Shown here: one piece after another, positions 1-64,000 of the stretch
Position numbering within the stretch: position 1 is the first letter of the stretch
How the letters are laid out: each line of letters begins with the position of its first letter
Assembly (NCBI GenBank): GCA_017413085.1
Contig: JAFPVC010000005.1
Location: 52,225 to 116,224 of the forward strand
From: Prevotella sp.
GTDB taxonomy: Bacteria; Bacteroidota; Bacteroidia; Bacteroidales; Bacteroidaceae
DNA length: 64,000 nt
Direction of reading: 5' to 3'
Program-made: the position numbers and the translations under genes
The notes under the pieces: generated by a model
Databases searched by the model: none
The model's input: only the letters and a program-made list of their open reading frames with translations
What the model was told of the DNA's origin: nothing

Positions 1-805
1 AGCGCAGGGAACCGAAGGCATCGCCGGTGAGGCACTCGGAGTGAACACGACAGAGAACTGGCTCGGGGGTGGTGACATCGCCCTTGACGAGAGCGACATG
101 GTGCTCGCCCGTCACCTTATTAATATATCCGTAGGAACGGAACGTGCCGTATTTGGTGGGGAGCGCAGCACTGGTTACCTGTTCGATGAGTTTCTCCGTG
201 CGGCGGCGGTATTCGATGAGTGACTTGATGGTGATGCACACGATGTCGTGCTCAGCAGCGAACTGAAGCAATTCGGTGGTGCGCATCATGGTGCCGTCTT
301 CACGCATTATCTCACAACAGAGGCCTGCCTCGGCAAGGCCGGCAAGACGGCAGAGGTCGACAGTGGCCTCGGTATGGCCGGCACGGACGAGGACACCGCC
401 CTCACGAGCCTGAAGCGGGAACATGTGGCCGGGACGACGGAAATCGATGGGCTTGCTGGCCGGATCGGCAATGGCACGCGCCGTGATGCCACGCTCCACG
501 GCGGAGATGCCCGTGGTGGTGGAGATATGGTCGACGCTGACGGTGAAGGCAGTCTGGTGGTTGTCGCTGTTGTGGGTGACCATCTGAGGCAGGTTCAGCC
601 GCTCGCACAGCGCACGGCTCATGGGCATGCAGATAAGTCCCTTAGCGAGCGATGCCATGAGGTTGACATTCTCTGTGGTGGCAAACTGGGCCGCACAGAT
701 GAGGTCGCCCTCGTTCTCGCGGTCGGGGTCGTCGATAACAAGGACACATTTGCCTTGGCGCATGGCCTCAAGGGCTTCTTCTATTGTATTGAGTTCTTTG
801 TTCAT
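1..805 (-). CDS. ribBA: RibBA: DHBP synthase / GTP cyclohydrolase II (3' end outside the window)
   Basis: Bifunctional riboflavin enzyme. The N-terminal half makes 3,4-dihydroxy-2-butanone 4-phosphate from ribulose 5-phosphate, and the C-terminal half opens GTP. Translating leftward from ATG at 805 gives [19 protein letters not shown], then the DHBP-synthase motifs [10 protein letters not shown] and RPGHMFPL and the [13 protein letters not shown] stretch. After about residue 205 the GTP cyclohydrolase II start appears ([13 protein letters not shown], then [15 protein letters not shown]). The window ends inside this second domain, before its Cys-rich zinc site, so the gene is partial. It is the third gene of ribD-ribE-ribBA and is separated from ribE by a 160-bp spacer holding a hairpin array, which could affect its expression. 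The family call is clear. Completeness of the second domain cannot be seen. Confidence 0.93.
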
Positions 806-965
806 TCTTTTCTTTTGAGGGTGGTGGCTGTGGTACAGCCACATACACTACTTTTTCTCGTGGCTGTGATACAGCCACATACACTACTTTTTCTCGTGGC
901 TGTGGTACAGCCACATACTGAACGGCTTTCTGTGGTGGCTGTGGTACAGCCACATACTGAACGGC
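806..965. repeat. Four-copy hairpin array in the ribE-ribBA spacer
   Basis: Four copies of a 19-nt perfect inverted repeat, GTGGCTGT-(GGT or GAT)-ACAGCCAC, lie at 824-842, 860-878, 896-914 and 935-953, with start-to-start distances of 36, 36 and 39 nt. Each can fold into an 8-bp stem with a 3-nt loop in RNA or cruciform DNA. The linkers are also partly conserved (copies 1-2 and 2-3 share ATACACTACTTTTTCTC). Read on the minus strand the array encodes 12-13-aa repeats around YVAVPQP, but that frame has only a GTG start after the ribE stop and does not continue into ribBA, so I treat it as non-coding. Confidence 0.85.
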
Positions 966-1676
966 TCACGACATGAGGAAATTGCGGAAGAAGGCTGTTT
1001 TGTCTTCTTTAGTGGCGGCGATGGTATCGCTGCCTACGGGGGAAGGCTGGAGGGCCGTGCCTGATGGGGGGATGACCAGTTTCTCTACGTATTTGGCTAT
1101 TATGTCGTTTTCGAGGTTAAGGACATCACCGGGCTTTGCCTCGTGGAGCGTGGTGGCATTCTGCGTGTGGGGAATGAGCGAAACGGCAAACTCTGGTTTT
1201 CCACCTGCCCTGTCAGGCTGGGATGACACCTTTGCCACGGTGAGGCTCACACCCTGGACGGTGATGCTGCCCTTCTCTATAATATAGCGCATGATTTGCG
1301 GAGATGCCGAGATATAGAGCCACAGGGCTGTGTCGTCTTTCTCTATGCGAGACAGTATGCCGGTGCCATCGACATGGCCTGAGACAAGGTGACCGCCGAG
1401 ACGCGTCTGTAGCGTGAGGGCACGCTCAAGGTTGACGGGGCTGCCCGGCTTGAGGGACGCAAGGGAGGTGCGGCGGACGGTTTCGGGCATGATATCGGCA
1501 GAGAAGACGGAAGGCGAGAGGGCGGTGACGGTGAGGCACACGCCGTTGGTGGCGATGCTGTCGCCAACCTGCGTGCCTTGAAGCACCTTGCGCGCTTCAA
1601 TCTCAAGCGTTACGGACTTGGAGCCGCGACGCACGGACTTTACCTTTCCTATTTCTTCTATTATGCCAGTGAACAC
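966..1676 (-). CDS. ribE: Riboflavin synthase, alpha chain
   Basis: Catalyses dismutation of two 6,7-dimethyl-8-ribityllumazine molecules to riboflavin, the last step of the pathway, in the cytoplasm. The protein opens with the diagnostic MFTGIIEEIGKV and shows the two internally repeated lumazine-binding barrels, each carrying a GVCLTV or GVSLTV motif (about residues 45-50 and 140-147). VSGHVDGTG lies near residue 98. At 236 aa it is longer than the usual 200-220 because of a C-terminal tail of about 25 residues. It sits 38 nt downstream of ribD and is probably co-transcribed. The 38-nt gap carries a copy of an ACGAATT-type intergenic repeat. Confidence 0.95.
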   Translation of the reverse strand: MFTGIIEEIGKVKSVRRGSKSVTLEIEARKVLQGTQVGDSIATNGVCLTVTALSPSVFSADIMPETVRRTSLASLKPGSPVNLERALTLQTRLGGHLVSGHVDGTGILSRIEKDDTALWLYISASPQIMRYIIEKGSITVQGVSLTVAKVSSQPDRAGGKPEFAVSLIPHTQNATTLHEAKPGDVLNLENDIIAKYVEKLVIPPSGTALQPSPVGSDTIAATKEDKTAFFRNFLMS

Positions 1677-1714
1677 TAATCTTGCTCTATTTAAAACAAC
1701 GGATTACACGAATC

Positions 1715-2908
1715 TCACGAATTACTATCTATAGGCAAGCTGTCTACCAAGCCTGTAATCAGGACATCATTGCCAAAGGTCTGAACGGTGCGTTCCTTCA
1801 GTTCTATGCAGTCTGCCATCTGCTGAATGCCGTCGCCCTCGACAGGAGTCTTTGCCATCTTGCCACCGATAACCTTCGGGGCAATGAAAGCCATGACCTC
1901 GTCGACCAGTCCTTCGCGGAGCAATGCCTCGCTGAGCGTGCCGCCGCTCTCAAGGAGGATGGAGTCGATATTCTCGGATGCTGCGCGCTGAAGGAGTTCG
2001 CAAAGGGTGTTGCAATTCCACAGCACGACACCGAGTTCGCGCAGCTGCTGGAGCTTTTCCTCGTCAGCACCGTCGGCGTAGGCCATCACGAGCGGTTGTT
2101 CGCGGGCAGTACTGACGAGCTGACTCTCAAGCGGGATGCGAGCCTGACGGTCGGCCACGATGCGCACGGGCTGACGCACCTCGTGTTCCTGAATATCCAT
2201 CTGCTGCATGGTCTGTTCGGTGAGACGGACATTGAGCATGGGGTCGTCGGCAAGGACGGTGCCTATGCCACAAAGGATGGCAGAATGGCGGCGGCGCACG
2301 AGATGAACATACTGGCGAGCCTGCTCACCCGTTATCCACTTGCTGTCGCCCGTGACAGAGGCTATCTTGCCATCAAGAGTCATTGCCCATTTGGCCGTGA
2401 CCCAAGGGAGATTACGGGTGATGTATTTCAGGAACACACGGTTCTGGGTCTTCAACTGACTGACGAGGGTGGCGATGGTATCGCCACCTACAAGACAAGA
2501 CGAGGATGTCGGTTCCATGACATCAACCTCTATCCCTGCCTTACGCAACGCATCAATGCCCTTACCGGAAACAAGGGGGTTAGGATCGAGAAGACCCACG
2601 ACCACACGGGCGATGCCGTGCTCGATTACAGCCTCGGTGCACGGAGGCTGATGTCCCTGATGGCAGCATGGTTCAAGGGTGACATACATCGTGGCACCAT
2701 GACAGTCAATGCCCTGCCCATCAGCATTACGGAAAGCATCGCGCTCAGCATGAAGGTCGCCATAGCGGTGATGCCAGCCACGGGCAATAACCTCGTCGTC
2801 CTTTACTATCAATGCACCTACGAGGGGGTTAGGATTAACCCAGCCTTCGCCCTGCTGAGCAAGGCGCATGGCCTCGTGCATTAGGAATATGTCGTCGTCG
2901 TTTATCAT
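1715..2908 (-). CDS. ribD: RibD: pyrimidine deaminase / uracil reductase
   Basis: Bifunctional enzyme for the second and third steps from GTP to riboflavin. The N-terminal deaminase has the zinc motifs HAERDAF (about residue 50) and PCCHQGHQPPC (about 78-88). The C-terminal reductase includes PWVTAKWAMTLDGKIA (about 168-183) and an NADPH-domain core (ILLESGGTLSEALL). The 397-aa length fits a slightly long RibD. The start at 2908 keeps the conserved DIFLMHEAMRLA opening helix. It is the first gene of the rib operon and has a consensus Bacteroidetes promoter 11 nt before the start codon, so the 5' leader is very short and has no room for an FMN riboswitch. Confidence 0.95.
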   Translation of the reverse strand: MINDDDIFLMHEAMRLAQQGEGWVNPNPLVGALIVKDDEVIARGWHHRYGDLHAERDAFRNADGQGIDCHGATMYVTLEPCCHQGHQPPCTEAVIEHGIARVVVGLLDPNPLVSGKGIDALRKAGIEVDVMEPTSSSCLVGGDTIATLVSQLKTQNRVFLKYITRNLPWVTAKWAMTLDGKIASVTGDSKWITGEQARQYVHLVRRRHSAILCGIGTVLADDPMLNVRLTEQTMQQMDIQEHEVRQPVRIVADRQARIPLESQLVSTAREQPLVMAYADGADEEKLQQLRELGVVLWNCNTLCELLQRAASENIDSILLESGGTLSEALLREGLVDEVMAFIAPKVIGGKMAKTPVEGDGIQQMADCIELKERTVQTFGNDVLITGLVDSLPIDSNS

Positions 2909-2919
2909 TTTTCAAACTG

Positions 2920-2950
2920 CAAAGTTACGCATAAAATTCCTAACTACAAA
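2920..2950 (-). promoter_or_regulatory. Bacteroidetes-type promoter for the rib operon
   Basis: On the minus strand, TTTG (2950-2947), 19 nt, then TAACTTTG (2927-2920) match the -33/-7 consensus exactly. The -7 box ends only 11 nt before the ribD ATG, so the transcript is nearly leaderless. Confidence 0.8.
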
Positions 2951-3029
2951 ATCAGAGTGGATATTTTTATCATTTTTACCCATTTGTGGGTAAACACAGA
3001 GGGGCCACATGGCATTTCACTCCGTTTTA

Positions 3030-3061
3030 TTTGTGTAATTGAAAAAAACTGAGTACCTTTG
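3030..3061 (+). promoter_or_regulatory. Bacteroidetes-type promoter for the outer-membrane paralogue pair
   Basis: TTTG at 3030-3033, 20 nt, then TACCTTTG at 3054-3061. The start codon of the first gene is 44 nt downstream. Both elements match the group consensus exactly. Confidence 0.8.
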
Positions 3062-3105
3062 CACTTAATTTCGCCTTTAAACAAAGTACGGGCATAAGAA
3101 AGAAC

Positions 3106-4269
3106 ATGAAAAAAACTCTATTGATACTTATCGGCATAACCATGCCGCTGCTATGCTGGAGCCAGGGTAAGGCCGTGCTGCCAAACTGGGTGCCGGCAAA
3201 AAGCAAAGAGACCATACACCGCATGCAGGACAACGGCATGATGACACACCTTGACATGGCCATCACGCTGAGCAACGTTGGCATTGGCTTTGACTTTGCC
3301 ACGCCCATGACACGCTGGGCACAGCTGAGGATGGGCGGATCGTTCAGGCCGAACACGAACTACAGCTGCACACTGCAGACAGAGATTTCAGAGGGACTAT
3401 CGAAGGAGGAACAAGAGCGCCGCATGAACAAGCTGACATCGCTGGCAGGAACGTATCTGCATACTAACGCCTCGCGCGAGGTGGAAGTGACAGGCGGCCT
3501 GGAGATGCTGAACTTCAAGATGTTGCTCGACATATACCCCATACAGGAACACAGAAACCTACACTTGACAGTGGGTTTCTACTGGGGCAACAGCAGGATA
3601 GTAGAAGGCAAGAGCACTGCAAGGAGCGGCAACATACTGACAGCAATGAATATGTATGACGCTCTGTATGACAGAGCCATAGCCGGCGAGGACATGGACC
3701 TGTCGGTAGCAGGAATAAACATGGCGCGCGAACAGGCCACGATGCGCAAGAAACTGCGCGACTGGGGAGCGTTAACCATACCTGTCGGCACATACAGCCA
3801 CGACATAGCAGCCGCAAGCAACGTGTATTACACACGCGACATGACTGACGAAAACGGCAACGTAACGCACAGAGCCGGTGAACTGCGCTATGCAGAGGGT
3901 GACGTGATGCACAAGGCCGGCGAAACGGTAAGGCTCAGGCCAAACGACAGGGACATGATACTCATCGACGCAAAAGTGAGCAGTTTCAAACCTTACATCG
4001 GCATGGGCTACAGCCTGCCGCTAAGGAAAGACGGCAAACTGAAACTGTCGGTTGACGCTGGCGTGCTGCTATGGGGCGGACATCCGGAGATTACCACTGT
4101 TGTGGAATCGGAAGGAAGTGACGCAAGCGGCAATGTAATACACAACGGGATAGACCTGACGCGCGACGTGGACAACATTGGGGGCAGTCTGGGCGAACTC
4201 GTGGACAAGGCAAAGAGGTATGGCGTGATGCCAGAAGTTACACTCAGGCTGTCGCAAAGACTGTGGTAA
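3106..4269 (+). CDS. Secreted outer-membrane-like protein, first of a tandem pair
   Basis: Not recognised as a named family. MKKTLLILIGITMPLLCWSQG is a signal peptide with probable cleavage near residue 20. The mature 365 residues alternate hydrophobic and polar stretches such as VGIGFDFATPMTRWAQLRMGGSF and KPYIGMGYSLPL, and end in EVTLRLSQRLW, the aromatic C-terminus typical of beta-barrel outer membrane proteins. The downstream gene encodes a clear paralogue sharing the blocks THLDMA/NHLDLA, FKPYIG-GYSLPL, VDAGVLLWGG and PE(V/I)TLR-SQRLW. The two genes are probably co-transcribed. An outer-membrane barrel is inferred and no activity can be assigned. Confidence 0.85.
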   Translation: MKKTLLILIGITMPLLCWSQGKAVLPNWVPAKSKETIHRMQDNGMMTHLDMAITLSNVGIGFDFATPMTRWAQLRMGGSFRPNTNYSCTLQTEISEGLSKEEQERRMNKLTSLAGTYLHTNASREVEVTGGLEMLNFKMLLDIYPIQEHRNLHLTVGFYWGNSRIVEGKSTARSGNILTAMNMYDALYDRAIAGEDMDLSVAGINMAREQATMRKKLRDWGALTIPVGTYSHDIAAASNVYYTRDMTDENGNVTHRAGELRYAEGDVMHKAGETVRLRPNDRDMILIDAKVSSFKPYIGMGYSLPLRKDGKLKLSVDAGVLLWGGHPEITTVVESEGSDASGNVIHNGIDLTRDVDNIGGSLGELVDKAKRYGVMPEVTLRLSQRLW

Positions 4270-4307
4270 GCCCAGGAACGAGGGATGAAAAAGACAAAAG
4301 ACTAAGG

Positions 4308-5693
4308 ATGAAGAAGAAACACAACATACAGTTAGGGATATTGTTTGCAGGCTTGACGGCTACGCTGACCGCCACGGCGCAGACAGAGGAGAAGCCCCAC
4401 TACATGTCGCACGAGGTGATGACGCGCACCATGGCAGAGAACTATGAATACGAGAGGACGCTGCCGCAGAAAGGATGGTGGAAGATGAACGACGGCGACG
4501 GTGAGGGCATACTGAACCACTTAGACCTGGCAGTGGCAGGAGGCACCGGCGGCGTAGGTTTCGACCTTGCGCTGCCCGTGACGAAATGGACACAACTGCG
4601 CGTAGGAGGAGAGTTCCGCCCATTCAGGACCTACATGGCAGACTTCGGTCTGGAGGTTGCCGAGGGCATGTCGCAGACGCAGCAGACAGACTACTTCAAC
4701 CGCGTGGCCGACCTGATGGAAACGACGATAGGCCTGAGGCCGAACAGCACGGTGAGAATGGCGGGCGACCTGAAACTGAACAACTTCAAGTTTCTGGTTG
4801 ATGTCATTCCATTTCAAGAGCACAGGAATTTCCACTTTACCGTGGGGTTCTACTACGGCAACAGCACACTGATAGAGGCAAGCAACACGGCAGAGTCAAT
4901 GCGTAACCTGGCCGTGGTGAACTGCTTCAACGCCGCATACCGCAAAGCCATTGCATACGACGACTTCGTGGACTTTGAAGCTCTGGGCATAGACAACAGC
5001 GGCGATGCGAAATTCGAGGCTGCATACGACAAACTGCTGAGGTGGGGAATGTTGCAGCGTACGCCAGACGAGCACTATGACAACATGACTGGTGCCACGA
5101 TGCACCACCCATACTTCGCAGAATACGGCATGAGCGTGCCCATAGGCACTTACAAGGAAGACGTAATTGCGACCGAAGACATATACTGGGCCGACGACGA
5201 GCATCTGTTTGACATGACATACGACGCACAAGGCATATCACGGTTCAGCGACGGTACATACTACACGGAAGACTTCGACGAAGTGGCATACCGTCACCGC
5301 AAGGGCGAGATACGCTACAGGAAGGGCGAGGTGGTACACAAGGCCGGCGACCAGATGCGCGTGGTGCCAGACGATGAGAACATGGTGACGGTAAAGGCTA
5401 AGGCAAACAGCTTTAAGCCATACATCGGTGTAGGATATTCCCTACCCCTCACGCGAGACCACCGCACGCAGGTATCGGTGGATGCAGGAATAATGCTGTG
5501 GGGAGGCAAGCCCTCGATAAACTTCGACACGCCGTTGGGCATAAACGCAGCCGGCGAGACGGTGTATCACACTGTAGACATGGTGCGCGAACTGAACAAC
5601 CTGCCGCGCGGAGTTCAGAACTACGTAAACCGCATAAGCAACTATCCCGTACTGCCTGAGATAACACTCAGAATCAGTCAAAGGCTCTGGTAG
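4308..5693 (+). CDS. Secreted outer-membrane-like protein, second of a tandem pair
   Basis: Paralogue of the preceding gene. The open frame extends upstream to 4263, overlapping the first gene, but those 15 codons encode a charged non-signal stretch. ATG 4308 gives MKKKHNIQLGILFAGLTATL followed by a signal cleavage near TATAQ, so this start is preferred (461 aa). Shared blocks with the first copy include GVGFDLALPVTKWTQLRVGG, EHRNFHFTVGFYYGNS, RKGEVVHKAGD and the C-terminal PEITLRISQRLW. Relative to its partner it carries an insert of about 60 residues around 260-330, rich in Asp, Tyr and His. Predicted outer-membrane beta-barrel by inference. It ends before a strong bidirectional terminator. 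Confidence 0.85.
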   Translation: MKKKHNIQLGILFAGLTATLTATAQTEEKPHYMSHEVMTRTMAENYEYERTLPQKGWWKMNDGDGEGILNHLDLAVAGGTGGVGFDLALPVTKWTQLRVGGEFRPFRTYMADFGLEVAEGMSQTQQTDYFNRVADLMETTIGLRPNSTVRMAGDLKLNNFKFLVDVIPFQEHRNFHFTVGFYYGNSTLIEASNTAESMRNLAVVNCFNAAYRKAIAYDDFVDFEALGIDNSGDAKFEAAYDKLLRWGMLQRTPDEHYDNMTGATMHHPYFAEYGMSVPIGTYKEDVIATEDIYWADDEHLFDMTYDAQGISRFSDGTYYTEDFDEVAYRHRKGEIRYRKGEVVHKAGDQMRVVPDDENMVTVKAKANSFKPYIGVGYSLPLTRDHRTQVSVDAGIMLWGGKPSINFDTPLGINAAGETVYHTVDMVRELNNLPRGVQNYVNRISNYPVLPEITLRISQRLW

Positions 5694-5740
5694 ATACGAA
5701 ACTCCTAACACCACAGATTACACGGATAATACAACCTAAA

Positions 5741-5785
5741 AAAGCGACCACAGTTTGTGTATGATTTACAAACCGGGGTCGCTTT
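5741..5785. terminator. Bidirectional terminator between convergent genes
   Basis: AAAGCGACC (5741-5749) pairs with GGTCGCTTT (5777-5785), extended inside by GTTTGT/ACAAAC (5753-5758/5768-5773). A-run and T-run flanks on both sides suit termination of the plus-strand paralogue pair and the minus-strand gene ending at 5820. Confidence 0.75.
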
Positions 5786-5819
5786 CGTTTAACCCAATTA
5801 GAACGGGATGATCAATGAC

Positions 5820-6986
5820 TTACTTTATTATCTTCCTGACGGTGCCGTCGCTGTATTTCACTATGTTAACGCCAGGCTGCAGGCTGTTGTTTGTGCTGCC
5901 GTCAGCCGAAACATAGCTTACAGGCTCGGCAACGCCGCCCTCAGCCTTGACATCAGCTATGCCAACGGTGCCTATGGTCATTGTATTAGCAATGCCTGCA
6001 GGCACGCTGAGATATGACTGGTTAGCATTAAGGTAGCGAAGTACATTATCAGAATCAAACTTGTCAGTATGGAGCAAGTCGGTAGCGGTAGAGAGCACGA
6101 GCTGGTCGTTCTCCACATTCCACACCCTCATGGTGCCGGCATCAAACTGCGTGCGGCAACCTGGGCTGAATGACTCGCTGATGAAATCGTTGCAGAAGTA
6201 TACACCGCTGAGCCTATTGCCAGAAACGGCAGGATATGAACCAGTGACCAGTTCGAGGCGGTTGTCGCTTACATTCTGAGATGCACACTCAATAAGCACC
6301 GGAGTAGCCGCCGGGATAACCTCCTGGGTTATCTCCTCAAGCTGGAAATGCTCATTGTCGTATGCAGACACGTAGTATGCCTTCATACCGGCAGAATGAA
6401 GCTTAAACGGATATGAAGCATAGTATGGTGCATAGTAGCGACCGCCCGCATTCAGCGTAGGCTTTACGCCCACGTAGTTGTCGCCTTCGACAGTTATAGG
6501 AATGATGTTCCAGTAACTGTAAGCCTTTTTAGAGGCAGACTTCGTGGTGCCGATGTAGTGGTCTATGAACAACCTTGTAGTAGTATAAAGATAGACCGTA
6601 GCTCCTGCTGCGACAGTCGACAGAGTATAGGAAGTACCGACAGACGAGAGCTGCATGGTGCGTCCCTGAGCAACATCTGAAACATTAGTGCCCTGCGCCT
6701 CCAGCTTCAAGTTGGACGCCGTGCCATACGCATATATGACAGAGTTAGGAGAAGCAATGGCATCGTCAAGTCCCTCGACCAACTGCAGCGGTTCAAAGTC
6801 CTGACCCGTACCCTGCTGCTCTATGACATTAATCTTAGAGTCGGTGATACGCACATAGCAATCCTTCTGCATCAGGTTCTTCAGTCCAACGTTGCCCACG
6901 CGATAATAGCCCGCACCGTTAAACTGTGCGCTTGCAGAAACCGAGGCCAATAACGACAGAGCTGTTATGAATAGTGATTTGTTCAT
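5820..6986 (-). CDS. Secreted protein with a sorting-like C-terminal tail
   Basis: No named family recognised. MNKSLFITALSLLASVSASAQ is a signal peptide. The 367-residue mature part contains repeated beta-strand-like segments (GYYRVGNVGLKNLMQKDCYVR near residue 27; VGVKPTLNAGGRYYAPYYASYP near 170) and EVIPAATPVLIECAS near 225, a phrase seen in Prevotella-type surface proteins. The C-terminus, GVNIVKYSDGTVRKIIK, resembles the short Gly-Tyr/Val-Ile then Lys-rich tails on other exported proteins in this window (38976, 43930), suggesting a common export or sorting signal, possibly type IX related. This is inference. The gene lies alone between two terminators. Confidence 0.8.
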   Translation of the reverse strand: MNKSLFITALSLLASVSASAQFNGAGYYRVGNVGLKNLMQKDCYVRITDSKINVIEQQGTGQDFEPLQLVEGLDDAIASPNSVIYAYGTASNLKLEAQGTNVSDVAQGRTMQLSSVGTSYTLSTVAAGATVYLYTTTRLFIDHYIGTTKSASKKAYSYWNIIPITVEGDNYVGVKPTLNAGGRYYAPYYASYPFKLHSAGMKAYYVSAYDNEHFQLEEITQEVIPAATPVLIECASQNVSDNRLELVTGSYPAVSGNRLSGVYFCNDFISESFSPGCRTQFDAGTMRVWNVENDQLVLSTATDLLHTDKFDSDNVLRYLNANQSYLSVPAGIANTMTIGTVGIADVKAEGGVAEPVSYVSADGSTNNSLQPGVNIVKYSDGTVRKIIK

Positions 6987-7068
6987 TCAAAAAAATATAA
7001 TTAAACATAAGGCGGGGGCTAGCCCCACAATTATAAACTAATACCTTTAGCCGTAAAGTTGAAACGAT

Positions 7069-7117
7069 ATAGGAGTGAAAGGAAGAAACCTTAACAGAGA
7101 CCTCCTTTCACTCCTAT
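7069..7117 (-). terminator. Hairpin terminator downstream of the OmpA-family gene
   Basis: A 15-bp perfect stem, 7069-7083 (ATAGGAGTGAAAGGA) with 7103-7117, lies 26 nt past the stop of the minus-strand OmpA-family gene. There is no long T-run, so it is either a terminator or an mRNA-stabilising hairpin. A separate 12-nt palindrome, GGGGCTAGCCCC, is at 7015-7026. Confidence 0.6.
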
Positions 7118-7142
7118 TATCATGTTATCACGTCATGCCGTA

Positions 7143-8345
7143 TTACTCAGCAACGAGGATGCTGACACGGTTGAGCACGTCGACATCGTATGGCTGAACG
7201 GTGTCACCCTTGAAGTCGATGGTGATGCGGCTTGCATCGATACCGTACTTGTTTACGAGTTCATCCTTGACAACCTGTGCACGCTTCTCTGAGAGACCGC
7301 TGTTGATTTTAGGATTACCCGTGCCTCTGTCGGCATAACCAGTAATCTTAATCTTAGCATCGGCGTTGTTCTTCAAGTAAGAAGCCATCTCCTCAACCTT
7401 GTGAGACTCTGAAGCCACAAGCTTGGTGCTTGAGATTGTGAAGAATACATCCAGACGCTTAGGCTCCTTCGGACAGTCGCCCTTGACAACCTTCGTTACG
7501 ACCTTCTCTACGATAGAGTCGCGGTAAACGACCTTAACGTCAGGTGCGATCTCACGTGTGGTGTATGGATCCTTGAAGGTGTACTTCACGCCAGCGAGGG
7601 CATTGAAATACCAGTCGGCGTTGCCTGCTTTCTTAGAGTTGTAAGAGTCGGTTGTAACATTGGCAGCCAGCTCAAGACCTACGGTCCAGCGCTTAGCAAC
7701 CTTGAAGTCAACGTCAACACCTACGCGACCGAAGCCACGTACTGTGGTAGCGTCCTTCCACTGACCATTTTCATCAGTATCCCAAAGCAGACGGAGACGC
7801 TGGCTGTCAAGATAGCTGTCATACAGTGCTTCCTCTGCAGTACCTGACTCGTAGTCAGCGTGACCAGCCCACTTAGAAGCAATCAGATTGTCGATACCCT
7901 GTGAAGCCTCGAAAGCCTCCTTGTTGCCCCAAGCGATGTTTACGCCACCACCAACGAAAGCAGTAACGTCTACAAGACGGTTAGGGTTAACACCTGCGAT
8001 GAGGTTTGAGAGATTGAAGGTAACGTCGATAGCAGGAGCCACGTAGTTATACTTCCACTTGAATGTCTGTCCGTCAATCTCAGAACCGCCCTTACTCTGC
8101 CATCCGTTGATGCCGAGGCGTGCGCCAACCACCTTGTGGAAGTTGTAACCAACAGCAACCTGAGCGTTAGGTGAGAGCAGTTTTCCGAATCCAACCTCAC
8201 CGAGAGTGTACTGTCCGCCAATCTGGCCCTGGACGTACCAATGCGGCTGGAACACATACTCAATCTTCACACCGTCTTCCTGTGCAGAAGCACCGAGACA
8301 GATGCAAGCGAGCAGTGAAGCGAATATTGATTTCTTTATATTCAT
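7143..8345 (-). CDS. OmpA-family outer membrane protein
   Basis: Surface porin-like protein anchoring the outer membrane to peptidoglycan. MNIKKSIFASLLACICLGASAQ is a signal peptide. Residues about 30-280 form a predicted N-terminal beta-barrel (WYVQGQIGGQYTLGEVGFGK; VAVGYNFHKVVGARLGINGW). The C-terminal OmpA/MotB peptidoglycan-binding domain (about 300-400) carries KITGYADRGTGNPKINSGLS-EKRAQVV and NRVSILV. The 400-aa length is normal for Bacteroidales OmpA proteins. It is the last gene of a three-gene leftward set with two lipoproteins (gaps 50 and 29 nt), suggesting a shared envelope role. Confidence 0.9.
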   Translation of the reverse strand: MNIKKSIFASLLACICLGASAQEDGVKIEYVFQPHWYVQGQIGGQYTLGEVGFGKLLSPNAQVAVGYNFHKVVGARLGINGWQSKGGSEIDGQTFKWKYNYVAPAIDVTFNLSNLIAGVNPNRLVDVTAFVGGGVNIAWGNKEAFEASQGIDNLIASKWAGHADYESGTAEEALYDSYLDSQRLRLLWDTDENGQWKDATTVRGFGRVGVDVDFKVAKRWTVGLELAANVTTDSYNSKKAGNADWYFNALAGVKYTFKDPYTTREIAPDVKVVYRDSIVEKVVTKVVKGDCPKEPKRLDVFFTISSTKLVASESHKVEEMASYLKNNADAKIKITGYADRGTGNPKINSGLSEKRAQVVKDELVNKYGIDASRITIDFKGDTVQPYDVDVLNRVSILVAE

Positions 8346-8394
8346 AATCTGAAATGATTTTTATAAAGTTCGTTTCTCTTGTATCTTATCATTA

Positions 8395-9042
8395 TCATTC
8401 AAAGCGCAGTGGCTTATCAGACGGTCGGGTGCACTCGAATGTGCGTCCCATTACCTGCAGGGTAACGCGGTCTTTCGACAAGTTGGCTATGTTAGCCTCC
8501 TCTACCCTGTACTGGTGGCGGTCGCCGGCCTTCTGCTGCATGTCAACATAGTAAATGTAAAGCAATCCGTTGAGCAGTTTCCATTCGCGGAAACAAACCT
8601 TGTCAGGATTAATACTCGACATGCCTCCCCTCTCGTTGAACGACAGTCCGCGGTGCTGTTTCTGGTCATACTCCCATTTGCCCGAAAGCTCAGTAGTATT
8701 AATCATTGCAAGCACGAGTTTCTGCCTATTGTCGGGAAACAGCGAAAACCAGTTGCCTTTCTCAAGCGTTCCCTGCACCTTTCCAACCGCCTTGGCATCA
8801 GCGTAAGCGTATGCCATACGTCGGCTACTGTAGCGTGATGTGACGTAGACCGAATCGTCGGTATAGTCAACCAGCCGTGCGAGGAAAGCGCTGTCAGGTG
8901 TCTCGTCAAGCTGTTCCACGAGGGGGTTATAGCCCTCCAGCTCTGTTTTCCTGTCTTTCTTCTTGTCGGAGCTACATGATGAGCATCCGACAAGAAGGAA
9001 GCATATAGCGATGACAGGAATACATGATAATGCGCGATACAT
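8395..9042 (-). CDS. Lipoprotein of unknown function
   Basis: Function not recognised. A short signal peptide ends in a lipobox (FLLVGC, Cys20), followed by a Ser/Cys/Lys linker (SSCSSDKKKDRK) and about 180 residues of mixed alpha/beta sequence. Notable segments are SVYVTSRYSSRRMAYAYADA and KLVLAMINTTELSGKWEY, and the length is 215 aa. The lipid anchor is clear from sequence. It lies between a coiled-coil lipoprotein and an OmpA-family gene on the same strand with short gaps, so it is probably co-expressed with them and acts in the envelope. Confidence 0.85.
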   Translation of the reverse strand: MYRALSCIPVIAICFLLVGCSSCSSDKKKDRKTELEGYNPLVEQLDETPDSAFLARLVDYTDDSVYVTSRYSSRRMAYAYADAKAVGKVQGTLEKGNWFSLFPDNRQKLVLAMINTTELSGKWEYDQKQHRGLSFNERGGMSSINPDKVCFREWKLLNGLLYIYYVDMQQKAGDRHQYRVEEANIANLSKDRVTLQVMGRTFECTRPSDKPLRFE

Positions 9043-9071
9043 TATGTTATATACTCTGTTACGCGTCAGGA

Positions 9072-11213
9072 TTATTCAACCCAGAATTCATAAACGTTAC
9101 CAATCTCGTTGCCATGGAAGTCAAGAGCAGAATACTCAACGGTATGCTTACCCTTAGACATGGTGCCAACCTTGATTACGCGGCCTTCAGGATCGTTACC
9201 GTCGTAAATCTTACCTGGCTGGTCGTCAATCCTCACATACTTCTTGTAGACAGGAACGAGCAGGCCATCGGTGTAAGTGATTGGGTAGATAGTGATATCA
9301 CCGCTGAACACCTTAGTTGCAACACCCTGAATACCACAAGCGGTATAGCGGTTACCGGCACGGATGATGAGTTTCGGCTTGAAGAGCTCAGGAATAGCAT
9401 TGTAAATCTTCAGACCTGCCTGGTTGAGCTGATCAAGGTAATCGTGAATCATATCCTTGACACCACCGTCAACAACATAGTCCTTATAGTGCTCATTAGC
9501 CTCCTCGACAATCTTGACAACATTGTTAATGAGTGACTCGTAGTCAGTCATAGCAACGTATGGCAGGAATGTCTCAAGCTCATCCTCATCAACGATGAAG
9601 GTAACTTCCTTGAACTCCTGAGACTTCTTAACACGGTACTCAACGGTAACCTTAATCTCACCAGTCTCGCTGTAGTTGTTACCCTTATAATCAATGCTCT
9701 TGATACGACGCTCCTCAAGTTTAGCGAGCTTGCCATCAACATAATCTTCAGGATACATCTCCAGAATCTTGTTGGTAGCCTTGTCGATAATCTTGTCAAT
9801 CAGCTTGACAGCATTCTTGTACATAGGCAGAGAAGAAGCTGGGAAGCGCTCGTCAACAGCAGTGAATGCAAGAGGCTTAACAGCGCAAGCAGCCATCTTA
9901 TACTCAGAAGATACAGAGTGCTCGCCGAGGCTGTCTGTCCAAGAAGTCTTCACGCCGAGAGCGTCGAGACCTACGTTAGAAACTGCACTGTAAAGGTTGC
10001 CAGCGATATTAACGATACCAGCCTTAATCTCATCAACATTGCCTGACTCAACGAAGCCCTTGAGAGACTTAGCAACCTTAGCAGCGTCGAAGCCGAGGCT
10101 GAGGTCATTGCGTGAGCCGTTGGCAACCTGCTCAACTACAGACTTCTCAAGTGTAGCAGGAACCTCATAGAAACCATTGTTGGCAGCACGAGTGTAACCC
10201 ATCTGGAGAACCTTGTCAGACTTCTTAGCCTCACCGAGCTTAACGCCGCTCTCAACATCCTGAGAGTTTACAAGCTGCAGTGAACCCTCTGCCAGTTTGT
10301 CGAAGTCCTCGTCAACTGGGTTGATAGTCAGATAGATCTTACCAAGATTACCTTCGCCCTCGTTGAAGAAGAGCTGTCCAGCCTTATAGTTATATGTCTC
10401 GTCAGCACTCTCAAATGCGCTTGGGAATGAACCAGAAGAAGCAGCCTTACCATAGTAAGCTACAAGCATATTGGTATTCACGCCAAGCAGTGAAGAGTTG
10501 AATGAGCCTATGTTAGAACTGTAAACCTGCTGGATGAGCACACCGGTGATGAGCTTCTGGCGTGCGTCCTTCAGAGAATCAATCTGATTCTGCAGAGAGT
10601 CAGTCACATTAGCCAGAGAGTCAACAGCAGCCCACAAAGAATCAATCTGTGGCTTCAGCACCTTGGTGTTGATAGAGTCGACTGCATTCTGCAGCTGCTC
10701 AACCGTAGCATAGTTCTTCAGAGTGTCGGTCAGAAGCTCTATCTGCTTCTCAAACACGCTGTCAGCCTTGGCAAAAGTAGTAGAGTCCTTCTCTGCCTTA
10801 GCCATAATCTCAGAGACAACGTTCTCGATGGTCTTGCCAGTCTTCTCACCGTCAATCTCGAAGTTGTTCAGACGGTCAATAATCTGGTCAACACGCACGA
10901 GCAGCACACCCCTCTTCATGGTCTTCTCCTCGTCAAGCCACTGCGTTGTATCGCCAATGACCGAATCAACGTAATGCTGGAGGTTATCCAGCTTCTCCTT
11001 ACACTGGCAACCCTCACCATGATTACACTCACACGACTTCATGTCTGCCAGTTTCTGACGCAGGGCAGCAATGTCGTCAGCAAGTTTCTTAGCTACGGTA
11101 GCACTTGTGGCCAACTGATTTGCATAGTTGTCCTCGTCGTAATCCTTACAAGAGGTAAGCACCAACGAGCCTACAAATGCCATAGCAAGCATAAACTTTG
11201 TAGTAATTTTCAT
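9072..11213 (-). CDS. Large coiled-coil lipoprotein
   Basis: Surface or periplasmic lipoprotein of 713 aa. The signal peptide ends in the lipobox VLTSC (Cys22). Residues about 40-230 are a long Asp/Leu/Gln-rich predicted coiled coil with heptad-like repeats (VDSINTKVLKPQIDSLWAAV, then DSLQNQIDSLKDARQKL). A tight CECNHGEGCQC cluster near residues 60-70 could bind metal or form disulfides. The remainder is an all-beta or mixed domain with no recognised motif, ending in HTVEYSALDFHGNEIGNVY, which reads like an Ig-type strand pair. Similar long coiled-coil lipoproteins are common in Bacteroidales. The biochemical role is unknown. Confidence 0.87.
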   Translation of the reverse strand: MKITTKFMLAMAFVGSLVLTSCKDYDEDNYANQLATSATVAKKLADDIAALRQKLADMKSCECNHGEGCQCKEKLDNLQHYVDSVIGDTTQWLDEEKTMKRGVLLVRVDQIIDRLNNFEIDGEKTGKTIENVVSEIMAKAEKDSTTFAKADSVFEKQIELLTDTLKNYATVEQLQNAVDSINTKVLKPQIDSLWAAVDSLANVTDSLQNQIDSLKDARQKLITGVLIQQVYSSNIGSFNSSLLGVNTNMLVAYYGKAASSGSFPSAFESADETYNYKAGQLFFNEGEGNLGKIYLTINPVDEDFDKLAEGSLQLVNSQDVESGVKLGEAKKSDKVLQMGYTRAANNGFYEVPATLEKSVVEQVANGSRNDLSLGFDAAKVAKSLKGFVESGNVDEIKAGIVNIAGNLYSAVSNVGLDALGVKTSWTDSLGEHSVSSEYKMAACAVKPLAFTAVDERFPASSLPMYKNAVKLIDKIIDKATNKILEMYPEDYVDGKLAKLEERRIKSIDYKGNNYSETGEIKVTVEYRVKKSQEFKEVTFIVDEDELETFLPYVAMTDYESLINNVVKIVEEANEHYKDYVVDGGVKDMIHDYLDQLNQAGLKIYNAIPELFKPKLIIRAGNRYTACGIQGVATKVFSGDITIYPITYTDGLLVPVYKKYVRIDDQPGKIYDGNDPEGRVIKVGTMSKGKHTVEYSALDFHGNEIGNVYEFWVE

Positions 11214-11483
11214 TGTTGTTTAGTTTTTTTGTTATTAATAATTTTACTTGGTTTCTTGCCTTGTGTTTGGTTAGTACGCATACACGCACAGGGGCAAATA
11301 GGGCAATTCAAGTGCAAAGATACGAATTTACATTCAAAACACATACGTTTGTTGTAAATATTTAACTTTTATTAACCAACAAATTATTCTGTTTTTCTTA
11401 CAGGTTTTTCATTATATTTGTAATTTTTCTTAAAAAAAGGATAGTTTCACGACACGAATGCACATTATTTAAAAGAAAATTAG

Positions 11484-11491
11484 TAACTTTG
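11484..11491 (+). promoter_or_regulatory. -7 promoter element for purB
   Basis: TAACTTTG matches the Bacteroidetes -7 consensus. No exact TTTG lies at the expected -33 distance. The leader from here to the purB ATG is about 145 nt and consists mostly of the 8-nt array. Confidence 0.6.
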
Positions 11492-11505
11492 CAGAAGAAA
11501 TGAAG

Positions 11506-11609
11506 GATTGAAAGATTGAAAAATTGAAAAATTGAAGAATTGAAGAATTGAAAGATTAGAGAATTGAAGGATTAAAGAGTTAAAGGGTTAAAAGATTGAA
11601 TAATTGAAA
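11506..11609 (+). repeat. 8-nt tandem array in the purB leader (13 units)
   Basis: Thirteen consecutive 8-nt units, consensus (A/G)(A/G)TT(G/A)AA(A/G), in strict register with no indels (11506-11513, then every 8 nt to 11609). Units vary at positions 1, 2, 5 and 8 while TT and AA stay fixed. The array starts 15 nt after the -7 box and ends 27 nt before the start codon. Confidence 0.85.
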
Positions 11610-11635
11610 AACGAAAACATTTAATAAGATAAGAC

Positions 11636-13003
11636 ATGAACCTCGACTTACTTACTGCCATCTCGCCTATTGATGGCCGCTACCGTGGAAAAACCGCCTC
11701 TCTGGCAAGTTACTTTTCTGAATATGCACTGATACGCTACCGCGTTCGCGTAGAGATAGAATACTTCATCACTCTTTGCGAACTGCCGCTGCCGCAGCTG
11801 AAGGACTTCGACAAGTCATTGTTCCCACAGCTGCGCGCCATATATGAGCAGTTCACAGAGCAGGACGCACAGCGCGTGAAGGACATTGAGAAGGTGACAA
11901 ACCACGACGTGAAGGCCGTAGAGTACTTCATCAAGGAGAAGCTTGACGAGATGGAGAAAGGCGGACTGGGCGAGGGTTACTTTGAGCAGAGCCGCGAATT
12001 CATACACTTCGGCCTGACATCTCAGGACATAAACAACACCAGCGTGCCACTTTCAGTCAAGGAGGCTCTGGCGGATGTATACATACCGCAGGTGGAGGAG
12101 TTAATCGCACAGCTCAACGAATACGCAGAGGAATGGAAGGACGTGCCAATGCTTGCAAAGACACACGGCCAGCCGGCATCCCCTACCCGATTGGGTAAGG
12201 AGGTAATGGTGTTCGTTTATCGTCTGCAGGAACAGCTCGATGCACTGAAGGCTTGCAAATATACTGCCAAGTTCGGTGGTGCAACGGGTAACTTCAACGC
12301 TCACCATGTGGCATACCCGGAATATGACTGGCGTGAGTTCGGCAACAAGTTCGTAAGCGAGAAGCTGGGATTGCAGCGTGAGCAGTACACCACACAGATA
12401 TCAAACTACGACCACCTCGGAGCCATCTTCGATGCTGTGCGCCGTATCAACACTATAATCATTGACCTTGACCGCGATTTCTGGATGTATATCTCAATGG
12501 AATACTTCAAGCAGAAAATCAAGGCAGGTGAGGTTGGTTCAAGTGCCATGCCGCACAAGGTGAACCCTATCGACTTCGAGAATTCAGAGGGCAACCTCGG
12601 CATTGCCAACGCCATACTGCAGTTCCTTGCACAGAAGCTGCCTATAAGCCGTCTGCAGCGCGACCTTACCGACTCTACCGTACTGCGCAACATCGGTGTG
12701 CCACTCGGCCACGGTGTGATTGCAATTCAGAGCACGCTGAAAGGACTGCGCAAGCTCATCCTCAACCAGGACGCCCTGCAGAAAGACCTTGACAACACAT
12801 GGGCTGTGGTGGCAGAGGCCATTCAAACCATACTGCGCCGTGAGGCATATCCTCACCCATACGAGGCACTGAAGGCTCTGACACGCACCAACAAGCACAT
12901 GGATGAGGAGACCATACATGAGTTCATACAGGGACTTGAGGTCAGCGATGCTGTGAAGGCAGAACTGATGGCAATCACACCTGGAAACTATACAGGAATT
13001 TGA
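11636..13003 (+). CDS. purB: Adenylosuccinate lyase
   Basis: Cleaves adenylosuccinate to AMP and SAICAR to AICAR in purine synthesis, cytosolic homotetramer. The start MNLDLLTAISPIDGRYRGKT is diagnostic. The catalytic and signature regions are present: THGQPASPTRLGKE (about residues 178-191) and the fumarase/lyase signature GSSAMPHKVNPIDFEN (about 302-317). TSQDINNTSV near residue 130 is the substrate-binding stretch. The 455-aa length matches the E. coli-type family. The gene is first in a plus-strand run with an RluB-like enzyme and asnS, each separated by ATAATGCATAATTC-type repeats. Its leader carries the 8-nt array. Confidence 0.96.
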   Translation: MNLDLLTAISPIDGRYRGKTASLASYFSEYALIRYRVRVEIEYFITLCELPLPQLKDFDKSLFPQLRAIYEQFTEQDAQRVKDIEKVTNHDVKAVEYFIKEKLDEMEKGGLGEGYFEQSREFIHFGLTSQDINNTSVPLSVKEALADVYIPQVEELIAQLNEYAEEWKDVPMLAKTHGQPASPTRLGKEVMVFVYRLQEQLDALKACKYTAKFGGATGNFNAHHVAYPEYDWREFGNKFVSEKLGLQREQYTTQISNYDHLGAIFDAVRRINTIIIDLDRDFWMYISMEYFKQKIKAGEVGSSAMPHKVNPIDFENSEGNLGIANAILQFLAQKLPISRLQRDLTDSTVLRNIGVPLGHGVIAIQSTLKGLRKLILNQDALQKDLDNTWAVVAEAIQTILRREAYPHPYEALKALTRTNKHMDEETIHEFIQGLEVSDAVKAELMAITPGNYTGI

Positions 13004-13070
13004 ATAATGCATAATGCACAATTCATAATTCATAATGCATAATTCATAATGCATAATTCATAATTTAAAT
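13004..13070. repeat. Dispersed CATAATGCATAATT intergenic repeat, downstream of purB
   Basis: Alternating CATAATGCA and CATAATTCA words in at least five tandem steps directly after the purB stop. The sequence is self-complementary in part (ATGCAT, AATT) and can form A/T hairpins. Related blocks occur at 14650-14724, 20216-20248, 20563-20655, 30466-30482, 48119-48220 and 50625-50690. Confidence 0.75.
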
Positions 13071-13228
13071 AGATACTGAAATCAGACACATTAATCAAAA
13101 CCAAGAAAACAGAGAGAACAAATAAGAAAACATACATTACGGCCGTGAGGCAGTAATACATTAACACATTATTAATATAATAACAATTACTAACAAAAGA
13201 AAAAAACACAACAAACTTATCTACGACA

Positions 13229-14650
13229 ATGGAAACTGGAAATGAAGAAAAGCAGCTGGGTGCTGCACTGGGAAATGACACCCCCCGTGAGGGACAAAAC
13301 AGTAATCAGGAAACAAACGGCCACCAGCCAAGACAGCCACGTCAGCGCGTGCGCATCACGTCACAGCGTCCGGCCTATGGCAGCGACCGTCAGCCTTACG
13401 GCAGCCAGCGCGTAAACTACGGACACGGCAGCGACGAGGGCGGCTTCCGTCCTGAGGGATTTGGTGCTGCACTGGGCGGCGGCGAAGGCGGATACCAGCA
13501 GCGCGGAGGCTACGGACAGCGCGGTGGTTACGGACAACGTGGAGGCTACGGTCAGCAGCGAGGCGGATACGGTCAGCAGCGCGGAGGCGGCTATGGACAG
13601 CAGCGCCCTTACCGTTCTTACGGTGATGACGAGAATATGGAGCAGGGCTACGGTCAGCAGCGCGGTGGCTACGGTCAGCAGCGTGGAGGCGGATATGGTC
13701 AGCAGCGCGGAGGCGGATACGGTCAGCAGCGAGGCGGCTACGGTCAGCAGCGCGGTGGTGGCTATGGTCAGCAGCGCGGTAGCGGATACGGTCAGCAGCG
13801 TGGCGGTGGTTATGGAAACCAGCGTGGAGGCTACGGCAAACAACAGCGTCAGCGTACGCCGGGATACGACCCACAGGCTAAGTACTCCATGAAGAAGCGC
13901 ATAGAATACAACGAGAACCATATAGACCCAACACAGCCAGTACGTCTGAACAAGTTCCTCGCCAACGCAGGTGTATGCAGCCGTCGTGAGGCCGACGACT
14001 TCATAGAAGCAGGCGTAGTTACCGTAAACGGACAGGTGGTAACGGAACTCGGCACGAAGATTATGCGTACCGACGAGGTTAAGTTCCATGACCAGCCAGT
14101 GACACTGGAGAAGAAAGTGTATGTACTTCTCAACAAGCCAAAGGACTATGTTACTACAAGCGACGACCCACAGCAGCGCAAGACCGTCATGGATCTTGTG
14201 AAGGGAGCATGTCCTGAGCGCATCTACCCTGTTGGCCGACTGGACCGCAACACCACGGGTGTACTGCTCCTGACCAACGATGGCGACCTTGCTTCAAAAC
14301 TCACACATCCTAAATTCTTGAAGAAAAAGGTTTACCACGTATTCCTTGACAAGAACGTGACAGCAGCCGACATGCGCCAGATTGCCGAGGGCATACAGCT
14401 CGACGACGGCGAGATAAAGGCCGACGCCATAGAGTATGCACACCAGACGGACAAGAAGCAGGTGGGCATTGAGATTCACTCAGGCCGCAACCGCATCGTA
14501 CGCCGCATATTCGAGAGTCTGGGCTACCGTGTAACCAAGCTCGACCGCGTACAGTTCGCTGGTCTGACAAAGAAGAACTTGAAGCGCGGTGACTGGCGCT
14601 TCCTCACGGAGAAGGAAGTTGACATGCTGCGCATGGGAGCGTTTGAGTAA
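13229..14650 (+). CDS. RluB/RsuA-type rRNA pseudouridine synthase with a long RGG/GYGQQ N-terminal extension
   Basis: Isomerises a uridine in rRNA to pseudouridine. The C-terminal half is a canonical small-family enzyme: an S4 RNA-binding domain ([20 protein letters not shown], about residues 238-285), catalytic GRLDRNTTG with Asp near 339, then [17 protein letters not shown] and [15 protein letters not shown]. The N-terminal 235 residues are disordered and low complexity; residues about 85-207 are nearly pure repeats of GGYGQQRGG. That extension is absent from the E. coli enzyme. It resembles RGG/FET-like RNA-binding tails and may bind RNA or drive condensation (inference). The specific rRNA site cannot be assigned. 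The gene lies between purB and asnS. Confidence 0.92.
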
Positions 14651-14724
14651 TTCATAATGCTTAATTCATAATGCATAATTCATATCATAATTCATAATTC
14701 ATAATGCATAATTCATAATTTGTT
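14650..14724. repeat. Dispersed CATAATGCATAATT intergenic repeat, before asnS
   Basis: The same repeat family as after purB fills almost the whole 77-bp gap between the pseudouridine synthase stop and the asnS start. No promoter box is visible in it, so asnS is probably read through from upstream. Confidence 0.75.
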
Positions 14725-14727
14725 TTT

Positions 14728-16167
14728 ATGAAACGAACAAAGATAGTAGATGCCCTTGCCAAGACAGTCTTCGGCGAGGAAATAGACGTGAAGGGATGGG
14801 TGCGCACGCACCGCTCAAGTAAGGCCGTGGATTTCATAGCACTGAACGACGGTTCTACGATAAAGAATATACAAATCGTTGTTGACCCTGACAAGTTTGA
14901 CAGCGAGATGCTCAAACAGATAACCACTGGCGCATGCATCCACGTCACTGGCATTCTGGTTGAAAGCCAAGGTGCAGGTCAGGCATGTGAGATACAGGCA
15001 GACTGCATTGAACTCTATGGCACTTGCGGTGCTGACTACCCTATGCAGAAAAAGGGACAGTCATTTGAATATATGCGCCAACATGCCCACATGCGTCTGC
15101 GCACCAACACCTTCGGTGCCGTAATGCGCATACGACATAATATGGCAATGGCCATACACACTTATTTCCACGAGCATGGCTATTTCTATTTCCACACCCC
15201 GCTCATCACAGCCAGTGACTGTGAGGGTGCCGGCAACATGTTCCAGGTAACTACGAAGAACCTCTACAATCTCAAGAAAGACGCAGAAGGCAAGATAGAC
15301 TACTCTGACGACTTCTTCGGACAGCAGACGTCTCTAACCGTCAGCGGACAGCTCGAAGGGGAGTTGGGTGCCACGGCATTAGGAGCCATCTACACCTTCG
15401 GCCCTACTTTCCGCGCTGAGAACTCAAACACACCGCGCCATCTGGCAGAGTTCTGGATGATTGAACCAGAGATAGCCTTCATGGACCAAGAGGAGCTGAT
15501 GGACTTGGAAGAGGACTTCATCAAGTACTGTGTGCGCTGGGCACTCAACAACTGCAAGGACGACCTTGAATTCCTCAACAAGATGATTGACAAGGGATTG
15601 CTTGAGCGTCTTGAGGGAGTACTGAAAGAGACCTTCGTTCGTCTGCCTTACACCGAGGGCATCAAGATACTGCAGAAGGCAAAGAAGAACGGAAAGGAGT
15701 TTGAGTTCCCATGCGAATGGGGCGACGACCTTGCTTCAGAACACGAGCGCTACCTCGTTGAGGAGCACTTCAAGAAGCCTGTCATTATGACCGACTACCC
15801 AACGGCTATCAAGTCGTTCTACATGAAGCAGAACGAGGCAACTGCCGAGGGAGGCTCTAAGGGCTACAAAGGTTGTGTGGCACCTGGACCTACCATGCAG
15901 GGTACCGACGTGCTGTTCCCACAGATTGGCGAAATCATGGGCGGTTCTGTGCGCGAGGAAAGCTACGACAAGCTCATGGGCGAGATAGAACGCCGTCAGA
16001 TGGACACCACACACCTGTGGTGGTATCTCGACACCCGCAAGTACGGTACATGTCCTCACGCTGGCTTCGGACTCGGTTTCGAGCGTCTGATACTCTTCGT
16101 TACGGGTATGCAGAACATCCGCGATGTGATTCCGTTCCCACGCACCCCGAACAACGCTGAGTTCTAA
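14728..16167 (+). CDS. asnS: Asparaginyl-tRNA synthetase
   Basis: Charges tRNA-Asn with asparagine; class II synthetase, cytosolic. An N-terminal OB-fold anticodon domain ([20 protein letters not shown], about residues 22-40) precedes the class II core. Motif 2 is visible as [19 protein letters not shown] (about 230-248) and motif 3 as [15 protein letters not shown] (about 450-464). [14 protein letters not shown] near 170 and the C-terminal [10 protein letters not shown] are typical of AsnRS. The family usually spans 430-470 aa and this is 479. It is the last gene of the purB run and is followed by a 20-bp hairpin terminator. Confidence 0.96.
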
Positions 16168-16251
16168 ACTGGGACTTATCCTTAGACAACGGATTACACC
16201 GATTAAACGGATTATCCTTTGACTACGATTTTTTTAATCAACAAGAGCATA

Positions 16252-16295
16252 AAAGAAACTCACTGACGCAGTTCCCTGCGTCAGTGAGTTTCTTT
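16252..16295. terminator. 20-bp perfect hairpin terminator after asnS
   Basis: 16252-16271 pairs completely with 16276-16295 around a TTCC loop. AAAGAAA and TTTCTTT ends make it usable in both directions. Confidence 0.8.
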
Positions 16296-16333
16296 ATGCT
16301 TCAATTCGTAGTATAAAAGTGAACGCTGAAAAG

Positions 16334-16370
16334 AAGAATCCCATGCGAATTAGCCGCATGGGATTCTTTT
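16334..16370 (+). terminator. Second hairpin terminator with T-run
   Basis: A 14-bp stem, 16334-16347 (AAGAATCCCATGCG) with 16355-16368, a 7-nt loop, then TTTTTT. It lies between the convergent asnS and FISUMP lipoprotein genes with no gene of its own. It could back up the first terminator or end an undetected short transcript. Confidence 0.7.
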
Positions 16371-16497
16371 TTCTATATTTGCAAATCTTTCAATCCTTAG
16401 AGTGAAATCCGTAATCTGTTCAAACCTTGACAACTATGTCACCAGCGTATTATTCACTTTTCATTATTCACTATTCACTCTGAGCGAAGCGAAAACT

Positions 16498-18138
16498 CTA
16501 TGGGAGGACGGCACGAACCGAAAGTCCTTCGAAACGGAAATAATCGCTATTCCATGTGGCGTAGTCTGAATCGAAGAGCAGTACATCTAAAACAAGAGTC
16601 GGTTCGGTATCTTCGAGCGTTGTCGACCAATAGTTACCGCGCAAGCCTACGTAGGAGTCGAAGTCCGTGTCGACGTGTGAGCCTGCAACCGGAAGGAAAA
16701 TGTGGGCAGTGTTGGCGATGTTATAACTTCCAATTGGAGTGTAGTTGTTGTTTGCGGTCTTTTGCTTTCCTTTGTCGTCATTGTTGGCATCCTCAACCTT
16801 ATATACTATGTAGCCTTTCACACCTGTATTGTTGTAATCCTCCGTCCATTCCCAATAGCAACCGATGAGGAGTTCGTAAATTTCGTCACCAGTCGGCATG
16901 CGCCATGCACCGTGCCAGTTCATGTGGGCTGCGTCATCGCTTGCATCAAGAGTTGATTTATTGTCAATGACTGGACCATATTCACTGCTTGTGTTGTATT
17001 TGGTCAGGCTGGTGCCTGAGCCGTTACACCATTTGTATGTTTCCCAACTATAATCATTCTTCGGACTGATTTCGCCCCATGCAAAGTAGTCACCGTACCC
17101 TTCTGGGGTCGTTGCGCCGACATTGCAGGTTGCCCACTTCGTACCACTGGTTAGGCCGAGGTCAACGTAGTCGTGCGTGCTGCGCACCCAAGTCACGTGT
17201 GTCTGGGTCTCTTCCACCGTACCCATGTTCACTACGCTGTGGCGAGAGAAAGCAGAGGTCGTACCGTTATAGGAGCGTACCATCGTGGTCACCTCTTTGT
17301 TTTCACTGTCAATAGACGTGCAGCTCATGGTGAAACCTTCCTCAAGCGTGCCGGGCAGGATGGCGATGAGATATGTGCCGGCGGCTATCTTCGTACCCTC
17401 AACCGCAGGTACGAGGCTCACCGTGCATGAAGGAGAGGTGGGTATGACCCTGGAAACTCCGTCGGCGCCTACCTCCGCCATGAAGCCTCCGGCGATGCTG
17501 TCGCCACCGTTGGCGGTGAAGGTTATCTTGTCGTATGGCTCCGTTGTTGTCACCTTGACGAAGGCGCAGACATGCTTGAACTCACCGAGGCTGAGGTCTT
17601 TCTCCGTGTTCTCTATCTTATCCGCATTGTCATTGCGTGCGGTCATGATGGCTGCCAGTGGGTCGAAGCCGTCAGGGGTGGCTGTCTGCACATCAGGCAG
17701 TATGAGACCGTCTATGTATGTTGCGGATTCGTCTGCCTCGTCTGCGCTTATCATGTTGTCTTGTACCAAATCTGCAGCTGACAGTATCGTGGCCTCAGGC
17801 TCAAGGGGATATACTGCGCAGTATTTCTTCGGTTCGGTGACAGTGATGGTGCCTTCGAACTCGCCTGTTGTTTCGCCTGCACCTTTGGCAAGTTCAAACG
17901 GACAAGCTACTCCTGCACCGTCGAACACAGTGATGGCGTCGCCTTCCTGCCACACCACGTTGGCGCCGTCAACGGCAGTACGTGTGGCGTTGCTCTCCTG
18001 GCTGGCAGTAAAGGTTACTTTGTACTCACCCTTGACAGGTGCCTGGGCTTCTGTCAGTTCGATGTCGTTGCCACAAGAGGCAAGCGTGAGCATGGCGCAC
18101 ACTGCTGCCATGCCGCTATATAACTTGAATTGTTTCAT
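16498..18138 (-). CDS. Surface lipoprotein with a FISUMP-type C-terminal domain
   Basis: Exported lipoprotein of 546 aa. The signal peptide ends in LTLASC (Cys22). Residues about 40-320 resemble the fimbrillin-like surface modules of Bacteroidales (TAVDGANVVWQEGDAITVFDG; MVRSYNGTTSAFSRHSVVNMG). The C-terminal 220 residues are a Fibrobacter-type major paralogous (FISUMP) domain, shown by YVDLGLTSGTKWATCNVGA, YGDYFAWGEI, WHGAWRMPTGDE and NYWSTT. FISUMP domains are common on Bacteroidetes surface proteins but their ligand is not established. The only close neighbour is a small protein encoded upstream on the same strand. Confidence 0.87.
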   Translation of the reverse strand: MKQFKLYSGMAAVCAMLTLASCGNDIELTEAQAPVKGEYKVTFTASQESNATRTAVDGANVVWQEGDAITVFDGAGVACPFELAKGAGETTGEFEGTITVTEPKKYCAVYPLEPEATILSAADLVQDNMISADEADESATYIDGLILPDVQTATPDGFDPLAAIMTARNDNADKIENTEKDLSLGEFKHVCAFVKVTTTEPYDKITFTANGGDSIAGGFMAEVGADGVSRVIPTSPSCTVSLVPAVEGTKIAAGTYLIAILPGTLEEGFTMSCTSIDSENKEVTTMVRSYNGTTSAFSRHSVVNMGTVEETQTHVTWVRSTHDYVDLGLTSGTKWATCNVGATTPEGYGDYFAWGEISPKNDYSWETYKWCNGSGTSLTKYNTSSEYGPVIDNKSTLDASDDAAHMNWHGAWRMPTGDEIYELLIGCYWEWTEDYNNTGVKGYIVYKVEDANNDDKGKQKTANNNYTPIGSYNIANTAHIFLPVAGSHVDTDFDSYVGLRGNYWSTTLEDTEPTLVLDVLLFDSDYATWNSDYFRFEGLSVRAVLP

Positions 18139-18385
18139 TGTGCATTGATATTTTTACAAATAAAATTAATGAAAATTCGTGGGCATTCATGATAATTATA
18201 TGTTTTCTTTTTAACACGAATGGCCATTAATTAACCACGAATTATTCATAAATTATTATTATTGTTGTTGTTATTTTAACTACGAATTAAACGAATTTTA
18301 CGAATTATTCAGTGCTGTACTCCGCATGGTAATTCGTTTAATTAGTGAAATTCGTAGTTTTAAAATATATCATTGTATTGTTTCT
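18139..18385. repeat. Intergenic ACGAATT-type inverted repeat
   Basis: 247 bp without a gene. AACTACGAATT at 18278-18288 and AATTCGTAGTT at 18350-18360 form the outer arms of a long imperfect hairpin whose inner parts are also ACGAATT/AATTCGT words. A second imperfect inverted pair lies at about 18174-18230. It may form a structured leader for the lipoprotein gene. Confidence 0.6.
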
Positions 18386-18574
18386 TTATCCTCCGAGTCC
18401 TCCGCTGGTCCAGTCGAAGTTGCCGGGGTTGAGCGGTTCGGTGCCGAACTGGTTTGTACCGTTGTTGTTTGGGTCGTTGGGGTCAATGACATTTCCAACG
18501 CTCGCAGCGAGGATGTCCTGTGCCTCGAAGGCCGTGAGCCGCACCTCGGGGCGGATAAAAATCTTTTTCTTCAT
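18386..18574 (-). CDS. Small protein, M-x-x-x-(Y/F)-I-x-P family, 62 aa
   Basis: Function unknown. The sequence starts MKKKIFIRPEVRLTAFEAQD, continues ILAASVGN, then has a low-complexity tail of Asp, Asn, Pro and Gly ending TSGGLGG. Two other small proteins here (43642, 46837) share the pattern: a basic start, (Y/F)-I-x-P at residues 5-8, a hydrophobic stretch, (I/V/L)(L/M)-x-A-(S/H) near residues 20-25, then an acidic or Gly-rich tail. It has no classical signal peptide. It lies between an AAA-ATPase gene (68 nt upstream) and a FISUMP lipoprotein, all on the minus strand. The shape suggests a leader plus core peptide, but no modifying enzyme is adjacent. Confidence 0.7.
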   Translation of the reverse strand: MKKKIFIRPEVRLTAFEAQDILAASVGNVIDPNDPNNNGTNQFGTEPLNPGNFDWTSGGLGG

Positions 18575-18617
18575 TTTAATTGTTCAGTTATGTGTCTATT
18601 ATTAAAGTGGGTTAATT

Positions 18618-18649
18618 AGCAATCCTTCAACTCTTCAATCCTTCAATTT
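18618..18649 (-). repeat. 8-nt array overlapping the AAA-ATPase stop codon
   Basis: Four 8-nt units of the TTGAA type (minus strand) spaced exactly 8 nt. The stop codon and the last codons of the AAA-ATPase gene (EKN) lie inside the array. Confidence 0.7.
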
Positions 18650-20208
18650 TTCTCTATCAAGTATTTCTCTATGGTGCGGATGTCCTTGCTGAAGTTGATG
18701 CCGACCATGTAGGTGGTCTTTTCATCAAGTGTGTACGGCAGCAGATACTGCCTGTCCTTTATCTGCTGCAGGGCTTCCTCTGCCGTGCCGTTGAGCTTGA
18801 ACTCCATCACGTAGCGGTACTGCGGGGTCTCTATCAGCAGGTCTATGCGGCCGTCGCTGGTCTTGTATTCGCTCTGCGTGTAGAAACTGAGCATCTTGAA
18901 CACTACCCAAATGACGTTCTGGTAGTTGCCCTCGCGGTCAAGTTCGGCATCATACGGCGCACTGGCGAGCAGTGACTTCAGGCGCTTGCAGAACTGTTCG
19001 GGGTTGCCACTCTCCACGTCGTCGGCAAAAAGCTCAACGTCGAAGACGGAGCGTTTCTTCTCCTCGGTCTTGTAATTATCCAGATAGAACGGTGCGAGGT
19101 ATTTCACGAAGCCTTCCTCCACCTCTTCATTCGGGAAACCGAGTATGTATTTCTTGAATCGCTCCTTATAGCCCTTTATCGTCAGGTAGCCGCTTTGGTA
19201 TATCACTGGTATCGGGTCGCTCGACTCTGCGTCAATAGAGTTCAGCACGTCGGCAGTCACCTCCGCCTTCGACATCTGTTCAAGGCTGTAGTGGTGCCGG
19301 CGCAGCAGGGTGACGAGGTATGTCGGCGTGCCGGTCTCAAACCAATAGCTGCGGAAGATATAGTTACTGAAAGTGTTCAGCACACTGAAAGGATTGTATA
19401 TGCCGCCCTTTGAGAACTCGTTGAAGTGGTAGCCGTCATACATCTTCTTCATTTTAGCTATGCACTCCTCGCGTGTCAGTCCGTTGTTTTCTGCCAGTTC
19501 GTCTATCTGCTTGTCGAAGACGCTGAGCAGTTCCTGCTCCGTGATGCCGCAGATGTCATGGTACTTGGGATACATCGAGATATCCATGAGGTTATTGAGG
19601 TCGCTGAACACGCTGACTTTACCGAACTTTGTTACTCCGGTGAGCATGGCAAACTTGATGCAGGCATCCATTGACTTCAGTGCACCGTAGAATCCCTTGA
19701 GCGTGCCGCGGAACTCGCTTTGCAGCGTCTCATTACCTATGGCCTGCAGCATCGGCTTGTCGTATTCGTCAACGAGGATGACGACGCGGCGGCCAGTCTT
19801 TTCGTATGCAGCACGGATTACTTTCTCAAAACGCATGCCGAACGGCAGGTCCGGCCTTGCACAACCATACATTGCCTCCCACTCACTGAGAGAGTCATCA
19901 AGTTTTTTCTCCAACACCTCTGCCTTGTCATACTTATTTGTGTTCAAGTCAAGGTGCATGATAGGGTGTTCCGCCCAGTCCCAGTCGTCCTTCTTGTCAA
20001 TGGCCAGTCCCTTGAACAGTTCGCGCTTGCCCTGAAACAGAGCCTTCAGCGTGGAGATGAGCAGTGACTTGCCGAAGCGGCGCGGATGCGAGAGGAAGTA
20101 ATACGAACCTTCACTGACAAGGCGGTAAACATGCTCCGTCTTGTCAATATAGAGATATCCGTCAGTGCGAATCTTCTCAAAGTCTTGTATGCCAATAGGT
20201 AGTTTCAT
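18643..20208 (-). CDS. AAA-ATPase-like protein with a PD-(D/E)XK C-terminal domain
   Basis: 521-aa member of the AAA-ATPase-like plus PD-(D/E)XK nuclease family that is abundant in Prevotella and related gut Bacteroidales. The N-terminal part has the family opening PIGIQDFEKIRTDGYLYIDKT, a Walker A-like HPRRFGKSLL (about residues 41-50) and Walker B VVILVDEYDKPM (about 145-156). The C-terminal nuclease-like domain shows GRIDLLIETPQYRYVMEFKLNG (about 453-474), with the D and E-x-K residues of the nuclease core. The cellular role of the family is not established; mobile or defence roles have been suggested. It has its own promoter and an 8-nt array in its leader. Confidence 0.9.
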   Translation of the reverse strand: MKLPIGIQDFEKIRTDGYLYIDKTEHVYRLVSEGSYYFLSHPRRFGKSLLISTLKALFQGKRELFKGLAIDKKDDWDWAEHPIMHLDLNTNKYDKAEVLEKKLDDSLSEWEAMYGCARPDLPFGMRFEKVIRAAYEKTGRRVVILVDEYDKPMLQAIGNETLQSEFRGTLKGFYGALKSMDACIKFAMLTGVTKFGKVSVFSDLNNLMDISMYPKYHDICGITEQELLSVFDKQIDELAENNGLTREECIAKMKKMYDGYHFNEFSKGGIYNPFSVLNTFSNYIFRSYWFETGTPTYLVTLLRRHHYSLEQMSKAEVTADVLNSIDAESSDPIPVIYQSGYLTIKGYKERFKKYILGFPNEEVEEGFVKYLAPFYLDNYKTEEKKRSVFDVELFADDVESGNPEQFCKRLKSLLASAPYDAELDREGNYQNVIWVVFKMLSFYTQSEYKTSDGRIDLLIETPQYRYVMEFKLNGTAEEALQQIKDRQYLLPYTLDEKTTYMVGINFSKDIRTIEKYLIEKN

Positions 20209-20262
20209 TCTTTCAATTCACAATGCATAATTCACAATGCACAATTACCATGCGGTAAAAAC

Positions 20263-20294
20263 TTCAAGTCTTCAATTTTTCAATTCTTTAATTC
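20263..20294 (-). repeat. 8-nt array in the AAA-ATPase leader (4 units)
   Basis: Four 8-nt units of the TTGAA/TTAAA type on the minus strand, CAA or TAA marks at 20265, 20273, 20281 and 20289, beginning about 10 nt after the -7 box. It is the same arrangement as in purB and greA but shorter. Confidence 0.75.
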
Positions 20295-20303
20295 TTCTTG
20301 GTG

Positions 20304-20334
20304 CAAAGTTACGATTTTTTAATGAAACAACAAA
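20304..20334 (-). promoter_or_regulatory. Bacteroidetes-type promoter for the AAA-ATPase gene
   Basis: On the minus strand TTTG (20334-20331), 19 nt, then TAACTTTG (20311-20304). Both are exact consensus matches, 95 nt before the start codon. Confidence 0.78.
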
Positions 20335-20367
20335 ATTATAACTAAAAAATTGAAGGATTGAGATTTC

Positions 20368-20439
20368 TTCAACTCTTCAATCCTTCAATTCTTAAATTCT
20401 TCAATCCTTCAACTCTTAAATCCTTCAATCCTTCAATTT
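20368..20439 (-). repeat. 8-nt tandem array, 9 units, not attached to a recognised gene
   Basis: Nine consecutive 8-nt units (TTCAACTC, TTCAATCC and variants) in strict register, preceded by one or two units in the opposite orientation at 20344-20362. No start codon of a recognisable gene follows on the minus strand before the AAA-ATPase promoter. Confidence 0.75.
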
Positions 20440-20717
20440 TATATTGTTCTATTTCTCCACTATCAAGAAAACTCATTTTAAGCGCAAGAAACAAAGTCGG
20501 TGGACACGCACCCCATAGAAGGGGTTAAATCGCGTAGAGGTGCCTTAAAACGCTTTTTTAAATGCACAATGCATAATGCATAATGCACGATTATGCCATA
20601 CAGGGTAAAAAATGCGAGATATGCGAAACAGTTATGCATAATGAATTATGAATTAAGCACTAATCAGTACCAAATTACGGTGTAATCGTGGCTTGATTGC
20701 ATTGTAATCAGGTACAA

Positions 20718-20744
20718 ATTACACTGTAATTAGGGCCTGATTAC
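20718..20744 (-). repeat. Dispersed 27-nt element, copy 1
   Basis: 27 nt identical to the reverse complement of 48037-48063. It sits in a longer block (20658-20744) of TAATCAG and ATTACNGTGTAAT words that can pair with each other. The second copy, 27 kb away, has the same kind of surroundings. Confidence 0.75.
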
Positions 20745-20884
20745 TGCGCGTTAAGAAAACTTTACATTTTTAACATTTGTCTATTTGTCGAAAATCAGTT
20801 GTTTCTTGCCCAAACAAAAAAAGTTTTTTCTCTTTTATTTTTGCTTTTTTCTATGAAATATTATGCAGTTTCACAGAATTTTTA

Positions 20885-20892
20885 TACCTTTG
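20885..20892 (+). promoter_or_regulatory. -7 promoter element before the Rhs fragment
   Basis: TACCTTTG, an exact -7 match, followed by GCAC as at other starts here. No TTTG lies at the right -33 distance. It lies inside the longest possible Rhs frame (from 20863), which supports the later start at 20950. Confidence 0.55.
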
Positions 20893-20949
20893 CACCCGTT
20901 TTGCCGATACGACGAAGGCCGAAAAATAGCACTGATAAAGTACGACAAT

Positions 20950-22158
20950 ATGAACAACCCGAGCAGAATACAGTTTACTAATGGCAACGTGACGAAATAT
21001 GTTTACTCCGCCACAGGCGAGAAACTGCGCACCGTCCACCAGACTGCTGCGCCAAACATCACCGTGGCAATGGGTACAGCGCATGAACTGACTGCTTCGG
21101 AGTTACTGTACACAGACTCTACAGACTATTACTGTGGTGGCAAGTTGACAGTGAAGAACGGACGTATGGACAAGTATTTCTTTGATGGTGGCTATGCGCA
21201 GGCTACAGTTGATGAAGCAAATAATTCAGATAATTTTGCATTCTTCCACTATAACTCCGACCACCTCGGTAACGTGCGCGAGGTGATAGACGAAAAAGGC
21301 GACGTAGTACAGATTACTAACTACTACCCTTTCGGCACGCCATACAGTGCGGAGGATTTTGCTACGCATAATCCCGACCAACAGGACAGGAAGTACAACG
21401 GCAAGGAGTTTGACAGTACGCATGGACTCAACACTTCCGACTACGGTGCACGTCAATACTGCTCATTATTCGGCCGTTGGGACAGAATGGATCCATTGTG
21501 TGAGAAATACTACTCTGTAAGTCCGTATGCGTATTGCCATAACAATCCTGTTATGTTGACAGACCCTAACGGAGAGGATGATTATTTTGACTTCTATGGC
21601 AATTACCTTGGAACAAATAAGGAAGAAACGGATTATATTTACGTTACCGATGATTTCAATAGGTTAGAAGATGGTCGTTGTGTCGTTGGAATTGACACAA
21701 GGGTTGCATTAGCAGATGCTGATTTATCTGCAAAGGCATATTCTAATATCTTTACAAGCATTCTTGATAGAATGCCCGATGTGGATACAAGTAAACTACA
21801 TAATGAGAAAATATCTGTGTCAAAGATAGCAGATGACCCCCAGGATGACGATTTTTTCAATGACGCAAACAACGAAATTGATTTTGAGCATAATCGTTTT
21901 GCAACGACATCACCAGATCACTCTGATGCTCACATCACTGCATACATAACTTCAAAAAGTAAAAATTATTACAATACGGTTTCTGATGTAAGAAACATGT
22001 TGGGTGTACATGAATTCATAAGACACTATCAAGAAAACATGGACGATGGTTACAATTTGTATCAAAGCCTAAAAGAACATCATTCAACATGGGATAGAAC
22101 TTCTGATTTATACAAGAAACATGTAGAGTACATGATAGATTACTACAAAAAAAGATGA
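20950..22158 (+). CDS. Rhs-core fragment with a putative zinc-metalloprotease toxin tip
   Basis: C-terminal part of an Rhs/YD-repeat protein (402 aa from ATG 20950). The core is recognisable from SRIQFTNGNVTKYVYSATGE, then YNSDHLGNVREVIDEKGDVV, YYPFGTPY, KYNGKEFD, YGARQYCSLFGRWDRMDPL, and the conserved core end YYSVSPYAYCHNNPV-x5-DPNG. The large N-terminal Rhs barrel is missing and no signal peptide is seen, so this is a truncated or orphan copy. After DPNG about 200 residues form a variable tip with HEFIRH (residues 354-359), an HEXXH zinc-peptidase motif, and EHH about 20 residues later that could supply a third ligand. The tip is more A/T-rich than the core. The stop overlaps the next gene by 4 nt. 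Toxin activity is inferred. Confidence 0.75.
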   Translation: MNNPSRIQFTNGNVTKYVYSATGEKLRTVHQTAAPNITVAMGTAHELTASELLYTDSTDYYCGGKLTVKNGRMDKYFFDGGYAQATVDEANNSDNFAFFHYNSDHLGNVREVIDEKGDVVQITNYYPFGTPYSAEDFATHNPDQQDRKYNGKEFDSTHGLNTSDYGARQYCSLFGRWDRMDPLCEKYYSVSPYAYCHNNPVMLTDPNGEDDYFDFYGNYLGTNKEETDYIYVTDDFNRLEDGRCVVGIDTRVALADADLSAKAYSNIFTSILDRMPDVDTSKLHNEKISVSKIADDPQDDDFFNDANNEIDFEHNRFATTSPDHSDAHITAYITSKSKNYYNTVSDVRNMLGVHEFIRHYQENMDDGYNLYQSLKEHHSTWDRTSDLYKKHVEYMIDYYKKR

Positions 22159-22766
22159 TGACGAAAAAAACAAAATATGTTACACTGATGTCAATTACAA
22201 TTTTTTCTGTAATTGCCGTATATTGTTTTTTCTATAATAAAGGTAGAAAAACGCCAATTTTGGAAGCTCGATTACTAGTGGTTAAGGATAACAAAATGTG
22301 GGCTGATTCATTAGATAGTGTTGAAAATCGCAGGAATGAAGACAACAGCCACAGGGAAATCTATTTTCGATACGAAATAGGAAATGATAGCGAAGATACA
22401 TTATATTTTCCTTTGGCTTCAAATACTGAAATGTCAAGTAAATCTCATATTTCTGTAAAGATAAAAGATATGAACAATACTATTCCACAATTATCTTTTG
22501 TTTGGAAAAACAACTCATATAAAATCGCGCCACATGAAGTTATAGATATATCATTTACTGTATGTAAAATATTCACAGTGGAAGAAGAAAGAAAAAATAA
22601 TACTAACATATACGATTTGCTTCCTAGATTTCAAATGGAATATAAACTTGATTCTGTAGATATTCGGCAAAATAATCTGCCTGTGCCAAACATCAGGTTC
22701 AATAATGATACAACAGGAATAAAAGTCCGTTTTACTTCAATGAATGATAGAACAGGATGCTTATAG
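22155..22766 (+). CDS. Membrane-anchored protein, candidate immunity protein 1
   Basis: 203 aa, no named family recognised. One N-terminal transmembrane segment or uncleaved signal (about residues 8-27) precedes a soluble domain predicted outside the cytoplasm. Its ATG overlaps the stop of the Rhs-tip gene (ATGA), the tight coupling usual for toxin-immunity pairs. It is paralogous to the next gene; both contain (L/I)EARL, DSL-(D/S)-x-(V/L)ENR, IYFRYEI or ILFKYEI, a D-T-L-(Y/F)-F-P-L block, (F/L)TVE-(E/D)-E and NNDTTG(I/V)K. Low GC relative to the housekeeping genes suggests transfer with the toxin tip. The immunity role is inferred from position only. Confidence 0.75.
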   Translation: MMTKKTKYVTLMSITIFSVIAVYCFFYNKGRKTPILEARLLVVKDNKMWADSLDSVENRRNEDNSHREIYFRYEIGNDSEDTLYFPLASNTEMSSKSHISVKIKDMNNTIPQLSFVWKNNSYKIAPHEVIDISFTVCKIFTVEEERKNNTNIYDLLPRFQMEYKLDSVDIRQNNLPVPNIRFNNDTTGIKVRFTSMNDRTGCL

Positions 22767-22802
22767 ATGTGTAGTAAATAGCATTTAATATTATTTAAAA
22801 CG

Positions 22803-23417
22803 ATGAATAAAAAGAAGAAAAATATAATAATTATATCTTTAGTACTTCTTGTTTTGTTAATAGCTTATTGTATCTGGACATATTGGGAGTTTAAGATCTA
22901 TACACTTGAGGCCAGATTAATTAGTATAGAAGACTATAGATTTTATTCAGATTCGTTGGACAGACTTGAAAACAGAAAGAAAAAAGACATAAGTCAAAGA
23001 AAGATTCTTTTTAAATATGAAATTAAGAATGAATATAATGACACTCTCTTTTTTCCCTTGCAGTCAGAGTTTGAACACAGTAAATCTCATATTGAAGTAA
23101 ATTTCAATGAATATGGAAAAAAGCAACCATTAGTCATTGATGTAAAGAAAAGAAAAAGTACAAATATGATCCCACCAGGAGGAATAATTACCTTATCTTT
23201 TTTTATAGAAAATTTCTTAACAGTGGAAGATGAGCAAAAAAAGAACGTGGATACATATAAAATAATTTCTACAATTCATACAAAATACGTTTTGGACTCC
23301 ACAGATATCTGTTCCACAGATTTTCCTGTACCAAAGATACATTTCAACAATGACACAACTGGCGTTAAATTCTATCTCGTTCCATCAGGAAAAATCCTTC
23401 GTGTTACACTTGAATAA
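22803..23417 (+). CDS. Membrane-anchored protein, candidate immunity protein 2
   Basis: 204-aa paralogue of the preceding gene with the same layout: a Lys-rich start, one hydrophobic segment (about residues 8-27), then a soluble domain. Shared blocks are LEARLISIEDYRFYSDSLD, KYEIKNEYNDTLFFPLQSE, FLTVEDEQ and PVPKIHFNNDTTGVKF. The two proteins differ widely outside these blocks, as expected for immunity proteins matched to different toxins. This copy may be the partner of a lost tip, because the downstream Rhs core copy is truncated. It is 36 nt after the first and very A/T-rich. Confidence 0.75.
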   Translation: MNKKKKNIIIISLVLLVLLIAYCIWTYWEFKIYTLEARLISIEDYRFYSDSLDRLENRKKKDISQRKILFKYEIKNEYNDTLFFPLQSEFEHSKSHIEVNFNEYGKKQPLVIDVKKRKSTNMIPPGGIITLSFFIENFLTVEDEQKKNVDTYKIISTIHTKYVLDSTDICSTDFPVPKIHFNNDTTGVKFYLVPSGKILRVTLE

Positions 23418-23441
23418 ACATGACTTTATACTAATGTGTAT

Positions 23442-23790
23442 ATGAATACCCCGAACAGAATACAGTTTACTAACGGAAACGTGACGAAGTATGTGTACTC
23501 CGCCACTGGCGAGAAACTGCGCACCGTCCACCAGACTGCTGCGCCGAATATCACCGTGGCTATGGATACAGCGCATGAACTGACTGCTTCGGAGTTACTG
23601 TACACAGACTCTACGGACTACTATCTTGGCGGTAAGCTCACCGTGAAGAACGGACGTATGGACAAGTATTTCTTTGATGGCGGATATGCGCAGGCAAAGA
23701 CAAACGAAACCACACTGACAGATAATTTCTCTTTGTATTACTACAATTCTGACCACCTGAGATATCAGTTCTCATATCTTTCTCATTTAA
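23442..23790 (+). pseudogene. Second, truncated Rhs-core copy
   Basis: From ATG 23442 the sequence closely follows the upstream Rhs core (20950 onward), roughly 90% identical by eye for the first 240 nt, through GGYAQA, then more loosely to YYNSDHL near 23757. Homology then stops where the other copy continues GNVREVID. The frame runs on to 23957, but only by reading through a hairpin terminator (23795-23832) and the greA promoter (23902-23933), so those residues are not a real domain. It is best read as the remnant of an Rhs locus left by cassette recombination or deletion. The end coordinate is approximate. Confidence 0.75.
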
Positions 23791-23794
23791 AAAC

Positions 23795-23836
23795 AATCGG
23801 CAGTGCATATTTGAAGCATGCACTGCCGATTTTACA
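23795..23836 (+). terminator. Hairpin terminator after the Rhs remnant
   Basis: A 14-bp perfect stem, 23795-23808 with 23818-23831 (core CGGCAGTGCAT), followed by TTTTAC. It lies between the Rhs remnant and greA. Confidence 0.75.
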
Positions 23837-23901
23837 TTTTTACAAATTGAATGAAACAAACACAAAACACTTGCCAAACAAAAGAAATATTTGGGAAATG
23901 A

Positions 23902-23933
23902 TTTGGGTGTTTCAGAATTATTTCATACCTTTG
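23902..23933 (+). promoter_or_regulatory. Bacteroidetes-type promoter for greA
   Basis: TTTG (23902-23905), 20 nt, TACCTTTG (23926-23933). An exact consensus pair, 168 nt before the greA start, directly followed by the 8-nt array. Confidence 0.8.
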
Positions 23934-23943
23934 CAGCGAAAAA

Positions 23944-24047
23944 AATTGAAGAATTGAAGAATTGAAGGGTTGAAGAGTTGAAAAGTTGAAAAATTGAAGG
24001 ATTGAAGAGTTGAAGAGTTGAAGGGTTGAAGAGTTGAAAAATTGAAG
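23944..24047 (+). repeat. 8-nt tandem array in the greA leader (13 units)
   Basis: Thirteen 8-nt units of (A/G)(A/G)TTGAA(A/G) in perfect register, beginning 11 nt after the -7 box. The unit count (13) and length (104 nt) equal those of the purB array, although the unit order differs. Confidence 0.87.
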
Positions 24048-24100
24048 CAGATCGGGGGAGATAAAGGACTGCTTTTTGATAAGGAAATAATAAAAGACTA

Positions 24101-24565
24101 ATGGAATACATGTCACAAGAGGGCTATGACAAGCTCGTAGAAGAATTACGCCAGTTGGAAACTGTGGAACTGCCGCGCGTGCGCGATGCCATTTCCGAGG
24201 CACGCGACAAAGGCGACCTAAGTGAGAACTTTGAGTATCACGCCGCAAAGCGTGAACAGGCACGCCTGCTCAGTCGCATACGCTATAAGCAGCGCGTGCT
24301 GCAGTTTGCAAGGGTGGTAGATACCACGCGCCTCGCAGACGACAAGGTGGGACTGCTCAGCAAAGTGGAACTGACCAACGTGACACGCGGTATGCGCACT
24401 ACATACACCATAGTAAGCCCGCACGAGGCAAACATGAGCGAGGGAAAGATTTCTATCAAATCGCCAATAGCACAGGCACTGCAGGGCAGGAAAGCCGGCG
24501 ACGTGGTGACAGTGCGCGTGCCAGCTGGCACCATGCAACTGCGCATTGAGAGCGTCAGCCTTTAA
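24101..24565 (+). CDS. greA: Transcription elongation factor GreA
   Basis: Binds RNA polymerase and stimulates cleavage of backtracked transcripts. The N-terminal coiled coil opens MEYMSQEGYDKLVEELRQLE and carries the tip residues in ARDKGDLSENFEYHAAKREQ (about residues 37-56), with acidic D and E. The C-terminal FKBP-like domain includes YTIVSPHEANMSEGKISIKSPIA-type sequence (about 107-128). The 154-aa length is normal. It has its own consensus promoter and a 104-nt repeat array in a 165-nt leader. It is convergent with the DUF721 gene, with only 17 nt between the stops. Confidence 0.95.
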   Translation: MEYMSQEGYDKLVEELRQLETVELPRVRDAISEARDKGDLSENFEYHAAKREQARLLSRIRYKQRVLQFARVVDTTRLADDKVGLLSKVELTNVTRGMRTTYTIVSPHEANMSEGKISIKSPIAQALQGRKAGDVVTVRVPAGTMQLRIESVSL

Positions 24566-24582
24566 GGGTGCATGGGGGAGAA

Positions 24583-24873
24583 TCAATAAACACGGATATC
24601 GGTGATAATCTGCGCCCCTACGCTGTCATTAAGTTGCTGCGTCAGGGCAGTGCGACGCATCTGCAGTTCGGAACGCATGGCAGGACTGGAAATCTTCACC
24701 CACAAGGTCTGGTTGCGTATCTGCTTCTCCTCGGTATACCGGCTCACCGTCTCGCCGGCCACGACATCCCACTGCTCCAGCAGACGATGCTGAAGCCAAG
24801 GTGTCTCCAGTCCGTTAGCGCGGAGGAAGGAACGCAGGAGTTCAGATATTTCACTCGGATGTCGCTTGAACAT
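24583..24873 (-). CDS. DUF721 (DciA-like) protein
   Basis: 96-aa member of the DUF721 family, to which the replicative-helicase-loading factor DciA belongs. It begins MFKRHPSEISELLRSFLRAN and has the conserved WDVVAGETVSRYT (about residues 35-47) and LWVKISSPAMRSELQM (about 56-71). It lies 14 nt downstream of recF, the usual position for this family in Bacteroidetes and consistent with a replication or repair role. Direct helicase loading is an inference from the family. It is the last gene of the ompH-to-DUF721 leftward set. Confidence 0.88.
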   Translation of the reverse strand: MFKRHPSEISELLRSFLRANGLETPWLQHRLLEQWDVVAGETVSRYTEEKQIRNQTLWVKISSPAMRSELQMRRTALTQQLNDSVGAQIITDIRVY

Positions 24874-24887
24874 GAAGCCTAAATAAA

Positions 24888-25991
24888 TTATGTATTGAAA
24901 AACTCGCCGCCCTTTACGCGGAAAATCCTGTAGTCGACCTGTGATGCCGACAGGATGCTGTCGAGGTGGTCGCGGTTTGTGTCGGTAATGAAAATTTGCC
25001 CGAAGCCGTCGCCGCCCACCATGTCGACTATCTTCTCCACACGGCCAGCATCCAGCTTGTCGAATATATCGTCGAGCAGAAGCAACGGAGTTGTCTGGCT
25101 GATAGTCTTGCGCAGGAAGTCAAACTGTGCAAGTTTCAAAGAAATCACGTAAGTCTTTGTCTGTCCCTGACTGCCTTCGCGTTTCATCGGCCATCCACCG
25201 ATAAGCATCTCGAGGTCGTCGCGGTGTATGCCGTGCAGCGTATATCCCACGGCACGCTCACGCACCCTGCCGCCCTGCAACTGTTCCAGCAACGGCCCGC
25301 GCTGACAGTGGGAGACATACCGCAGTGACACTTGTTCTTTCTCACCGCTTATAGATTTATATACACTGTTGAAAACGGGAACGAACTGCTCTACAAAGTT
25401 GCTGCGCCGCCGGTATACCTCCTCGGCAGTGCGTGCCATTTCCTCCTCCCACAGCGACAGGAGCATAGGGTCTGGCTCCTGCTCCATCTTTAGCAGGGCA
25501 TTGCGTTGCTGCAAAGCCTTGTTGTAACCCACAAGATGGTCAATATAGGCATTGTCGTACTGCGATATCACCACGTCGAGCAAATGCCGGCGCTCCTCGC
25601 TGCCGCCGCGTGCGAGCAGCACGTCGTCGGGCGATGATATTATAAGCGGCACCATGCCTATGTGTTCGGCCATGCGGCGGTAGGCCTTGCCGTTGCGCTT
25701 AAACTGCTTTTTCACTCCCCGTTTCATGCCGGCATAGATATTCTCCTCAGTCTCGCCGTCGTCGTGGGTGTATGCACCCTTGAGCATGAAGAAGTCTGCA
25801 TCGTGACGCATCATCTGCGAGTCGATGTTGGAGAACATGGAATGTGTGAAACTAAGGAAATATATGGCATCAAGCAGATTCGTCTTGCCCTCGCCGTTGT
25901 CGCCTATGAAACAGTTTATGCCGGGCGAGAACTGCAGTTCCGCCTCAGCAATGTTCTTGTAGTTGAGTATGGAGAGAGACTTTAAAATCAT
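24888..25991 (-). CDS. recF: RecF: DNA repair and recombination ATPase
   Basis: SMC-like ATPase that helps RecOR load RecA at gaps. The start MILKSLSILNYKNIAEAELQ is diagnostic. Walker A is FIGDNGEGKTNLLDAIYFL (about residues 31-49), followed by a signature region near 270-290 (GQTKTYVISLKLAQFDFL). Walker B is TPLLLLDDIFDKLDAGR (about 305-321). The 367-aa length matches the family. Its upstream spacer is a 120-nt 8-nt repeat array (15 units) with no promoter box in it, so transcription probably comes from the DUF4421 side. Confidence 0.95.
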   Translation of the reverse strand: MILKSLSILNYKNIAEAELQFSPGINCFIGDNGEGKTNLLDAIYFLSFTHSMFSNIDSQMMRHDADFFMLKGAYTHDDGETEENIYAGMKRGVKKQFKRNGKAYRRMAEHIGMVPLIISSPDDVLLARGGSEERRHLLDVVISQYDNAYIDHLVGYNKALQQRNALLKMEQEPDPMLLSLWEEEMARTAEEVYRRRSNFVEQFVPVFNSVYKSISGEKEQVSLRYVSHCQRGPLLEQLQGGRVRERAVGYTLHGIHRDDLEMLIGGWPMKREGSQGQTKTYVISLKLAQFDFLRKTISQTTPLLLLDDIFDKLDAGRVEKIVDMVGGDGFGQIFITDTNRDHLDSILSASQVDYRIFRVKGGEFFNT

Positions 25992-26000
25992 AGTTCACAT

Positions 26001-26120
26001 TTCAATTCTTCAATTTTTCAACCCTTCAATCCTTCAATTCTTTAACTCTTCAATTTTTCAATCTTTCAATTCTTTAATTCTTTAACTCTTCAATTTTTCA
26101 ATCTTTCAATTCTTCAATTC
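26001..26120 (-). repeat. 8-nt tandem array before recF (15 units)
   Basis: Fifteen 8-nt units (minus strand TTGAA/TTAAA type; plus strand marks every 8 nt from 26003 to 26115) fill the gap between the DUF4421 stop and recF start. Several 24-nt blocks recur, for example 26049-26072 and 26089-26112, showing expansion by duplication of groups of units. Confidence 0.85.
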
Positions 26121-27251
26121 TTAAAAGTTGAATCCCACATAGAAATACAGGGAGCCGAGCATGTTGCGGGTCATAACCAGACCGTTGCCATACTGATAAT
26201 AGAAAATATAGCCCTGCGTGCCGAAGAACCACGGGCCGTTGTTGTAGAGCAGCACGGTGCGCAGCGTGCCGTTGAAGGCAATGTTCTTCTTGCCGAAGTC
26301 GGTAATCGTCTTCAGTATGTTGCTCTCGCTCTCATCATCACTATCGTTTTTTGTTGCGGTGGCGGTATGCTGAAGCAGGTAGCCTATGGAACCTGACAGT
26401 TCAGCCCCCAACAGCCAGTTGCGTGCAAACACCCAGTTGTAGCCGTAGCCTCCAGTCAGTGAGAACTCGTCGTTTTTCTGCTTGCCATACAGTTTGTTGG
26501 TATCGTAGTCGGTGTCGTTAATGTCGTTCAGCAGACTGGCAAACTTGCTCCAGTTGATGCTCATGCGGTTGTGAGCATACGATGCGCCAAGTATAAGCGA
26601 ACCAGCGGAGCGCAACTGTCGGTTGGCCTGACTGTAGGCCGCCTGGTGGGAGAAGTGCTTGTAGTTGGTGACATAGTAGAAGCTGACGCGCGTCATGCCA
26701 ACCTTAATGCCGTCGAACGGTTCACCATGCAGCAGTGTAGAGTAGTCTTTCCCCTTCATGGTGAAGTTGTGTATGTTGTAGTTTCCGCCCACGCGACGGT
26801 AGAACAAGTCAAGGCCGAAGGCAGCCGAGTAGACCGATGCGCTAAGGTCTGTGTCATCATCATTCATGAATACCGACTTGAGGTCGATATTGTAGCCGAG
26901 AAAGGCGAAACGCCACCCGAAGAACGGACCTATGCGCGTGCGCCATTTAGGTGTCACACGCAGGTTAAAGTCCTCGCCGGCATCAAGCTGGAACTGCTCA
27001 AAGCGGCTTGACAACTGCACCTCGGCACACCAGTTATAGCGATCTTGCGTATCAACATAGTTAGTGTCGCGCGGTGGTGAAAACACCCCGTCGAGGAATT
27101 TGTAAGCCCGTTTGAACCAGCTCTGTTTCTCCTGGGGCTTAATAGTCGTAGTATCCGCATACACAGAGACGACACCTGCCGTGTCAGTCTGAGCATTCAC
27201 GGCAAGCATCGTCACCATATATAATATATACGTTGTAAACGACCTTTTCAT
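26121..27251 (-). CDS. DUF4421 outer-membrane protein
   Basis: 376-aa exported protein of the DUF4421 type, found in Bacteroidetes. The signal peptide ends near residue 20 (MLAVNAQ). The conserved family stretch is YVDTQDRYNWCAEVQLSS (about residues 64-81), LRVTPKWRTRIGPFFGWRFAFLGYNIDLKS (about 97-126), then GLDLFYRRVGGNYNI. Many alternating strands and a C-terminal aromatic (YFYVGFNF) indicate a beta-barrel. The substrate is not known. Its start directly abuts the end of the oxidoreductase gene upstream, implying co-transcription, and its 3' end merges into the 8-nt array before recF. Confidence 0.87.
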   Translation of the reverse strand: MKRSFTTYILYMVTMLAVNAQTDTAGVVSVYADTTTIKPQEKQSWFKRAYKFLDGVFSPPRDTNYVDTQDRYNWCAEVQLSSRFEQFQLDAGEDFNLRVTPKWRTRIGPFFGWRFAFLGYNIDLKSVFMNDDDTDLSASVYSAAFGLDLFYRRVGGNYNIHNFTMKGKDYSTLLHGEPFDGIKVGMTRVSFYYVTNYKHFSHQAAYSQANRQLRSAGSLILGASYAHNRMSINWSKFASLLNDINDTDYDTNKLYGKQKNDEFSLTGGYGYNWVFARNWLLGAELSGSIGYLLQHTATATKNDSDDESESNILKTITDFGKKNIAFNGTLRTVLLYNNGPWFFGTQGYIFYYQYGNGLVMTRNMLGSLYFYVGFNF

Positions 27252-28232
27252 TCAGAATTTCCCCAAGATGCGGTCAAGCACCCAGTTTGTGGGCGTGGCA
27301 CTCAGTGCCGTTGCCTGACAGTCGCCATGCCCCTGCAATGTCTCTACCACAGAGCGTATGAGCGGCAGCTGGACGTATGGCGGGTTCTCCACTTTTATTT
27401 CACATATGCCGTCAGACTTGTGCAGACGTATCGGGTCATAGTCAAACACCGAGAAACACAGTATGCCTTCCGTGCCTATAATCTCTATGCGGTCTTCACG
27501 GCCCGACTCATGACCAGCGAAACACCATGAACCGCTGCCTGGCAAACCGCTGTCGAAGACAAAACTTGCACTGACGGTGTCTTCCGCCTGATACAGTCCG
27601 CCACGGTTGGCAGAGAAGCCTTCGGCATGCACGATAATTCCGAAATACTGTTGCAGCAGGTCAATCTGGTGCGGAGCCAAGTCATAGAAGTAGCCGCCGC
27701 CGGCAATGTCGGGCTGTATGCGCCACGGACGCTGTTCGGGAGCATTATAGTCTACCTGACGCGGCGGGCATGAAAAGCGAATCTGCACGTTAAGTGCCTT
27801 GCCGATGTGGCCGCCGCGCAAAATCTCACCCACACGCTCAAAGTAAGGCAGGTATCGGCGGTAGTAGGCTACGAAGCACGGCACACCAGTCTCATGCGAC
27901 ACGCGGTTTATGCGTGCGCAGTCGTAGTAGGAGGCAGCAAGCGGCTTTTCAACATATACGGGTTTGCCGGCATGCATGGCCATGATGGCATACGTGGCAT
28001 GGCTTGAGGGCGGTGTGGCTATATAGACAGCATTGACCTCGGGATCGTCGATAAGAGCCTGTGCATCAGCATACCAGCGCCTTATACCATGACGCTCAGC
28101 GTATGAGCGTGCCTTGTCGGCATTGCGACTCATCACAGCCACAACGTCGGACCCCTCGATTACGCTGAATGCAGGACCGCTCTTTACCTCGGTCACCTCA
28201 CCACAGCCTATGAAGCCCCAGTGTACCTGCAT
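27252..28232 (-). CDS. Gfo/Idh/MocA-family oxidoreductase
   Basis: NAD(P)-dependent sugar or cyclitol dehydrogenase type, 326 aa, cytosolic. The N-terminal Rossmann domain starts VHWGFIGCGEVTEVKSGPAF (about residues 3-22), and NAVYIATPPSSHATYAIMAM leads into the family motif VYVEKPLAASYYDC with the conserved EKP lysine (about 95). The C-terminal domain includes GGGYFYDLAPHQIDLLQQYFG, with a conserved D-x3-H. The substrate cannot be read from sequence. It lies 8 nt after the OmpH-like gene and 0 nt before the DUF4421 gene, an unusual pairing with envelope genes. Confidence 0.92.
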   Translation of the reverse strand: MQVHWGFIGCGEVTEVKSGPAFSVIEGSDVVAVMSRNADKARSYAERHGIRRWYADAQALIDDPEVNAVYIATPPSSHATYAIMAMHAGKPVYVEKPLAASYYDCARINRVSHETGVPCFVAYYRRYLPYFERVGEILRGGHIGKALNVQIRFSCPPRQVDYNAPEQRPWRIQPDIAGGGYFYDLAPHQIDLLQQYFGIIVHAEGFSANRGGLYQAEDTVSASFVFDSGLPGSGSWCFAGHESGREDRIEIIGTEGILCFSVFDYDPIRLHKSDGICEIKVENPPYVQLPLIRSVVETLQGHGDCQATALSATPTNWVLDRILGKF

Positions 28233-28240
28233 TATTAACT

Positions 28241-28861
28241 TTATTTCTTAGCCTTATCGTCGGCGTCAGCCTTCTTGGCAGTCTTCTTGTAAGCCTTGTT
28301 GAGTCCGGCGATTACCTCGGCAGTGATGTCGATGCTCTTGTCGGCAAGCAGGATGTTGTCACCCGACTTAGAGAGTATCATAGTGTATTTCTTGTCCTTG
28401 TTGTATACGGCAAGGAAGTGCTGCAGGGAGTCGCGCAGTGCAGCATTGAACTTGTTAGTCTCCTCCTGAAATTCTGCACCGAGCCTCTGCTGCAGAGCCT
28501 CAAGATCGGCATTCTGCTTCTGCAGTCCTGCCTGTATCTGCTCAGCCTGCTCGCGCGTGTAAGCATTCTGCTGCAACTTCTGCTGGAAGTTGGCAGCGTT
28601 GCGCTGCAAATCCTGCCCCTTCTGCTGCAGAGTGGCCTGAATGCGCTTGCCCTTCTTCTCAAGCTCGATGGAGTTCTCCTTGCAAAAATCATACTGCGTC
28701 ATCAGTGAGTCAACCTCAACATAAGCCAGTTTAAGCTCAGTAGGGGCACTGGCCTTGGCCTCCTGCTTGTCGTCGGCCTTAGGCGACTTGTCACACGAAC
28801 TGAACACCGCAAGTGCAACTGCTGCTACAGCCACTGCACCAAAAAGATTTTTGTTTGTCAT
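28241..28861 (-). CDS. OmpH/Skp-like periplasmic protein (lipoprotein)
   Basis: 206-aa protein related to the Skp/OmpH chaperones that hold unfolded outer membrane proteins in the periplasm. A signal peptide with lipobox-like VFSSC (Cys23) is followed by a Lys-rich linker. From LKLAYVEVDSLMTQYDF (about residues 43-60) there is a long Gln/Ala-rich coiled coil (about 60-150; NAANFQQKLQQNAYTREQAE), then YTMILSKSGDNILLADKSID-type sequence typical of the OmpH C-terminus. A lipid anchor is unusual for Skp. It is the first gene of the operon leading to recF and DUF721. Confidence 0.87.
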   Translation of the reverse strand: MTNKNLFGAVAVAAVALAVFSSCDKSPKADDKQEAKASAPTELKLAYVEVDSLMTQYDFCKENSIELEKKGKRIQATLQQKGQDLQRNAANFQQKLQQNAYTREQAEQIQAGLQKQNADLEALQQRLGAEFQEETNKFNAALRDSLQHFLAVYNKDKKYTMILSKSGDNILLADKSIDITAEVIAGLNKAYKKTAKKADADDKAKK

Positions 28862-28896
28862 TTTCTTTGTCGTTTCTGTTTTTTTTATTAATTTTG

Positions 28897-28904
28897 CAAA
28901 GGTA
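28897..28904 (-). promoter_or_regulatory. -7 promoter element for the ompH-like operon
   Basis: CAAAGGTA on the plus strand reads TACCTTTG on the minus strand, 36 nt before the start codon. The -33 partner is not clear. Confidence 0.6.
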
Positions 28905-28969
28905 ATAAGATTTTCCGAATAAAGTGTTATAAAAAAGATTAAAAGTTAAAAATTAAAATAAAAACATAT

Positions 28970-30421
28970 ATGGCAGACATAGAGTTAAAGCCGGCGAAGG
29001 TGTTTCATTACTTTTCTGTAATCAACAAGATACCGCGTCCGTCGAAACACGAGGAGCAGATGATTGCCTACCTTGTGGAGTTTGGCAGAAGCCACGGACT
29101 GGAGACCATCACAGACGATGCAGGCAACGTGCTGATACGCAAGGCAGCAACGGCGGGCATGGAAAACAGACCTGCAGTAGTGCTGCAGAGCCACATGGAC
29201 ATGGTGTGCGACAAGTTGGCCGGCTATGACATCGACTTCATGCGCGACGGGATTAAAACACACGTAGACGGAGAGTGGATGCGTGCGGAAGGTACTACGC
29301 TGGGTGCTGACGACGGCATAGGCTGTGCAATGGAACTGGCACTGCTTGACTCCGACAATATAGAACATGGGCCGCTGGAGTGTCTGTTTACCAGAGACGA
29401 AGAGACAGGACTGACAGGAGCGAACAGTCTGAAGGCAGACATGCTAAAGGGAGACATGCTCATAAACCTTGACTCGGAAGACGAAGGACTGTTCTATGTG
29501 TCATGTGCAGGAGGACGCACACTGACAGCCACCTTTAAATATAATAAGGAGGAGTGCCCCGAAGGTTTTTTCTTCATGACAGCATCAGTCAAGGGGCTGA
29601 CCGGCGGACATTCAGGCGACGACATAAACAAAAAACGTGCGAATGCCATAAAACTGTTAGCACGATTCCTGTATCTCGTACAGCAAAAGATGCCGCTGAG
29701 AGTGGCACAGTTTAACGGTGGAAAGCTTCATAACGCCATACCACGTGAAGGCAGCATAACGTTTGCCGTACCGTTTGGCGAGAAGGAGAACGTGCGAGTG
29801 ATGTGGAATGTGTTCTGCGCAGAAGTGGAAGACGAATTTCATGTGACAGAGCCAAATATCGTATGGCACATGGAGAGCACAGAGGCAGAACCGGTGTTGC
29901 CAATCCAGACAGGCGGAAACATCGTGCGCGCACTGCAGGCCGTGCATAACGGAGTGTACTCAGTGGTGCAGGATGACATCCTCGGCGACATTACCGAGAC
30001 CTCAAGCAACACGGCATCAGTGGTCACCGGCGGCACGGCATGCAGCATAGTGTGCAGCCAGCGCTCAAGCGTTATGAGCAACTTGGAAAACATTCTCAAC
30101 ACCGTGCGTGCCGCATTTGAGTTGGCTGGTGCTGACGACATCGTGCTGAGCGACGGCTACCCGGCTTGGAAGATGCGCGCCGACAGCCGTCTGCGCGACG
30201 TGGCGGTGGAGTGCTACCACAAACTGTTTAATGCAGAACCACGCGTTGTGGGTATACATGCCGGACTGGAATGTGGACTGTTTGCAGAACGCTATCCATC
30301 ACTCGACATGCTGTCGATAGGTCCGACGATGCGCGGTGTGCATTCACCCGACGAACGGTTGCTGATACCAACCGTGGATAAAGTGTGGCAACTGGTAACT
30401 GCCATACTGAAAAACGTATAA
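28970..30421 (+). CDS. pepD: Aminoacyl-histidine dipeptidase (M20C family)
   Basis: Cytosolic zinc dipeptidase that splits Xaa-His and other dipeptides. The 483-aa length equals E. coli PepD. Metal-site motifs are in order: VVLQSHMDMVCDK (His, Asp; about residues 69-81), TTLGADDGIGCAM (about 108-120) and FTRDEETGLTGA (Glu-Glu; about 138-149). VKGLTGGHSGDDIN (about 208-221) is the dimerisation lid. GIHAGLECGLFAER (about 428-441) and the C-terminal SIGPTMRGVHSPDE carry the last ligand histidine. It is divergent from the ompH-like operon. The following pyrK gene is 65 nt away. Confidence 0.95.
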   Translation: MADIELKPAKVFHYFSVINKIPRPSKHEEQMIAYLVEFGRSHGLETITDDAGNVLIRKAATAGMENRPAVVLQSHMDMVCDKLAGYDIDFMRDGIKTHVDGEWMRAEGTTLGADDGIGCAMELALLDSDNIEHGPLECLFTRDEETGLTGANSLKADMLKGDMLINLDSEDEGLFYVSCAGGRTLTATFKYNKEECPEGFFFMTASVKGLTGGHSGDDINKKRANAIKLLARFLYLVQQKMPLRVAQFNGGKLHNAIPREGSITFAVPFGEKENVRVMWNVFCAEVEDEFHVTEPNIVWHMESTEAEPVLPIQTGGNIVRALQAVHNGVYSVVQDDILGDITETSSNTASVVTGGTACSIVCSQRSSVMSNLENILNTVRAAFELAGADDIVLSDGYPAWKMRADSRLRDVAVECYHKLFNAEPRVVGIHAGLECGLFAERYPSLDMLSIGPTMRGVHSPDERLLIPTVDKVWQLVTAILKNV

Positions 30422-30486
30422 GCCGGTGCATCACATCATATTATACCGCCATCTAAATTTATAAATCACAATTCATAATTCCAACG

Positions 30487-31251
30487 ATGAAATACTGTTC
30501 AGATCTCACGGTGAAGGCCGTGGAAAGAATAAACGAGAAATACGTTTTGCTGCGACTTACGCAGGAGGATCCGCTGCCGAAAATGCAGCCTGGTCAGTTT
30601 GTAGAGGTGAGGGTGGACGACTCGCCCAACACATTCCTGCGCCGCCCGATATCAATTAACGACGTAGACCGCGTGAACAACGAACTACATCTGCTTGTGG
30701 CCGTGGTGGGCGACGGCACACGCCACCTTGCACAACTAACAGCCGGCAGCAAACTGAATGTGATGTATCCGTTAGGCAACGGATTCAATGTCACATCCGT
30801 CCAGTCAAGATTGCTGGTAGGCGGCGGCGTGGGTGTAGCTCCACTACTTTACCTTGGCAGGACAATCAGCGAAATGGGCGGGAAGCCTACATTCCTGCTT
30901 GGAGCCAGGACGAAGCACGACCTCTTGCTACTCGACAAATTCAAGATGTACGGCGAGGTGTATGTCACCACCGAGGACGGCAGCGAGGGTGAACGCGGTT
31001 TCGTAACCGACCACACTATATGGCAGAAGCAGAAATTCTCACTCGTATCCACCTGCGGCCCGATGCCTATGATGAAGGCTGTGGCTAGGCTGTCGGCTTC
31101 GCTTGACACCGAATGTGAACTGAGCCTTGAGAACAAGATGGCCTGCGGACTGGGTGCCTGTCTGTGCTGCGTGGAGAAGACAAACGACAAGGGCAACGTA
31201 TGTGTCTGCACAGAAGGCCCTGTGTTTGATGCCAAGCGACTGACCCTATGA
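30487..31251 (+). CDS. pyrK: Dihydroorotate dehydrogenase electron-transfer subunit PyrK
   Basis: FAD and [2Fe-2S] subunit that passes electrons from PyrD to NAD in pyrimidine synthesis. An N-terminal FAD-binding barrel has FLRRPISINDVDR (about residues 56-68), the Rossmann part has LLVGGGVGVAPLLYLGR (about 108-124), and the C-terminal cluster motif is CELSLENKMACGLGACLCC followed by VCVCTEGPVFDAKRL, giving the four Cys ligands. The 254-aa length is normal. PyrK usually adjoins pyrD; here the next gene is a PD-(D/E)XK nuclease, so pyrD must lie elsewhere. Confidence 0.93.
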   Translation: MKYCSDLTVKAVERINEKYVLLRLTQEDPLPKMQPGQFVEVRVDDSPNTFLRRPISINDVDRVNNELHLLVAVVGDGTRHLAQLTAGSKLNVMYPLGNGFNVTSVQSRLLVGGGVGVAPLLYLGRTISEMGGKPTFLLGARTKHDLLLLDKFKMYGEVYVTTEDGSEGERGFVTDHTIWQKQKFSLVSTCGPMPMMKAVARLSASLDTECELSLENKMACGLGACLCCVEKTNDKGNVCVCTEGPVFDAKRLTL

Positions 31252-31270
31252 GATTATTTCCAATGATGCT

Positions 31271-34084
31271 ATGAATACATTCCTGAAAACTGTTGCGGAA
31301 GATCTGTTGCGGAAGACCAACGGACAGTTGGCCGATGTAACAGTGGTGTTCCCTAACAAGCGCGCCTCGCTTTTTTTCAATCAGGCCTTGATTGAACTCA
31401 GCGACAAGCCTGTGTGGTGTCCACGCTACGTCAGCCTTGACGACATATTCGCCTCGGCCGCCGAGTTGAAGAAAGCCGACCATATATGGCTCGTGTTTGA
31501 GTTATATAAGGTATATAGGGAAGTGACCGGCTTCAACGAGACGCTTGACGAGTTTTACAACTGGGGCGAACTGATGCTTGCAGACTTCGACGACGTGGAC
31601 AAGCACTTGGCAGACGCACGTCAGGTATTCTCGCTCATTGGCGACCTGCACGCATTGGACACTGTGGACTACCTGACAGAGGAGCAGCGCAAGGTGTTGC
31701 AACAGTTTTTCAGTACTTTCACCGACGACCACGAAAGTCAGTTGAAGCAGCGCTTCGTGAGGCTGTGGAACAAATTCTATGACATCTACACAATCTATAA
31801 CGAGCGACTGCGGTCACAGGGCATGGCCTATGAGGGAATGCTCTACCGCAGCGTGACGCAGATAGAGCCTCAGCCTTACGTATTCGTAGGCTTCAACCTG
31901 CTTAACGAAGTAGAGAGAAGACTGTTCTCGCAGCTTGCAAAGGAAGGCTGTGCCAAGTTCTACTGGGATTTCGACGATTACTATGTTAAGGCACAGAAAC
32001 ATCATGAGGCTGGCAAGTATATCAATGAGCATTTGCGCAACTTCCCCAATGAACTGGACTATGATTCTCCCGTATACCATCGTTTCCTGAAAGACAAGAA
32101 GCTGAGCATCGTGTCATCGGCCACCGACGACTTGCAGGCACGCTACATTGCACGCTGGCTTACTCCGGAACGCATATCCGCCGGACGCCGAACAGCCATA
32201 GTGCTGGCTGACGAACAACTGCTCGAAACTGTGCTGCACTGTCTGCCACCAGAGGTGAAGCATGTGAACATAACGACAGGATACCCTTTGGCTCAGTCAC
32301 CCGTTGCATCGTTTGTCAGGATACTGATGAGCATGCATGCACGCAAGTCGCACACCCTGCACAGCGTTAATGCACTGCTGAGACATCCGTATGCAAAATA
32401 CGTAAGCGACAAGGCGGGCGAACTGCATGAGCGACTGAATACAGAGGTAATCTATTACCCGTCAATCGAAGACCTGGCTCTTGACGACAATTTAAGGAGG
32501 CTCTTCACTCCTGCCGACGACATGAACCAGCACCTAATGTGGGCAGTAAGAACAGTGGCACAGAACATTCGTGAGGAAAACAACGACTTCCATAACGAGG
32601 GACTATTTCGTATGTACACCATACTGAACAGGCTGCAGTCCGTAGCCCCCCACCCCATCGACAGCCATCTCTATTCGCGCCTGCTTACACAGATAATACA
32701 GAGCACATCCATCCCGTTCCATGGCGAACCCATCGAGGGCATACAGATAATGGGCGTGCTGGAAACACGAAACCTTGATTTTGACCACCTGCTTATTTTA
32801 TCGTGCAACGAGGGCAACCTGCCAGCAAAAGTCAGCGACAGTTCTTTCATTCCGCACAGTGTCCGCCGTGCCTACAACCTCACTACCGTAGAGAACAAGG
32901 TCGGCATATATTCGTATTACTTCCATCGATTGCTGTCGCGCTGCGAGGATGCCACCATGCTGTATAACAATTCTACGGAGGATGGCCGTACGGGTGAGAT
33001 GTCGCGCTTCATGCTGCAGTTGCTTGCCGAGTCGGGACTGCATATTGAGCGTTATGCTCTGTCTGGCGGTCAGACTGCCGGCATGTCGCACCCAAAACCA
33101 GTGCAGAAGACAAGCGACATGGTAAGAAAACTGCTTGACGGTGAATTCTTTTCTCCTTCGGCTATGGGGCGTTATCTGCGTTGCCAGCTATCGTTCTACT
33201 ATGCTTACGTCAAAGATATCCGCGAAAATGACGAGAGCGATGAAGAGGAAATGGACAACCGCATGTTTGGCAACATATTCCATCGTGCGGCAGAATTGCT
33301 TTACAAGGAGCATCTGAACCGTCCTGTGACGGCTGAATACCTTGAGGGTCTGTTGAATGAACGTGGACACGTGACATTACAGAGATATGTTGACAGTGCA
33401 ATACGCACGGAACTGTTCCGGATTACCGACGACATGCGCAAGACACCGAAGCTCGGTGGTCTGCAGGTGGTGAACCGCGAAATGGTGCTGCGCTTCCTCG
33501 TCATGTTGCTGCGTCATGACATCCGTCATGCGCCCATTACCGTTCTTGGAGTAGAGAAAAAAGTACGTTCGACGATAGAAATCAACACAGCGGACGGCTG
33601 CCGTGCTGTGAATATAGGCGGTACGATAGACCGCCTCGACTGCGTGACAGACGAGTTTGGCAATGAGCAGGTGCGTGTCATTGACTACAAGACAGGTACG
33701 CCACCACTAAACGGGATTGCCATAGGCAGCATAGCCGACATATTTGACCCAAGCCAGATAGGCAAACACTCTGATTACTATTTACAGGCACTGCTATATT
33801 CGGGCATAATGATAAGCAAGGGCGAACAACGTCCCATTTCCCCGGCTGTGCTCTATATTCAGAAAACGACGAGCGAAGACTATTCGCCACGCTTGTTGAT
33901 AGGCTATGAACCGCACAAGGGAAAAGGATACCCAATACTTGATGCCGCACAATATATAGATGAGTTTTATGATGGCGTGCGCAAGTTGCTTGAGGAAATA
34001 TGTGACGATGATGTGCCGTTCGTGCCTACTGACGATGTTTCGCGCTGCACATTCTGCCCTTATCATGGGTTATGCTATACATGA
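31271..34084 (+). CDS. AddB-like PD-(D/E)XK nuclease
   Basis: 937-aa protein of the AddB/RexB-like group, which partners a helicase in double-strand break processing. The N-terminal half has the degenerate helicase fold without a Walker A motif (TVVFPNKRASLFFNQALIEL, about residues 24-43; IQIMGVLETRNLDFDHLLIL near 492). The C-terminal nuclease has QVRVIDYKTGTP (about 797-808), with the D-x-K catalytic residues. Cysteines for an iron-sulfur cluster flank it: RYLRCQLSFYYAY (about 636-648) and CTFCPYHGLC at the end. No helicase partner is in the window. It is 19 nt after pyrK. Confidence 0.87.
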   Translation: MNTFLKTVAEDLLRKTNGQLADVTVVFPNKRASLFFNQALIELSDKPVWCPRYVSLDDIFASAAELKKADHIWLVFELYKVYREVTGFNETLDEFYNWGELMLADFDDVDKHLADARQVFSLIGDLHALDTVDYLTEEQRKVLQQFFSTFTDDHESQLKQRFVRLWNKFYDIYTIYNERLRSQGMAYEGMLYRSVTQIEPQPYVFVGFNLLNEVERRLFSQLAKEGCAKFYWDFDDYYVKAQKHHEAGKYINEHLRNFPNELDYDSPVYHRFLKDKKLSIVSSATDDLQARYIARWLTPERISAGRRTAIVLADEQLLETVLHCLPPEVKHVNITTGYPLAQSPVASFVRILMSMHARKSHTLHSVNALLRHPYAKYVSDKAGELHERLNTEVIYYPSIEDLALDDNLRRLFTPADDMNQHLMWAVRTVAQNIREENNDFHNEGLFRMYTILNRLQSVAPHPIDSHLYSRLLTQIIQSTSIPFHGEPIEGIQIMGVLETRNLDFDHLLILSCNEGNLPAKVSDSSFIPHSVRRAYNLTTVENKVGIYSYYFHRLLSRCEDATMLYNNSTEDGRTGEMSRFMLQLLAESGLHIERYALSGGQTAGMSHPKPVQKTSDMVRKLLDGEFFSPSAMGRYLRCQLSFYYAYVKDIRENDESDEEEMDNRMFGNIFHRAAELLYKEHLNRPVTAEYLEGLLNERGHVTLQRYVDSAIRTELFRITDDMRKTPKLGGLQVVNREMVLRFLVMLLRHDIRHAPITVLGVEKKVRSTIEINTADGCRAVNIGGTIDRLDCVTDEFGNEQVRVIDYKTGTPPLNGIAIGSIADIFDPSQIGKHSDYYLQALLYSGIMISKGEQRPISPAVLYIQKTTSEDYSPRLLIGYEPHKGKGYPILDAAQYIDEFYDGVRKLLEEICDDDVPFVPTDDVSRCTFCPYHGLCYT

Positions 34085-34256
34085 TGGGTTATGCAACATA
34101 CACAATTCGTATGTACCGACCACAATAATATAAAATAAAAAATGAAAGAAATTTCTCTTTTATAAAAAAAAGAAGTAACTTTGCATTTTGTAATACATAC
34201 ACTTACCATAGAAAAACTAAATAGCAAACTAACTAATATTACACACAAAAACTATC
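34085..34256. other. Intergenic region and PL1 leader
   Basis: 172 bp. A -7 box TAACTTTG at 34176-34183 is preceded by TTTC at 34152-34155 (20 nt apart, one mismatch to the -33 consensus). The leader is about 70 nt. No hairpin terminator is seen for the preceding gene. Confidence 0.6.
34176..34183 (+). promoter_or_regulatory. -7 promoter element for the PL1 pectate lyase
   Basis: TAACTTTG followed by GCATTTTG. TTTC lies 20 nt upstream as a weak -33 element. Confidence 0.65.
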
Positions 34257-37200
34257 ATGAGAACAACAATTCACAGTATTGCGTTATTGCTCGCCATGTT
34301 GCTGTACGGCAGTTTGACGACAAACGCTGTAACCATCCAGGACACCAAGGGATGGTTTGAAAGCGGCTACGTGACATGGAACCGCGAGGCTGGTGCCACG
34401 TACACAGTTTACTATCGCCCTGCCGGCGGCACCTATGTTAAGATGGACAAGGAATTGGTGCGACTGTATAATGACTACGGCCGTGCTGACATGGTGGGAC
34501 TGAAGGCCGGCCAGTATCAGTTTAAAGTAGTATCGAGCACTGGTTCGGAGGCTGAATCAGATGTTTTCTATGCCGCTCCGCACGACCGTTCTGGTTTTGC
34601 TCACGTAGGCATGACCGGCGGCATCGGTGCATATAAGAATGATGGTACGCTGAAAGACAATGCACGCGTGATATACGTCACTGCAAAGACGGCGAAGACT
34701 GTGAAGTGCTATGTCATGGGCGACAAGGACATGGAATATACAGGTCTGCAGTCTATCATCGCTGCATACGAGAAAGGCAAGGAGACACGCCCGCTCTGCG
34801 TGCGCATCGTCGGTGTGATAAAGCACGACGATATGGACAGTTTCGGTTCATCGGAGGAAGGACTTCAGGTGAAGGGCAAGAGCGGTTCTACGGATATGAA
34901 CATCACCATCGAGGGCATTGGCTGTGATGCAGCAGTGCATGGCTTCGGATTCCTCGTCAGAAACGCCAAGTCGGTGGAGTTTCGCAACTTCGGCATAATG
35001 CTGTGTCTTGACGATGCTCTGTCGCTCGACACCGACAACCACAACGTGTGGGTTCACAACATGGACTTCTTCTATGGCGGCACTGGCGGCGATTCTGACC
35101 AGGCAAAGGGTGACGGTACGGTGGACATAAAAGGCAAGTCGAGCCACAACACTATATCATATAACCATTTCTATGACTCTGGCAAATGCTCGCTCGGAGG
35201 AATGAAGAGCGAGACCACCAACTGCTGGATGACATACCACCACAACTGGTTTGACCACTCAGACTCACGCCATCCGCGCATACGCACGGCGTTCTATCAT
35301 GTGTATAACAACTACTTCGACGGTAACTCGAAGTATGGCGTAGGCGTTACTATGGGTGGTTCGTCGTTTGTGGAGAGCAACTATTTCCGTAACTGTAAAT
35401 ACCCGGTGCTCATCTCAAAGCAGGGAACAGATGCAGAGGGCGACGGCACATTCTCTGGTGAGAACGGCGGTGTGAACAAACTTTTTAACAACATCATCAT
35501 CAACCCACGCAAACTGCAGCTTTATGATGGCAGTCAGACCGACGGCAAGTGGGATGCTGTGGAGGTTGACAACCGCAACGACGAGGTGACTGTAAAGTGC
35601 CTCACTGGTGGCACAGGCTACAATAACGCAGCCGATCTTGCCGCACGCACCACATACACAGAAAACAACATGGATGATCCGGAGGACATCCCTGCCATTG
35701 TTCGCGGTGAGTTTGTCAGTCGTGAGGGACTGGGTGCCGGACGTATTGACGGCGGCGACTTCAAGTGGACATTCAACAACTCTATGCAGGACGAGAACTA
35801 CGGTGTCATCTCTGACCTCAAGACCGCAGTGGTAAGCTACGAGGGTACCGTGCAGTCATTCGGCGACGGCACCGCCATCAGCGACCGTACACCGGCAACG
35901 GCGACGGTTGACGCTGGCGACGGCAAGGGTATAGACCAGGAGGCCAACGACAGTTATACCCCATCATGGGCTGGCGGCAGCGGTACGGCTGTGGCAACAG
36001 GCAAGCAGGTGATTGGCGTGGACGATGCATGGTTCTGGTTCAACTCTGACAACGACGCCCAGTACAAGGCATACGTGGCAAACAAGGACATCATACTTAG
36101 TTCCAACGCTTCATATAAGCCTGAACAGGTGATAGTAAAGAGCGACAATACCTCATGCTCAGATTATGTAGGTTCCATCCGCCTTGCCAACGGTGAGAGC
36201 ATCACGCTCCACTGCGAGGCAGGCATATCAACGGCAGCCTTCTATGTATCAGGTACAGGCGACCAGGCATGGCAGTTAGCTACCAGCACCGACGGTTCCA
36301 AGTTCACAAACGTCGGCAGCAGCATAACGGGTAAGTCGGGCAGTCACCCCAACGCTGTTTACACAGGCACAGATGCAACCATCAAGTATGTGCGCATCAC
36401 CAATACCAACTCAAGCACGCGAGACGTTCAGGGTGTGAAACTGTATTCACCACTGGCAGAAAGCGACCTTACTGCACTGACCACCGAGACAATACAGATA
36501 AAGAACGGCCAGTCATACACCCTGACTAAGGGAACTGACTACACCACCTCTTGCACTGGTGCCATAACCTACAAGTCAAGCAGCACGAAGATTGCCACCA
36601 TCGACGAGAATGGCAAGATTACTGCACTGGCAGAGGGCAACACCACCATCACGATGACACAGAAGAGCGACGACGTCACCAACGGCGGCACACTGAAGTT
36701 CAAGGTTACAGTGACCGACACACGTGACGACTCTGACCTCGCCCTGACATCTGACGCTGATGTAACCGTTGCCTACGGCGCTACATCAGCCATCACCGCA
36801 ACATGCTCTAATGCACTTACCTACACGTCAAGTGCGCCAAGCATAGCAACCGTTGACGAAAACGGCATTATCACAGCCGTTGGCTATGGCACTGCAAAGA
36901 TTACCATCAGCGACCCAGGCAGTGACACACGCCGTCCTGGCACTGCTGCCGTCACAGTAACAGTGCCCGACAACCGTCCGGCTTCATCACTTGCAGCCAA
37001 CGAGACCATGACCATTGAGCGTGGCAACATACAGAAGATTACGGTGACTGGTGCCGTCGGAGCAGTAACATTCAGCAGCGTTGACCCGGAGATTGCCACC
37101 GTTGACGCTGAAGGCAACGTGACTGCCATCGCTGAAGGCGAGGCTACCATCGCCATAACCGACCAGGGCGATAACAACGTGAAGGCTGGCGTGGTGAACG

Positions 37201-38126
37201 TAACAGTCACCGTTACCGATTCACGCGAGGCAAACACTATGACCGTTGACCCTACAGAGGTAGAGATAGAAATGGAGAAGGCAACAACGGTTAAACTCTC
37301 TGTAAGCAATGCGCAGGGTGCTGTGACCTACGTGTCAAGCAACACGAAAGTTGCCACCGTGACTGACGGCACCATCAAGGCAATCGGCGGAGGCGAGGCA
37401 GTCGTTACCGTATATGCCGCAGGCAACGAGGAATACAAGGCAGACTCCGTAAAGGTGAACGTAACCGTGATACCAGTGCCGTCACTCGACCCTGTTACAT
37501 GGAACCTCACCAATGTTTCATACACCAAGAGTGGTTCGTTCTCCGCAAATGCCACAAACGTATTCGTAAGTACCGATGGTACTAATACCGAGCTCACATA
37601 CGTGGCAGGAGGCAACTGCAAGATAGAGAACAACAAGCAGATGAAGATGGGAGGCACTACAAAGTATACAAGCAAAGTCCTCAACAACCGTTACTTCATC
37701 ATGCCGAAGATTTCTGGTTCGGGTACTCTTTCAATAGTATATGGTGACAATTCTGAAGAGGTAAAGGTGGTCGCATCTACCGCTGAAGGTGCTGCTGCCA
37801 TAGCCACCATTGACGGCGACAACAAGAGTGCAGCATTGAACAATCTCAGTGCTTCAACGACATACTATCTCGTGATGGACCCAAAGTCTTACTTCAAGTC
37901 TATCACCTGGACACCCGATGCCCCAGCCGTAACGCTTGGCGATGTGAACAATGACGGCAGCGTGACCATGGCTGATGCGAATGCCGTGGTAAACCATTAT
38001 CTTGCTGACGGTCAGAGAGTAGCCTCAGGCTTCAATATCAAGGCGGCTGATGTCAACAACGATGATCAAATCACCATGGCTGATGCAAACGCCATAGTGA
38101 ACATGTATCTTGCTGGAGAACAGTAG
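34257..38126 (+). CDS. Secreted pectate lyase (PL1) with Ig-like repeats and a dockerin-like C-terminus
   Basis: Cleaves polygalacturonate by beta-elimination, outside the cell. Signal peptide MRTTIHSIALLLAMLLYGSLT. Residues about 20-110 form a fibronectin-like module. The PL1 parallel beta-helix follows (about 111-480), shown by GFGFLVRNAKSVEFRNFG and DSRHPRIRTAFYHVYNNYF with the catalytic Arg of the PL1 family. Residues about 735-1075 carry four Ig-like Big_2-type repeats (motifs KIATIDENGKITALAEG and SIATVDENGIITAVGYG). The end (about 1225-1289) holds two dockerin-like calcium loops, DVNNDGSVTMAD and DVNNDDQITMAD. The 1289-aa size is far above a bare PL1 because of these modules. It heads the pectin cluster. 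Confidence 0.93.
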   Translation: MRTTIHSIALLLAMLLYGSLTTNAVTIQDTKGWFESGYVTWNREAGATYTVYYRPAGGTYVKMDKELVRLYNDYGRADMVGLKAGQYQFKVVSSTGSEAESDVFYAAPHDRSGFAHVGMTGGIGAYKNDGTLKDNARVIYVTAKTAKTVKCYVMGDKDMEYTGLQSIIAAYEKGKETRPLCVRIVGVIKHDDMDSFGSSEEGLQVKGKSGSTDMNITIEGIGCDAAVHGFGFLVRNAKSVEFRNFGIMLCLDDALSLDTDNHNVWVHNMDFFYGGTGGDSDQAKGDGTVDIKGKSSHNTISYNHFYDSGKCSLGGMKSETTNCWMTYHHNWFDHSDSRHPRIRTAFYHVYNNYFDGNSKYGVGVTMGGSSFVESNYFRNCKYPVLISKQGTDAEGDGTFSGENGGVNKLFNNIIINPRKLQLYDGSQTDGKWDAVEVDNRNDEVTVKCLTGGTGYNNAADLAARTTYTENNMDDPEDIPAIVRGEFVSREGLGAGRIDGGDFKWTFNNSMQDENYGVISDLKTAVVSYEGTVQSFGDGTAISDRTPATATVDAGDGKGIDQEANDSYTPSWAGGSGTAVATGKQVIGVDDAWFWFNSDNDAQYKAYVANKDIILSSNASYKPEQVIVKSDNTSCSDYVGSIRLANGESITLHCEAGISTAAFYVSGTGDQAWQLATSTDGSKFTNVGSSITGKSGSHPNAVYTGTDATIKYVRITNTNSSTRDVQGVKLYSPLAESDLTALTTETIQIKNGQSYTLTKGTDYTTSCTGAITYKSSSTKIATIDENGKITALAEGNTTITMTQKSDDVTNGGTLKFKVTVTDTRDDSDLALTSDADVTVAYGATSAITATCSNALTYTSSAPSIATVDENGIITAVGYGTAKITISDPGSDTRRPGTAAVTVTVPDNRPASSLAANETMTIERGNIQKITVTGAVGAVTFSSVDPEIATVDAEGNVTAIAEGEATIAITDQGDNNVKAGVVNVTVTVTDSREANTMTVDPTEVEIEMEKATTVKLSVSNAQGAVTYVSSNTKVATVTDGTIKAIGGGEAVVTVYAAGNEEYKADSVKVNVTVIPVPSLDPVTWNLTNVSYTKSGSFSANATNVFVSTDGTNTELTYVAGGNCKIENNKQMKMGGTTKYTSKVLNNRYFIMPKISGSGTLSIVYGDNSEEVKVVASTAEGAAAIATIDGDNKSAALNNLSASTTYYLVMDPKSYFKSITWTPDAPAVTLGDVNNDGSVTMADANAVVNHYLADGQRVASGFNIKAADVNNDDQITMADANAIVNMYLAGEQ

Positions 38127-38155
38127 TAATTAATCTTAGATTTTACAATTATTCA

Positions 38156-38206
38156 ATATTTTGGTAGAAGGAAACGGCCTGTTTGTCGTTTTTTCTACCA
38201 AAATAT
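38156..38206. terminator. Hairpin terminator after the PL1 gene
   Basis: A 14-bp stem, 38156-38169 with 38193-38206 (ATATTTTGGTAGAA and its complement), and further pairing inside (AAAC/GTTT). It overlaps the -33 box of the next promoter by one base. Confidence 0.7.
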
Positions 38207-38237
38207 TTGGATGATAGAAAAAAAAAACGTAACTTTG
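38206..38237 (+). promoter_or_regulatory. Bacteroidetes-type promoter for the dockerin-like protein
   Basis: TTTG (38206-38209), 20 nt, TAACTTTG (38230-38237). The start codon at 38284 is 46 nt downstream. Confidence 0.78.
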
Positions 38238-38283
38238 CATCATAACTTAACAGATGCTAATTACTAAATAGACAATAACTACT

Positions 38284-38706
38284 ATGATGAAAAAAACTAT
38301 ACTGACACTCATTTCTGCCATTGCTTGTCTGGCTGGTGCCAACGCTGAAGAGAAAACGGCTATCAGCGTGTGGGTTAACGATGCGGACGCACAAACGTAT
38401 AACATCTCTTCCCAACCGGTCATCAAGCATACTGACGGCAAGCTGCAACTCAAAGTGAATGGCGGCACGCTTGGCTCATACGAGATTTACAACGGCATGA
38501 AAATTACCTTTACCAAGGAATCGCAGTTGGGCGACGTAAACGCTGACAGTACCATCACCATGGCCGATGCCAACAGCATAGTAAACAAGTATCTGAATGG
38601 TGAAGCAGCCAACATCAATGTTACGGCTGCCGACTACAACAAGGACGGTCAAATCACTATGGCTGATGCCAACAGCGTGGTCAACGCATACCTTACGGAA
38701 CAGTAA
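38284..38706 (+). CDS. Small secreted dockerin-like protein
   Basis: 140-aa exported protein. MMKKTILTLISAIACLAGANA is a signal peptide. The mature N-terminal 65 residues (KTAISVWVNDADAQTYNISS, IYNGMKITFTKE) have no recognised family. The C-terminal 60 residues are a dockerin-like module with two calcium-loop repeats, DVNADSTITMAD and DYNKDGQITMAD, each followed by ANSIVNKYL or ANSVVNAYL. These match the module ending the upstream PL1 enzyme (DVNNDGSVTMADANAVVN). It has no enzymatic domain, so it may be an adaptor or scaffold piece, but no cohesin-type partner was recognised. It has its own promoter and terminator. Confidence 0.87.
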   Translation: MMKKTILTLISAIACLAGANAEEKTAISVWVNDADAQTYNISSQPVIKHTDGKLQLKVNGGTLGSYEIYNGMKITFTKESQLGDVNADSTITMADANSIVNKYLNGEAANINVTAADYNKDGQITMADANSVVNAYLTEQ

Positions 38707-38754
38707 TCCCTTTGGATGCTGACTGCGAACAGAAATGTTCAGACAAGGATTAAG

Positions 38755-38801
38755 AAACCATCAATATACACCCGCAATACGGATGTATATTGGTGGTTTT
38801 T
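38755..38801 (+). terminator. Hairpin terminator after the dockerin-like gene
   Basis: A 16-bp stem with one G-T pair, 38755-38770 with 38784-38799 (TGTATATTGGTGGTTT), then TTTTTTG. Confidence 0.78.
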
Positions 38802-38899
38802 TGATTAAAAACATCAGATGAACAGGTGTTTAAATCAATAATAAATCGATTTTACACCATATTTGTGTTATTTTCTTCGTATATAACAAGAAAAATGCG

Positions 38900-38907
38900 T
38901 AACTTTG
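38900..38907 (+). promoter_or_regulatory. -7 promoter element for the 1550-aa surface protein
   Basis: TAACTTTG followed by GCATC. It lies inside the longest possible frame (from 38826), which rules that start out for this promoter and supports ATG 38976. Confidence 0.65.
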
Positions 38908-38975
38908 CATCAAAATTGGATAAAAGTGCATTAATTGGTATAAAAACAGACATAAAAAGGCTAAAACAAAACAAC

Positions 38976-41900
38976 ATGATAAACATGACAAAGGAGACAA
39001 TAATAAGCCGTATGGCATGGGACATCTTGACTAAAACCCTGACATTCCTCGCAGCCATTATTATGGCGGCGAATGTAAGTGCGACCACCACTGTAGTAGA
39101 TGCCACGCTGGAGCATACAGGATCCACATATTACCGAAATGACAATGTTCTGCATAACAGCATTGACGCAGAGAAAGAATACTACAACAACCCTGGTGGA
39201 CAGAACGGATGGAACGGACAGGCGCTGATGAAGTTTACCTTTAACGTTCCTGAAAATAAAACCATTGTCAAGGCAACACTTACATGGAGTGCAATATTAT
39301 ACGGAAGTAATACCAACGAGCGCGACAACGAACTGTGGTGCCTGACTACAGGCAACGACATTAACTGGTCTGCTCTCAGTGCCGGTACATGCGGAATGGT
39401 GTCGGCACTGCATGAAAGCAAGCGCGTTATGCTTTCCAACACCAAATTGTCTGGCAATACAGAACATTTGAATAATGTCAGCTCTGTGATGGTGACTATA
39501 GCACTTCAGCAGGCAGAAAGACAAGGGTATATAGTTTTCTATCTGACAAACAATCAAGCCGGAGCATCCCTCTATGGAAAGGCAAGCAGTCACGCTCCTA
39601 CGTTGAGACTTGAACTGGCAGACAAACGCACCGTAACATTCAATGCCGGTGACAATGCCACATGTGCCACGACGTCGTTGACAAGCATAGCAGAAGAGGA
39701 CACTTACACAGCAGTAACCCTGCCTGAAGCTACAGACAATAACGGTGCCACATTCATGGGTTGGTACACAGCGCCTCTTGGCGGCACACGCGTAGGCGGC
39801 ACAGGTGATCCCTACACACCGACCAGCGACATAACACTATATGCACAATATGACCGTGCACCGACGGGGATAGCTATCACTGGTGAGTCAACAATTAAGT
39901 ATGGTGCTACCACCACGCTGACAGCAACTCTGTCACCATCTAACACTGTAAACAGTGGCATTACATGGTACACTGGCAACAGCGACATTGCCGCCGTTGA
40001 CCAGAACGGCGTAGTTACTGCAAGAGGATTAGGCTCTGTGTATATTACAGTAAGAGCCGATGATAACCCGACGAACATATACGACATGTTCCAACTAAAA
40101 GTTGAGTCAGACAATTATAGTTACGCCGTCAATGCTGTTGACGGCAACGGCAATGTGTTGAAGGAGATTAAAACGGGAACATACGCCACAGGAACTGGGC
40201 AACTATCTATACCTATTCCACAATATGTACTATCAGGCACAACACTATATGAGACCACACGCGGGCCATCAATGTCTGGGAACTATTATACATATTTTGT
40301 CACACCGAATACCGACGGATATGTAGGAAACATAAACTACACAAATAGTACCGTTAACAATGTGGTATTCTACACAGAAGCGGAGCAATGCAGTGCTCTC
40401 TCACAAAAATACATCAATAGCACTGTATATACCAGAGCATCCAATGACACCATTGCACGAAACAGCGCATACGGGACAGTAACAACACTCGCGCCCGGAA
40501 CTTATACAATATACGCGAGTGCCATCAATTGCAACAGCAATACCTTTACATATAAATTTAAGGCTGGCGACGTTGAAGTTATGAGTGCAGATGTAGCGAA
40601 AGGCAATAACGTCAATGCATCCTCTGCACCTTTTACCATAACTGAAACTACAACACTGGCTGTATATTGTCCTGCAGGTGGCCAAGGTGGTCTTGACTAT
40701 TTCTATATCGTACAGGATCCAGTATATCATGTAACCACTCATGGTCAGAAACTGCCTCTCAACAAACCAACCATCGATGCAACGACATACACCACGTGCA
40801 ACCCGATATCGAAGGACGGCAACAATGCCGGCACACGCAACGGTGTAGACGGTCCGTTCTATAACATCAAGAACAAGGGTAACTACGTCACGGTGACAGC
40901 AGACGGTGCAATAGCCTTCAGCGTTGATGCTTTCCACGGCAACAGCAAGGACACGAGAAAGATGCACGTCTATGTTGACGACGTGGAAATATTGGCAATA
41001 AGTGTAGATCCAGCTGAATACGTTACATCTCCAATCATCGCTACGGGCGGTACAGGTACGCATACCATCAAGATAACTGGCGACGGCAAGGATGTATATC
41101 TCGCCGACATAGTGTTCTACACGGAGAAGACCGTGCCCAAGATGAACCCGTCGGATGTTACGGTAAAGGTTGGCGAAACAAAACAGTTACACCTTACACT
41201 GCCAGAGGGATGTATACTCAACGGCATGACAAGCAGCGGCGACGCAAGCAAGGTGACGGCATCATTCGTGCGCGATGATGAAACACAGCGGAAGGGTGAG
41301 CTGACACTCACAGGTCTGCAGGTAACAGGCAATACTCCTACAAGTGTTACATTCAGCATAACCGCAGGAGCAAACACCATATATAATAGTGGTACAGCCA
41401 CCATCGAAATCGACGTATTGAAGGCAGGTCTTACCCTCGCCTACAGCGATGGCGATGCTGGCGATGAAGCAACAATGTATGTATGCAATGCCGACGAAAC
41501 TACGCCGTCATTACCGACTATTACGCTGACTGCCAAAGACGACAGCGGCAACCCTGTCTCGTTGGACAATCTTAACATCACATATACTTCTGACGACCAT
41601 ACCGTGGCAACGGTGTCAAACACAGGTGTCATTACCCTTGTTCATCCATACGGTAACGGCACCGCACGCATCAAAGCCCGTTCCACTGGCAACGCAAGCT
41701 ATGATGATGCGGAGGCAGAATACTCCATCACCATACAGAGGGGTGTAAACTGGAAGATTGCAGAACACCCGACATTTAAAGATGCGCCTCCTGCTGTGCG
41801 CGACACATTCCATGTATATAAGAATGTGGGAGGTACAGAGAAACTATACCTCATCGGCACGTTCGGCGGTTGGAACAGGAATAATAATACATACAATTAT

Positions 41901-43628
41901 CCAAACACCACGACACCAAAAACAGACCACTGGTATGGTAATGACAAGAACAAGAAGATGACTACATCATCCTCTGGTGTTGATGGTTTCTCAAAATACA
42001 GAAGTGGAGGTCAGGATGCCAGCAACGAGAGCATGTATAGTTCGCTGAAACAGTATTACAACGATGTGATATACGGCGTAGAGCGTTTCGGCTGGTTCAA
42101 GCAGCCCGACAACGGAGAATCACATCCGTTCACCCTGCCTGTACGCGGTGCATACGTGACATTGGAACCTGCGGTCAATGGTACGCTGTCTGTATATATT
42201 GAGCAGAACGGTCCTTGGAACAACGATAAGAACGATATCTATGACAATGACGGGAACTGGATATCACAGGTTAACGGCAAAGCAGTTAAATTCCCTGGCC
42301 ATGCTCCGTACCAATATCGTCCGCACGCTTTCTTCATCGTTGACCAGAACGGCAAATTAGTGGAGGACTACACACCGGTTAATATTGTTACACGCACGGC
42401 TGTGACAGGCGGAATATCGACTGGTAGCAGTAGTGCCGACCCTGCGGCTGCACTTGAGGCTTTCTGCGACAAATATGGTTGCGAGAAGGGTGAGAAGTTC
42501 AAGTGCATACTCGACGAGACTGCCGACGGCTACAACGACGCAACGAACGTAGGCAACTGGAAGGAGTTCAAGGAATATATGTCAGCAGAAGAACAGCAGC
42601 GCGTGCATGACAACTGGTCGGCCGGTGTTAACGGCGCACAGGTGATAACCAAACTCGACAACGGTGCTTACCTTGCACTGCACGGTGGCATGGTGAAATA
42701 CACCTTCCACGTGGTGTCAGGACAGACTTATTACATTTTCTCTAACTTCTCTAAGATAGGTTTCAGCGGCGTGAACTTCGTACCTGACGAGGAAGCACAG
42801 CCAAGCGACACGCTTGCGCTGTCAGAAACCGTAGCTTACGACCCTTCTACGCTGAAGGCTGCAGAGGGCAACAACACTGTGCCAATGTATGAGACGATAA
42901 CACTTGACCGCTCATTCACTGACGGCAAGTGGAATACCATCTGTCTGCCGTTCGGTATGACAGAGAAAGAAGTAAGGGATGTGTTTGGTGAAAACACCGA
43001 ACTGATAATTCTCGACCGCGTATCTGTAGACGAAGGCCACGCTAATATATATATGGTGTACCACGAGATTCAGAATATTCTTGCAGGATATCCTTATCTC
43101 ATAAAGCCTACACAGGATGTTGACCACATCGAGGTACACAACAAACTCATCGACCCAACTCAGCAGGTATATGAGTTTACCAATGGCGACTACACCTCTA
43201 CGGGCGTGAGTGGATTCTGTTATCCACAGACTTTCGTGGTAGATGGTGTCACTTACGACAAGGACGTGAAGAAAAACAGCACCCTACTGAAGGAAGGCGA
43301 CATATTCCTGTCAGGCAATACTCTTTATGTGTCACGCGGCAAGTCGTTCCTCAAGGGCTACCGTTCTTACCTGCGCAAGGACAATGAAGAGGCTGCACCG
43401 GCAAAGTCTGCCAGTCTGTTCTTCGACAACCCGTGGGATGATGAAGAGACTGGCAATGAGCCTACACTCATCGACGTGGCACAGATGGCTGACGAATTAC
43501 GGGAGCAGATAGAAGTCACTGTTCCGGCAGGAGTTTACAATCTTGGTGGTCAGCGCGTGAGCGATACCGTAAAGAATTTGCCTCGTGGCATGTATATAAG
43601 CAAAGGAAAGAAAATTATTATAAAGTAA
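38976..43628 (+). CDS. Large multidomain secreted protein (InlB/Big_2 repeats, sorting-like tail)
   Basis: No enzyme family recognised. The frame opens at 38826, but the promoter at 38900 and a signal-like segment (ILTKTLTFLAAIIMAANVSA) favour ATG 38976 or 38985 (about 1550 aa). Domains in order: an N-terminal beta-rich region (about 45-200; MKFTFNVPENKTIVKATLTW), an InlB-type repeat (about 216-295, FMGWYTAPLGG then ITLYAQYD), a Big_2 repeat (about 296-378), two jelly-roll-like modules (about 500-720, TYTIYASAINCNSNTFTYKF), a second Big_2-like part (about 820-925), a long unrecognised region with aromatic strands (about 930-1270), and a C-terminal tail GMYISKGKKIIIK. Its place between PL1 and GH105 suggests pectin binding or degradation. 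That is inference. Confidence 0.85.
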   Translation: MINMTKETIISRMAWDILTKTLTFLAAIIMAANVSATTTVVDATLEHTGSTYYRNDNVLHNSIDAEKEYYNNPGGQNGWNGQALMKFTFNVPENKTIVKATLTWSAILYGSNTNERDNELWCLTTGNDINWSALSAGTCGMVSALHESKRVMLSNTKLSGNTEHLNNVSSVMVTIALQQAERQGYIVFYLTNNQAGASLYGKASSHAPTLRLELADKRTVTFNAGDNATCATTSLTSIAEEDTYTAVTLPEATDNNGATFMGWYTAPLGGTRVGGTGDPYTPTSDITLYAQYDRAPTGIAITGESTIKYGATTTLTATLSPSNTVNSGITWYTGNSDIAAVDQNGVVTARGLGSVYITVRADDNPTNIYDMFQLKVESDNYSYAVNAVDGNGNVLKEIKTGTYATGTGQLSIPIPQYVLSGTTLYETTRGPSMSGNYYTYFVTPNTDGYVGNINYTNSTVNNVVFYTEAEQCSALSQKYINSTVYTRASNDTIARNSAYGTVTTLAPGTYTIYASAINCNSNTFTYKFKAGDVEVMSADVAKGNNVNASSAPFTITETTTLAVYCPAGGQGGLDYFYIVQDPVYHVTTHGQKLPLNKPTIDATTYTTCNPISKDGNNAGTRNGVDGPFYNIKNKGNYVTVTADGAIAFSVDAFHGNSKDTRKMHVYVDDVEILAISVDPAEYVTSPIIATGGTGTHTIKITGDGKDVYLADIVFYTEKTVPKMNPSDVTVKVGETKQLHLTLPEGCILNGMTSSGDASKVTASFVRDDETQRKGELTLTGLQVTGNTPTSVTFSITAGANTIYNSGTATIEIDVLKAGLTLAYSDGDAGDEATMYVCNADETTPSLPTITLTAKDDSGNPVSLDNLNITYTSDDHTVATVSNTGVITLVHPYGNGTARIKARSTGNASYDDAEAEYSITIQRGVNWKIAEHPTFKDAPPAVRDTFHVYKNVGGTEKLYLIGTFGGWNRNNNTYNYPNTTTPKTDHWYGNDKNKKMTTSSSGVDGFSKYRSGGQDASNESMYSSLKQYYNDVIYGVERFGWFKQPDNGESHPFTLPVRGAYVTLEPAVNGTLSVYIEQNGPWNNDKNDIYDNDGNWISQVNGKAVKFPGHAPYQYRPHAFFIVDQNGKLVEDYTPVNIVTRTAVTGGISTGSSSADPAAALEAFCDKYGCEKGEKFKCILDETADGYNDATNVGNWKEFKEYMSAEEQQRVHDNWSAGVNGAQVITKLDNGAYLALHGGMVKYTFHVVSGQTYYIFSNFSKIGFSGVNFVPDEEAQPSDTLALSETVAYDPSTLKAAEGNNTVPMYETITLDRSFTDGKWNTICLPFGMTEKEVRDVFGENTELIILDRVSVDEGHANIYMVYHEIQNILAGYPYLIKPTQDVDHIEVHNKLIDPTQQVYEFTNGDYTSTGVSGFCYPQTFVVDGVTYDKDVKKNSTLLKEGDIFLSGNTLYVSRGKSFLKGYRSYLRKDNEEAAPAKSASLFFDNPWDDEETGNEPTLIDVAQMADELREQIEVTVPAGVYNLGGQRVSDTVKNLPRGMYISKGKKIIIK

Positions 43629-43641
43629 GCAAGGATAACAG

Positions 43642-43833
43642 ATGAAAAGGAGATACATAACACCGCTGGCGGTGTTTGAGGATTTGGAGATGGACGGCGT
43701 TATGAACGCCCATCCCAGCCAATGGTCTATAACTGTAGATAATGCAGCTGATGACAACGACGACGAACATGGCGGCGGCATCGGCGGCAGCGACACCGGC
43801 GGACCGTTTGACCCACCAGAAGATGGAGACTGA
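43642..43833 (+). CDS. Small protein, M-x-x-x-(Y/F)-I-x-P family, 63 aa
   Basis: Starts MKRRYITPLAVFEDLEMDG and continues VMNAHPSQW, then an acidic/Gly tail (DDNDDEHGGGIGGSD ending PPEDGD). It shares the N-terminal layout of the small proteins at 18386 and 46837. It begins 13 nt after the stop of the 1550-aa surface protein, so the two are co-transcribed and probably translationally linked. Unlike the other two it has Tyr-Ile-Thr-Pro one residue earlier and lacks the Ala-Ala-Ser triplet (it has NAH). No signal peptide. Function unknown. Confidence 0.72.
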   Translation: MKRRYITPLAVFEDLEMDGVMNAHPSQWSITVDNAADDNDDEHGGGIGGSDTGGPFDPPEDGD

Positions 43834-43929
43834 TTAACAGTTTAACTTCACCACAACGGATGGAGTCGATTAACACTGATTAACTCTTCACTACGAATTA
43901 AAACGAATTATACTAATTTACCCTATATT

Positions 43930-46827
43930 ATGAACAAAACACATAACAAAATGAAACTGCTTACCATGACTCTTTTGGCCATGGTGAGTGTCTTTGCGTA
44001 TGCAGGAACGAATATGACTGTACGGTTTAACGACTGTTCTACGGCTTCTTATACCACAGTGACCACCGTAAACGGAGTATCACTTAATGGATATAGCTAT
44101 GGCCAGAATTCATATCCAGTAGAAATTAAATCCAAAAGTGCAACAATAGACGGTGTTTCCTTTACTAAGGCCGTGTATTTCAAAGGGGCACCGCATGATA
44201 ATTATATAACTATTTCATTTGAGGTAGATGGACCATGCACAATAAAAACATACGGTACAACGAGCAATTCGAGCACTAATAGAGCGCATGCAATATATAA
44301 AGAAAGTATTGCATCATCGAACAAACTGGCCGAATCAAATGCGTCAACAAGCAATGAAACGATAACATACAATTACACAGGGGAGGCAACAACAATTTAT
44401 ATTGCTTCCACAAATGGTGGATATTATATTTACGGCATTGACGTTACATACGGTGAGAACAGCGGATCCGGCGGCAACGAACAAACGCAGACTCTCTACA
44501 CTGTGACATTCAATGCTAACAGTAACGGCACCTGCTCTACTTCAAGCCTTACAGAGGCAAGCGAGGGGGCTGGCGTGACACTGCCAACAGTTACAGCTAA
44601 CAGTGGCTATAACTTCCTTGGCTGGTCAACAAGCAGCACCGCAACAACGGCTTCATACACCGCTGGTGCAACATATAACCCAAGCGCAAACATCACGCTT
44701 TACGCAGTATATGAGTCTACAAACACCTACCCTACTGCCGGCTCAGCCATGACTTTCGATGCCACGAAGCGTTACTCTGAGTGGGTTATCAATTCACGAC
44801 TGAATGATTTCAAAGCAAACACAAACAACTCAAACTTTGGAGTATTCGGAGACGATGGCACACAAATCACTGCACCAAGCATGAAGAAAACCACATTAGA
44901 CTATGTTCCAGGACTTGTGGCCAAGGCAGTGCTTGAAGCTGTCGATTATTACAAGAATGACAATGATGTCAACGTAAAGCCTTGGTTCTATGCGGTGCAG
45001 AGTTATGCAGAGCGTGCGATTACCTCTGAAGGAATAGCTGGTGAGAGTTTCGATGATCTTAACGCTGTGAAACTCTATTTTAAATTACAAGAATTAGCAA
45101 CATCACAGCAATTTGCCGATGCTCCAACAATAACTAATGCTAATTCACTCTCTACTGCAAATACGCGTTTCTCAGAGGCTCTTGCGGGTATAAAGATTGC
45201 TAATGAAAAATACGCTATCAAGGAGAGTCTGCTCCCAGACGCTGCAGGCGGTTGGTTCCACAAAAGCAGTTATACTAATCAGATGTGGTGCGACGGTCAG
45301 TATATGGGACCGGCATTGCTTGCTCAGATGCTGAACGAATATGACAATTATGAAACTGACGGCTATATCGCAGGCAGCAAAGAAGCTGACTGGGATTTGA
45401 TAACCAAGCAGTTTACCATTTCATGGAACTATCTTTGGAATCCTGACGTAAAACTGCTATATCATGCTTTCACCGCTGACCCTGCTGGCTCTGCTGCATC
45501 TTCTTGGTATGGAATATCTTCCACACCAGGCAGTGAGATATATCACTCTGCAGAATACTGGGGACGTGCTGAGGGTTGGTATTTCCTCGCACTTGTTGAC
45601 GTACTTGAGCAAATGCAGATAGCAGGAATGACAAAGACACAAAACTATGCTACACTGCGCAGTTACCTCAACCAACTAGCTGAAGGCATCGCTGCAAAGC
45701 AGGATGCAACAAGCGGTTGCTGGTATCAGTTGCTCAACCACGATGGTTCATTTGTAGCACAGTCTTACAGTGGTAAAAAATATACGTCAACCCCTGTTGC
45801 CAACTACCTTGAGTCTTCTGCTTCTGCAATTTTCACAGCAGCATACCTGAAGGGCATGCGCCTCGGATTGTATGACACTGACTATACAGCAGTAGCAACA
45901 AAAGCATATCAGGGCATCATAGAGAACTTCATGGTTGCTGACGGCAATGGTGGCGTACACCTTGTTCATTGCTCGAAGTCAGCAGGACTGGGTGGTGGCG
46001 ACAACCGTGATGGTTCTGCAGAGTATTACCTCATGGGCAAGGACACAGAACCAACAGTAGCCGACCCCTTATCAACAAGTTTCTACACCGAAGGCAAGGT
46101 GTTCGGTGGCTTTATCCTTGCTGCCACAGAGTATGAGCGCCGTTTCATTGACAAGAAGCTGGAACTCTCTGAGAATGGTTCATACACTGAGTTTCCCGTA
46201 GGTGAATACGATGAGGTTACACTCTCACGCTCCTTTCCAACTGACCAGTGGACAACAATGACCGTCCCTTTTAGCATCAGCGCCGAGCAGGTTAAGACTA
46301 CATTCGGCGATGGAACGGAGATTGCAAAGGTTGACCGCATAGAAAACAGCAAACTCTATTTCTCCAAGCAGTCTGCAATCAATGCCAACGAACCTGTGCT
46401 CATCAAGGTGGGCTCCGTGAGTGAAAGCGGCAGCTACACCTTCAACAACGTAACCGTTGAAAACAGCACCACACTGACACAAGCCGGCAACGGCGTGCAG
46501 CTCAACGGCAACTACACACTGCTGACAGGCGGACAGAACGGCGACCTCGGAGCAGAGCAGTATTTCATTTACAACGACCTGTTCTACGACTGCACCTACA
46601 TGAACCGCATGAAGCCCTTTCGTGCCTACATCACTGCTACGGCTGCTGCTGGAGCGAAGCAACTGAAACTGGAATTCTGCGAAGATGAAGAAGAGGCTAC
46701 AGCGGTGAACGCCGCTGCTGCCGACGATACTACAGCAGCAGATGCGGTTACATTCAATGCTGCCGGTCAGCAGACCAGCGACAAGCACGGCCTGTTGATA
46801 CAGCGCGGTAAAAAAACACTCAAATAA
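43930..46827 (+). CDS. Secreted GH105 unsaturated rhamnogalacturonyl/galacturonyl hydrolase
   Basis: Removes the unsaturated uronic acid left by pectin lyases. Signal peptide near residues 8-25 (MKLLTMTLLAMVSVFAYA). A beta-rich N-terminal module (about 30-180) is followed by an InlB-type repeat (about 190-260, FLGWSTSSTATTAS). The GH105 (alpha/alpha)6 barrel spans about 275-740. Its marks are QMWCDGQYMGPALLAQ (about 450, with the conserved catalytic-type Asp), AEYWGRAEGWYFLALVDVLE (about 540) and YLESSASAIFTAAYLKGMRLG near 625. A C-terminal beta region ends in GLLIQRGKKTLK, like the tail of the preceding large protein. The extra modules make it 965 aa against about 370 for a bare GH105. Confidence 0.9.
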   Translation: MNKTHNKMKLLTMTLLAMVSVFAYAGTNMTVRFNDCSTASYTTVTTVNGVSLNGYSYGQNSYPVEIKSKSATIDGVSFTKAVYFKGAPHDNYITISFEVDGPCTIKTYGTTSNSSTNRAHAIYKESIASSNKLAESNASTSNETITYNYTGEATTIYIASTNGGYYIYGIDVTYGENSGSGGNEQTQTLYTVTFNANSNGTCSTSSLTEASEGAGVTLPTVTANSGYNFLGWSTSSTATTASYTAGATYNPSANITLYAVYESTNTYPTAGSAMTFDATKRYSEWVINSRLNDFKANTNNSNFGVFGDDGTQITAPSMKKTTLDYVPGLVAKAVLEAVDYYKNDNDVNVKPWFYAVQSYAERAITSEGIAGESFDDLNAVKLYFKLQELATSQQFADAPTITNANSLSTANTRFSEALAGIKIANEKYAIKESLLPDAAGGWFHKSSYTNQMWCDGQYMGPALLAQMLNEYDNYETDGYIAGSKEADWDLITKQFTISWNYLWNPDVKLLYHAFTADPAGSAASSWYGISSTPGSEIYHSAEYWGRAEGWYFLALVDVLEQMQIAGMTKTQNYATLRSYLNQLAEGIAAKQDATSGCWYQLLNHDGSFVAQSYSGKKYTSTPVANYLESSASAIFTAAYLKGMRLGLYDTDYTAVATKAYQGIIENFMVADGNGGVHLVHCSKSAGLGGGDNRDGSAEYYLMGKDTEPTVADPLSTSFYTEGKVFGGFILAATEYERRFIDKKLELSENGSYTEFPVGEYDEVTLSRSFPTDQWTTMTVPFSISAEQVKTTFGDGTEIAKVDRIENSKLYFSKQSAINANEPVLIKVGSVSESGSYTFNNVTVENSTTLTQAGNGVQLNGNYTLLTGGQNGDLGAEQYFIYNDLFYDCTYMNRMKPFRAYITATAAAGAKQLKLEFCEDEEEATAVNAAAADDTTAADAVTFNAAGQQTSDKHGLLIQRGKKTLK

Positions 46828-46836
46828 CATAAGGAC

Positions 46837-47025
46837 ATGACAAAAGAATATATTACACCATCGATAAAGGCTCTGATACTGCCACGCATCCCGCTCATGG
46901 CCGCCTCAACAATAGGAGAAGGCCAAACCGACGGACAAGGCCAAGGACAGTTTGATGCGCCTGCCAAGCAAGGCTTTTTCAACTTCACTGATGATGAGCC
47001 AGAGACAGTCGGCACCGGCTGGTAG
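46837..47025 (+). CDS. Small protein, M-x-x-x-(Y/F)-I-x-P family, 62 aa
   Basis: Starts MTKEYITPSIKALILPRIPL and continues MAASTIGEG, then a Gly/Gln/Asp tail (QTDGQGQGQFD) ending ETVGTGW. It begins 9 nt after the GH105 stop and 62 nt before the next secreted protein, in the same direction. It shares the layout of 18386 and 43642. No signal peptide and no adjacent modifying enzyme. Function unknown. Confidence 0.72.
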   Translation: MTKEYITPSIKALILPRIPLMAASTIGEGQTDGQGQGQFDAPAKQGFFNFTDDEPETVGTGW

Positions 47026-47087
47026 TTTCATTCTACGAGCAAAACACAGGCATAAAGCGAATTTGCAACAAATAACAGGCAGAATAC

Positions 47088-47867
47088 ATGAAGAAAATCC
47101 TAAACATTATGGTCTTGCTGCTTTTCGTAATTACGGCAGCCAAGGCCGACGTGCTGGGTGAATACAGTTTCACCGGCACACTTGGCGGCAGCGTGCCGGT
47201 AAAACTGAAGTTCTGCGTCAACGGCGACCAGATTGCCGTGGGCGAGATTTATTACCCAAAGGCCAAGCACCCTGCACCGATTCTCGTCGTAGGCAGGGCT
47301 GACGACGACGGACATTACTTTCTACGTGAGTTTCAGAGCGACGGCACCGTAACAGGTTATATGATGTTTGACATTGCCGACGAGAATACGCCTGCAGAAC
47401 ACATCGTTGAGGGCATGTGGATAAATCCGCGCACAGGCAAGGAACTGCGCATGACAAAGATGTATGCCGACAATGAATTTGTGGACGTGCCGAAATACCT
47501 TGACTATGAAGACCCGCAGAACATAGGCCGCGAGTATGCCTACAAGATATGGAACGAGAACTACAAGAGCATGATGGGAGGCTCAGTGGAGTTCAAGGCT
47601 GCAGGAAAATACAAACTTCACTTCAAGGTGTCAAACTGTCCGCAGAACATAGCCGAAGGCGAGAGTGAACCTAACCGTCCTGCGGTGCTTGGCGAATCAA
47701 CCCACGATTATTTCAATTACGACAACGTCAACGAGTGCGGCTATAGTTTCAGTGCCCACTTCTTCAAGAAGTTTGTCGTGCTGAAGAGTACCAGCGACTA
47801 TGACACATACGGCTGCTTCGGCATGGGTGCCACATTCGATGGTGTATACATAAAAGTGAAGCAGTAA
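47088..47867 (+). CDS. Secreted protein of unknown function
   Basis: 259 aa, not recognised. Signal peptide MKKILNIMVLLLFVITAAKA. The mature part is beta-rich with two regions: about 22-125 (YSFTGTLGGSVPVKLKFCVN; GEIYYPKAKHPAPILVVGR) and about 140-259 (YAYKIWNENYKSMMGGSVEF; FFKKFVVLKSTSDYDTYGCF). The strand pattern resembles lipocalin-like or small barrel folds, but this is weak. It sits between a small M-x-x-x-(Y/F)-I-x-P protein and the PL11 lyase, in the pectin cluster. Confidence 0.8.
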   Translation: MKKILNIMVLLLFVITAAKADVLGEYSFTGTLGGSVPVKLKFCVNGDQIAVGEIYYPKAKHPAPILVVGRADDDGHYFLREFQSDGTVTGYMMFDIADENTPAEHIVEGMWINPRTGKELRMTKMYADNEFVDVPKYLDYEDPQNIGREYAYKIWNENYKSMMGGSVEFKAAGKYKLHFKVSNCPQNIAEGESEPNRPAVLGESTHDYFNYDNVNECGYSFSAHFFKKFVVLKSTSDYDTYGCFGMGATFDGVYIKVKQ

Positions 47868-48036
47868 AAAAGACGAAAAAACTGCAATAAAATTGTATTT
47901 AACTTGCGTTTCCTTGCGATAGAAATCACCAAAGTGAATTTTGGTCGCAAATACGCCCAAATTTTGAAAATATGCTATATCGCTGTAATACAGCGATATA
48001 CATAACAACAGAAAGAAACTGCTGTTTCCTCCTTTT

Positions 48037-48063
48037 GTAATCAGGCCCTAATTACAGTGTAAT
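48037..48063 (+). repeat. Dispersed 27-nt element, copy 2
   Basis: Exact reverse complement of 20718-20744. It continues into AAGCCCTAATTACC and CTAATCGGGTGCTGATTAG, so the element is part of a larger palindromic block of about 85 nt. Confidence 0.75.
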
Positions 48064-48333
48064 CAAGCCCTAATTACCCACTAATCGGGTGCTGATTAGC
48101 GAGTAAAAAGGCCCAAATTAATGCACAATTCATAATGCACAATTCATAATCATTACGCACAGTTCGCTTTTTTTGTCGCGTTTTACTTGATTATGCATTA
48201 TGCATTATGAATTGTTAATTATTTTAACCTCTATTTTGAACCAAAAAACCATGCGTCATTTGTTCGCATTTTTTTAAAAGGCGAGTTCTAAAAACAGCGC
48301 ACCGTGCGGTTGAAAGACAGTGAAGCCATACAG

Positions 48334-48371
48334 ATTAAACCTTTGGCGCAGAAATGCGTCAAAGGTTTAAT
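48334..48371 (+). promoter_or_regulatory. 17-bp leader hairpin with GAAA loop before the PL11 lyase
   Basis: 48334-48350 pairs fully with 48355-48371 (16 Watson-Crick pairs and one G-T), closed by a GAAA tetraloop, and ends 15 nt before the start codon. Arms include ATTAAACCTTTG and CAAAGGTTTAAT. There is no T-run behind it, so a translational or mRNA-stability role is more likely than termination. The role is inferred. Confidence 0.6.
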
Positions 48372-48386
48372 AATTATTATACTACT

Positions 48387-50624
48387 ATGAAGAATCTAAA
48401 CTTGAGATTACATGTCGCAGCATTTGCTGCGGCCTTTATGCTGCAGTCTGCCGGTACTGAGCTACATGCACAGACTTTCACGGAACGACTGTCACGCGGC
48501 GTAGTGGCCCTGCCAGCCAGTGCCACTGGGGAATTAGGCGGCGGTAACTTCGTCAGCTGGCGTTTCCTTGCCACGGATGCAAAAGGCACCACATTCAACC
48601 TGCTTCGCGACGGCGAAATGATAGCACAGGGAATGACAGGAGCCACATGCTTCAACGACAAAGAGGGCACGCCCACGAGCCGATACTCGGTGCAGACTGT
48701 CGTGGGAGGCAGCGTGACAGAGACCAGCGACGAGGTACAGGCCTGGGCGCAGCCCTATCTGTCGGTGCCACTGATAAGACCGCTTGACCAGACCATGCCC
48801 GACGGGCAGACATGCTCATATACGCCCAACGACTGCTCGGCAGCCGACGTGGACGGCGACGGCGACTACGAGATAATACTGAAGTGGGATCCGTCAAACT
48901 CTCACGACAATTCACACAATGGCTATTCAGGCGAGGTATATCTTGACTGCTACAAGAAGGAAGGCATACTGATGTGGCGTGTATCGCTCGGAAAGAACAT
49001 ACGCGCCGGCGCACACTACACACAGTTTATGGTGTATGACTTCGACGGCGACGGCAAAGCCGAACTGATTTGCAAGACCGCACCCGGCTCCAAGGACGGC
49101 AAGGGCAACTATGTAAGCGAGGCAGCCACCGACCCTGAGATACTCAATGCCGACAATGAGGCCGACTACCGCGGCAAGTTCGGCCACGTGCTGGAGGGTC
49201 CTGAATACCTGACCGTGTTCAGCGGCAAGGACGGCCATGCCATACACACCACCTTCTACCGTCCAAACCGTGCCTTCGGCGTGGGCGGCTCACCTGAGTA
49301 TGCCACAGAGGGCTGGGGCGACCACAACCCAGGCAACCGTGGCGAACGCTATCTGGCGTGCGTGGCTTTCCTTGGGGGCGCAAAGCAGAACCCCTCTGCG
49401 GTGATGTGCCGCGGCTACTATACGCGGTCATACCTGTGGGCGGTCGACTTCGACGGCCAGCAGTTGAAGACACGCTGGCTGCACCAGAGCATCACGCCTA
49501 ATGACTGGCTCGTGACCGATGCCGAAGGCAACACCCTGCGCGAGGGTCACGGACTTGAGGCCACTGCATTCGGCCAGGGAGCACACAGCGTTGCCGTAGG
49601 CGACGTGGACGGCGACGGATGCGACGAGATAACATACGGTTCGGCAGCTCTTGACCACGACGGTTCGCTGCTCTACAGCACCGGACTGGGACATGGCGAT
49701 GCACAGCATCTCAGCGACCTTGACCCTGACCGTCCCGGACTGGAATATTACATGGTGCTTGAGAGTGGCCGCTATGGTGCGAACCTGCGTGACGCACGCA
49801 CAGGCGAGATACTCTTCCGCTCGTATGACAAGCAGGACACGGGCCGAGGCATTTCTGCCGACATCGACGCAGCACACCGAGGCAGCGAGTTCTGGTGCTC
49901 TGCAGAGAAAAAAGTGTATGACATAAAAGGCAACGTGATTGCAGAAACCGAGGGATGGACACCGCAGAACTTCCGCATATACTGGGACGGCGACCTGCAG
50001 GATGAACTCATAGGCAACGGCGGACGCGGCATGAAACCCGGCACCTGGGGCAACAGCCAAGGCGACCGCCAGCGCAACCGTGGAGAGTTTGGCGGACGCG
50101 GAGGCCGAGGCGGACAGAGAGGCGGATTCGGACAGAGAGGCGGTTATGGACAGAGAGGCGAAGGCCGTCAAGGCCCTGGCGGTTGGAACATGCCCGACAG
50201 CATAAAAGAGCGTTTCAGCCAGATGCCCCCAGACAGCGTAAGGCAGATGATGCAGCGCATGATGCAAGGACAGCAGTTCCGTCAGGACTACTACATAGCA
50301 AAGTGGAACGGCTCTGGTGTTGACCATGTGAGCATCAGCGGCAAGGAGAATCTGAGCGACTGGGGCAACTCCGCCTCATGCAACGGAACGAAAGCCACGC
50401 CGTGCCTGCAGGCCGACCTCTTCGGCGACTGGCGCGAGGAAATCATACTGTATGATGCTTCCGACCGCTCACACCTCAACATCTTCACCACCAACATACC
50501 AACGGAACATCGCATAACCACACTCATGCACGACCATATCTACCGCATGGGCGTGGCTTGGCAGAACGTAAGCTACAACCAGCCACCTCACGTAAGCTAC
50601 TACATGGCTGACGTGGAGAAATAA
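48387..50624 (+). CDS. Secreted rhamnogalacturonan lyase (PL11) with an RGG-rich insert
   Basis: Endo- or exo-lyase on rhamnogalacturonan I. ATG 48387 gives MKNLNLRLHVAAFAAAFML and a signal peptide ending LHAQ; the longer frame from 48354 starts inside a hairpin. The PL11 beta-propeller is marked by VDGDGDYEIILKWDPSNSHD (about residues 152-171), YDFDGDGKAELICKTAPGSK (about 214-233), VAVGDVDGDGCDEITYG (about 404-420) and YWDGDLQDELIGN (about 532-544), the repeated calcium D-x-D-G-D loops. The end has LFGDWREEIILY. Between about residues 553 and 635, PL11 sequence is broken by a disordered insert (GGRGGRGGQRGGFGQRGGYG, then Met/Gln-rich SVRQMMQRMMQGQQF). The insert is not expected in a PL11 enzyme. 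Confidence 0.92.
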   Translation: MKNLNLRLHVAAFAAAFMLQSAGTELHAQTFTERLSRGVVALPASATGELGGGNFVSWRFLATDAKGTTFNLLRDGEMIAQGMTGATCFNDKEGTPTSRYSVQTVVGGSVTETSDEVQAWAQPYLSVPLIRPLDQTMPDGQTCSYTPNDCSAADVDGDGDYEIILKWDPSNSHDNSHNGYSGEVYLDCYKKEGILMWRVSLGKNIRAGAHYTQFMVYDFDGDGKAELICKTAPGSKDGKGNYVSEAATDPEILNADNEADYRGKFGHVLEGPEYLTVFSGKDGHAIHTTFYRPNRAFGVGGSPEYATEGWGDHNPGNRGERYLACVAFLGGAKQNPSAVMCRGYYTRSYLWAVDFDGQQLKTRWLHQSITPNDWLVTDAEGNTLREGHGLEATAFGQGAHSVAVGDVDGDGCDEITYGSAALDHDGSLLYSTGLGHGDAQHLSDLDPDRPGLEYYMVLESGRYGANLRDARTGEILFRSYDKQDTGRGISADIDAAHRGSEFWCSAEKKVYDIKGNVIAETEGWTPQNFRIYWDGDLQDELIGNGGRGMKPGTWGNSQGDRQRNRGEFGGRGGRGGQRGGFGQRGGYGQRGEGRQGPGGWNMPDSIKERFSQMPPDSVRQMMQRMMQGQQFRQDYYIAKWNGSGVDHVSISGKENLSDWGNSASCNGTKATPCLQADLFGDWREEIILYDASDRSHLNIFTTNIPTEHRITTLMHDHIYRMGVAWQNVSYNQPPHVSYYMADVEK

Positions 50625-50690
50625 TGCACAATGCACAATTCATAATCAATGCGAAGCCAATTATGAATTATGAACTATGAATTATGAATT
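50625..50690. repeat. Dispersed CATAATGCA/ATGAATTATGAA repeat
   Basis: Two short CATAATGCACAATT steps, then TATGAATTATGAAC steps in the opposite orientation, after the PL11 stop. Same family as after purB. Confidence 0.65.
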
Positions 50691-50730
50691 AAAAAAACGG
50701 ATTAAGATGACGGTCTTAATCCGTTTTTTT
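50691..50730. terminator. 17-bp hairpin terminator after the PL11 gene
   Basis: 50691-50707 pairs perfectly with 50714-50730 around a 6-nt loop, with an A-run and a T-run at the outer ends. It closes the pectin cluster. Confidence 0.8.
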
Positions 50731-50811
50731 CGTTACATGCAAAAAAAAACTTTTTTCCTTGCAATGTTTTGGGCAGTTCTGTCGTATATATAAATAGAAG
50801 GCCACGAAAAA

Positions 50812-51369
50812 ATGGAAGAAACAGAAATGGACATAGTACACGACCTTAGGACTCAAAGTCCGAAGGCACAGCAGCAGGCTCTTGAGCAGTATGGCGGTTA
50901 CGTCTGGGCTCAGGTGACAAGACTTGTATCAGGTCTTGAGGATGCTGAGGAAGTGTACCAGGATGTATTCATCAAGGTCTTCAAGAAAATAGAACTGTAT
51001 GACAGTCAGAAAGCATCGCTTAAGACATGGATTGCACGCATTGCGTACAATGAGTCGGTGACTTTCCTAAGGCGCAAGCGTCAGGCGATGGTTTACTTTG
51101 AGGATCGCCACGGAGAAGCAGAGGCGTTGTCTGATGCAGAAGTTGACGAAACCCTCGGACATGCAAATGAGGAAACAATACAACTTATACGGGCGGCAAT
51201 AAAATATCTTCCTCCAGAGGAGCAAGCCATCATCACAATGTTCTATTACGATGAGATGAGTCTGAAGGACATAGCATTCGCAACGGAATCCATTCCCTCG
51301 ACGATTGCCTCAAAACTAAGCAGAATAAGAAAGAAACTTTGTAAAATCATTAAAATGCTACAATCATGA
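50812..51369 (+). CDS. ECF-type RNA polymerase sigma factor
   Basis: 185-aa sigma-70 family factor with regions 2 and 4 only. Region 2 shows EQYGGYVWAQVTRLVSGLED and AEEVYQDVFIKVFKKIELYD (about residues 24-63), then the region 2.3-like SLKTWIARIAYNESVTFLRR (about 70-89). Region 4 HTH is YLPPEEQAIITMFYYDEMSL followed by KDIAFATESIPSTIASKLSR (about 127-172). It overlaps the next gene by 4 nt (ATGA), the usual arrangement with an anti-sigma factor, but that partner lacks a recognised anti-sigma domain. Target promoters are unknown. Confidence 0.92.
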   Translation: MEETEMDIVHDLRTQSPKAQQQALEQYGGYVWAQVTRLVSGLEDAEEVYQDVFIKVFKKIELYDSQKASLKTWIARIAYNESVTFLRRKRQAMVYFEDRHGEAEALSDAEVDETLGHANEETIQLIRAAIKYLPPEEQAIITMFYYDEMSLKDIAFATESIPSTIASKLSRIRKKLCKIIKMLQS

Positions 51370-52115
51370 CAGACGAAACTTACAACGAAATAAGACAGAG
51401 GGACAAGGTTCTTCGCGACGCTATTCGTCTGGAAGAAAACAGTCGTCCTCCGATGCCGAAAGACCTCAACACACGGCTCATGCAACGGGTGGAGAAAGAG
51501 GTTGGCAGCAAGCCGAAACGCACCGTGCGCCTATGGCCTTGGATTGTGGCAGCCTGCGTGGCTGGCGTGATGGTGGTGTTTCTCACCCCGCCAAAAGACA
51601 ATGCCACTGTTTCTGAGGGCGAAAGCATTGCCAGCGTATGTATCGATACAGTGAAAAGGCAAATAGAGAGCATAACAGGCGACAAGCCTGAAACTCACAT
51701 TGCAAGCAATGAAACGAAAACGAAAACGAAGACGAAAACTGTAACGAATACGAAGACGAAAACGAAAACGAAAACGGAAACGGAAACGAAGACGAAAACG
51801 GGAACGAAGCAAGTGGCAATGGCCCAGAAATCAGCCGTCACGGCATCGTCTCAGGCAAACAAGAAAGAAAGCATTGCAACAAGCACTGCCCATACGGCAC
51901 ATGACATGGCTGCAACAAACAGACCTGCAGTCAACTCACAATCAAGGGTTCTCACAGAGCGTGACATTCCCGTCACTCGACCAGAGAACCTGAAATACAC
52001 GAAAGAGGAACTGGCACTCATGAAGCAGCAGGCCAACGAGGCTTACATAAAATGGGTGGAGCTGGAACTCGAAATAGCAAAATACAATCAAGAACAAACA
52101 GCATTAAACAGATAA
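51366..52115 (+). CDS. Single-pass membrane protein, possible anti-sigma factor, with a Lys-Thr repeat
   Basis: 249 aa. A cytoplasmic N-terminal region (about residues 1-58; RPPMPKDLNTRLMQRVEKEV, the start seen in Bacteroidetes sigma-operon proteins) is followed by one transmembrane helix (about 59-75, WIVAACVAGVMVVFL). The outer part contains a stretch of about 32 residues of alternating Lys and Thr (KTKTKT then ETETKTKTG, about 117-148), coded by a hexanucleotide repeat (51713-51808). The C-terminus (YTKEELALMKQQANEAYIKW) is a coiled-coil-like helix. Position and topology suggest an anti-sigma factor, but no zinc or known anti-sigma motif is visible. Confidence 0.78.
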   Translation: MTDETYNEIRQRDKVLRDAIRLEENSRPPMPKDLNTRLMQRVEKEVGSKPKRTVRLWPWIVAACVAGVMVVFLTPPKDNATVSEGESIASVCIDTVKRQIESITGDKPETHIASNETKTKTKTKTVTNTKTKTKTKTETETKTKTGTKQVAMAQKSAVTASSQANKKESIATSTAHTAHDMAATNRPAVNSQSRVLTERDIPVTRPENLKYTKEELALMKQQANEAYIKWVELELEIAKYNQEQTALNR

Positions 52116-52119
52116 GATT

Positions 52120-53640
52120 ATGAAAAGAATTTTTATCATGCTGCTCATTGCCTGCACGGCAATCACGGCAACCAACGTACATGCACAGCGTAAGCAGACC
52201 GACAACAGGCCAAAGAATGTCATCCACACACTCGGTCTCATCATAAACGAATGCGGCAACGAAAATGGAGAGGTGTATAACGTTACAAGAAATCCGAACA
52301 CCAACCTCATCGAATTCAAAGACCAGAGAGTTCATTTCACCTGCTCTGCAAACAACCCCAACCTACTGCAGATAGGCAACCGTTTCAAGAGCGACGAAGG
52401 ACTGTGCTACCAGTTCCTGCACATCGCAAAAGGAAGCAACGAGAAATTTTCAATAGTCACATATGACAATGAAAAGCAAAGGTTTACAGATACATTCATC
52501 CGCAAAAGAGCCTCGCAGGAAATGTGGTTCATGGCCACGAAGAACTCCGCCAATCCTCGTCTCCGCGATGTATATGCCATCGTATGGAGCCCCAAGGAAG
52601 ACAACAGTAACATGGTTGAGGGCGACATCTTCATGATAACCTCCCCACGACCCGACCTTTACGAGATAGACATGGAGTCGTCAAGCAAGACATTCAAGAT
52701 TGACGGTCGCGTGGGCTACGACCTCAACGACTCTCTGTACGTTTTCTACATGGCAGACACCTACGAGGAACTGAATGACCTAGTCAAGATGACCGATTCA
52801 TACGAGGAACTGAAGAAACTTGGAGACAACGCCCATGTAGCTTACATGCCGGTGAAAAACAAGCATTTCGGCATAAGCGTAGAAATAGACAAGCACAAGG
52901 CCGGCCGCATTCGCACCGTCATGCCCGACGGCTCGCTCTGCAAACTTTGGACTAACATCGACATGGTGCCGGGCGAGACATACCGCATCACCACCCACAA
53001 CGGCTACTTCGACGAGGACCGCGACTATGAGCACCGCTTCGGCCGCTACTCAGACAAGAGCATGATAAAAGGGCATGACTATGACGACCTTGAGATAATC
53101 GGCGGATACACAGAGGAAGACACTGTGGTTATCAATGATCCAATTTCAAACGGTATCAAGCATGTCAAGCCGATGAACGGCAGCAGAAACAATGACAATC
53201 CTTTGAAGGGCCTGACGACAGAGCAGATAATGGACCTTGAATTAATGGCAGCTTCCATAGAGCAAAGCAAGGAAATGATTGAAGATTTATTTAAAGCAGT
53301 GACCACTGGCATAGGCAACATGCCTTTCTATGGCAAGCCAAAGAAATGGGAACCTTACGACAATATGTTCAATACGATTTCTATACAGAACAAAAACTTT
53401 GACAAGTTGTTTGACAAATTATTAAGCACCTGCAGCAAATACGGCTTAAAGCAAAAAGACCTTCTCGAACCGCACAAATTTGCGTTGGAACTGCTCATGA
53501 ATCAGAGCAAGGCATTCAACGAGTACTACATGAAATACGGCTATCTCTCTACCGACGCAGCGAAATGCCAGAAGCAGGTAAACAAGCTCATAGAGAAACA
53601 CATGAAGGCAATGAGCAAAGCCATGGGGCTCACGAAATAG
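52120..53640 (+). CDS. Secreted protein of the sigma operon, unknown function
   Basis: 506 aa. Signal peptide MKRIFIMLLIACTAITATNVHA. It begins 4 nt after the preceding gene, so it is part of the sigma operon. An N-terminal region (about 25-130) and a middle beta-rich region (about 200-330), containing KHFGISVEIDKHKAGRI and MVPGETYRITTHNGYF, resemble the beta-sandwich of DUF4369-like lipoproteins. The C-terminal third is helical (EQIMDLELMAASIEQSKEM; QKQVNKLIEKHMKAMSKAM). Function cannot be assigned. Expression with the sigma factor suggests a regulated envelope protein. Confidence 0.78.
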   Translation: MKRIFIMLLIACTAITATNVHAQRKQTDNRPKNVIHTLGLIINECGNENGEVYNVTRNPNTNLIEFKDQRVHFTCSANNPNLLQIGNRFKSDEGLCYQFLHIAKGSNEKFSIVTYDNEKQRFTDTFIRKRASQEMWFMATKNSANPRLRDVYAIVWSPKEDNSNMVEGDIFMITSPRPDLYEIDMESSSKTFKIDGRVGYDLNDSLYVFYMADTYEELNDLVKMTDSYEELKKLGDNAHVAYMPVKNKHFGISVEIDKHKAGRIRTVMPDGSLCKLWTNIDMVPGETYRITTHNGYFDEDRDYEHRFGRYSDKSMIKGHDYDDLEIIGGYTEEDTVVINDPISNGIKHVKPMNGSRNNDNPLKGLTTEQIMDLELMAASIEQSKEMIEDLFKAVTTGIGNMPFYGKPKKWEPYDNMFNTISIQNKNFDKLFDKLLSTCSKYGLKQKDLLEPHKFALELLMNQSKAFNEYYMKYGYLSTDAAKCQKQVNKLIEKHMKAMSKAMGLTK

Positions 53641-53716
53641 CAGTCAACAGAGTGATGAATAGAGGGAAATTTCCCTGCGGCATAGGGAATCATGCCTGCG
53701 GTTTAGGGAAAAAGCG

Positions 53717-53747
53717 TTTGTCGGAAACGTAAAACGCATTAACTTTG
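53717..53747 (+). promoter_or_regulatory. Bacteroidetes-type promoter for the His-rich protein
   Basis: TTTG (53717-53720), 19 nt, TAACTTTG (53740-53747). Exact match. Upstream, at 53664-53691, is a small hairpin-prone block (GGGAAATTTCCC, then TAGGGAA). Confidence 0.78.
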
Positions 53748-53796
53748 CACTCAGAAATAAGAGACAAAAAGTTTAACACATAAAAACCCAAGGATT

Positions 53797-54075
53797 ATGA
53801 AAAAGACTCTATTCACACTCGTTTGCCTCATGATAATGGGCACAGTGACATCAAACGCAAAGACCACGGTGATAATAGCTTCACACACGCCAAACAGTGA
53901 GTTTGTCATAAAGCATGAAACCAACGCAAAGAAAGATGCGAAGATTGCAAAGAAAAACCACAAGATGGCAGAGAAGCACCGCAAGGAGATGGAGAAGCGC
54001 CACAAGAAGCTTCACAAGGAACATGCTAAACTACACAAGCATCACCACCATCACCACCATCACCCACATCCATAA
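53797..54075 (+). CDS. Small secreted Lys/His-rich protein with a polyhistidine end
   Basis: 92 aa. Signal peptide MKKTLFTLVCLMIMGTVTSNA. The mature 70 residues are very basic: a short beta segment (KTTVIIASHTPNSEFVIKHE), then a Lys/His/Met-rich helix (KKDAKIAKKNHKMAEKHRKE; KRHKKLHKEHAKLHK), ending in eight consecutive His and PHP. Such tails bind Zn, Ni or Cu. The gene has its own promoter and terminator, so it is an independent unit. A metal-buffering role at the envelope is likely but inferred. Confidence 0.8.
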   Translation: MKKTLFTLVCLMIMGTVTSNAKTTVIIASHTPNSEFVIKHETNAKKDAKIAKKNHKMAEKHRKEMEKRHKKLHKEHAKLHKHHHHHHHHPHP

Positions 54076-54084
54076 AACAAAAGG

Positions 54085-54126
54085 AAATGCTCACCGACGC
54101 AGTATTCAGCGTCAGTGAGCATTTTT
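54085..54126 (+). terminator. Hairpin terminator after the His-rich gene
   Basis: A 16-position stem with one mismatch (54095/54114), 54085-54100 with 54109-54124, then TTTC. The core GCGTCAGTGAG also occurs in the asnS terminator (16278-16288). It lies between convergent genes and may serve pgk too. Confidence 0.75.
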
Positions 54127-54149
54127 CTTTTGAACTTTTTAAATACTAA

Positions 54150-55394
54150 TTAGCCCTTTGCAGCTGTTACGCCAGGCAGTTCCTTACCCTCGATAGCCTC
54201 GAGCAGAGCACCACCGCCGGTTGAGATGTAAGACACCTTGTCGGCGAGACCGAACTTGTTTACACAAGCTACAGAGTCACCACCGCCGATGAGTGAGAAT
54301 GCACCCTCTGCTGTAGCCTCAGCGATAGCCTCGCCGATGGCGCGTGAACCGCCACAGAAGTTGTCAAACTCGAATACGCCGGCAGGACCGTTCCACAGGA
54401 TAGTCTTGCAACCCTTGATAGCAGCAGCAAACTTCTTCTGTGCCTCTGGACCTGCGTCAAGACCCTCGAGGTCTGCAGGAATCTTGTCAGAAGGACATAC
54501 AGTCTGAGGAGCGTCGTTGCTGAACTCAGGAGCACAGATAGCATCAGGAGCCATAACGAGCTCTACGCCATTCTTCTTAGCGAGTTCCTCTACGCCGAGA
54601 GCTACGTCAAGCTTGTCGAGCTCGCAGATAGACTTACCTACCTCGCCGCCGTGTGCCTTAGCGAATGTATATGTCATACCGCCACAGAGGATGAGCTTGT
54701 CAACCTTGCCGAGCAGGTTCTCGATGATACCAATCTTAGAAGACACCTTTGAACCACCCATGATGGCGATGAAAGGACGCTTGATGTTAGAGAGCACATT
54801 GTCAACAGCCTGAACCTCTTTCTCCATCAGGAGACCGAGCATCTTGTTGTCTGCGTCGAAGTAGTCGGCGATGACAGCTGTAGAAGCGTGCTTGCGGTGT
54901 GCTGTACCGAACGCATCCATAACCCAGCAGTCAGCGTATGAAGCGAGTTTCTTAGCAAACTCCTTCTGCCTTGCCTTCATGGCCTTCTTAGCCTCTTCGT
55001 ATGCAGGATCTTCCTTGTCGATGCCAACTGGCTTGCCTTCCTCTTCAGGATAGTAGCGCAGGTTCTCAAGCAGGAGCACCTCACCTGGCTTCAATGCCGC
55101 AGCCTCAGCGTCGGCCTTCTGGCAGTCGTTAACGAACTTCACCGGTGTGCCGAGAGCAGCAGACACTGCATCTACAATCTGTCCGAGAGACAGCTCTGGC
55201 TTAACCTTACCCTTTGGTTTGCCCATGTGAGACATGATGATGAGCGAACCGCCCTTCTCAAGAATCAGCTTGAGGGTAGGCAGAGCACCGCGGATGCGGG
55301 TGTCGTCAGTAATCTTTCCATCCTGGAGTGGCACGTTGAAGTCTACACGTACGATAGCCTTCTTGCCGGCAAAATTGTAATCGTTGATTTTCAT
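54150..55394 (-). CDS. pgk: Phosphoglycerate kinase
   Basis: Glycolytic enzyme making ATP from 1,3-bisphosphoglycerate, cytosolic, 414 aa. Signature [20 protein letters not shown] is at about residues 17-36, with substrate-binding [13 protein letters not shown] (about 53-65). [20 protein letters not shown] is near 209-228, the nucleotide-binding [15 protein letters not shown] near 332-346, and [16 protein letters not shown] near 366. It is encoded alone on the minus strand with CAAAATTA (reading TAATTTTG) at 55449-55456 as a possible -7 box. Confidence 0.96.
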
Positions 55395-55599
55395 TGTCTT
55401 ATTTAGTTTTATGAAATGTTATTTCTTACACAAACCCATTTGTAAATGCAAAATTAATGTTTTTTTCTTTCTTACAGTTTTTTATAAAGCCTCCGTCTTC
55501 GTTTTCATATTCGTTTTTCCGCTTTATGCCAACTCCGCTTTACATTTTTAGCGTGTTTTATTTCCCATTTCAAGTTTTTTTCGTAATTTTGCAACCAAT
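55395..55599. promoter_or_regulatory. Divergent promoter region pgk/kdsC
   Basis: A minus -7 box at 55449-55456 (TAATTTTG) for pgk. A plus -7 box TAATTTTG at 55584-55591 with TTTC at 55561-55564 (19 nt) serves kdsC. The kdsC ATG at 55600 is only 8 nt past the -7 box, so its mRNA should be leaderless or nearly so. Confidence 0.6.
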
Positions 55600-56118
55600 A
55601 TGATTAACTACGACCTGAAAAAAATCACCACTGTCATTTTCGACGTTGACGGTGTATTGTCAGCCGGCACAATAGGCATGAGCCCTGAAGGAGAGCCGAT
55701 GCGCACGGTAAACATAAAGGACGGCTATGCCATTCAGTTGGCTGTAAAGATGGGACTGCGCCTGTGCATTATCACCGGTGGCAAGGATGACGCTCTGCCA
55801 CTGCGATACGGCAAACTGGGCATGACAGACATCTTCATGGCATGTGGCGTAAAGATAGATGTATACCACAAGTATCTCAAGGAGCATAACCTGACGAACG
55901 AAGAGGTTATCTACGTGGGCGACGACATTCCCGACTACGAAGTTATGCGCGAAGCCGGCTGCCCATGCTGTCCGGCTGACGCATGCAGCGACATCAAGGA
56001 GATAAGCCGCTACATCAGCCCATATAACGGTGGCATGGGATGCGCACGCGACATACTGGAGCAGATACTGCGCGCCAAAGGTCTGTGGATGAGCCACGCC
56101 AAAGCCTTTGGATGGTGA
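55600..56118 (+). CDS. kdsC: KdsC-like HAD phosphatase (3-deoxy-D-manno-octulosonate 8-phosphate phosphatase)
   Basis: HAD phosphatase that makes Kdo for lipopolysaccharide. Motif 1 is TVIFDVDGVLSAGT (about residues 11-24), with the nucleophile Asp. NIKDGYAIQLAVKMGLRLCI leads to motif 2 ITGGKD (about 58-63), and motif 4 is YVGDDIPDYEVM (about 107-118). The 172-aa capless size fits KdsC. The C-terminal GGMGCARDILEQIL helix is typical. It is alone on the plus strand and convergent with the RelA/SpoT gene (1 nt between stops). Confidence 0.92.
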   Translation: MINYDLKKITTVIFDVDGVLSAGTIGMSPEGEPMRTVNIKDGYAIQLAVKMGLRLCIITGGKDDALPLRYGKLGMTDIFMACGVKIDVYHKYLKEHNLTNEEVIYVGDDIPDYEVMREAGCPCCPADACSDIKEISRYISPYNGGMGCARDILEQILRAKGLWMSHAKAFGW

Positions 56119-56119
56119 A

Positions 56120-58306
56120 CTATGAGCGTTTCACCACCCTAACGCCCTTTATGGCACGCAGCTTCTTGATAAGCTGTTCCATACGCGTCGTATCGTCAAG
56201 TGCAACGGTAATGGTGCCCTTGAACAAACCGTCGTCGCTGTCAATGCTGATGCTGCGAAGGGTGATATTCGTTTCCTTGGCTATGACTGAGGTAATATTG
56301 TTGACAATGTCAATATCGTCGTTGCCAATTACCTGAAGCGTAATGTCATAACGCCCTGTGCCCTTACCGCTCCACCGCGCCTTCACGATGCGGTAGCCAT
56401 AGCGCGAACGCAAGTCATGCGCATTAGGACAGTCGCAGCGGTGTATCTTTATTCCTCCCGAAACGGTAACAAAGCCGAAGACCTCATCACCATAGATAGG
56501 GCGACAGCAGCGTGCCAGACTGTAGTCTATGCCCATCAGGTTGCGGTCAATCACCAGCACATCCTCGCCGCCGCCTTCCTTCAGCACATAGTCTGCCGCA
56601 CTGCGATGCACAGGTGCATCGCCTTCAGCAGCAGCCTGTTGCGGGTCACGCAGTTCGAGATACCTGTCGATAACCGTCAGCACATCGAGCTGCTCATTGG
56701 CTATGGCTATATAGAAATCAGAGTTTTCCTTATAGCCCATCTTCTTTATGAGCTGCTGCATCAACGACTCGTCAACATCAATCTTACGGTTCTTGAAACG
56801 CCTGTAGAGCACTTCCCTTGCATACTGTCCCTCACTTGCCTGCGCTTCCTTTATAGCCTGGCGTATCTTGCTGCGCGCATGGGATGTCTTCACTATCTGA
56901 AGCCAGTCGCGCTTGGGTTTCTGCTGCGCCGAGGTAAGTATTTCCACGGTATCGCCCGAGTGCAGTTCTTCCCTTATAGGCACGTTGCGCCCGTTGATTC
57001 TAGCACCGACACACTGGTTGCCTATGCGCGAATGAATATGGTAGGCGAAGTCAAGCACCGTGGCTCCTATAGGGAACTTCCGTATCTCGCCCTTAGGAGT
57101 AAACACGAACACCTCGTCTTCGTACAAATCCATGCGGAACTGATCCATCACCTGCATGTCGTCGCCAGCCTCCAGCGCACGACGTATGGCGGCAAGCCAG
57201 TCATCCATACCACCACCGGCCTTCACACCCTTGTAACGCCAGTGGGCTGCCAGTCCGCGCTCGGCTATCTCGTCCATGCGCTCCGTGCGTATCTGTACCT
57301 CCACCCACTTATTCTCTGGTCCCAACACTGTGATGTGCAACGACTCGTATCCGTTGCTCTTCGGCACGCTGAGCCAGTCGCGCAGACGCTTGGGGTTGGG
57401 CTGATACATGTCGGTCACGATGCTGTAGACCTGCCAGCACTCTTTCTTCTCCAACTCCGGCTCACTGTCAAGTATCACACGAATGGCAAACAGGTCATAC
57501 ACTCCCTCGAAAGGACACTTCTGTTTCTTCATCTTCTGCCAGATGGAGTGTATGGACTTTGTGCGACCCTTGATATGGAAACGCAGGCCAGCCGCTTCTA
57601 GTTTCTGCCTTACCGGTCCGATGAAATCTGCTATGTATTTCTCCCTCGCACGCTTCGTGGCCGCGAGTTTCTCCTTAATATGATAATAGGCATCATGCTC
57701 AAGGTACTTCAGCGAGAGGTCTTCCAGTTCGCTTTTCAGCCTGTATAGTCCAAGCTTGTGTGCCAACGGCGCATACAGGTAGCTTGCTTCTTCAGCCACG
57801 CGCCGCTGTGCCTCCTTGTCGGTCACGTCGCGTATCTCACGCATCACGTTCACACGGTCGGCAATCATGATGAGTATAACGCGCATATCCTCGGCAAACG
57901 ACAACAGGAGGTTTCGGAAGTTCTCACTCTCAATCACAGGTGTTTTCCTGTACAGTTCCTGTATGTGAAGCAGACCATGCAGTATATTGTGCGGTCCTTC
58001 ACCGAAGTCTTTAGCAACGTTTTCCAGCGCATACGCGCCTGACAACACCAGCGGTGAGAGCAGCGTGGCCACAAACCCGTCACGCCTCAACCCTATCTCA
58101 TCCACGGCAATGAATGCCGTCTGCATGGCCATAAGCATAGGGTTCAGTCCGAACACATCGCGGCTGACCTGACCTCCGTGTTCGGAGTCAAGCAAAATGC
58201 GGCGCAACTTCTCCTCATCATCGGGAAGCAGCGCCGCACCTAAACGGTGTCTGAGGCGTGCTACCAGCCCCAGTGCTTTTTCTTTCTCTGTATCTGTGAA
58301 AATCAT
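56120..58306 (-). CDS. RelA/SpoT-family protein, hydrolase site degenerate
   Basis: Long (p)ppGpp enzyme, 728 aa. The N-terminal HD-type region lacks the HD pair; residues 84-85 of ATLLSPLVLSG are Ser-Pro where hydrolases have His-Asp, and IADRVNVMREI (about 148-158) lacks the usual LHN. The synthetase domain looks intact: IKGRTKSIHSIWQKM (about 253-267), VYDLFAIRVIL, SVPKSNGYESLHITV and VEVQIRTERMDEIAERG. A TGS domain (about 405-470, VFVFTPKGEIRKFPIGATVL) and a C-terminal ACT domain (about 650-728) follow. It is probably a synthetase-only enzyme like RelA, with a separate hydrolase elsewhere. Its start overlaps the DUF1573 stop by 4 nt. Confidence 0.92.
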   Translation of the reverse strand: MIFTDTEKEKALGLVARLRHRLGAALLPDDEEKLRRILLDSEHGGQVSRDVFGLNPMLMAMQTAFIAVDEIGLRRDGFVATLLSPLVLSGAYALENVAKDFGEGPHNILHGLLHIQELYRKTPVIESENFRNLLLSFAEDMRVILIMIADRVNVMREIRDVTDKEAQRRVAEEASYLYAPLAHKLGLYRLKSELEDLSLKYLEHDAYYHIKEKLAATKRAREKYIADFIGPVRQKLEAAGLRFHIKGRTKSIHSIWQKMKKQKCPFEGVYDLFAIRVILDSEPELEKKECWQVYSIVTDMYQPNPKRLRDWLSVPKSNGYESLHITVLGPENKWVEVQIRTERMDEIAERGLAAHWRYKGVKAGGGMDDWLAAIRRALEAGDDMQVMDQFRMDLYEDEVFVFTPKGEIRKFPIGATVLDFAYHIHSRIGNQCVGARINGRNVPIREELHSGDTVEILTSAQQKPKRDWLQIVKTSHARSKIRQAIKEAQASEGQYAREVLYRRFKNRKIDVDESLMQQLIKKMGYKENSDFYIAIANEQLDVLTVIDRYLELRDPQQAAAEGDAPVHRSAADYVLKEGGGEDVLVIDRNLMGIDYSLARCCRPIYGDEVFGFVTVSGGIKIHRCDCPNAHDLRSRYGYRIVKARWSGKGTGRYDITLQVIGNDDIDIVNNITSVIAKETNITLRSISIDSDDGLFKGTITVALDDTTRMEQLIKKLRAIKGVRVVKRS

Positions 58307-58689
58307 TTTTCAGTCATGTCACCCTCTATTGACAGGCGAACCATCTCGGGCGTACCGTTTGACCTGATGGTGATGGTCTTCTTGAAGTGGCCCGGGAACT
58401 TGCCCTGTCCGTTGTATGTCACGTCAATCGTACCTTTCTCACCTGGCTTCACCGGTGTCTTGGTGTACTTTGGCACAGTGCATCCGCATGAAGCAGTGGC
58501 CTGATTGATGACCAACGGCTGGTCTCCTGTGTTGGTAAAGGTGAAGGTACACTTCTGTGTGGCATTAGCTTCTGAGAACGTTCCGAAATTGTGAGTAGTC
58601 TGCTCAAAAGCAATCTTCGGCTCCGCCATGGCTGACACAGCCAAGCCCACGAGGGCTATCATTGCGAGTGTTTTTTTCTTCATATCCAT
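58303..58689 (-). CDS. DUF1573 secreted protein
   Basis: 128 aa. Signal peptide MKKKTLAMIALVGLAVSAMA (ATG 58689 or two codons later). The mature part is a single DUF1573 Ig-like domain: FEQTTHNFGTFSEANATQKC (about residues 28-47), FTNTGDQPLVINQATASCGC (about 51-70), then GTIDVTYNGQGKFPGHFKKT. The Cys-Gly-Cys in the middle is conserved in the family. Function of the family is not established. The stop overlaps the RelA/SpoT start (ATGA), so the two are co-translated. Confidence 0.9.
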   Translation of the reverse strand: MDMKKKTLAMIALVGLAVSAMAEPKIAFEQTTHNFGTFSEANATQKCTFTFTNTGDQPLVINQATASCGCTVPKYTKTPVKPGEKGTIDVTYNGQGKFPGHFKKTITIRSNGTPEMVRLSIEGDMTEK

Positions 58690-58747
58690 GAGTTTTTATA
58701 TGTCTTTTATCTGTTCTTATGACGGTACGGCAACCGCAATGGTTTAA

Positions 58748-59551
58748 TCACACGAGTTCATACACCTCTGACGGTGTCTTGCGCTTCAAGTCTACCACCT
58801 TGAAGTCCTTGCCCATGACTATGCCATACGACCTCAGCGTCTGTTCTATGGTCTTCAGCGCCAGCACGGGATGGTTGTTCTCCTCGCTGAGGTGGCAGAG
58901 CCATACATGACGTAGGTTTCCAGTGGCATAATTGGCCAGGGCTTCGCCGCAGTCTCGGTTTGACAGATGCCCCGTAGGACCGTCAATACGTGTCTTCAAG
59001 TGCGCTGGATACGTTCCTCCGTGAAGCATCTCTGCGTCATAGTTGGCCTCAATCACAAGATAGTTGGCCTCGCCTATGTAGCCTTGCATTTCCTCGGTCA
59101 CATGCCCCACGTCGGTCATCAAGCAGAACACCACGCCCTCTGCCTCAACGCGGAAGCCCACGTTGCCAGAACTGTCGTGTGGCACGGCAAACGGTGTTAT
59201 GGTAAAACTGCCGATGCGCGAGGTTACGTTCTTTTCTATCAGACGACAGTTGTCAGACGGTATCTTCTTCGGCACGCAGTAATTGCGGAAGATGCCCGCA
59301 TGCACCTCACGGGTGGCATACACAGGTATGCCATACTCAGCCGACAACACCCCAACAGACTTTATGTGGTCGGCATGATCGTGTGTTATCAATATATGTT
59401 TGACACTGCTGATGTTCAGACCGTAGTCATGCAGGTATTTCTTCACTGTTCTTATCCCTACACCTGCATCAATCAGCATCGCATCGTCATCTGTCGACAG
59501 ATAGTAGCAGTTGCCACTGCTCCCACTGCCGAGCGATATAAATTTCAGCAT
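58748..59551 (-). CDS. MBL-fold metallo-hydrolase (WalJ/YycJ-like)
   Basis: 267-aa beta-lactamase-fold hydrolase of the YycJ/WalJ type. The start MLKFISLGSGSSGNCYYL is diagnostic. Zinc ligands are THDHADH (about residues 55-61), VPHDSSGNVGF near 124, TDVGHV near 145, NYDAEML near 168, and HLSEENN near 234. Members are linked to cell-wall control or DNA repair in Gram-positives; the substrate in Bacteroidales is not known. It has its own promoter. Confidence 0.92.
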   Translation of the reverse strand: MLKFISLGSGSSGNCYYLSTDDDAMLIDAGVGIRTVKKYLHDYGLNISSVKHILITHDHADHIKSVGVLSAEYGIPVYATREVHAGIFRNYCVPKKIPSDNCRLIEKNVTSRIGSFTITPFAVPHDSSGNVGFRVEAEGVVFCLMTDVGHVTEEMQGYIGEANYLVIEANYDAEMLHGGTYPAHLKTRIDGPTGHLSNRDCGEALANYATGNLRHVWLCHLSEENNHPVLALKTIEQTLRSYGIVMGKDFKVVDLKRKTPSEVYELV

Positions 59552-59570
59552 TTTTGGTTAATATTTTGTG

Positions 59571-59602
59571 CAAAAGTAACACTTTTATCTTTTATAACCA
59601 AA
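59571..59602 (-). promoter_or_regulatory. Bacteroidetes-type promoter for the MBL hydrolase
   Basis: Minus strand TTTG (59602-59599), 20 nt, TACTTTTG (59578-59571), 20 nt before the start codon. Confidence 0.75.
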
Positions 59603-59649
59603 ATTTCTGCCATTCCCCACTTATATTTTAAGAAATTATAACTCTGTGC

Positions 59650-61119
59650 TTACATGGTATGCGCAGAACTGCCGTCAAAGCAGTGCGTGCACACCTTGCA
59701 CTTGGGCAGGCCGATGGCCTCGATGATTGTTTCGAGTTTGGCGAAGCGAAGCGAGTCGAGATTCAGGCGCTTGGCTATCTCTTCCACCATTGCCTTGTAT
59801 TCCGGCGAATCTGTACGTGCATAGTCTTTCAGGCGCTCCTCAGAAATCTTCTGCGTTTCGGTTGTGTCGGCATCGGCCAGCATGGTAGCTTCCTTGTTGC
59901 CGCTCTCGAAATCCTGAATGACACGACGCGTGATGAGTTCCAATTCACTCTTCGATGCTGAGAAGTTGATGAACGGACATCCCCAGATAAGCGGCGGACA
60001 GGCTATACGCATGTGCACCTCCTTTGCACCGAGTTCCTTCAGTATCTTGGTGTTCTCGCGCAACTGCGTGCCCCTGACGATAGAATCGTCGCAGAAAAGG
60101 CATCGCTTACCCTGAAGCATGGCCTTGTTGGGGATAAGTTTCATCTTGGCTACGAAGTTGCGCGTGTTCTGGTTCGTTGGCATGAACGAGCGTGACCATG
60201 TAGGTGTGTATTTGGATATGCAACGCTGGTATGGCACTCCGTGACCGGCAGCGTAGCCAGTCGCCATACCCAGTCCAGAGTCTGGTATGCCTCCTGCATT
60301 GTCCACCTCGGTGTCATCTTCCTTTCCCATAGCATAACCTGTGTGGTAGCGCACGTCCTCCACGTTCTTTCCCTCATAGAAAGATGTTGGGAAACCATAG
60401 TATATCCACAGGAACGAGCACACTTGCATCTGCTCTTCTGCCTTGCGCAGGGTGGTCATACCGTCTGCAGTCAGCTCGACTATCTCACCCGGACCTACGT
60501 AGTGTTCTATCTCATAGCCAAGATTCGGGAAGGCCGTCGTCTCCGACGTTGCAGCCATGGCACCGTCTTTCTTGCCTATGACGATAGGCGTGCGTCCCCA
60601 GAAGTCACGGGCGGCGATAACGCTGTGGTCTGTCAGTATGAGCATGGAGCACGAACCCTTTACATACTTGTAAACATTCTCTATGCCATCCACGAAGTCC
60701 TTACCTTTTATAATAAGGAGTCCGATGAGTTCGGTTGGATTGATGCGCCCTGATGAGAACTCCGACAACACCATATTCTCTGCCAACAGCTTTTTTGCTA
60801 TGTCCTCAGCATTGTTTATCTTGCCCACGGTTACGATAGCGAAGCGTCCGAGGTGTGAGTTCATCAGGAGCGGCTGTGCATCGGTGTCAGATATGACTCC
60901 TATGCCCTGCTCGCCGAAGAACTTAGGCAACTCATCCTCAAACTTTGTGCGGAAATAAGTGCTCTGCAGGTTATGGATAGAGCGGCGGAAGCCTCCCGTC
61001 TCCTTACTGTAAGTTGCTATGCCGCCCCTTTTCGTGCCGAGGTGCGACTGATAGTCTACTCCGTAGAAGAGTTCTTCTACGCATCTATTCTTCTGGATTG
61101 TGCCGAAAAAACCACCCAT
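59650..61119 (-). CDS. Amidophosphoribosyltransferase-like protein lacking the N-terminal Cys
   Basis: PurF-family protein (489 aa). Canonical PurF is cleaved so that Cys starts the Ntn-hydrolase domain; here the corresponding start is MGGFFGTIQKNRCVEELFYG, with Gly-Gly in place of Cys-Gly. The frame allows ATG 61137, but 61119 aligns with the family start. The glutaminase-like fold is kept (YQSHLGTKRGG, GIGVISDTDAQPLLMNSHLG). The transferase site has CLFCDDSIVRGTQLREN (PRPP loop, about residues 355-371) and PNKAMLQGKR. The end is Cys-rich (LPKCKVCTHCFDGSS). It probably cannot use glutamine, and may use ammonia or another donor. Related proteins occur in other Bacteroidales. Confidence 0.88.
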   Translation of the reverse strand: MGGFFGTIQKNRCVEELFYGVDYQSHLGTKRGGIATYSKETGGFRRSIHNLQSTYFRTKFEDELPKFFGEQGIGVISDTDAQPLLMNSHLGRFAIVTVGKINNAEDIAKKLLAENMVLSEFSSGRINPTELIGLLIIKGKDFVDGIENVYKYVKGSCSMLILTDHSVIAARDFWGRTPIVIGKKDGAMAATSETTAFPNLGYEIEHYVGPGEIVELTADGMTTLRKAEEQMQVCSFLWIYYGFPTSFYEGKNVEDVRYHTGYAMGKEDDTEVDNAGGIPDSGLGMATGYAAGHGVPYQRCISKYTPTWSRSFMPTNQNTRNFVAKMKLIPNKAMLQGKRCLFCDDSIVRGTQLRENTKILKELGAKEVHMRIACPPLIWGCPFINFSASKSELELITRRVIQDFESGNKEATMLADADTTETQKISEERLKDYARTDSPEYKAMVEEIAKRLNLDSLRFAKLETIIEAIGLPKCKVCTHCFDGSSAHTM

Positions 61120-61205
61120 AGTTCTCGCTTTGTTCAAAAAAGTGAATAATTAAAAGTGAAAAGTGAGTTATACATTCACTTTCCACTTTTCATTATCTAT
61201 TTGTT
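61120..61205. other. Short spacer with an imperfect hairpin
   Basis: 7-bp plus 7-bp stem with one mismatch (61152-61166 with 61176-61190; AAAAGTG and CACTTTT arms), 16 nt past the fabI stop. No T-run. It could attenuate transcription between fabI and the PurF-like gene. Confidence 0.5.
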
Positions 61206-62069
61206 TTATCCGTAAATAATCTTACCGTTCTCGTCAGTATTCTCTGGTATGAACGATTTGTTGTACTGCTCCATGCCCCTGAGCGACATGCCCATGTTTG
61301 AGAAGCCGCCGTCGTGGAACAGAGTCTGCATCGTCACTTTCTTTGTCAAGTCAGAGAAGAGCGTCATGCAGTAGTCTGCACAGTCGTCAGCCGAAGCATT
61401 GCCGAGCGGCGACATGCGGTCGGCAAAGTCGAGCATACCGTCGAAGCCCTTGATACCGCCGCCCGCAGTAGTGAGCGTGGGAGACTGGGATATACAGTTG
61501 ATGCGCACGTGCTTCTCGCGTCCATATATATATCCGAACGAACGTGTGATTGACTCAAGCAGCGCCTTTGCGTCGGCCATGTCGTTGTAGCCAAAGAAAG
61601 TGCGGTGACTGGCCACATAGGTCAAGGCCACGATAGAGCCGTATTCAGAGATGGCATCAAGTTTCTTTGCCACCTGTATCATCTTGTGGAACGAGATGGC
61701 CGAGATGTCGAGAGTCTTGTCGAGGAAACCGTAGTCCAGGTCATCGTATGTGCGCTTCTTGCGCATATTTACCGACATGGCACATGAATGCAGCACGAAG
61801 TCGATCTTGCCGCCCAGTGCTTTCTGAGCCTCGGTGAAAAGGTTTTCAAGATCCTCCACGCTTGTTGCATCGGCCGGTATCATAGCCTTGGCATTTGTTT
61901 TCTTTGCCAGTTCGTCAAGTGTACCCATACGTATCGCTACGGCAGTATTGGTGAGTACGATTTCTGCGCCTTCTTCTACGGCGCGTTCTGCTACTTTCCA
62001 AGCGATTGACTGCTCATTGAGCGCACCAAAGATGATGCCACGCTTGCCTTTAAGTAAGTTGTAAGCCAC
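61206..62069 (-). CDS. fabI: Enoyl-ACP reductase FabI
   Basis: NADH-dependent last reductase of type II fatty acid synthesis, target of triclosan in other bacteria. Start MAYNLLKGKRGIIFGALNEQ contains the cofactor Gly motif (IIFGALNEQSIAW, about residues 12-24). VLHSCAMSVNMRKKRTYDDL is at about 92-111. The catalytic Tyr/Lys region reads FFGYNDMADAKALLE (about 157-171), with Tyr and Lys spaced as in FabI. INCISQSPTLTTAGGGIKGF (about 190-209) is the substrate loop. The 287-aa length is about 25 aa longer than E. coli FabI, at the C-terminus. Confidence 0.95.
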   Translation of the reverse strand: MAYNLLKGKRGIIFGALNEQSIAWKVAERAVEEGAEIVLTNTAVAIRMGTLDELAKKTNAKAMIPADATSVEDLENLFTEAQKALGGKIDFVLHSCAMSVNMRKKRTYDDLDYGFLDKTLDISAISFHKMIQVAKKLDAISEYGSIVALTYVASHRTFFGYNDMADAKALLESITRSFGYIYGREKHVRINCISQSPTLTTAGGGIKGFDGMLDFADRMSPLGNASADDCADYCMTLFSDLTKKVTMQTLFHDGGFSNMGMSLRGMEQYNKSFIPENTDENGKIIYG

Positions 62070-62522
62070 TTTGTTAGAATTTATAATTTATATTATATCA
62101 GTATTGTCTACCATAAACTTCCTAAACGTTCAGACGAGTAACCGACCGAACGGCTAATCACCAAACCTTATAGTTTCCGAGTGCAAAATTACAACAATTC
62201 GATGAATTACACAACTTATTTCAGTAAAAAATCAATCTACACGATTTATTATGTATACATTTACTTACGTATACATTATATATAATATAGGCATGAGCTT
62301 TTTAAAAAACACACGAACTTAAAAAACCACCACCCCAAGATAGAGGCGAAACTCGACATTAGTACATAAAAAGTCTGCGGATACGACACACAAATTTACC
62401 GCGCCACATAATATAACTACAGATAAACAAGAAATAAAGAGTAAAAAAATTTGGATATATAAAAAAAAATGCCTACCTTTGTTTTACAAAACGAACAAAA
62501 CCTTGAAAAAACACGATTGAAT
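62070..62522. other. Divergent intergenic region fabI/AraC-type regulator
   Basis: 453 bp without a gene. It contains the minus-strand fabI -7 box (CAAAATTA at 62184-62191, reading TAATTTTG; GTTG at 62215-62212 as a weak -33), an A/T-rich centre with the palindromes GTATACAT/ATGTATAC near 62251-62275 and TATATATAATATA near 62277-62289, and the regulator promoter (62450-62481). These palindromes could be binding sites. Confidence 0.6.
62450..62481 (+). promoter_or_regulatory. Bacteroidetes-type promoter for the AraC-type regulator
   Basis: TTTG (62450-62453), 20 nt, TACCTTTG (62474-62481). The frame is open from 62469, inside the -7 region, so ATG 62523 is the likely start. Confidence 0.78.
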
Positions 62523-63401
62523 ATGAGACAACTTGACATTAATGTAATCAGCAAAAGTCCATCGACCGCATGCTTTACCGACAGGGTGGCAGTAATGACC
62601 AACTTTGGGGGGATTGCCCCTGTCCGCAATGAGCCGCAAACGCTTGACGGTATGTTGATGGGCGTAGTAATAAGCGGCAGGAACAGTTTCACGCTGGACA
62701 AGCAGGAATATGCGATGGGCCCGGGCGACATATTCGCCTGCTACCCGCGCAACATAATTGACAGCTACTCTCTCTCGCCTGACATCAAGGCGGTCGGTCT
62801 CTTCTTGTCAAGTGCATACCTTGACGAACTCTACGACAAGGTTAACATCGATTGGAACATGCGCCTGATGGCCATGTCGCACGTGCCGCTGCATGCCAAT
62901 CCGCAGCAAACGGAACATATCGCAAACTACATTCATCTGCTTGAAGGCAAGATGAAAGAAAAAGCGGGACCGTTCCGCCACGACTGCCTGCAGACGTTGC
63001 TGCTGTCTCTGGCATACTACATATTCGACATACGCATGCAGTCGAGTGTCAACGTAGAACGGCCGTCCATGCATTATACGTCTGCCGAGCGCATCTTCAA
63101 CGAGTTCATACAGATGCTCAACGCGCCTGACCGCCGTCTGCTCAACGTAAACGGATATGCCGAGGCTCTGCAGATTACGCCGAAGTACTTCTCCACCATC
63201 TGCCGTCAGCTCACAGGCAAGACTGCCGGACAGATTATCAACGAGGAACAGATACGCACGGCAAAAATCGAACTGCACGACAAAGACAAGAGCATAAAGC
63301 AAATCAGCGACGAACTGGGCTTCGCCAACCAGAGCCACTTTGCCAGCTTCTTCCACCGTCATGTGGGCGAATCACCACAGCGCTACCGTGCGAAAATGTG
63401 A
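62523..63401 (+). CDS. AraC-family transcriptional regulator
   Basis: 292-aa DNA-binding regulator. The start at 62523 follows the promoter at 62450-62481. The N-terminal cupin-type sensor domain (about residues 10-150) includes TLDGMLMGVVISGRNSFTLD and MGPGDIFACYPRNI. The C-terminal AraC domain (about 190-292) has two HTH parts: NVNGYAEALQITPKYFSTIC and SIKQISDELGFANQSHFASF, then FHRHVGESPQRYRAKM, the family end. The effector cannot be told. fabI is divergent and could be a target. Confidence 0.92.
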   Translation: MRQLDINVISKSPSTACFTDRVAVMTNFGGIAPVRNEPQTLDGMLMGVVISGRNSFTLDKQEYAMGPGDIFACYPRNIIDSYSLSPDIKAVGLFLSSAYLDELYDKVNIDWNMRLMAMSHVPLHANPQQTEHIANYIHLLEGKMKEKAGPFRHDCLQTLLLSLAYYIFDIRMQSSVNVERPSMHYTSAERIFNEFIQMLNAPDRRLLNVNGYAEALQITPKYFSTICRQLTGKTAGQIINEEQIRTAKIELHDKDKSIKQISDELGFANQSHFASFFHRHVGESPQRYRAKM

Positions 63402-63457
63402 TTTCCAACTTAATTATGACCATTTTCAAGGTCAGAACAAAAAAAAAAGCAAAAAAA

Positions 63458-63489
63458 TTTGCACAATTAAAATAAAAGTACTACCTTTG
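63458..63489 (+). promoter_or_regulatory. Bacteroidetes-type promoter for the tRNA pair
   Basis: TTTG (63458-63461), 20 nt, TACCTTTG (63482-63489), exact match. The first tRNA begins 41 nt downstream. Confidence 0.8.
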
Positions 63490-63529
63490 CACTCGCAAAT
63501 TCGCTAAGGCGACCATGAGAATGCGAAGA

Positions 63530-63603
<74 letters not shown>

Positions 63604-63650
63604 CGACCAAAGGCTCACAAAGCGCAAAGCGGATTGCAAGACAATATGAT

Positions 63651-63724
63651 GGCGGGATAGCTCAGCTGGTTAGAGCGTCGGATTCATAATCCGGAGGTCG
63701 AGGGATCGTGACCCCCTCCCGCTA
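63651..63724 (+). tRNA. tRNA-Met (CAT), unusual T arm
   Basis: 74 nt. Acceptor GGCGGGA/TCCCGCT (one G-T), D arm GCTC/GAGC, anticodon arm TCGGA/TCCGG with loop TTCATAA and anticodon CAT. The T arm is irregular: stem GAGGG/CCCCC has an A-C mismatch and the loop is ATCGTGA instead of TTCRANY, so positions 54 and 58 read A and T. It could be Met or Ile2 (CAT read as lysidine). No CCA tail is encoded. Confidence 0.8.
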
Positions 63725-63735
63725 CCTTGAAAATC

Positions 63736-63770
63736 AAGCACTTACGAAGATTTCGTAAGTGCTTTTTCTT
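63736..63770 (+). terminator. Hairpin terminator after the tRNA pair
   Basis: AAGCACTTACGAA (63736-63748) pairs with 63752-63764 around a 3-nt loop, followed by TTTCTTTT. Confidence 0.85.
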
Positions 63771-64000
63771 TTATTGGCGAACTAAATGCGAACTAATGAG
63801 ATACCTAATATAATATATGGTAATATGAGTAAATCCCTGCAAGGAAGGGGAAAGAGGAAGGATTTTATTTTTTTGCAAAAAAAATCTTTATTTCTTCCCT
63901 TTTCTTCTTTTTTTAGGAATACACATGTCATAGAATACACAGGGCCCAAAAGTGAAATAATACACATTATAATCGCAATCAGTTTAGATTCTATCCACAA
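63771..64000. other. Right-end A/T-rich stretch downstream of the tRNAs
   Basis: 230 bp. A repeated GCGAACTAA (63777-63785, 63789-63797) lies just past the tRNA terminator. A minus-strand frame entering from the right edge (63782-64000) encodes a short hydrophobic end with no recognisable motif. No gene can be supported from the window alone. Confidence 0.4.

What the first reader, a model, noticed from the sequence alone, without database searches (positions are those of the whole stretch)
20950..23790. Orphan Rhs tip cassette: core fragment, HEXXH tip, two paralogous candidate immunity genes, second truncated core
Two direct copies of the same Rhs core (roughly 90% identical over the first 240 nt by eye) flank a toxin-like tip and two related membrane proteins. 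This is the layout expected after tip replacement by recombination in Rhs loci. The tip has HEFIRH and later His residues, so a zinc peptidase toxin is possible. The immunity candidates differ from each other strongly outside shared blocks.
Basis: partly seen in the sequence, partly recalled or inferred. Interest (0 to 1): 0.72.

Follow-up and report, generated by a model that had tools for sequence, protein, structure and literature searches.

The report
Stored spare toxin-tip and immunity cassette
In a Prevotella-type genome, a detached tip of a bacterial weapon protein sits with two related, probably protective genes between two pieces of the weapon's backbone; such spare-part cassettes are known from other bacteria, but this tip family and its partner genes are not yet catalogued in the family libraries we searched.

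Summary
The layout is real: an Rhs core fragment with a 192-aa tip, two paralogous membrane-anchored candidate immunity genes, and a second truncated core (90.6% identical over 256 nt). Best reading: an orphan Rhs tip/immunity module (known kind) and the stump of a former tandem array. Same-strand cores 1.0-4.5 kb apart occur in 23 of 48 genomes listed by one search; here the spacing is 2,492 nt. Correction: HEFIRH is HExxxH, not HExxH. The tip family is uncatalogued, a distant sister of Pfam Tox-MPTase2 (HExxH). Its gene is followed by one immunity family in 12 of 13 loci with near-complete tips and 5 of 8 partial or divergent copies. The relatives' immunity proteins look like lipoproteins, which suggests a periplasmic target. 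Against an active enzyme: the window copy lacks the residue that most relatives offer as third metal ligand. Unlike textbook orphans it lies away from the main rhs gene, and a promoter motif sits 16 nt upstream; the genome's other orphan has the same motif 18 nt upstream. Toxicity, immunity and recombination are inferred, not shown.

The parts
20885..20893 (+). TACCTTTGC, a motif of the Bacteroidetes housekeeping promoter type (type recalled), 16 nt before Rhs homology starts
   Evidence: 5 in the window against 0.53 expected; others lie before greA and the tRNA genes; 155 in the genome against 38 for the pattern read backwards
20910..21579 (+). core 1, 3' fragment of the Rhs core without N-terminus
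   Evidence: 86.3% to the main rhs gene over 644 nt, 88.6% to the other orphan over 683 nt; homology begins at 20910-20911
20863..22158 (+). orphan Rhs ORF; likely start ATG 20950, because ATG 20863 lies upstream of the promoter motif
   Evidence: no signal-like N-terminus
21580..22155 (+). tip domain, 192 aa, HExxxH family
   Evidence: (pLDDT 89.5, pTM 0.89)
22009..22026 (+). HExxxH motif of the tip
   Evidence: 12 of 12 tips in A4
22155..22766 (+). candidate immunity 1: N-terminal membrane anchor plus beta sandwich; its start overlaps the tip stop (ATGA)
22803..23417 (+). candidate immunity 2, paralogue of immunity 1 (sisters, support 97/95)
23440..23758 (+). core 2, truncated second core without tip
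23795..23831 (.). strong hairpin after core 2, possible terminator (listed by the scan on the minus strand only)
   Evidence: -22.6 kcal/mol for 23770-23850, z -5.17; 2 terminator-like sites in the region against 2.1 in shuffles

Best explanation
It is a dispersed orphan Rhs tip/immunity module. A detached 3' end of an rhs gene (core fragment plus tip) with its immunity gene, here duplicated, is kept at a site away from the main rhs gene. Core 2 is the stump of the next module of a former core-tip-immunity array, cut off at 23758. Shown: parts, order, core homology, mosaic cores, and association of this tip family with this immunity family. Inferred: (1) recombination through the core can load the tip onto the main rhs gene; (2) the tip is a metallopeptidase-type toxin that acts in the periplasm, because its immunity family is lipid- or membrane-anchored; (3) the unit is transcribed from the motif at 20885, so immunity is expressed while the unexported tip is harmless or silent. 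This copy of the tip may be weakened.
For: Core identity to the main rhs gene (L007) and to the other orphan (L008). Mosaic: core 1 is nearer L008 in 20910-21189 (267/280 against 240/280), nearer L007 in 21190-21264 (63/75 against 48/75), nearer L008 again after that (285/324 against 268/324), with 32 runs among 113 sites and 0 of 20,000 shuffles as few. Relatives of the tip end long Rhs ORFs (1,044-1,863 aa) in 7 of 11 named loci and shorter ORFs in the other 4. Immunity homologue right after the tip in 12 of 13 loci with a near-complete tip by HMM; of these L028, L037 and L038 were not in the HMM, and L022's protein equals L021's; L030 is the exception. Of 8 further partial or divergent copies 5 have one (G252, two in G292, G307, G373) and 3 do not (G347, G315, G301:C33). 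12 of 12 non-window immunity proteins in A5 match a loose lipobox pattern. Core arrays in 23 of 48 listed genomes.
Against: The main rhs gene is not upstream; it is on another contig. Toxicity is untested, and the window tip lacks the usual third-ligand residue and differs at one Asn that the other 20 of 21 tips share. No significant fold match for the tip or Imm1. The genome is 62 contigs and 79% complete, so a misassembly at repeated cores is possible. No T6SS VipB was found (inconclusive), so the delivery route is unknown.
Confidence: 0.82

Rival explanations
1. Decaying relic: a former rhs locus or array that lost its N-terminus and next tip and now drifts, with no function beyond chance.
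For: Core 2 is cut and tipless. The tip deviates at conserved positions. Broken relatives exist, such as a frame-broken copy in G373 and split or short pieces in G252 and G292.
Against: Tip, Imm1 and Imm2 are three intact ORFs with an ATGA overlap between tip and Imm1. A promoter motif sits right upstream. HExxxH is kept.
Confidence: 0.25
2. Immunity store: the unit is kept for the two immunity genes, which protect against incoming tips of non-kin; the tip is a passenger.
For: Two immunity genes per tip, with at least two separate duplications in the family. Immunity homologues without a tip match on the fetched stretch of 3.0-3.5 kb in L016, L017 and L019. Promoter motif. Polyimmunity loci are known (PMC3482391, passages).
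Against: The tip ORF is still open. Nothing shows that the two proteins neutralise foreign tips.
Confidence: 0.35
3. Flanking cores mark a mobile cassette that excises or inserts as a unit by recombination between the direct repeats.
For: Direct repeats flank tip and immunity genes. The other orphan is on a separate contig.
Against: I saw no integrase-like ORF among those listed around the cassette, but made no search for one. The empty site could not be tested, since the greA neighbourhood is not conserved in the six regions fetched. Ordinary arrays give the same layout.
Confidence: 0.12

Closest known systems
Orphan rhs-CT/rhsI and cdiA-CT/cdiI modules of Enterobacteria (PMC3967940, PMC3150448; passages read)
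   Same: 3' fragment of a delivery gene with conserved sequence, toxin tip and downstream immunity gene; homology to a main gene that permits fusion; several modules in a row
   Different: Not downstream of the main gene; promoter motif and in-frame ATG present (those papers say orphans usually lack translation initiation signals); two paralogous immunity genes; no toxin test here
Tox-MPTase2, PF15638 (Zhang et al. 2012, PMC3482391; passages read)
   Same: C-terminal tip of Bacteroidetes Rhs proteins; similar HE...H and TT/TS..K block; 5 of 12 family members match, some weakly
   Different: HExxxH instead of HExxH; the window copy has no match; other neighbours in place of this immunity family
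HExxxH metallopeptidases: M49 dipeptidyl peptidase III and the tubulin carboxypeptidases TMCP/MATCAP (PMC10499314; passages read)
   Same: HExxxH instead of HExxH
   Different: No significant fold match: MATCAP chains appear among the Foldseek rows only at E 4.4-7.2, and the first-ranked row has E 1.4; no third ligand identified in the window copy
Polyimmunity loci (PMC3482391; passages read)
   Same: Adjacent paralogous immunity genes in one direction
   Different: Only two genes, still attached to a tip

Membership tests
orphan Rhs tip/immunity module | fragment homologous to a full rhs gene, without N-terminus or export signal | tested here: met
[quoted passage not shown]
   ORFs of 1,044-1,863 aa in 7 of 11 named loci
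orphan Rhs tip/immunity module | linked immunity gene directly downstream | tested here: met
   by association only: 12 of 13 loci with near-complete tips, 5 of 8 partial or divergent copies
[quoted passage not shown]
   main gene on contig C18, window on C20; PMC3967940 says rhs loci often hold such pairs downstream of the main pair, so this is a usual, not an absolute, feature
orphan Rhs tip/immunity module | lacks translation initiation signals (usual) | tested here: inconclusive
   in-frame ATG 20950 and promoter motif 20885; expression unknown
orphan Rhs tip/immunity module | toxic tip neutralised by its own immunity protein | not testable with these tools
   bench test needed
Tox-MPTase2 PF15638 | score over the curated cut-off | tested here: not met
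   window tip: no match at E<=1; own genome: no match at E<=0.001
Tox-MPTase2 PF15638 | HExxH | tested here: not met
   HExxxH in the window; of 9 rows over the cut-off, 7 aligned and L099 have HExxH, and L101 does not cover the motif
Tox-MPTase2 PF15638 | homologous domain | tested here: inconclusive
   5 of 12 relatives match at E<=1, best E 4e-6; hhalign probability 72, E 3.4e-5 over 52 columns
zinc metallopeptidase | two His and Glu of the motif plus a third ligand | tested here: inconclusive
   motif kept; likely third-ligand column His in 16 of 21, neighbouring Asp in 4 of 21, neither in the window

The most novel reading that the evidence does not exclude
Promoter-captured, dispersed orphans: in this Prevotella-type genome both orphan rhs fragments begin within 20 nt downstream of a housekeeping promoter motif. 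The unexported tip is then made harmlessly (or has lost activity) while the anchored immunity proteins guard the periplasm, so the locus is a standing immunity bank and a tip reserve at once.
Probability: 0.22. Interest if true: 0.55.

Novelty: new variant of a known kind. Interest (0 to 1): 0.38.

Why it matters
It links an uncatalogued tip family (HExxxH) to an immunity family with no Pfam match better than E 0.04. In Zhang et al. 2012 the table row for Tox-MPTase2 lists no immunity protein (passages). It also shows orphan tips away from the main gene in a Prevotella-type genome, and it makes testable whether orphan units are transcribed for their immunity genes.

Tried and rejected
Empty site at greA: only greA itself matched (tblastn of 14 window genes, E<=1e-6) in six regions fetched, six of the seven best greA matches, so neighbours are not conserved and the test is uninformative. 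Remnant of an rhs N-terminus upstream: none seen; main rhs homology starts at 20911. Fold look-up: no PDB match at E<=0.001 for tip or Imm1; sequence search of the PDB gave 0 matches for the tip and one chance-level match (E 0.13) for immunity. NCBIfam gave only sub-cut-off matches for the immunity proteins, best E 0.0038, 17.5 bits against a cut-off of 42. Defence system: no PADLOC match for four proteins. RNA family: none in 18000-26500. T6SS VipB: none in the 79%-complete genome, no proof of absence, and Bacteroidetes versions may be too divergent. Same immunity family beside HExxH Tox-MPTase2 tips: not found in L093-L101 and L103; the L102 hits belong to the G059 HExxxH tip itself. I had no tool for co-folding tip and immunity.

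Counting caveats: of the 21 tips, 12 came by similarity alone, so 12 of 12 for HExxxH is unbiased. The other 9 were picked by a scan for HE..H or HE...H, so their motif is partly by construction. Rows left out: L036 (same tip as L023), L039 (the HE-bearing piece of that gene is in as L045), L047 and L050 (matches do not cover the motif), and G373 (L041, L046), a frame-broken copy whose motif is changed. L027 is G059, and L021 and L022 are near twins. The array count uses the 150 listed rows; more rows were not listed. The runs test ignores selection along the gene; the three other runs tests of that call gave 0, 0.013 and 0 as shares of shuffles. The promoter coincidence is post hoc.

Full report
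1. What is there. The window lies on contig C20 of a 2.83 Mb, 62-contig, 79%-complete genome. Between an AAA-ATPase/PDDEXK gene on the minus strand (18643-20208) and a GreA-like gene (24101-24565; name recalled from its sequence) lie, all on the plus strand: a TACCTTTGC motif (20885), an Rhs core fragment from 20910, a tip from 21580 to 22155, two paralogous ORFs (22155-22766, 22803-23417), a second core from 23440 to 23758, and a hairpin at 23795-23831. The stop of the tip ORF overlaps the start of Imm1 by ATGA. In the set used for the first immunity ORF likewise starts at the last base of the tip ORF in L020, L023, L025, L027 and L029.

2. The genome's other Rhs loci. Three loci hold the core. 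C18 (L007) is full length with an N-terminal signal-like segment (by eye) and DUF6443, a dockerin type I domain inside the protein and another tip. C2 (L008) is a 623-aa fragment with a dockerin, a metzincin-like tip (Peptidase_M10, E 8.7e-5, just under the cut-off) and a small downstream ORF. The window is the third. Core 1 is 86.3% identical to C18 over 644 nt and 88.6% to C2 over 683 nt; core 2 is 88.7% identical to C2 over 319 nt and 81.0% to C18 over 321 nt. Core 1 switches allegiance twice along its length, with far fewer runs than shuffles (32 runs in 113 informative sites, 0 of 20,000 as few). This fits past exchange between cores, though uneven selection could add to it.

3. Tandem arrays are common in this order. 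A search of 119 genomes with the core found matches in 56. Among the 150 listed rows, from 48 genomes, 49 same-strand neighbour pairs lie 1.0-4.5 kb apart, in 23 genomes (the own one included), with a median of 2,259 nt. The window spacing is 2,492 nt. Core 2 is therefore most simply the beginning of the next module, now cut off.

4. The tip. Homologues occur in 6 of 199 genomes, the own one included, and by profile in 15 of 299 genomes of the genus, the own one included; 11 named loci were fetched. In 7 of the 11 the tip ends an Rhs ORF of 1,044-1,863 aa; the others are 340, 528, 701 and 990 aa. The AlphaFold2 model is confident (pLDDT 89.5, pTM 0.89) with the motif in a long helix, but no solved structure matches at E<=0.001. 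Pfam Tox-MPTase2 matches 5 of 12 family members (best E 4e-6) but not the window copy. Of 9 rows over its cut-off in the genus, 8 cover the motif and have HExxH. Profile comparison gives probability 72 and E 3.4e-5 over 52 columns. So the tip family is best called a sister of Tox-MPTase2, not a member. HExxxH metallopeptidases are known (M49, TMCP/MATCAP; PMC10499314, passages).

5. Evidence against activity of this copy. In 21 aligned tips the column that most likely gives the third metal ligand (inference) is His in 16 and has an Asp next to it in 4; the window copy has neither. It is also the only one without the Asn that the other 20 share. The ORF is nevertheless open. Broken relatives exist elsewhere. 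Whether the window tip is active is therefore open.

6. The immunity genes. An HMM of the 14 aligned proteins finds a homologue directly behind the tip in 12 of 13 loci with a near-complete tip; L028, L037 and L038 were not used to build it, and the exception is L030. Of 8 further partial or divergent copies, 5 have one (G252, both copies in G292, G307:C100, G373) and 3 do not (G347, G315, G301:C33); L047 and L050, which lack the motif part, show none. All 12 non-window proteins of A5 match a loose lipobox pattern; the two window proteins do not and look membrane-anchored. Imm1's model is an N-terminal helix plus a beta sandwich (pLDDT 81.6) without a PDB match at E<=0.001. No Pfam family matches any of the 14 members better than E 0.04. 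The window pair are sisters (support 97/95), while the pairs in L023, L025 and L027 stem from a separate duplication. Tandem duplication has thus happened at least twice. An anchored, outward-facing immunity protein suggests that the tip acts in the periplasm (inference).

7. Transcription. TACCTTTGC occurs 155 times in the genome against 38 for the pattern read backwards and 5 times in the window against 0.53 expected, including 11 nt before the repeat array that precedes greA and about 40 nt before the tRNA genes. One copy sits 16 nt before core 1. In L008 one (10225-10233) sits 18 nt before the start of homology to the main gene (10206), and none is found in the 19 kb around the main gene. 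At the genome's rate a sense copy within 25 nt is expected with probability about 7e-4 for each locus (my arithmetic); this is post hoc and intergenic sites favour promoters. A generic sigma-70 scan found no more sites than shuffles (19 against 15.5, sd 4.2), but that scan is not made for this promoter type. If the motif is used, ATG 20950 is a fitting in-frame start.

8. Literature. Orphan modules and their fusion to the main gene by homologous recombination are described in PMC3967940 and PMC3150448 (passages read), and tip cassettes, polyimmunity loci and Tox-MPTase2 in PMC3482391 (passages). A search for MPTase2 found only that paper. Searches for Prevotella with Rhs and polymorphic toxin (12 of 12 listed), Rhs orphans with Bacteroidetes (20 of 27 listed), Bacteroidales Rhs with lipoprotein immunity (10 of 59 listed) and dockerin with Rhs and Prevotella (1 of 1) gave listings only; no title or abstract start in them describes this family. 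The library lacks most subscription journals.

9. Verdict. A known kind of thing in a new variant: a dispersed orphan tip/immunity module with an HExxxH tip family and a newly associated anchored immunity family. The array-stump and association parts are well supported; toxin activity, delivery and expression are inferred.

Noticed in passing
window 11494-11611, 20262-20449, 23946-24047, 26001-26122: Arrays of an 8-nt unit (TTGAAGAN) stand in intergenic regions; those at 20262, 23946 and 26001 are oriented with the gene that follows them. Three units in a row occur 145 times (overlaps counted) in the genome and 0 times for the pattern read backwards.
   Followed up: partly
L007:8015-11569 and L008:8333-10204: A dockerin type I domain lies inside the Rhs proteins of this genome (Pfam E 2.1e-13 and 6.1e-12); related stretches lie at window 37938-38117, the end of the ORF 34257-38126, and at 38530-38697.
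   Followed up: partly
L008:7785-10204: Second orphan Rhs fragment with a metzincin-like tip (HEIGHSVGLQH) and a downstream small ORF; TACCTTTGC just upstream.
   Followed up: partly
L016, L017, L019: Immunity homologues without a tip match on the fetched stretch.
   Followed up: no
window 18643-20208: AAA-ATPase-like gene with a C-terminal PDDEXK_9 domain.
   Followed up: no
L023: A MAG labelled Bacillota carries the Prevotella-type Rhs tip and immunity pair; probably a mislabelled or mixed record.
   Followed up: no
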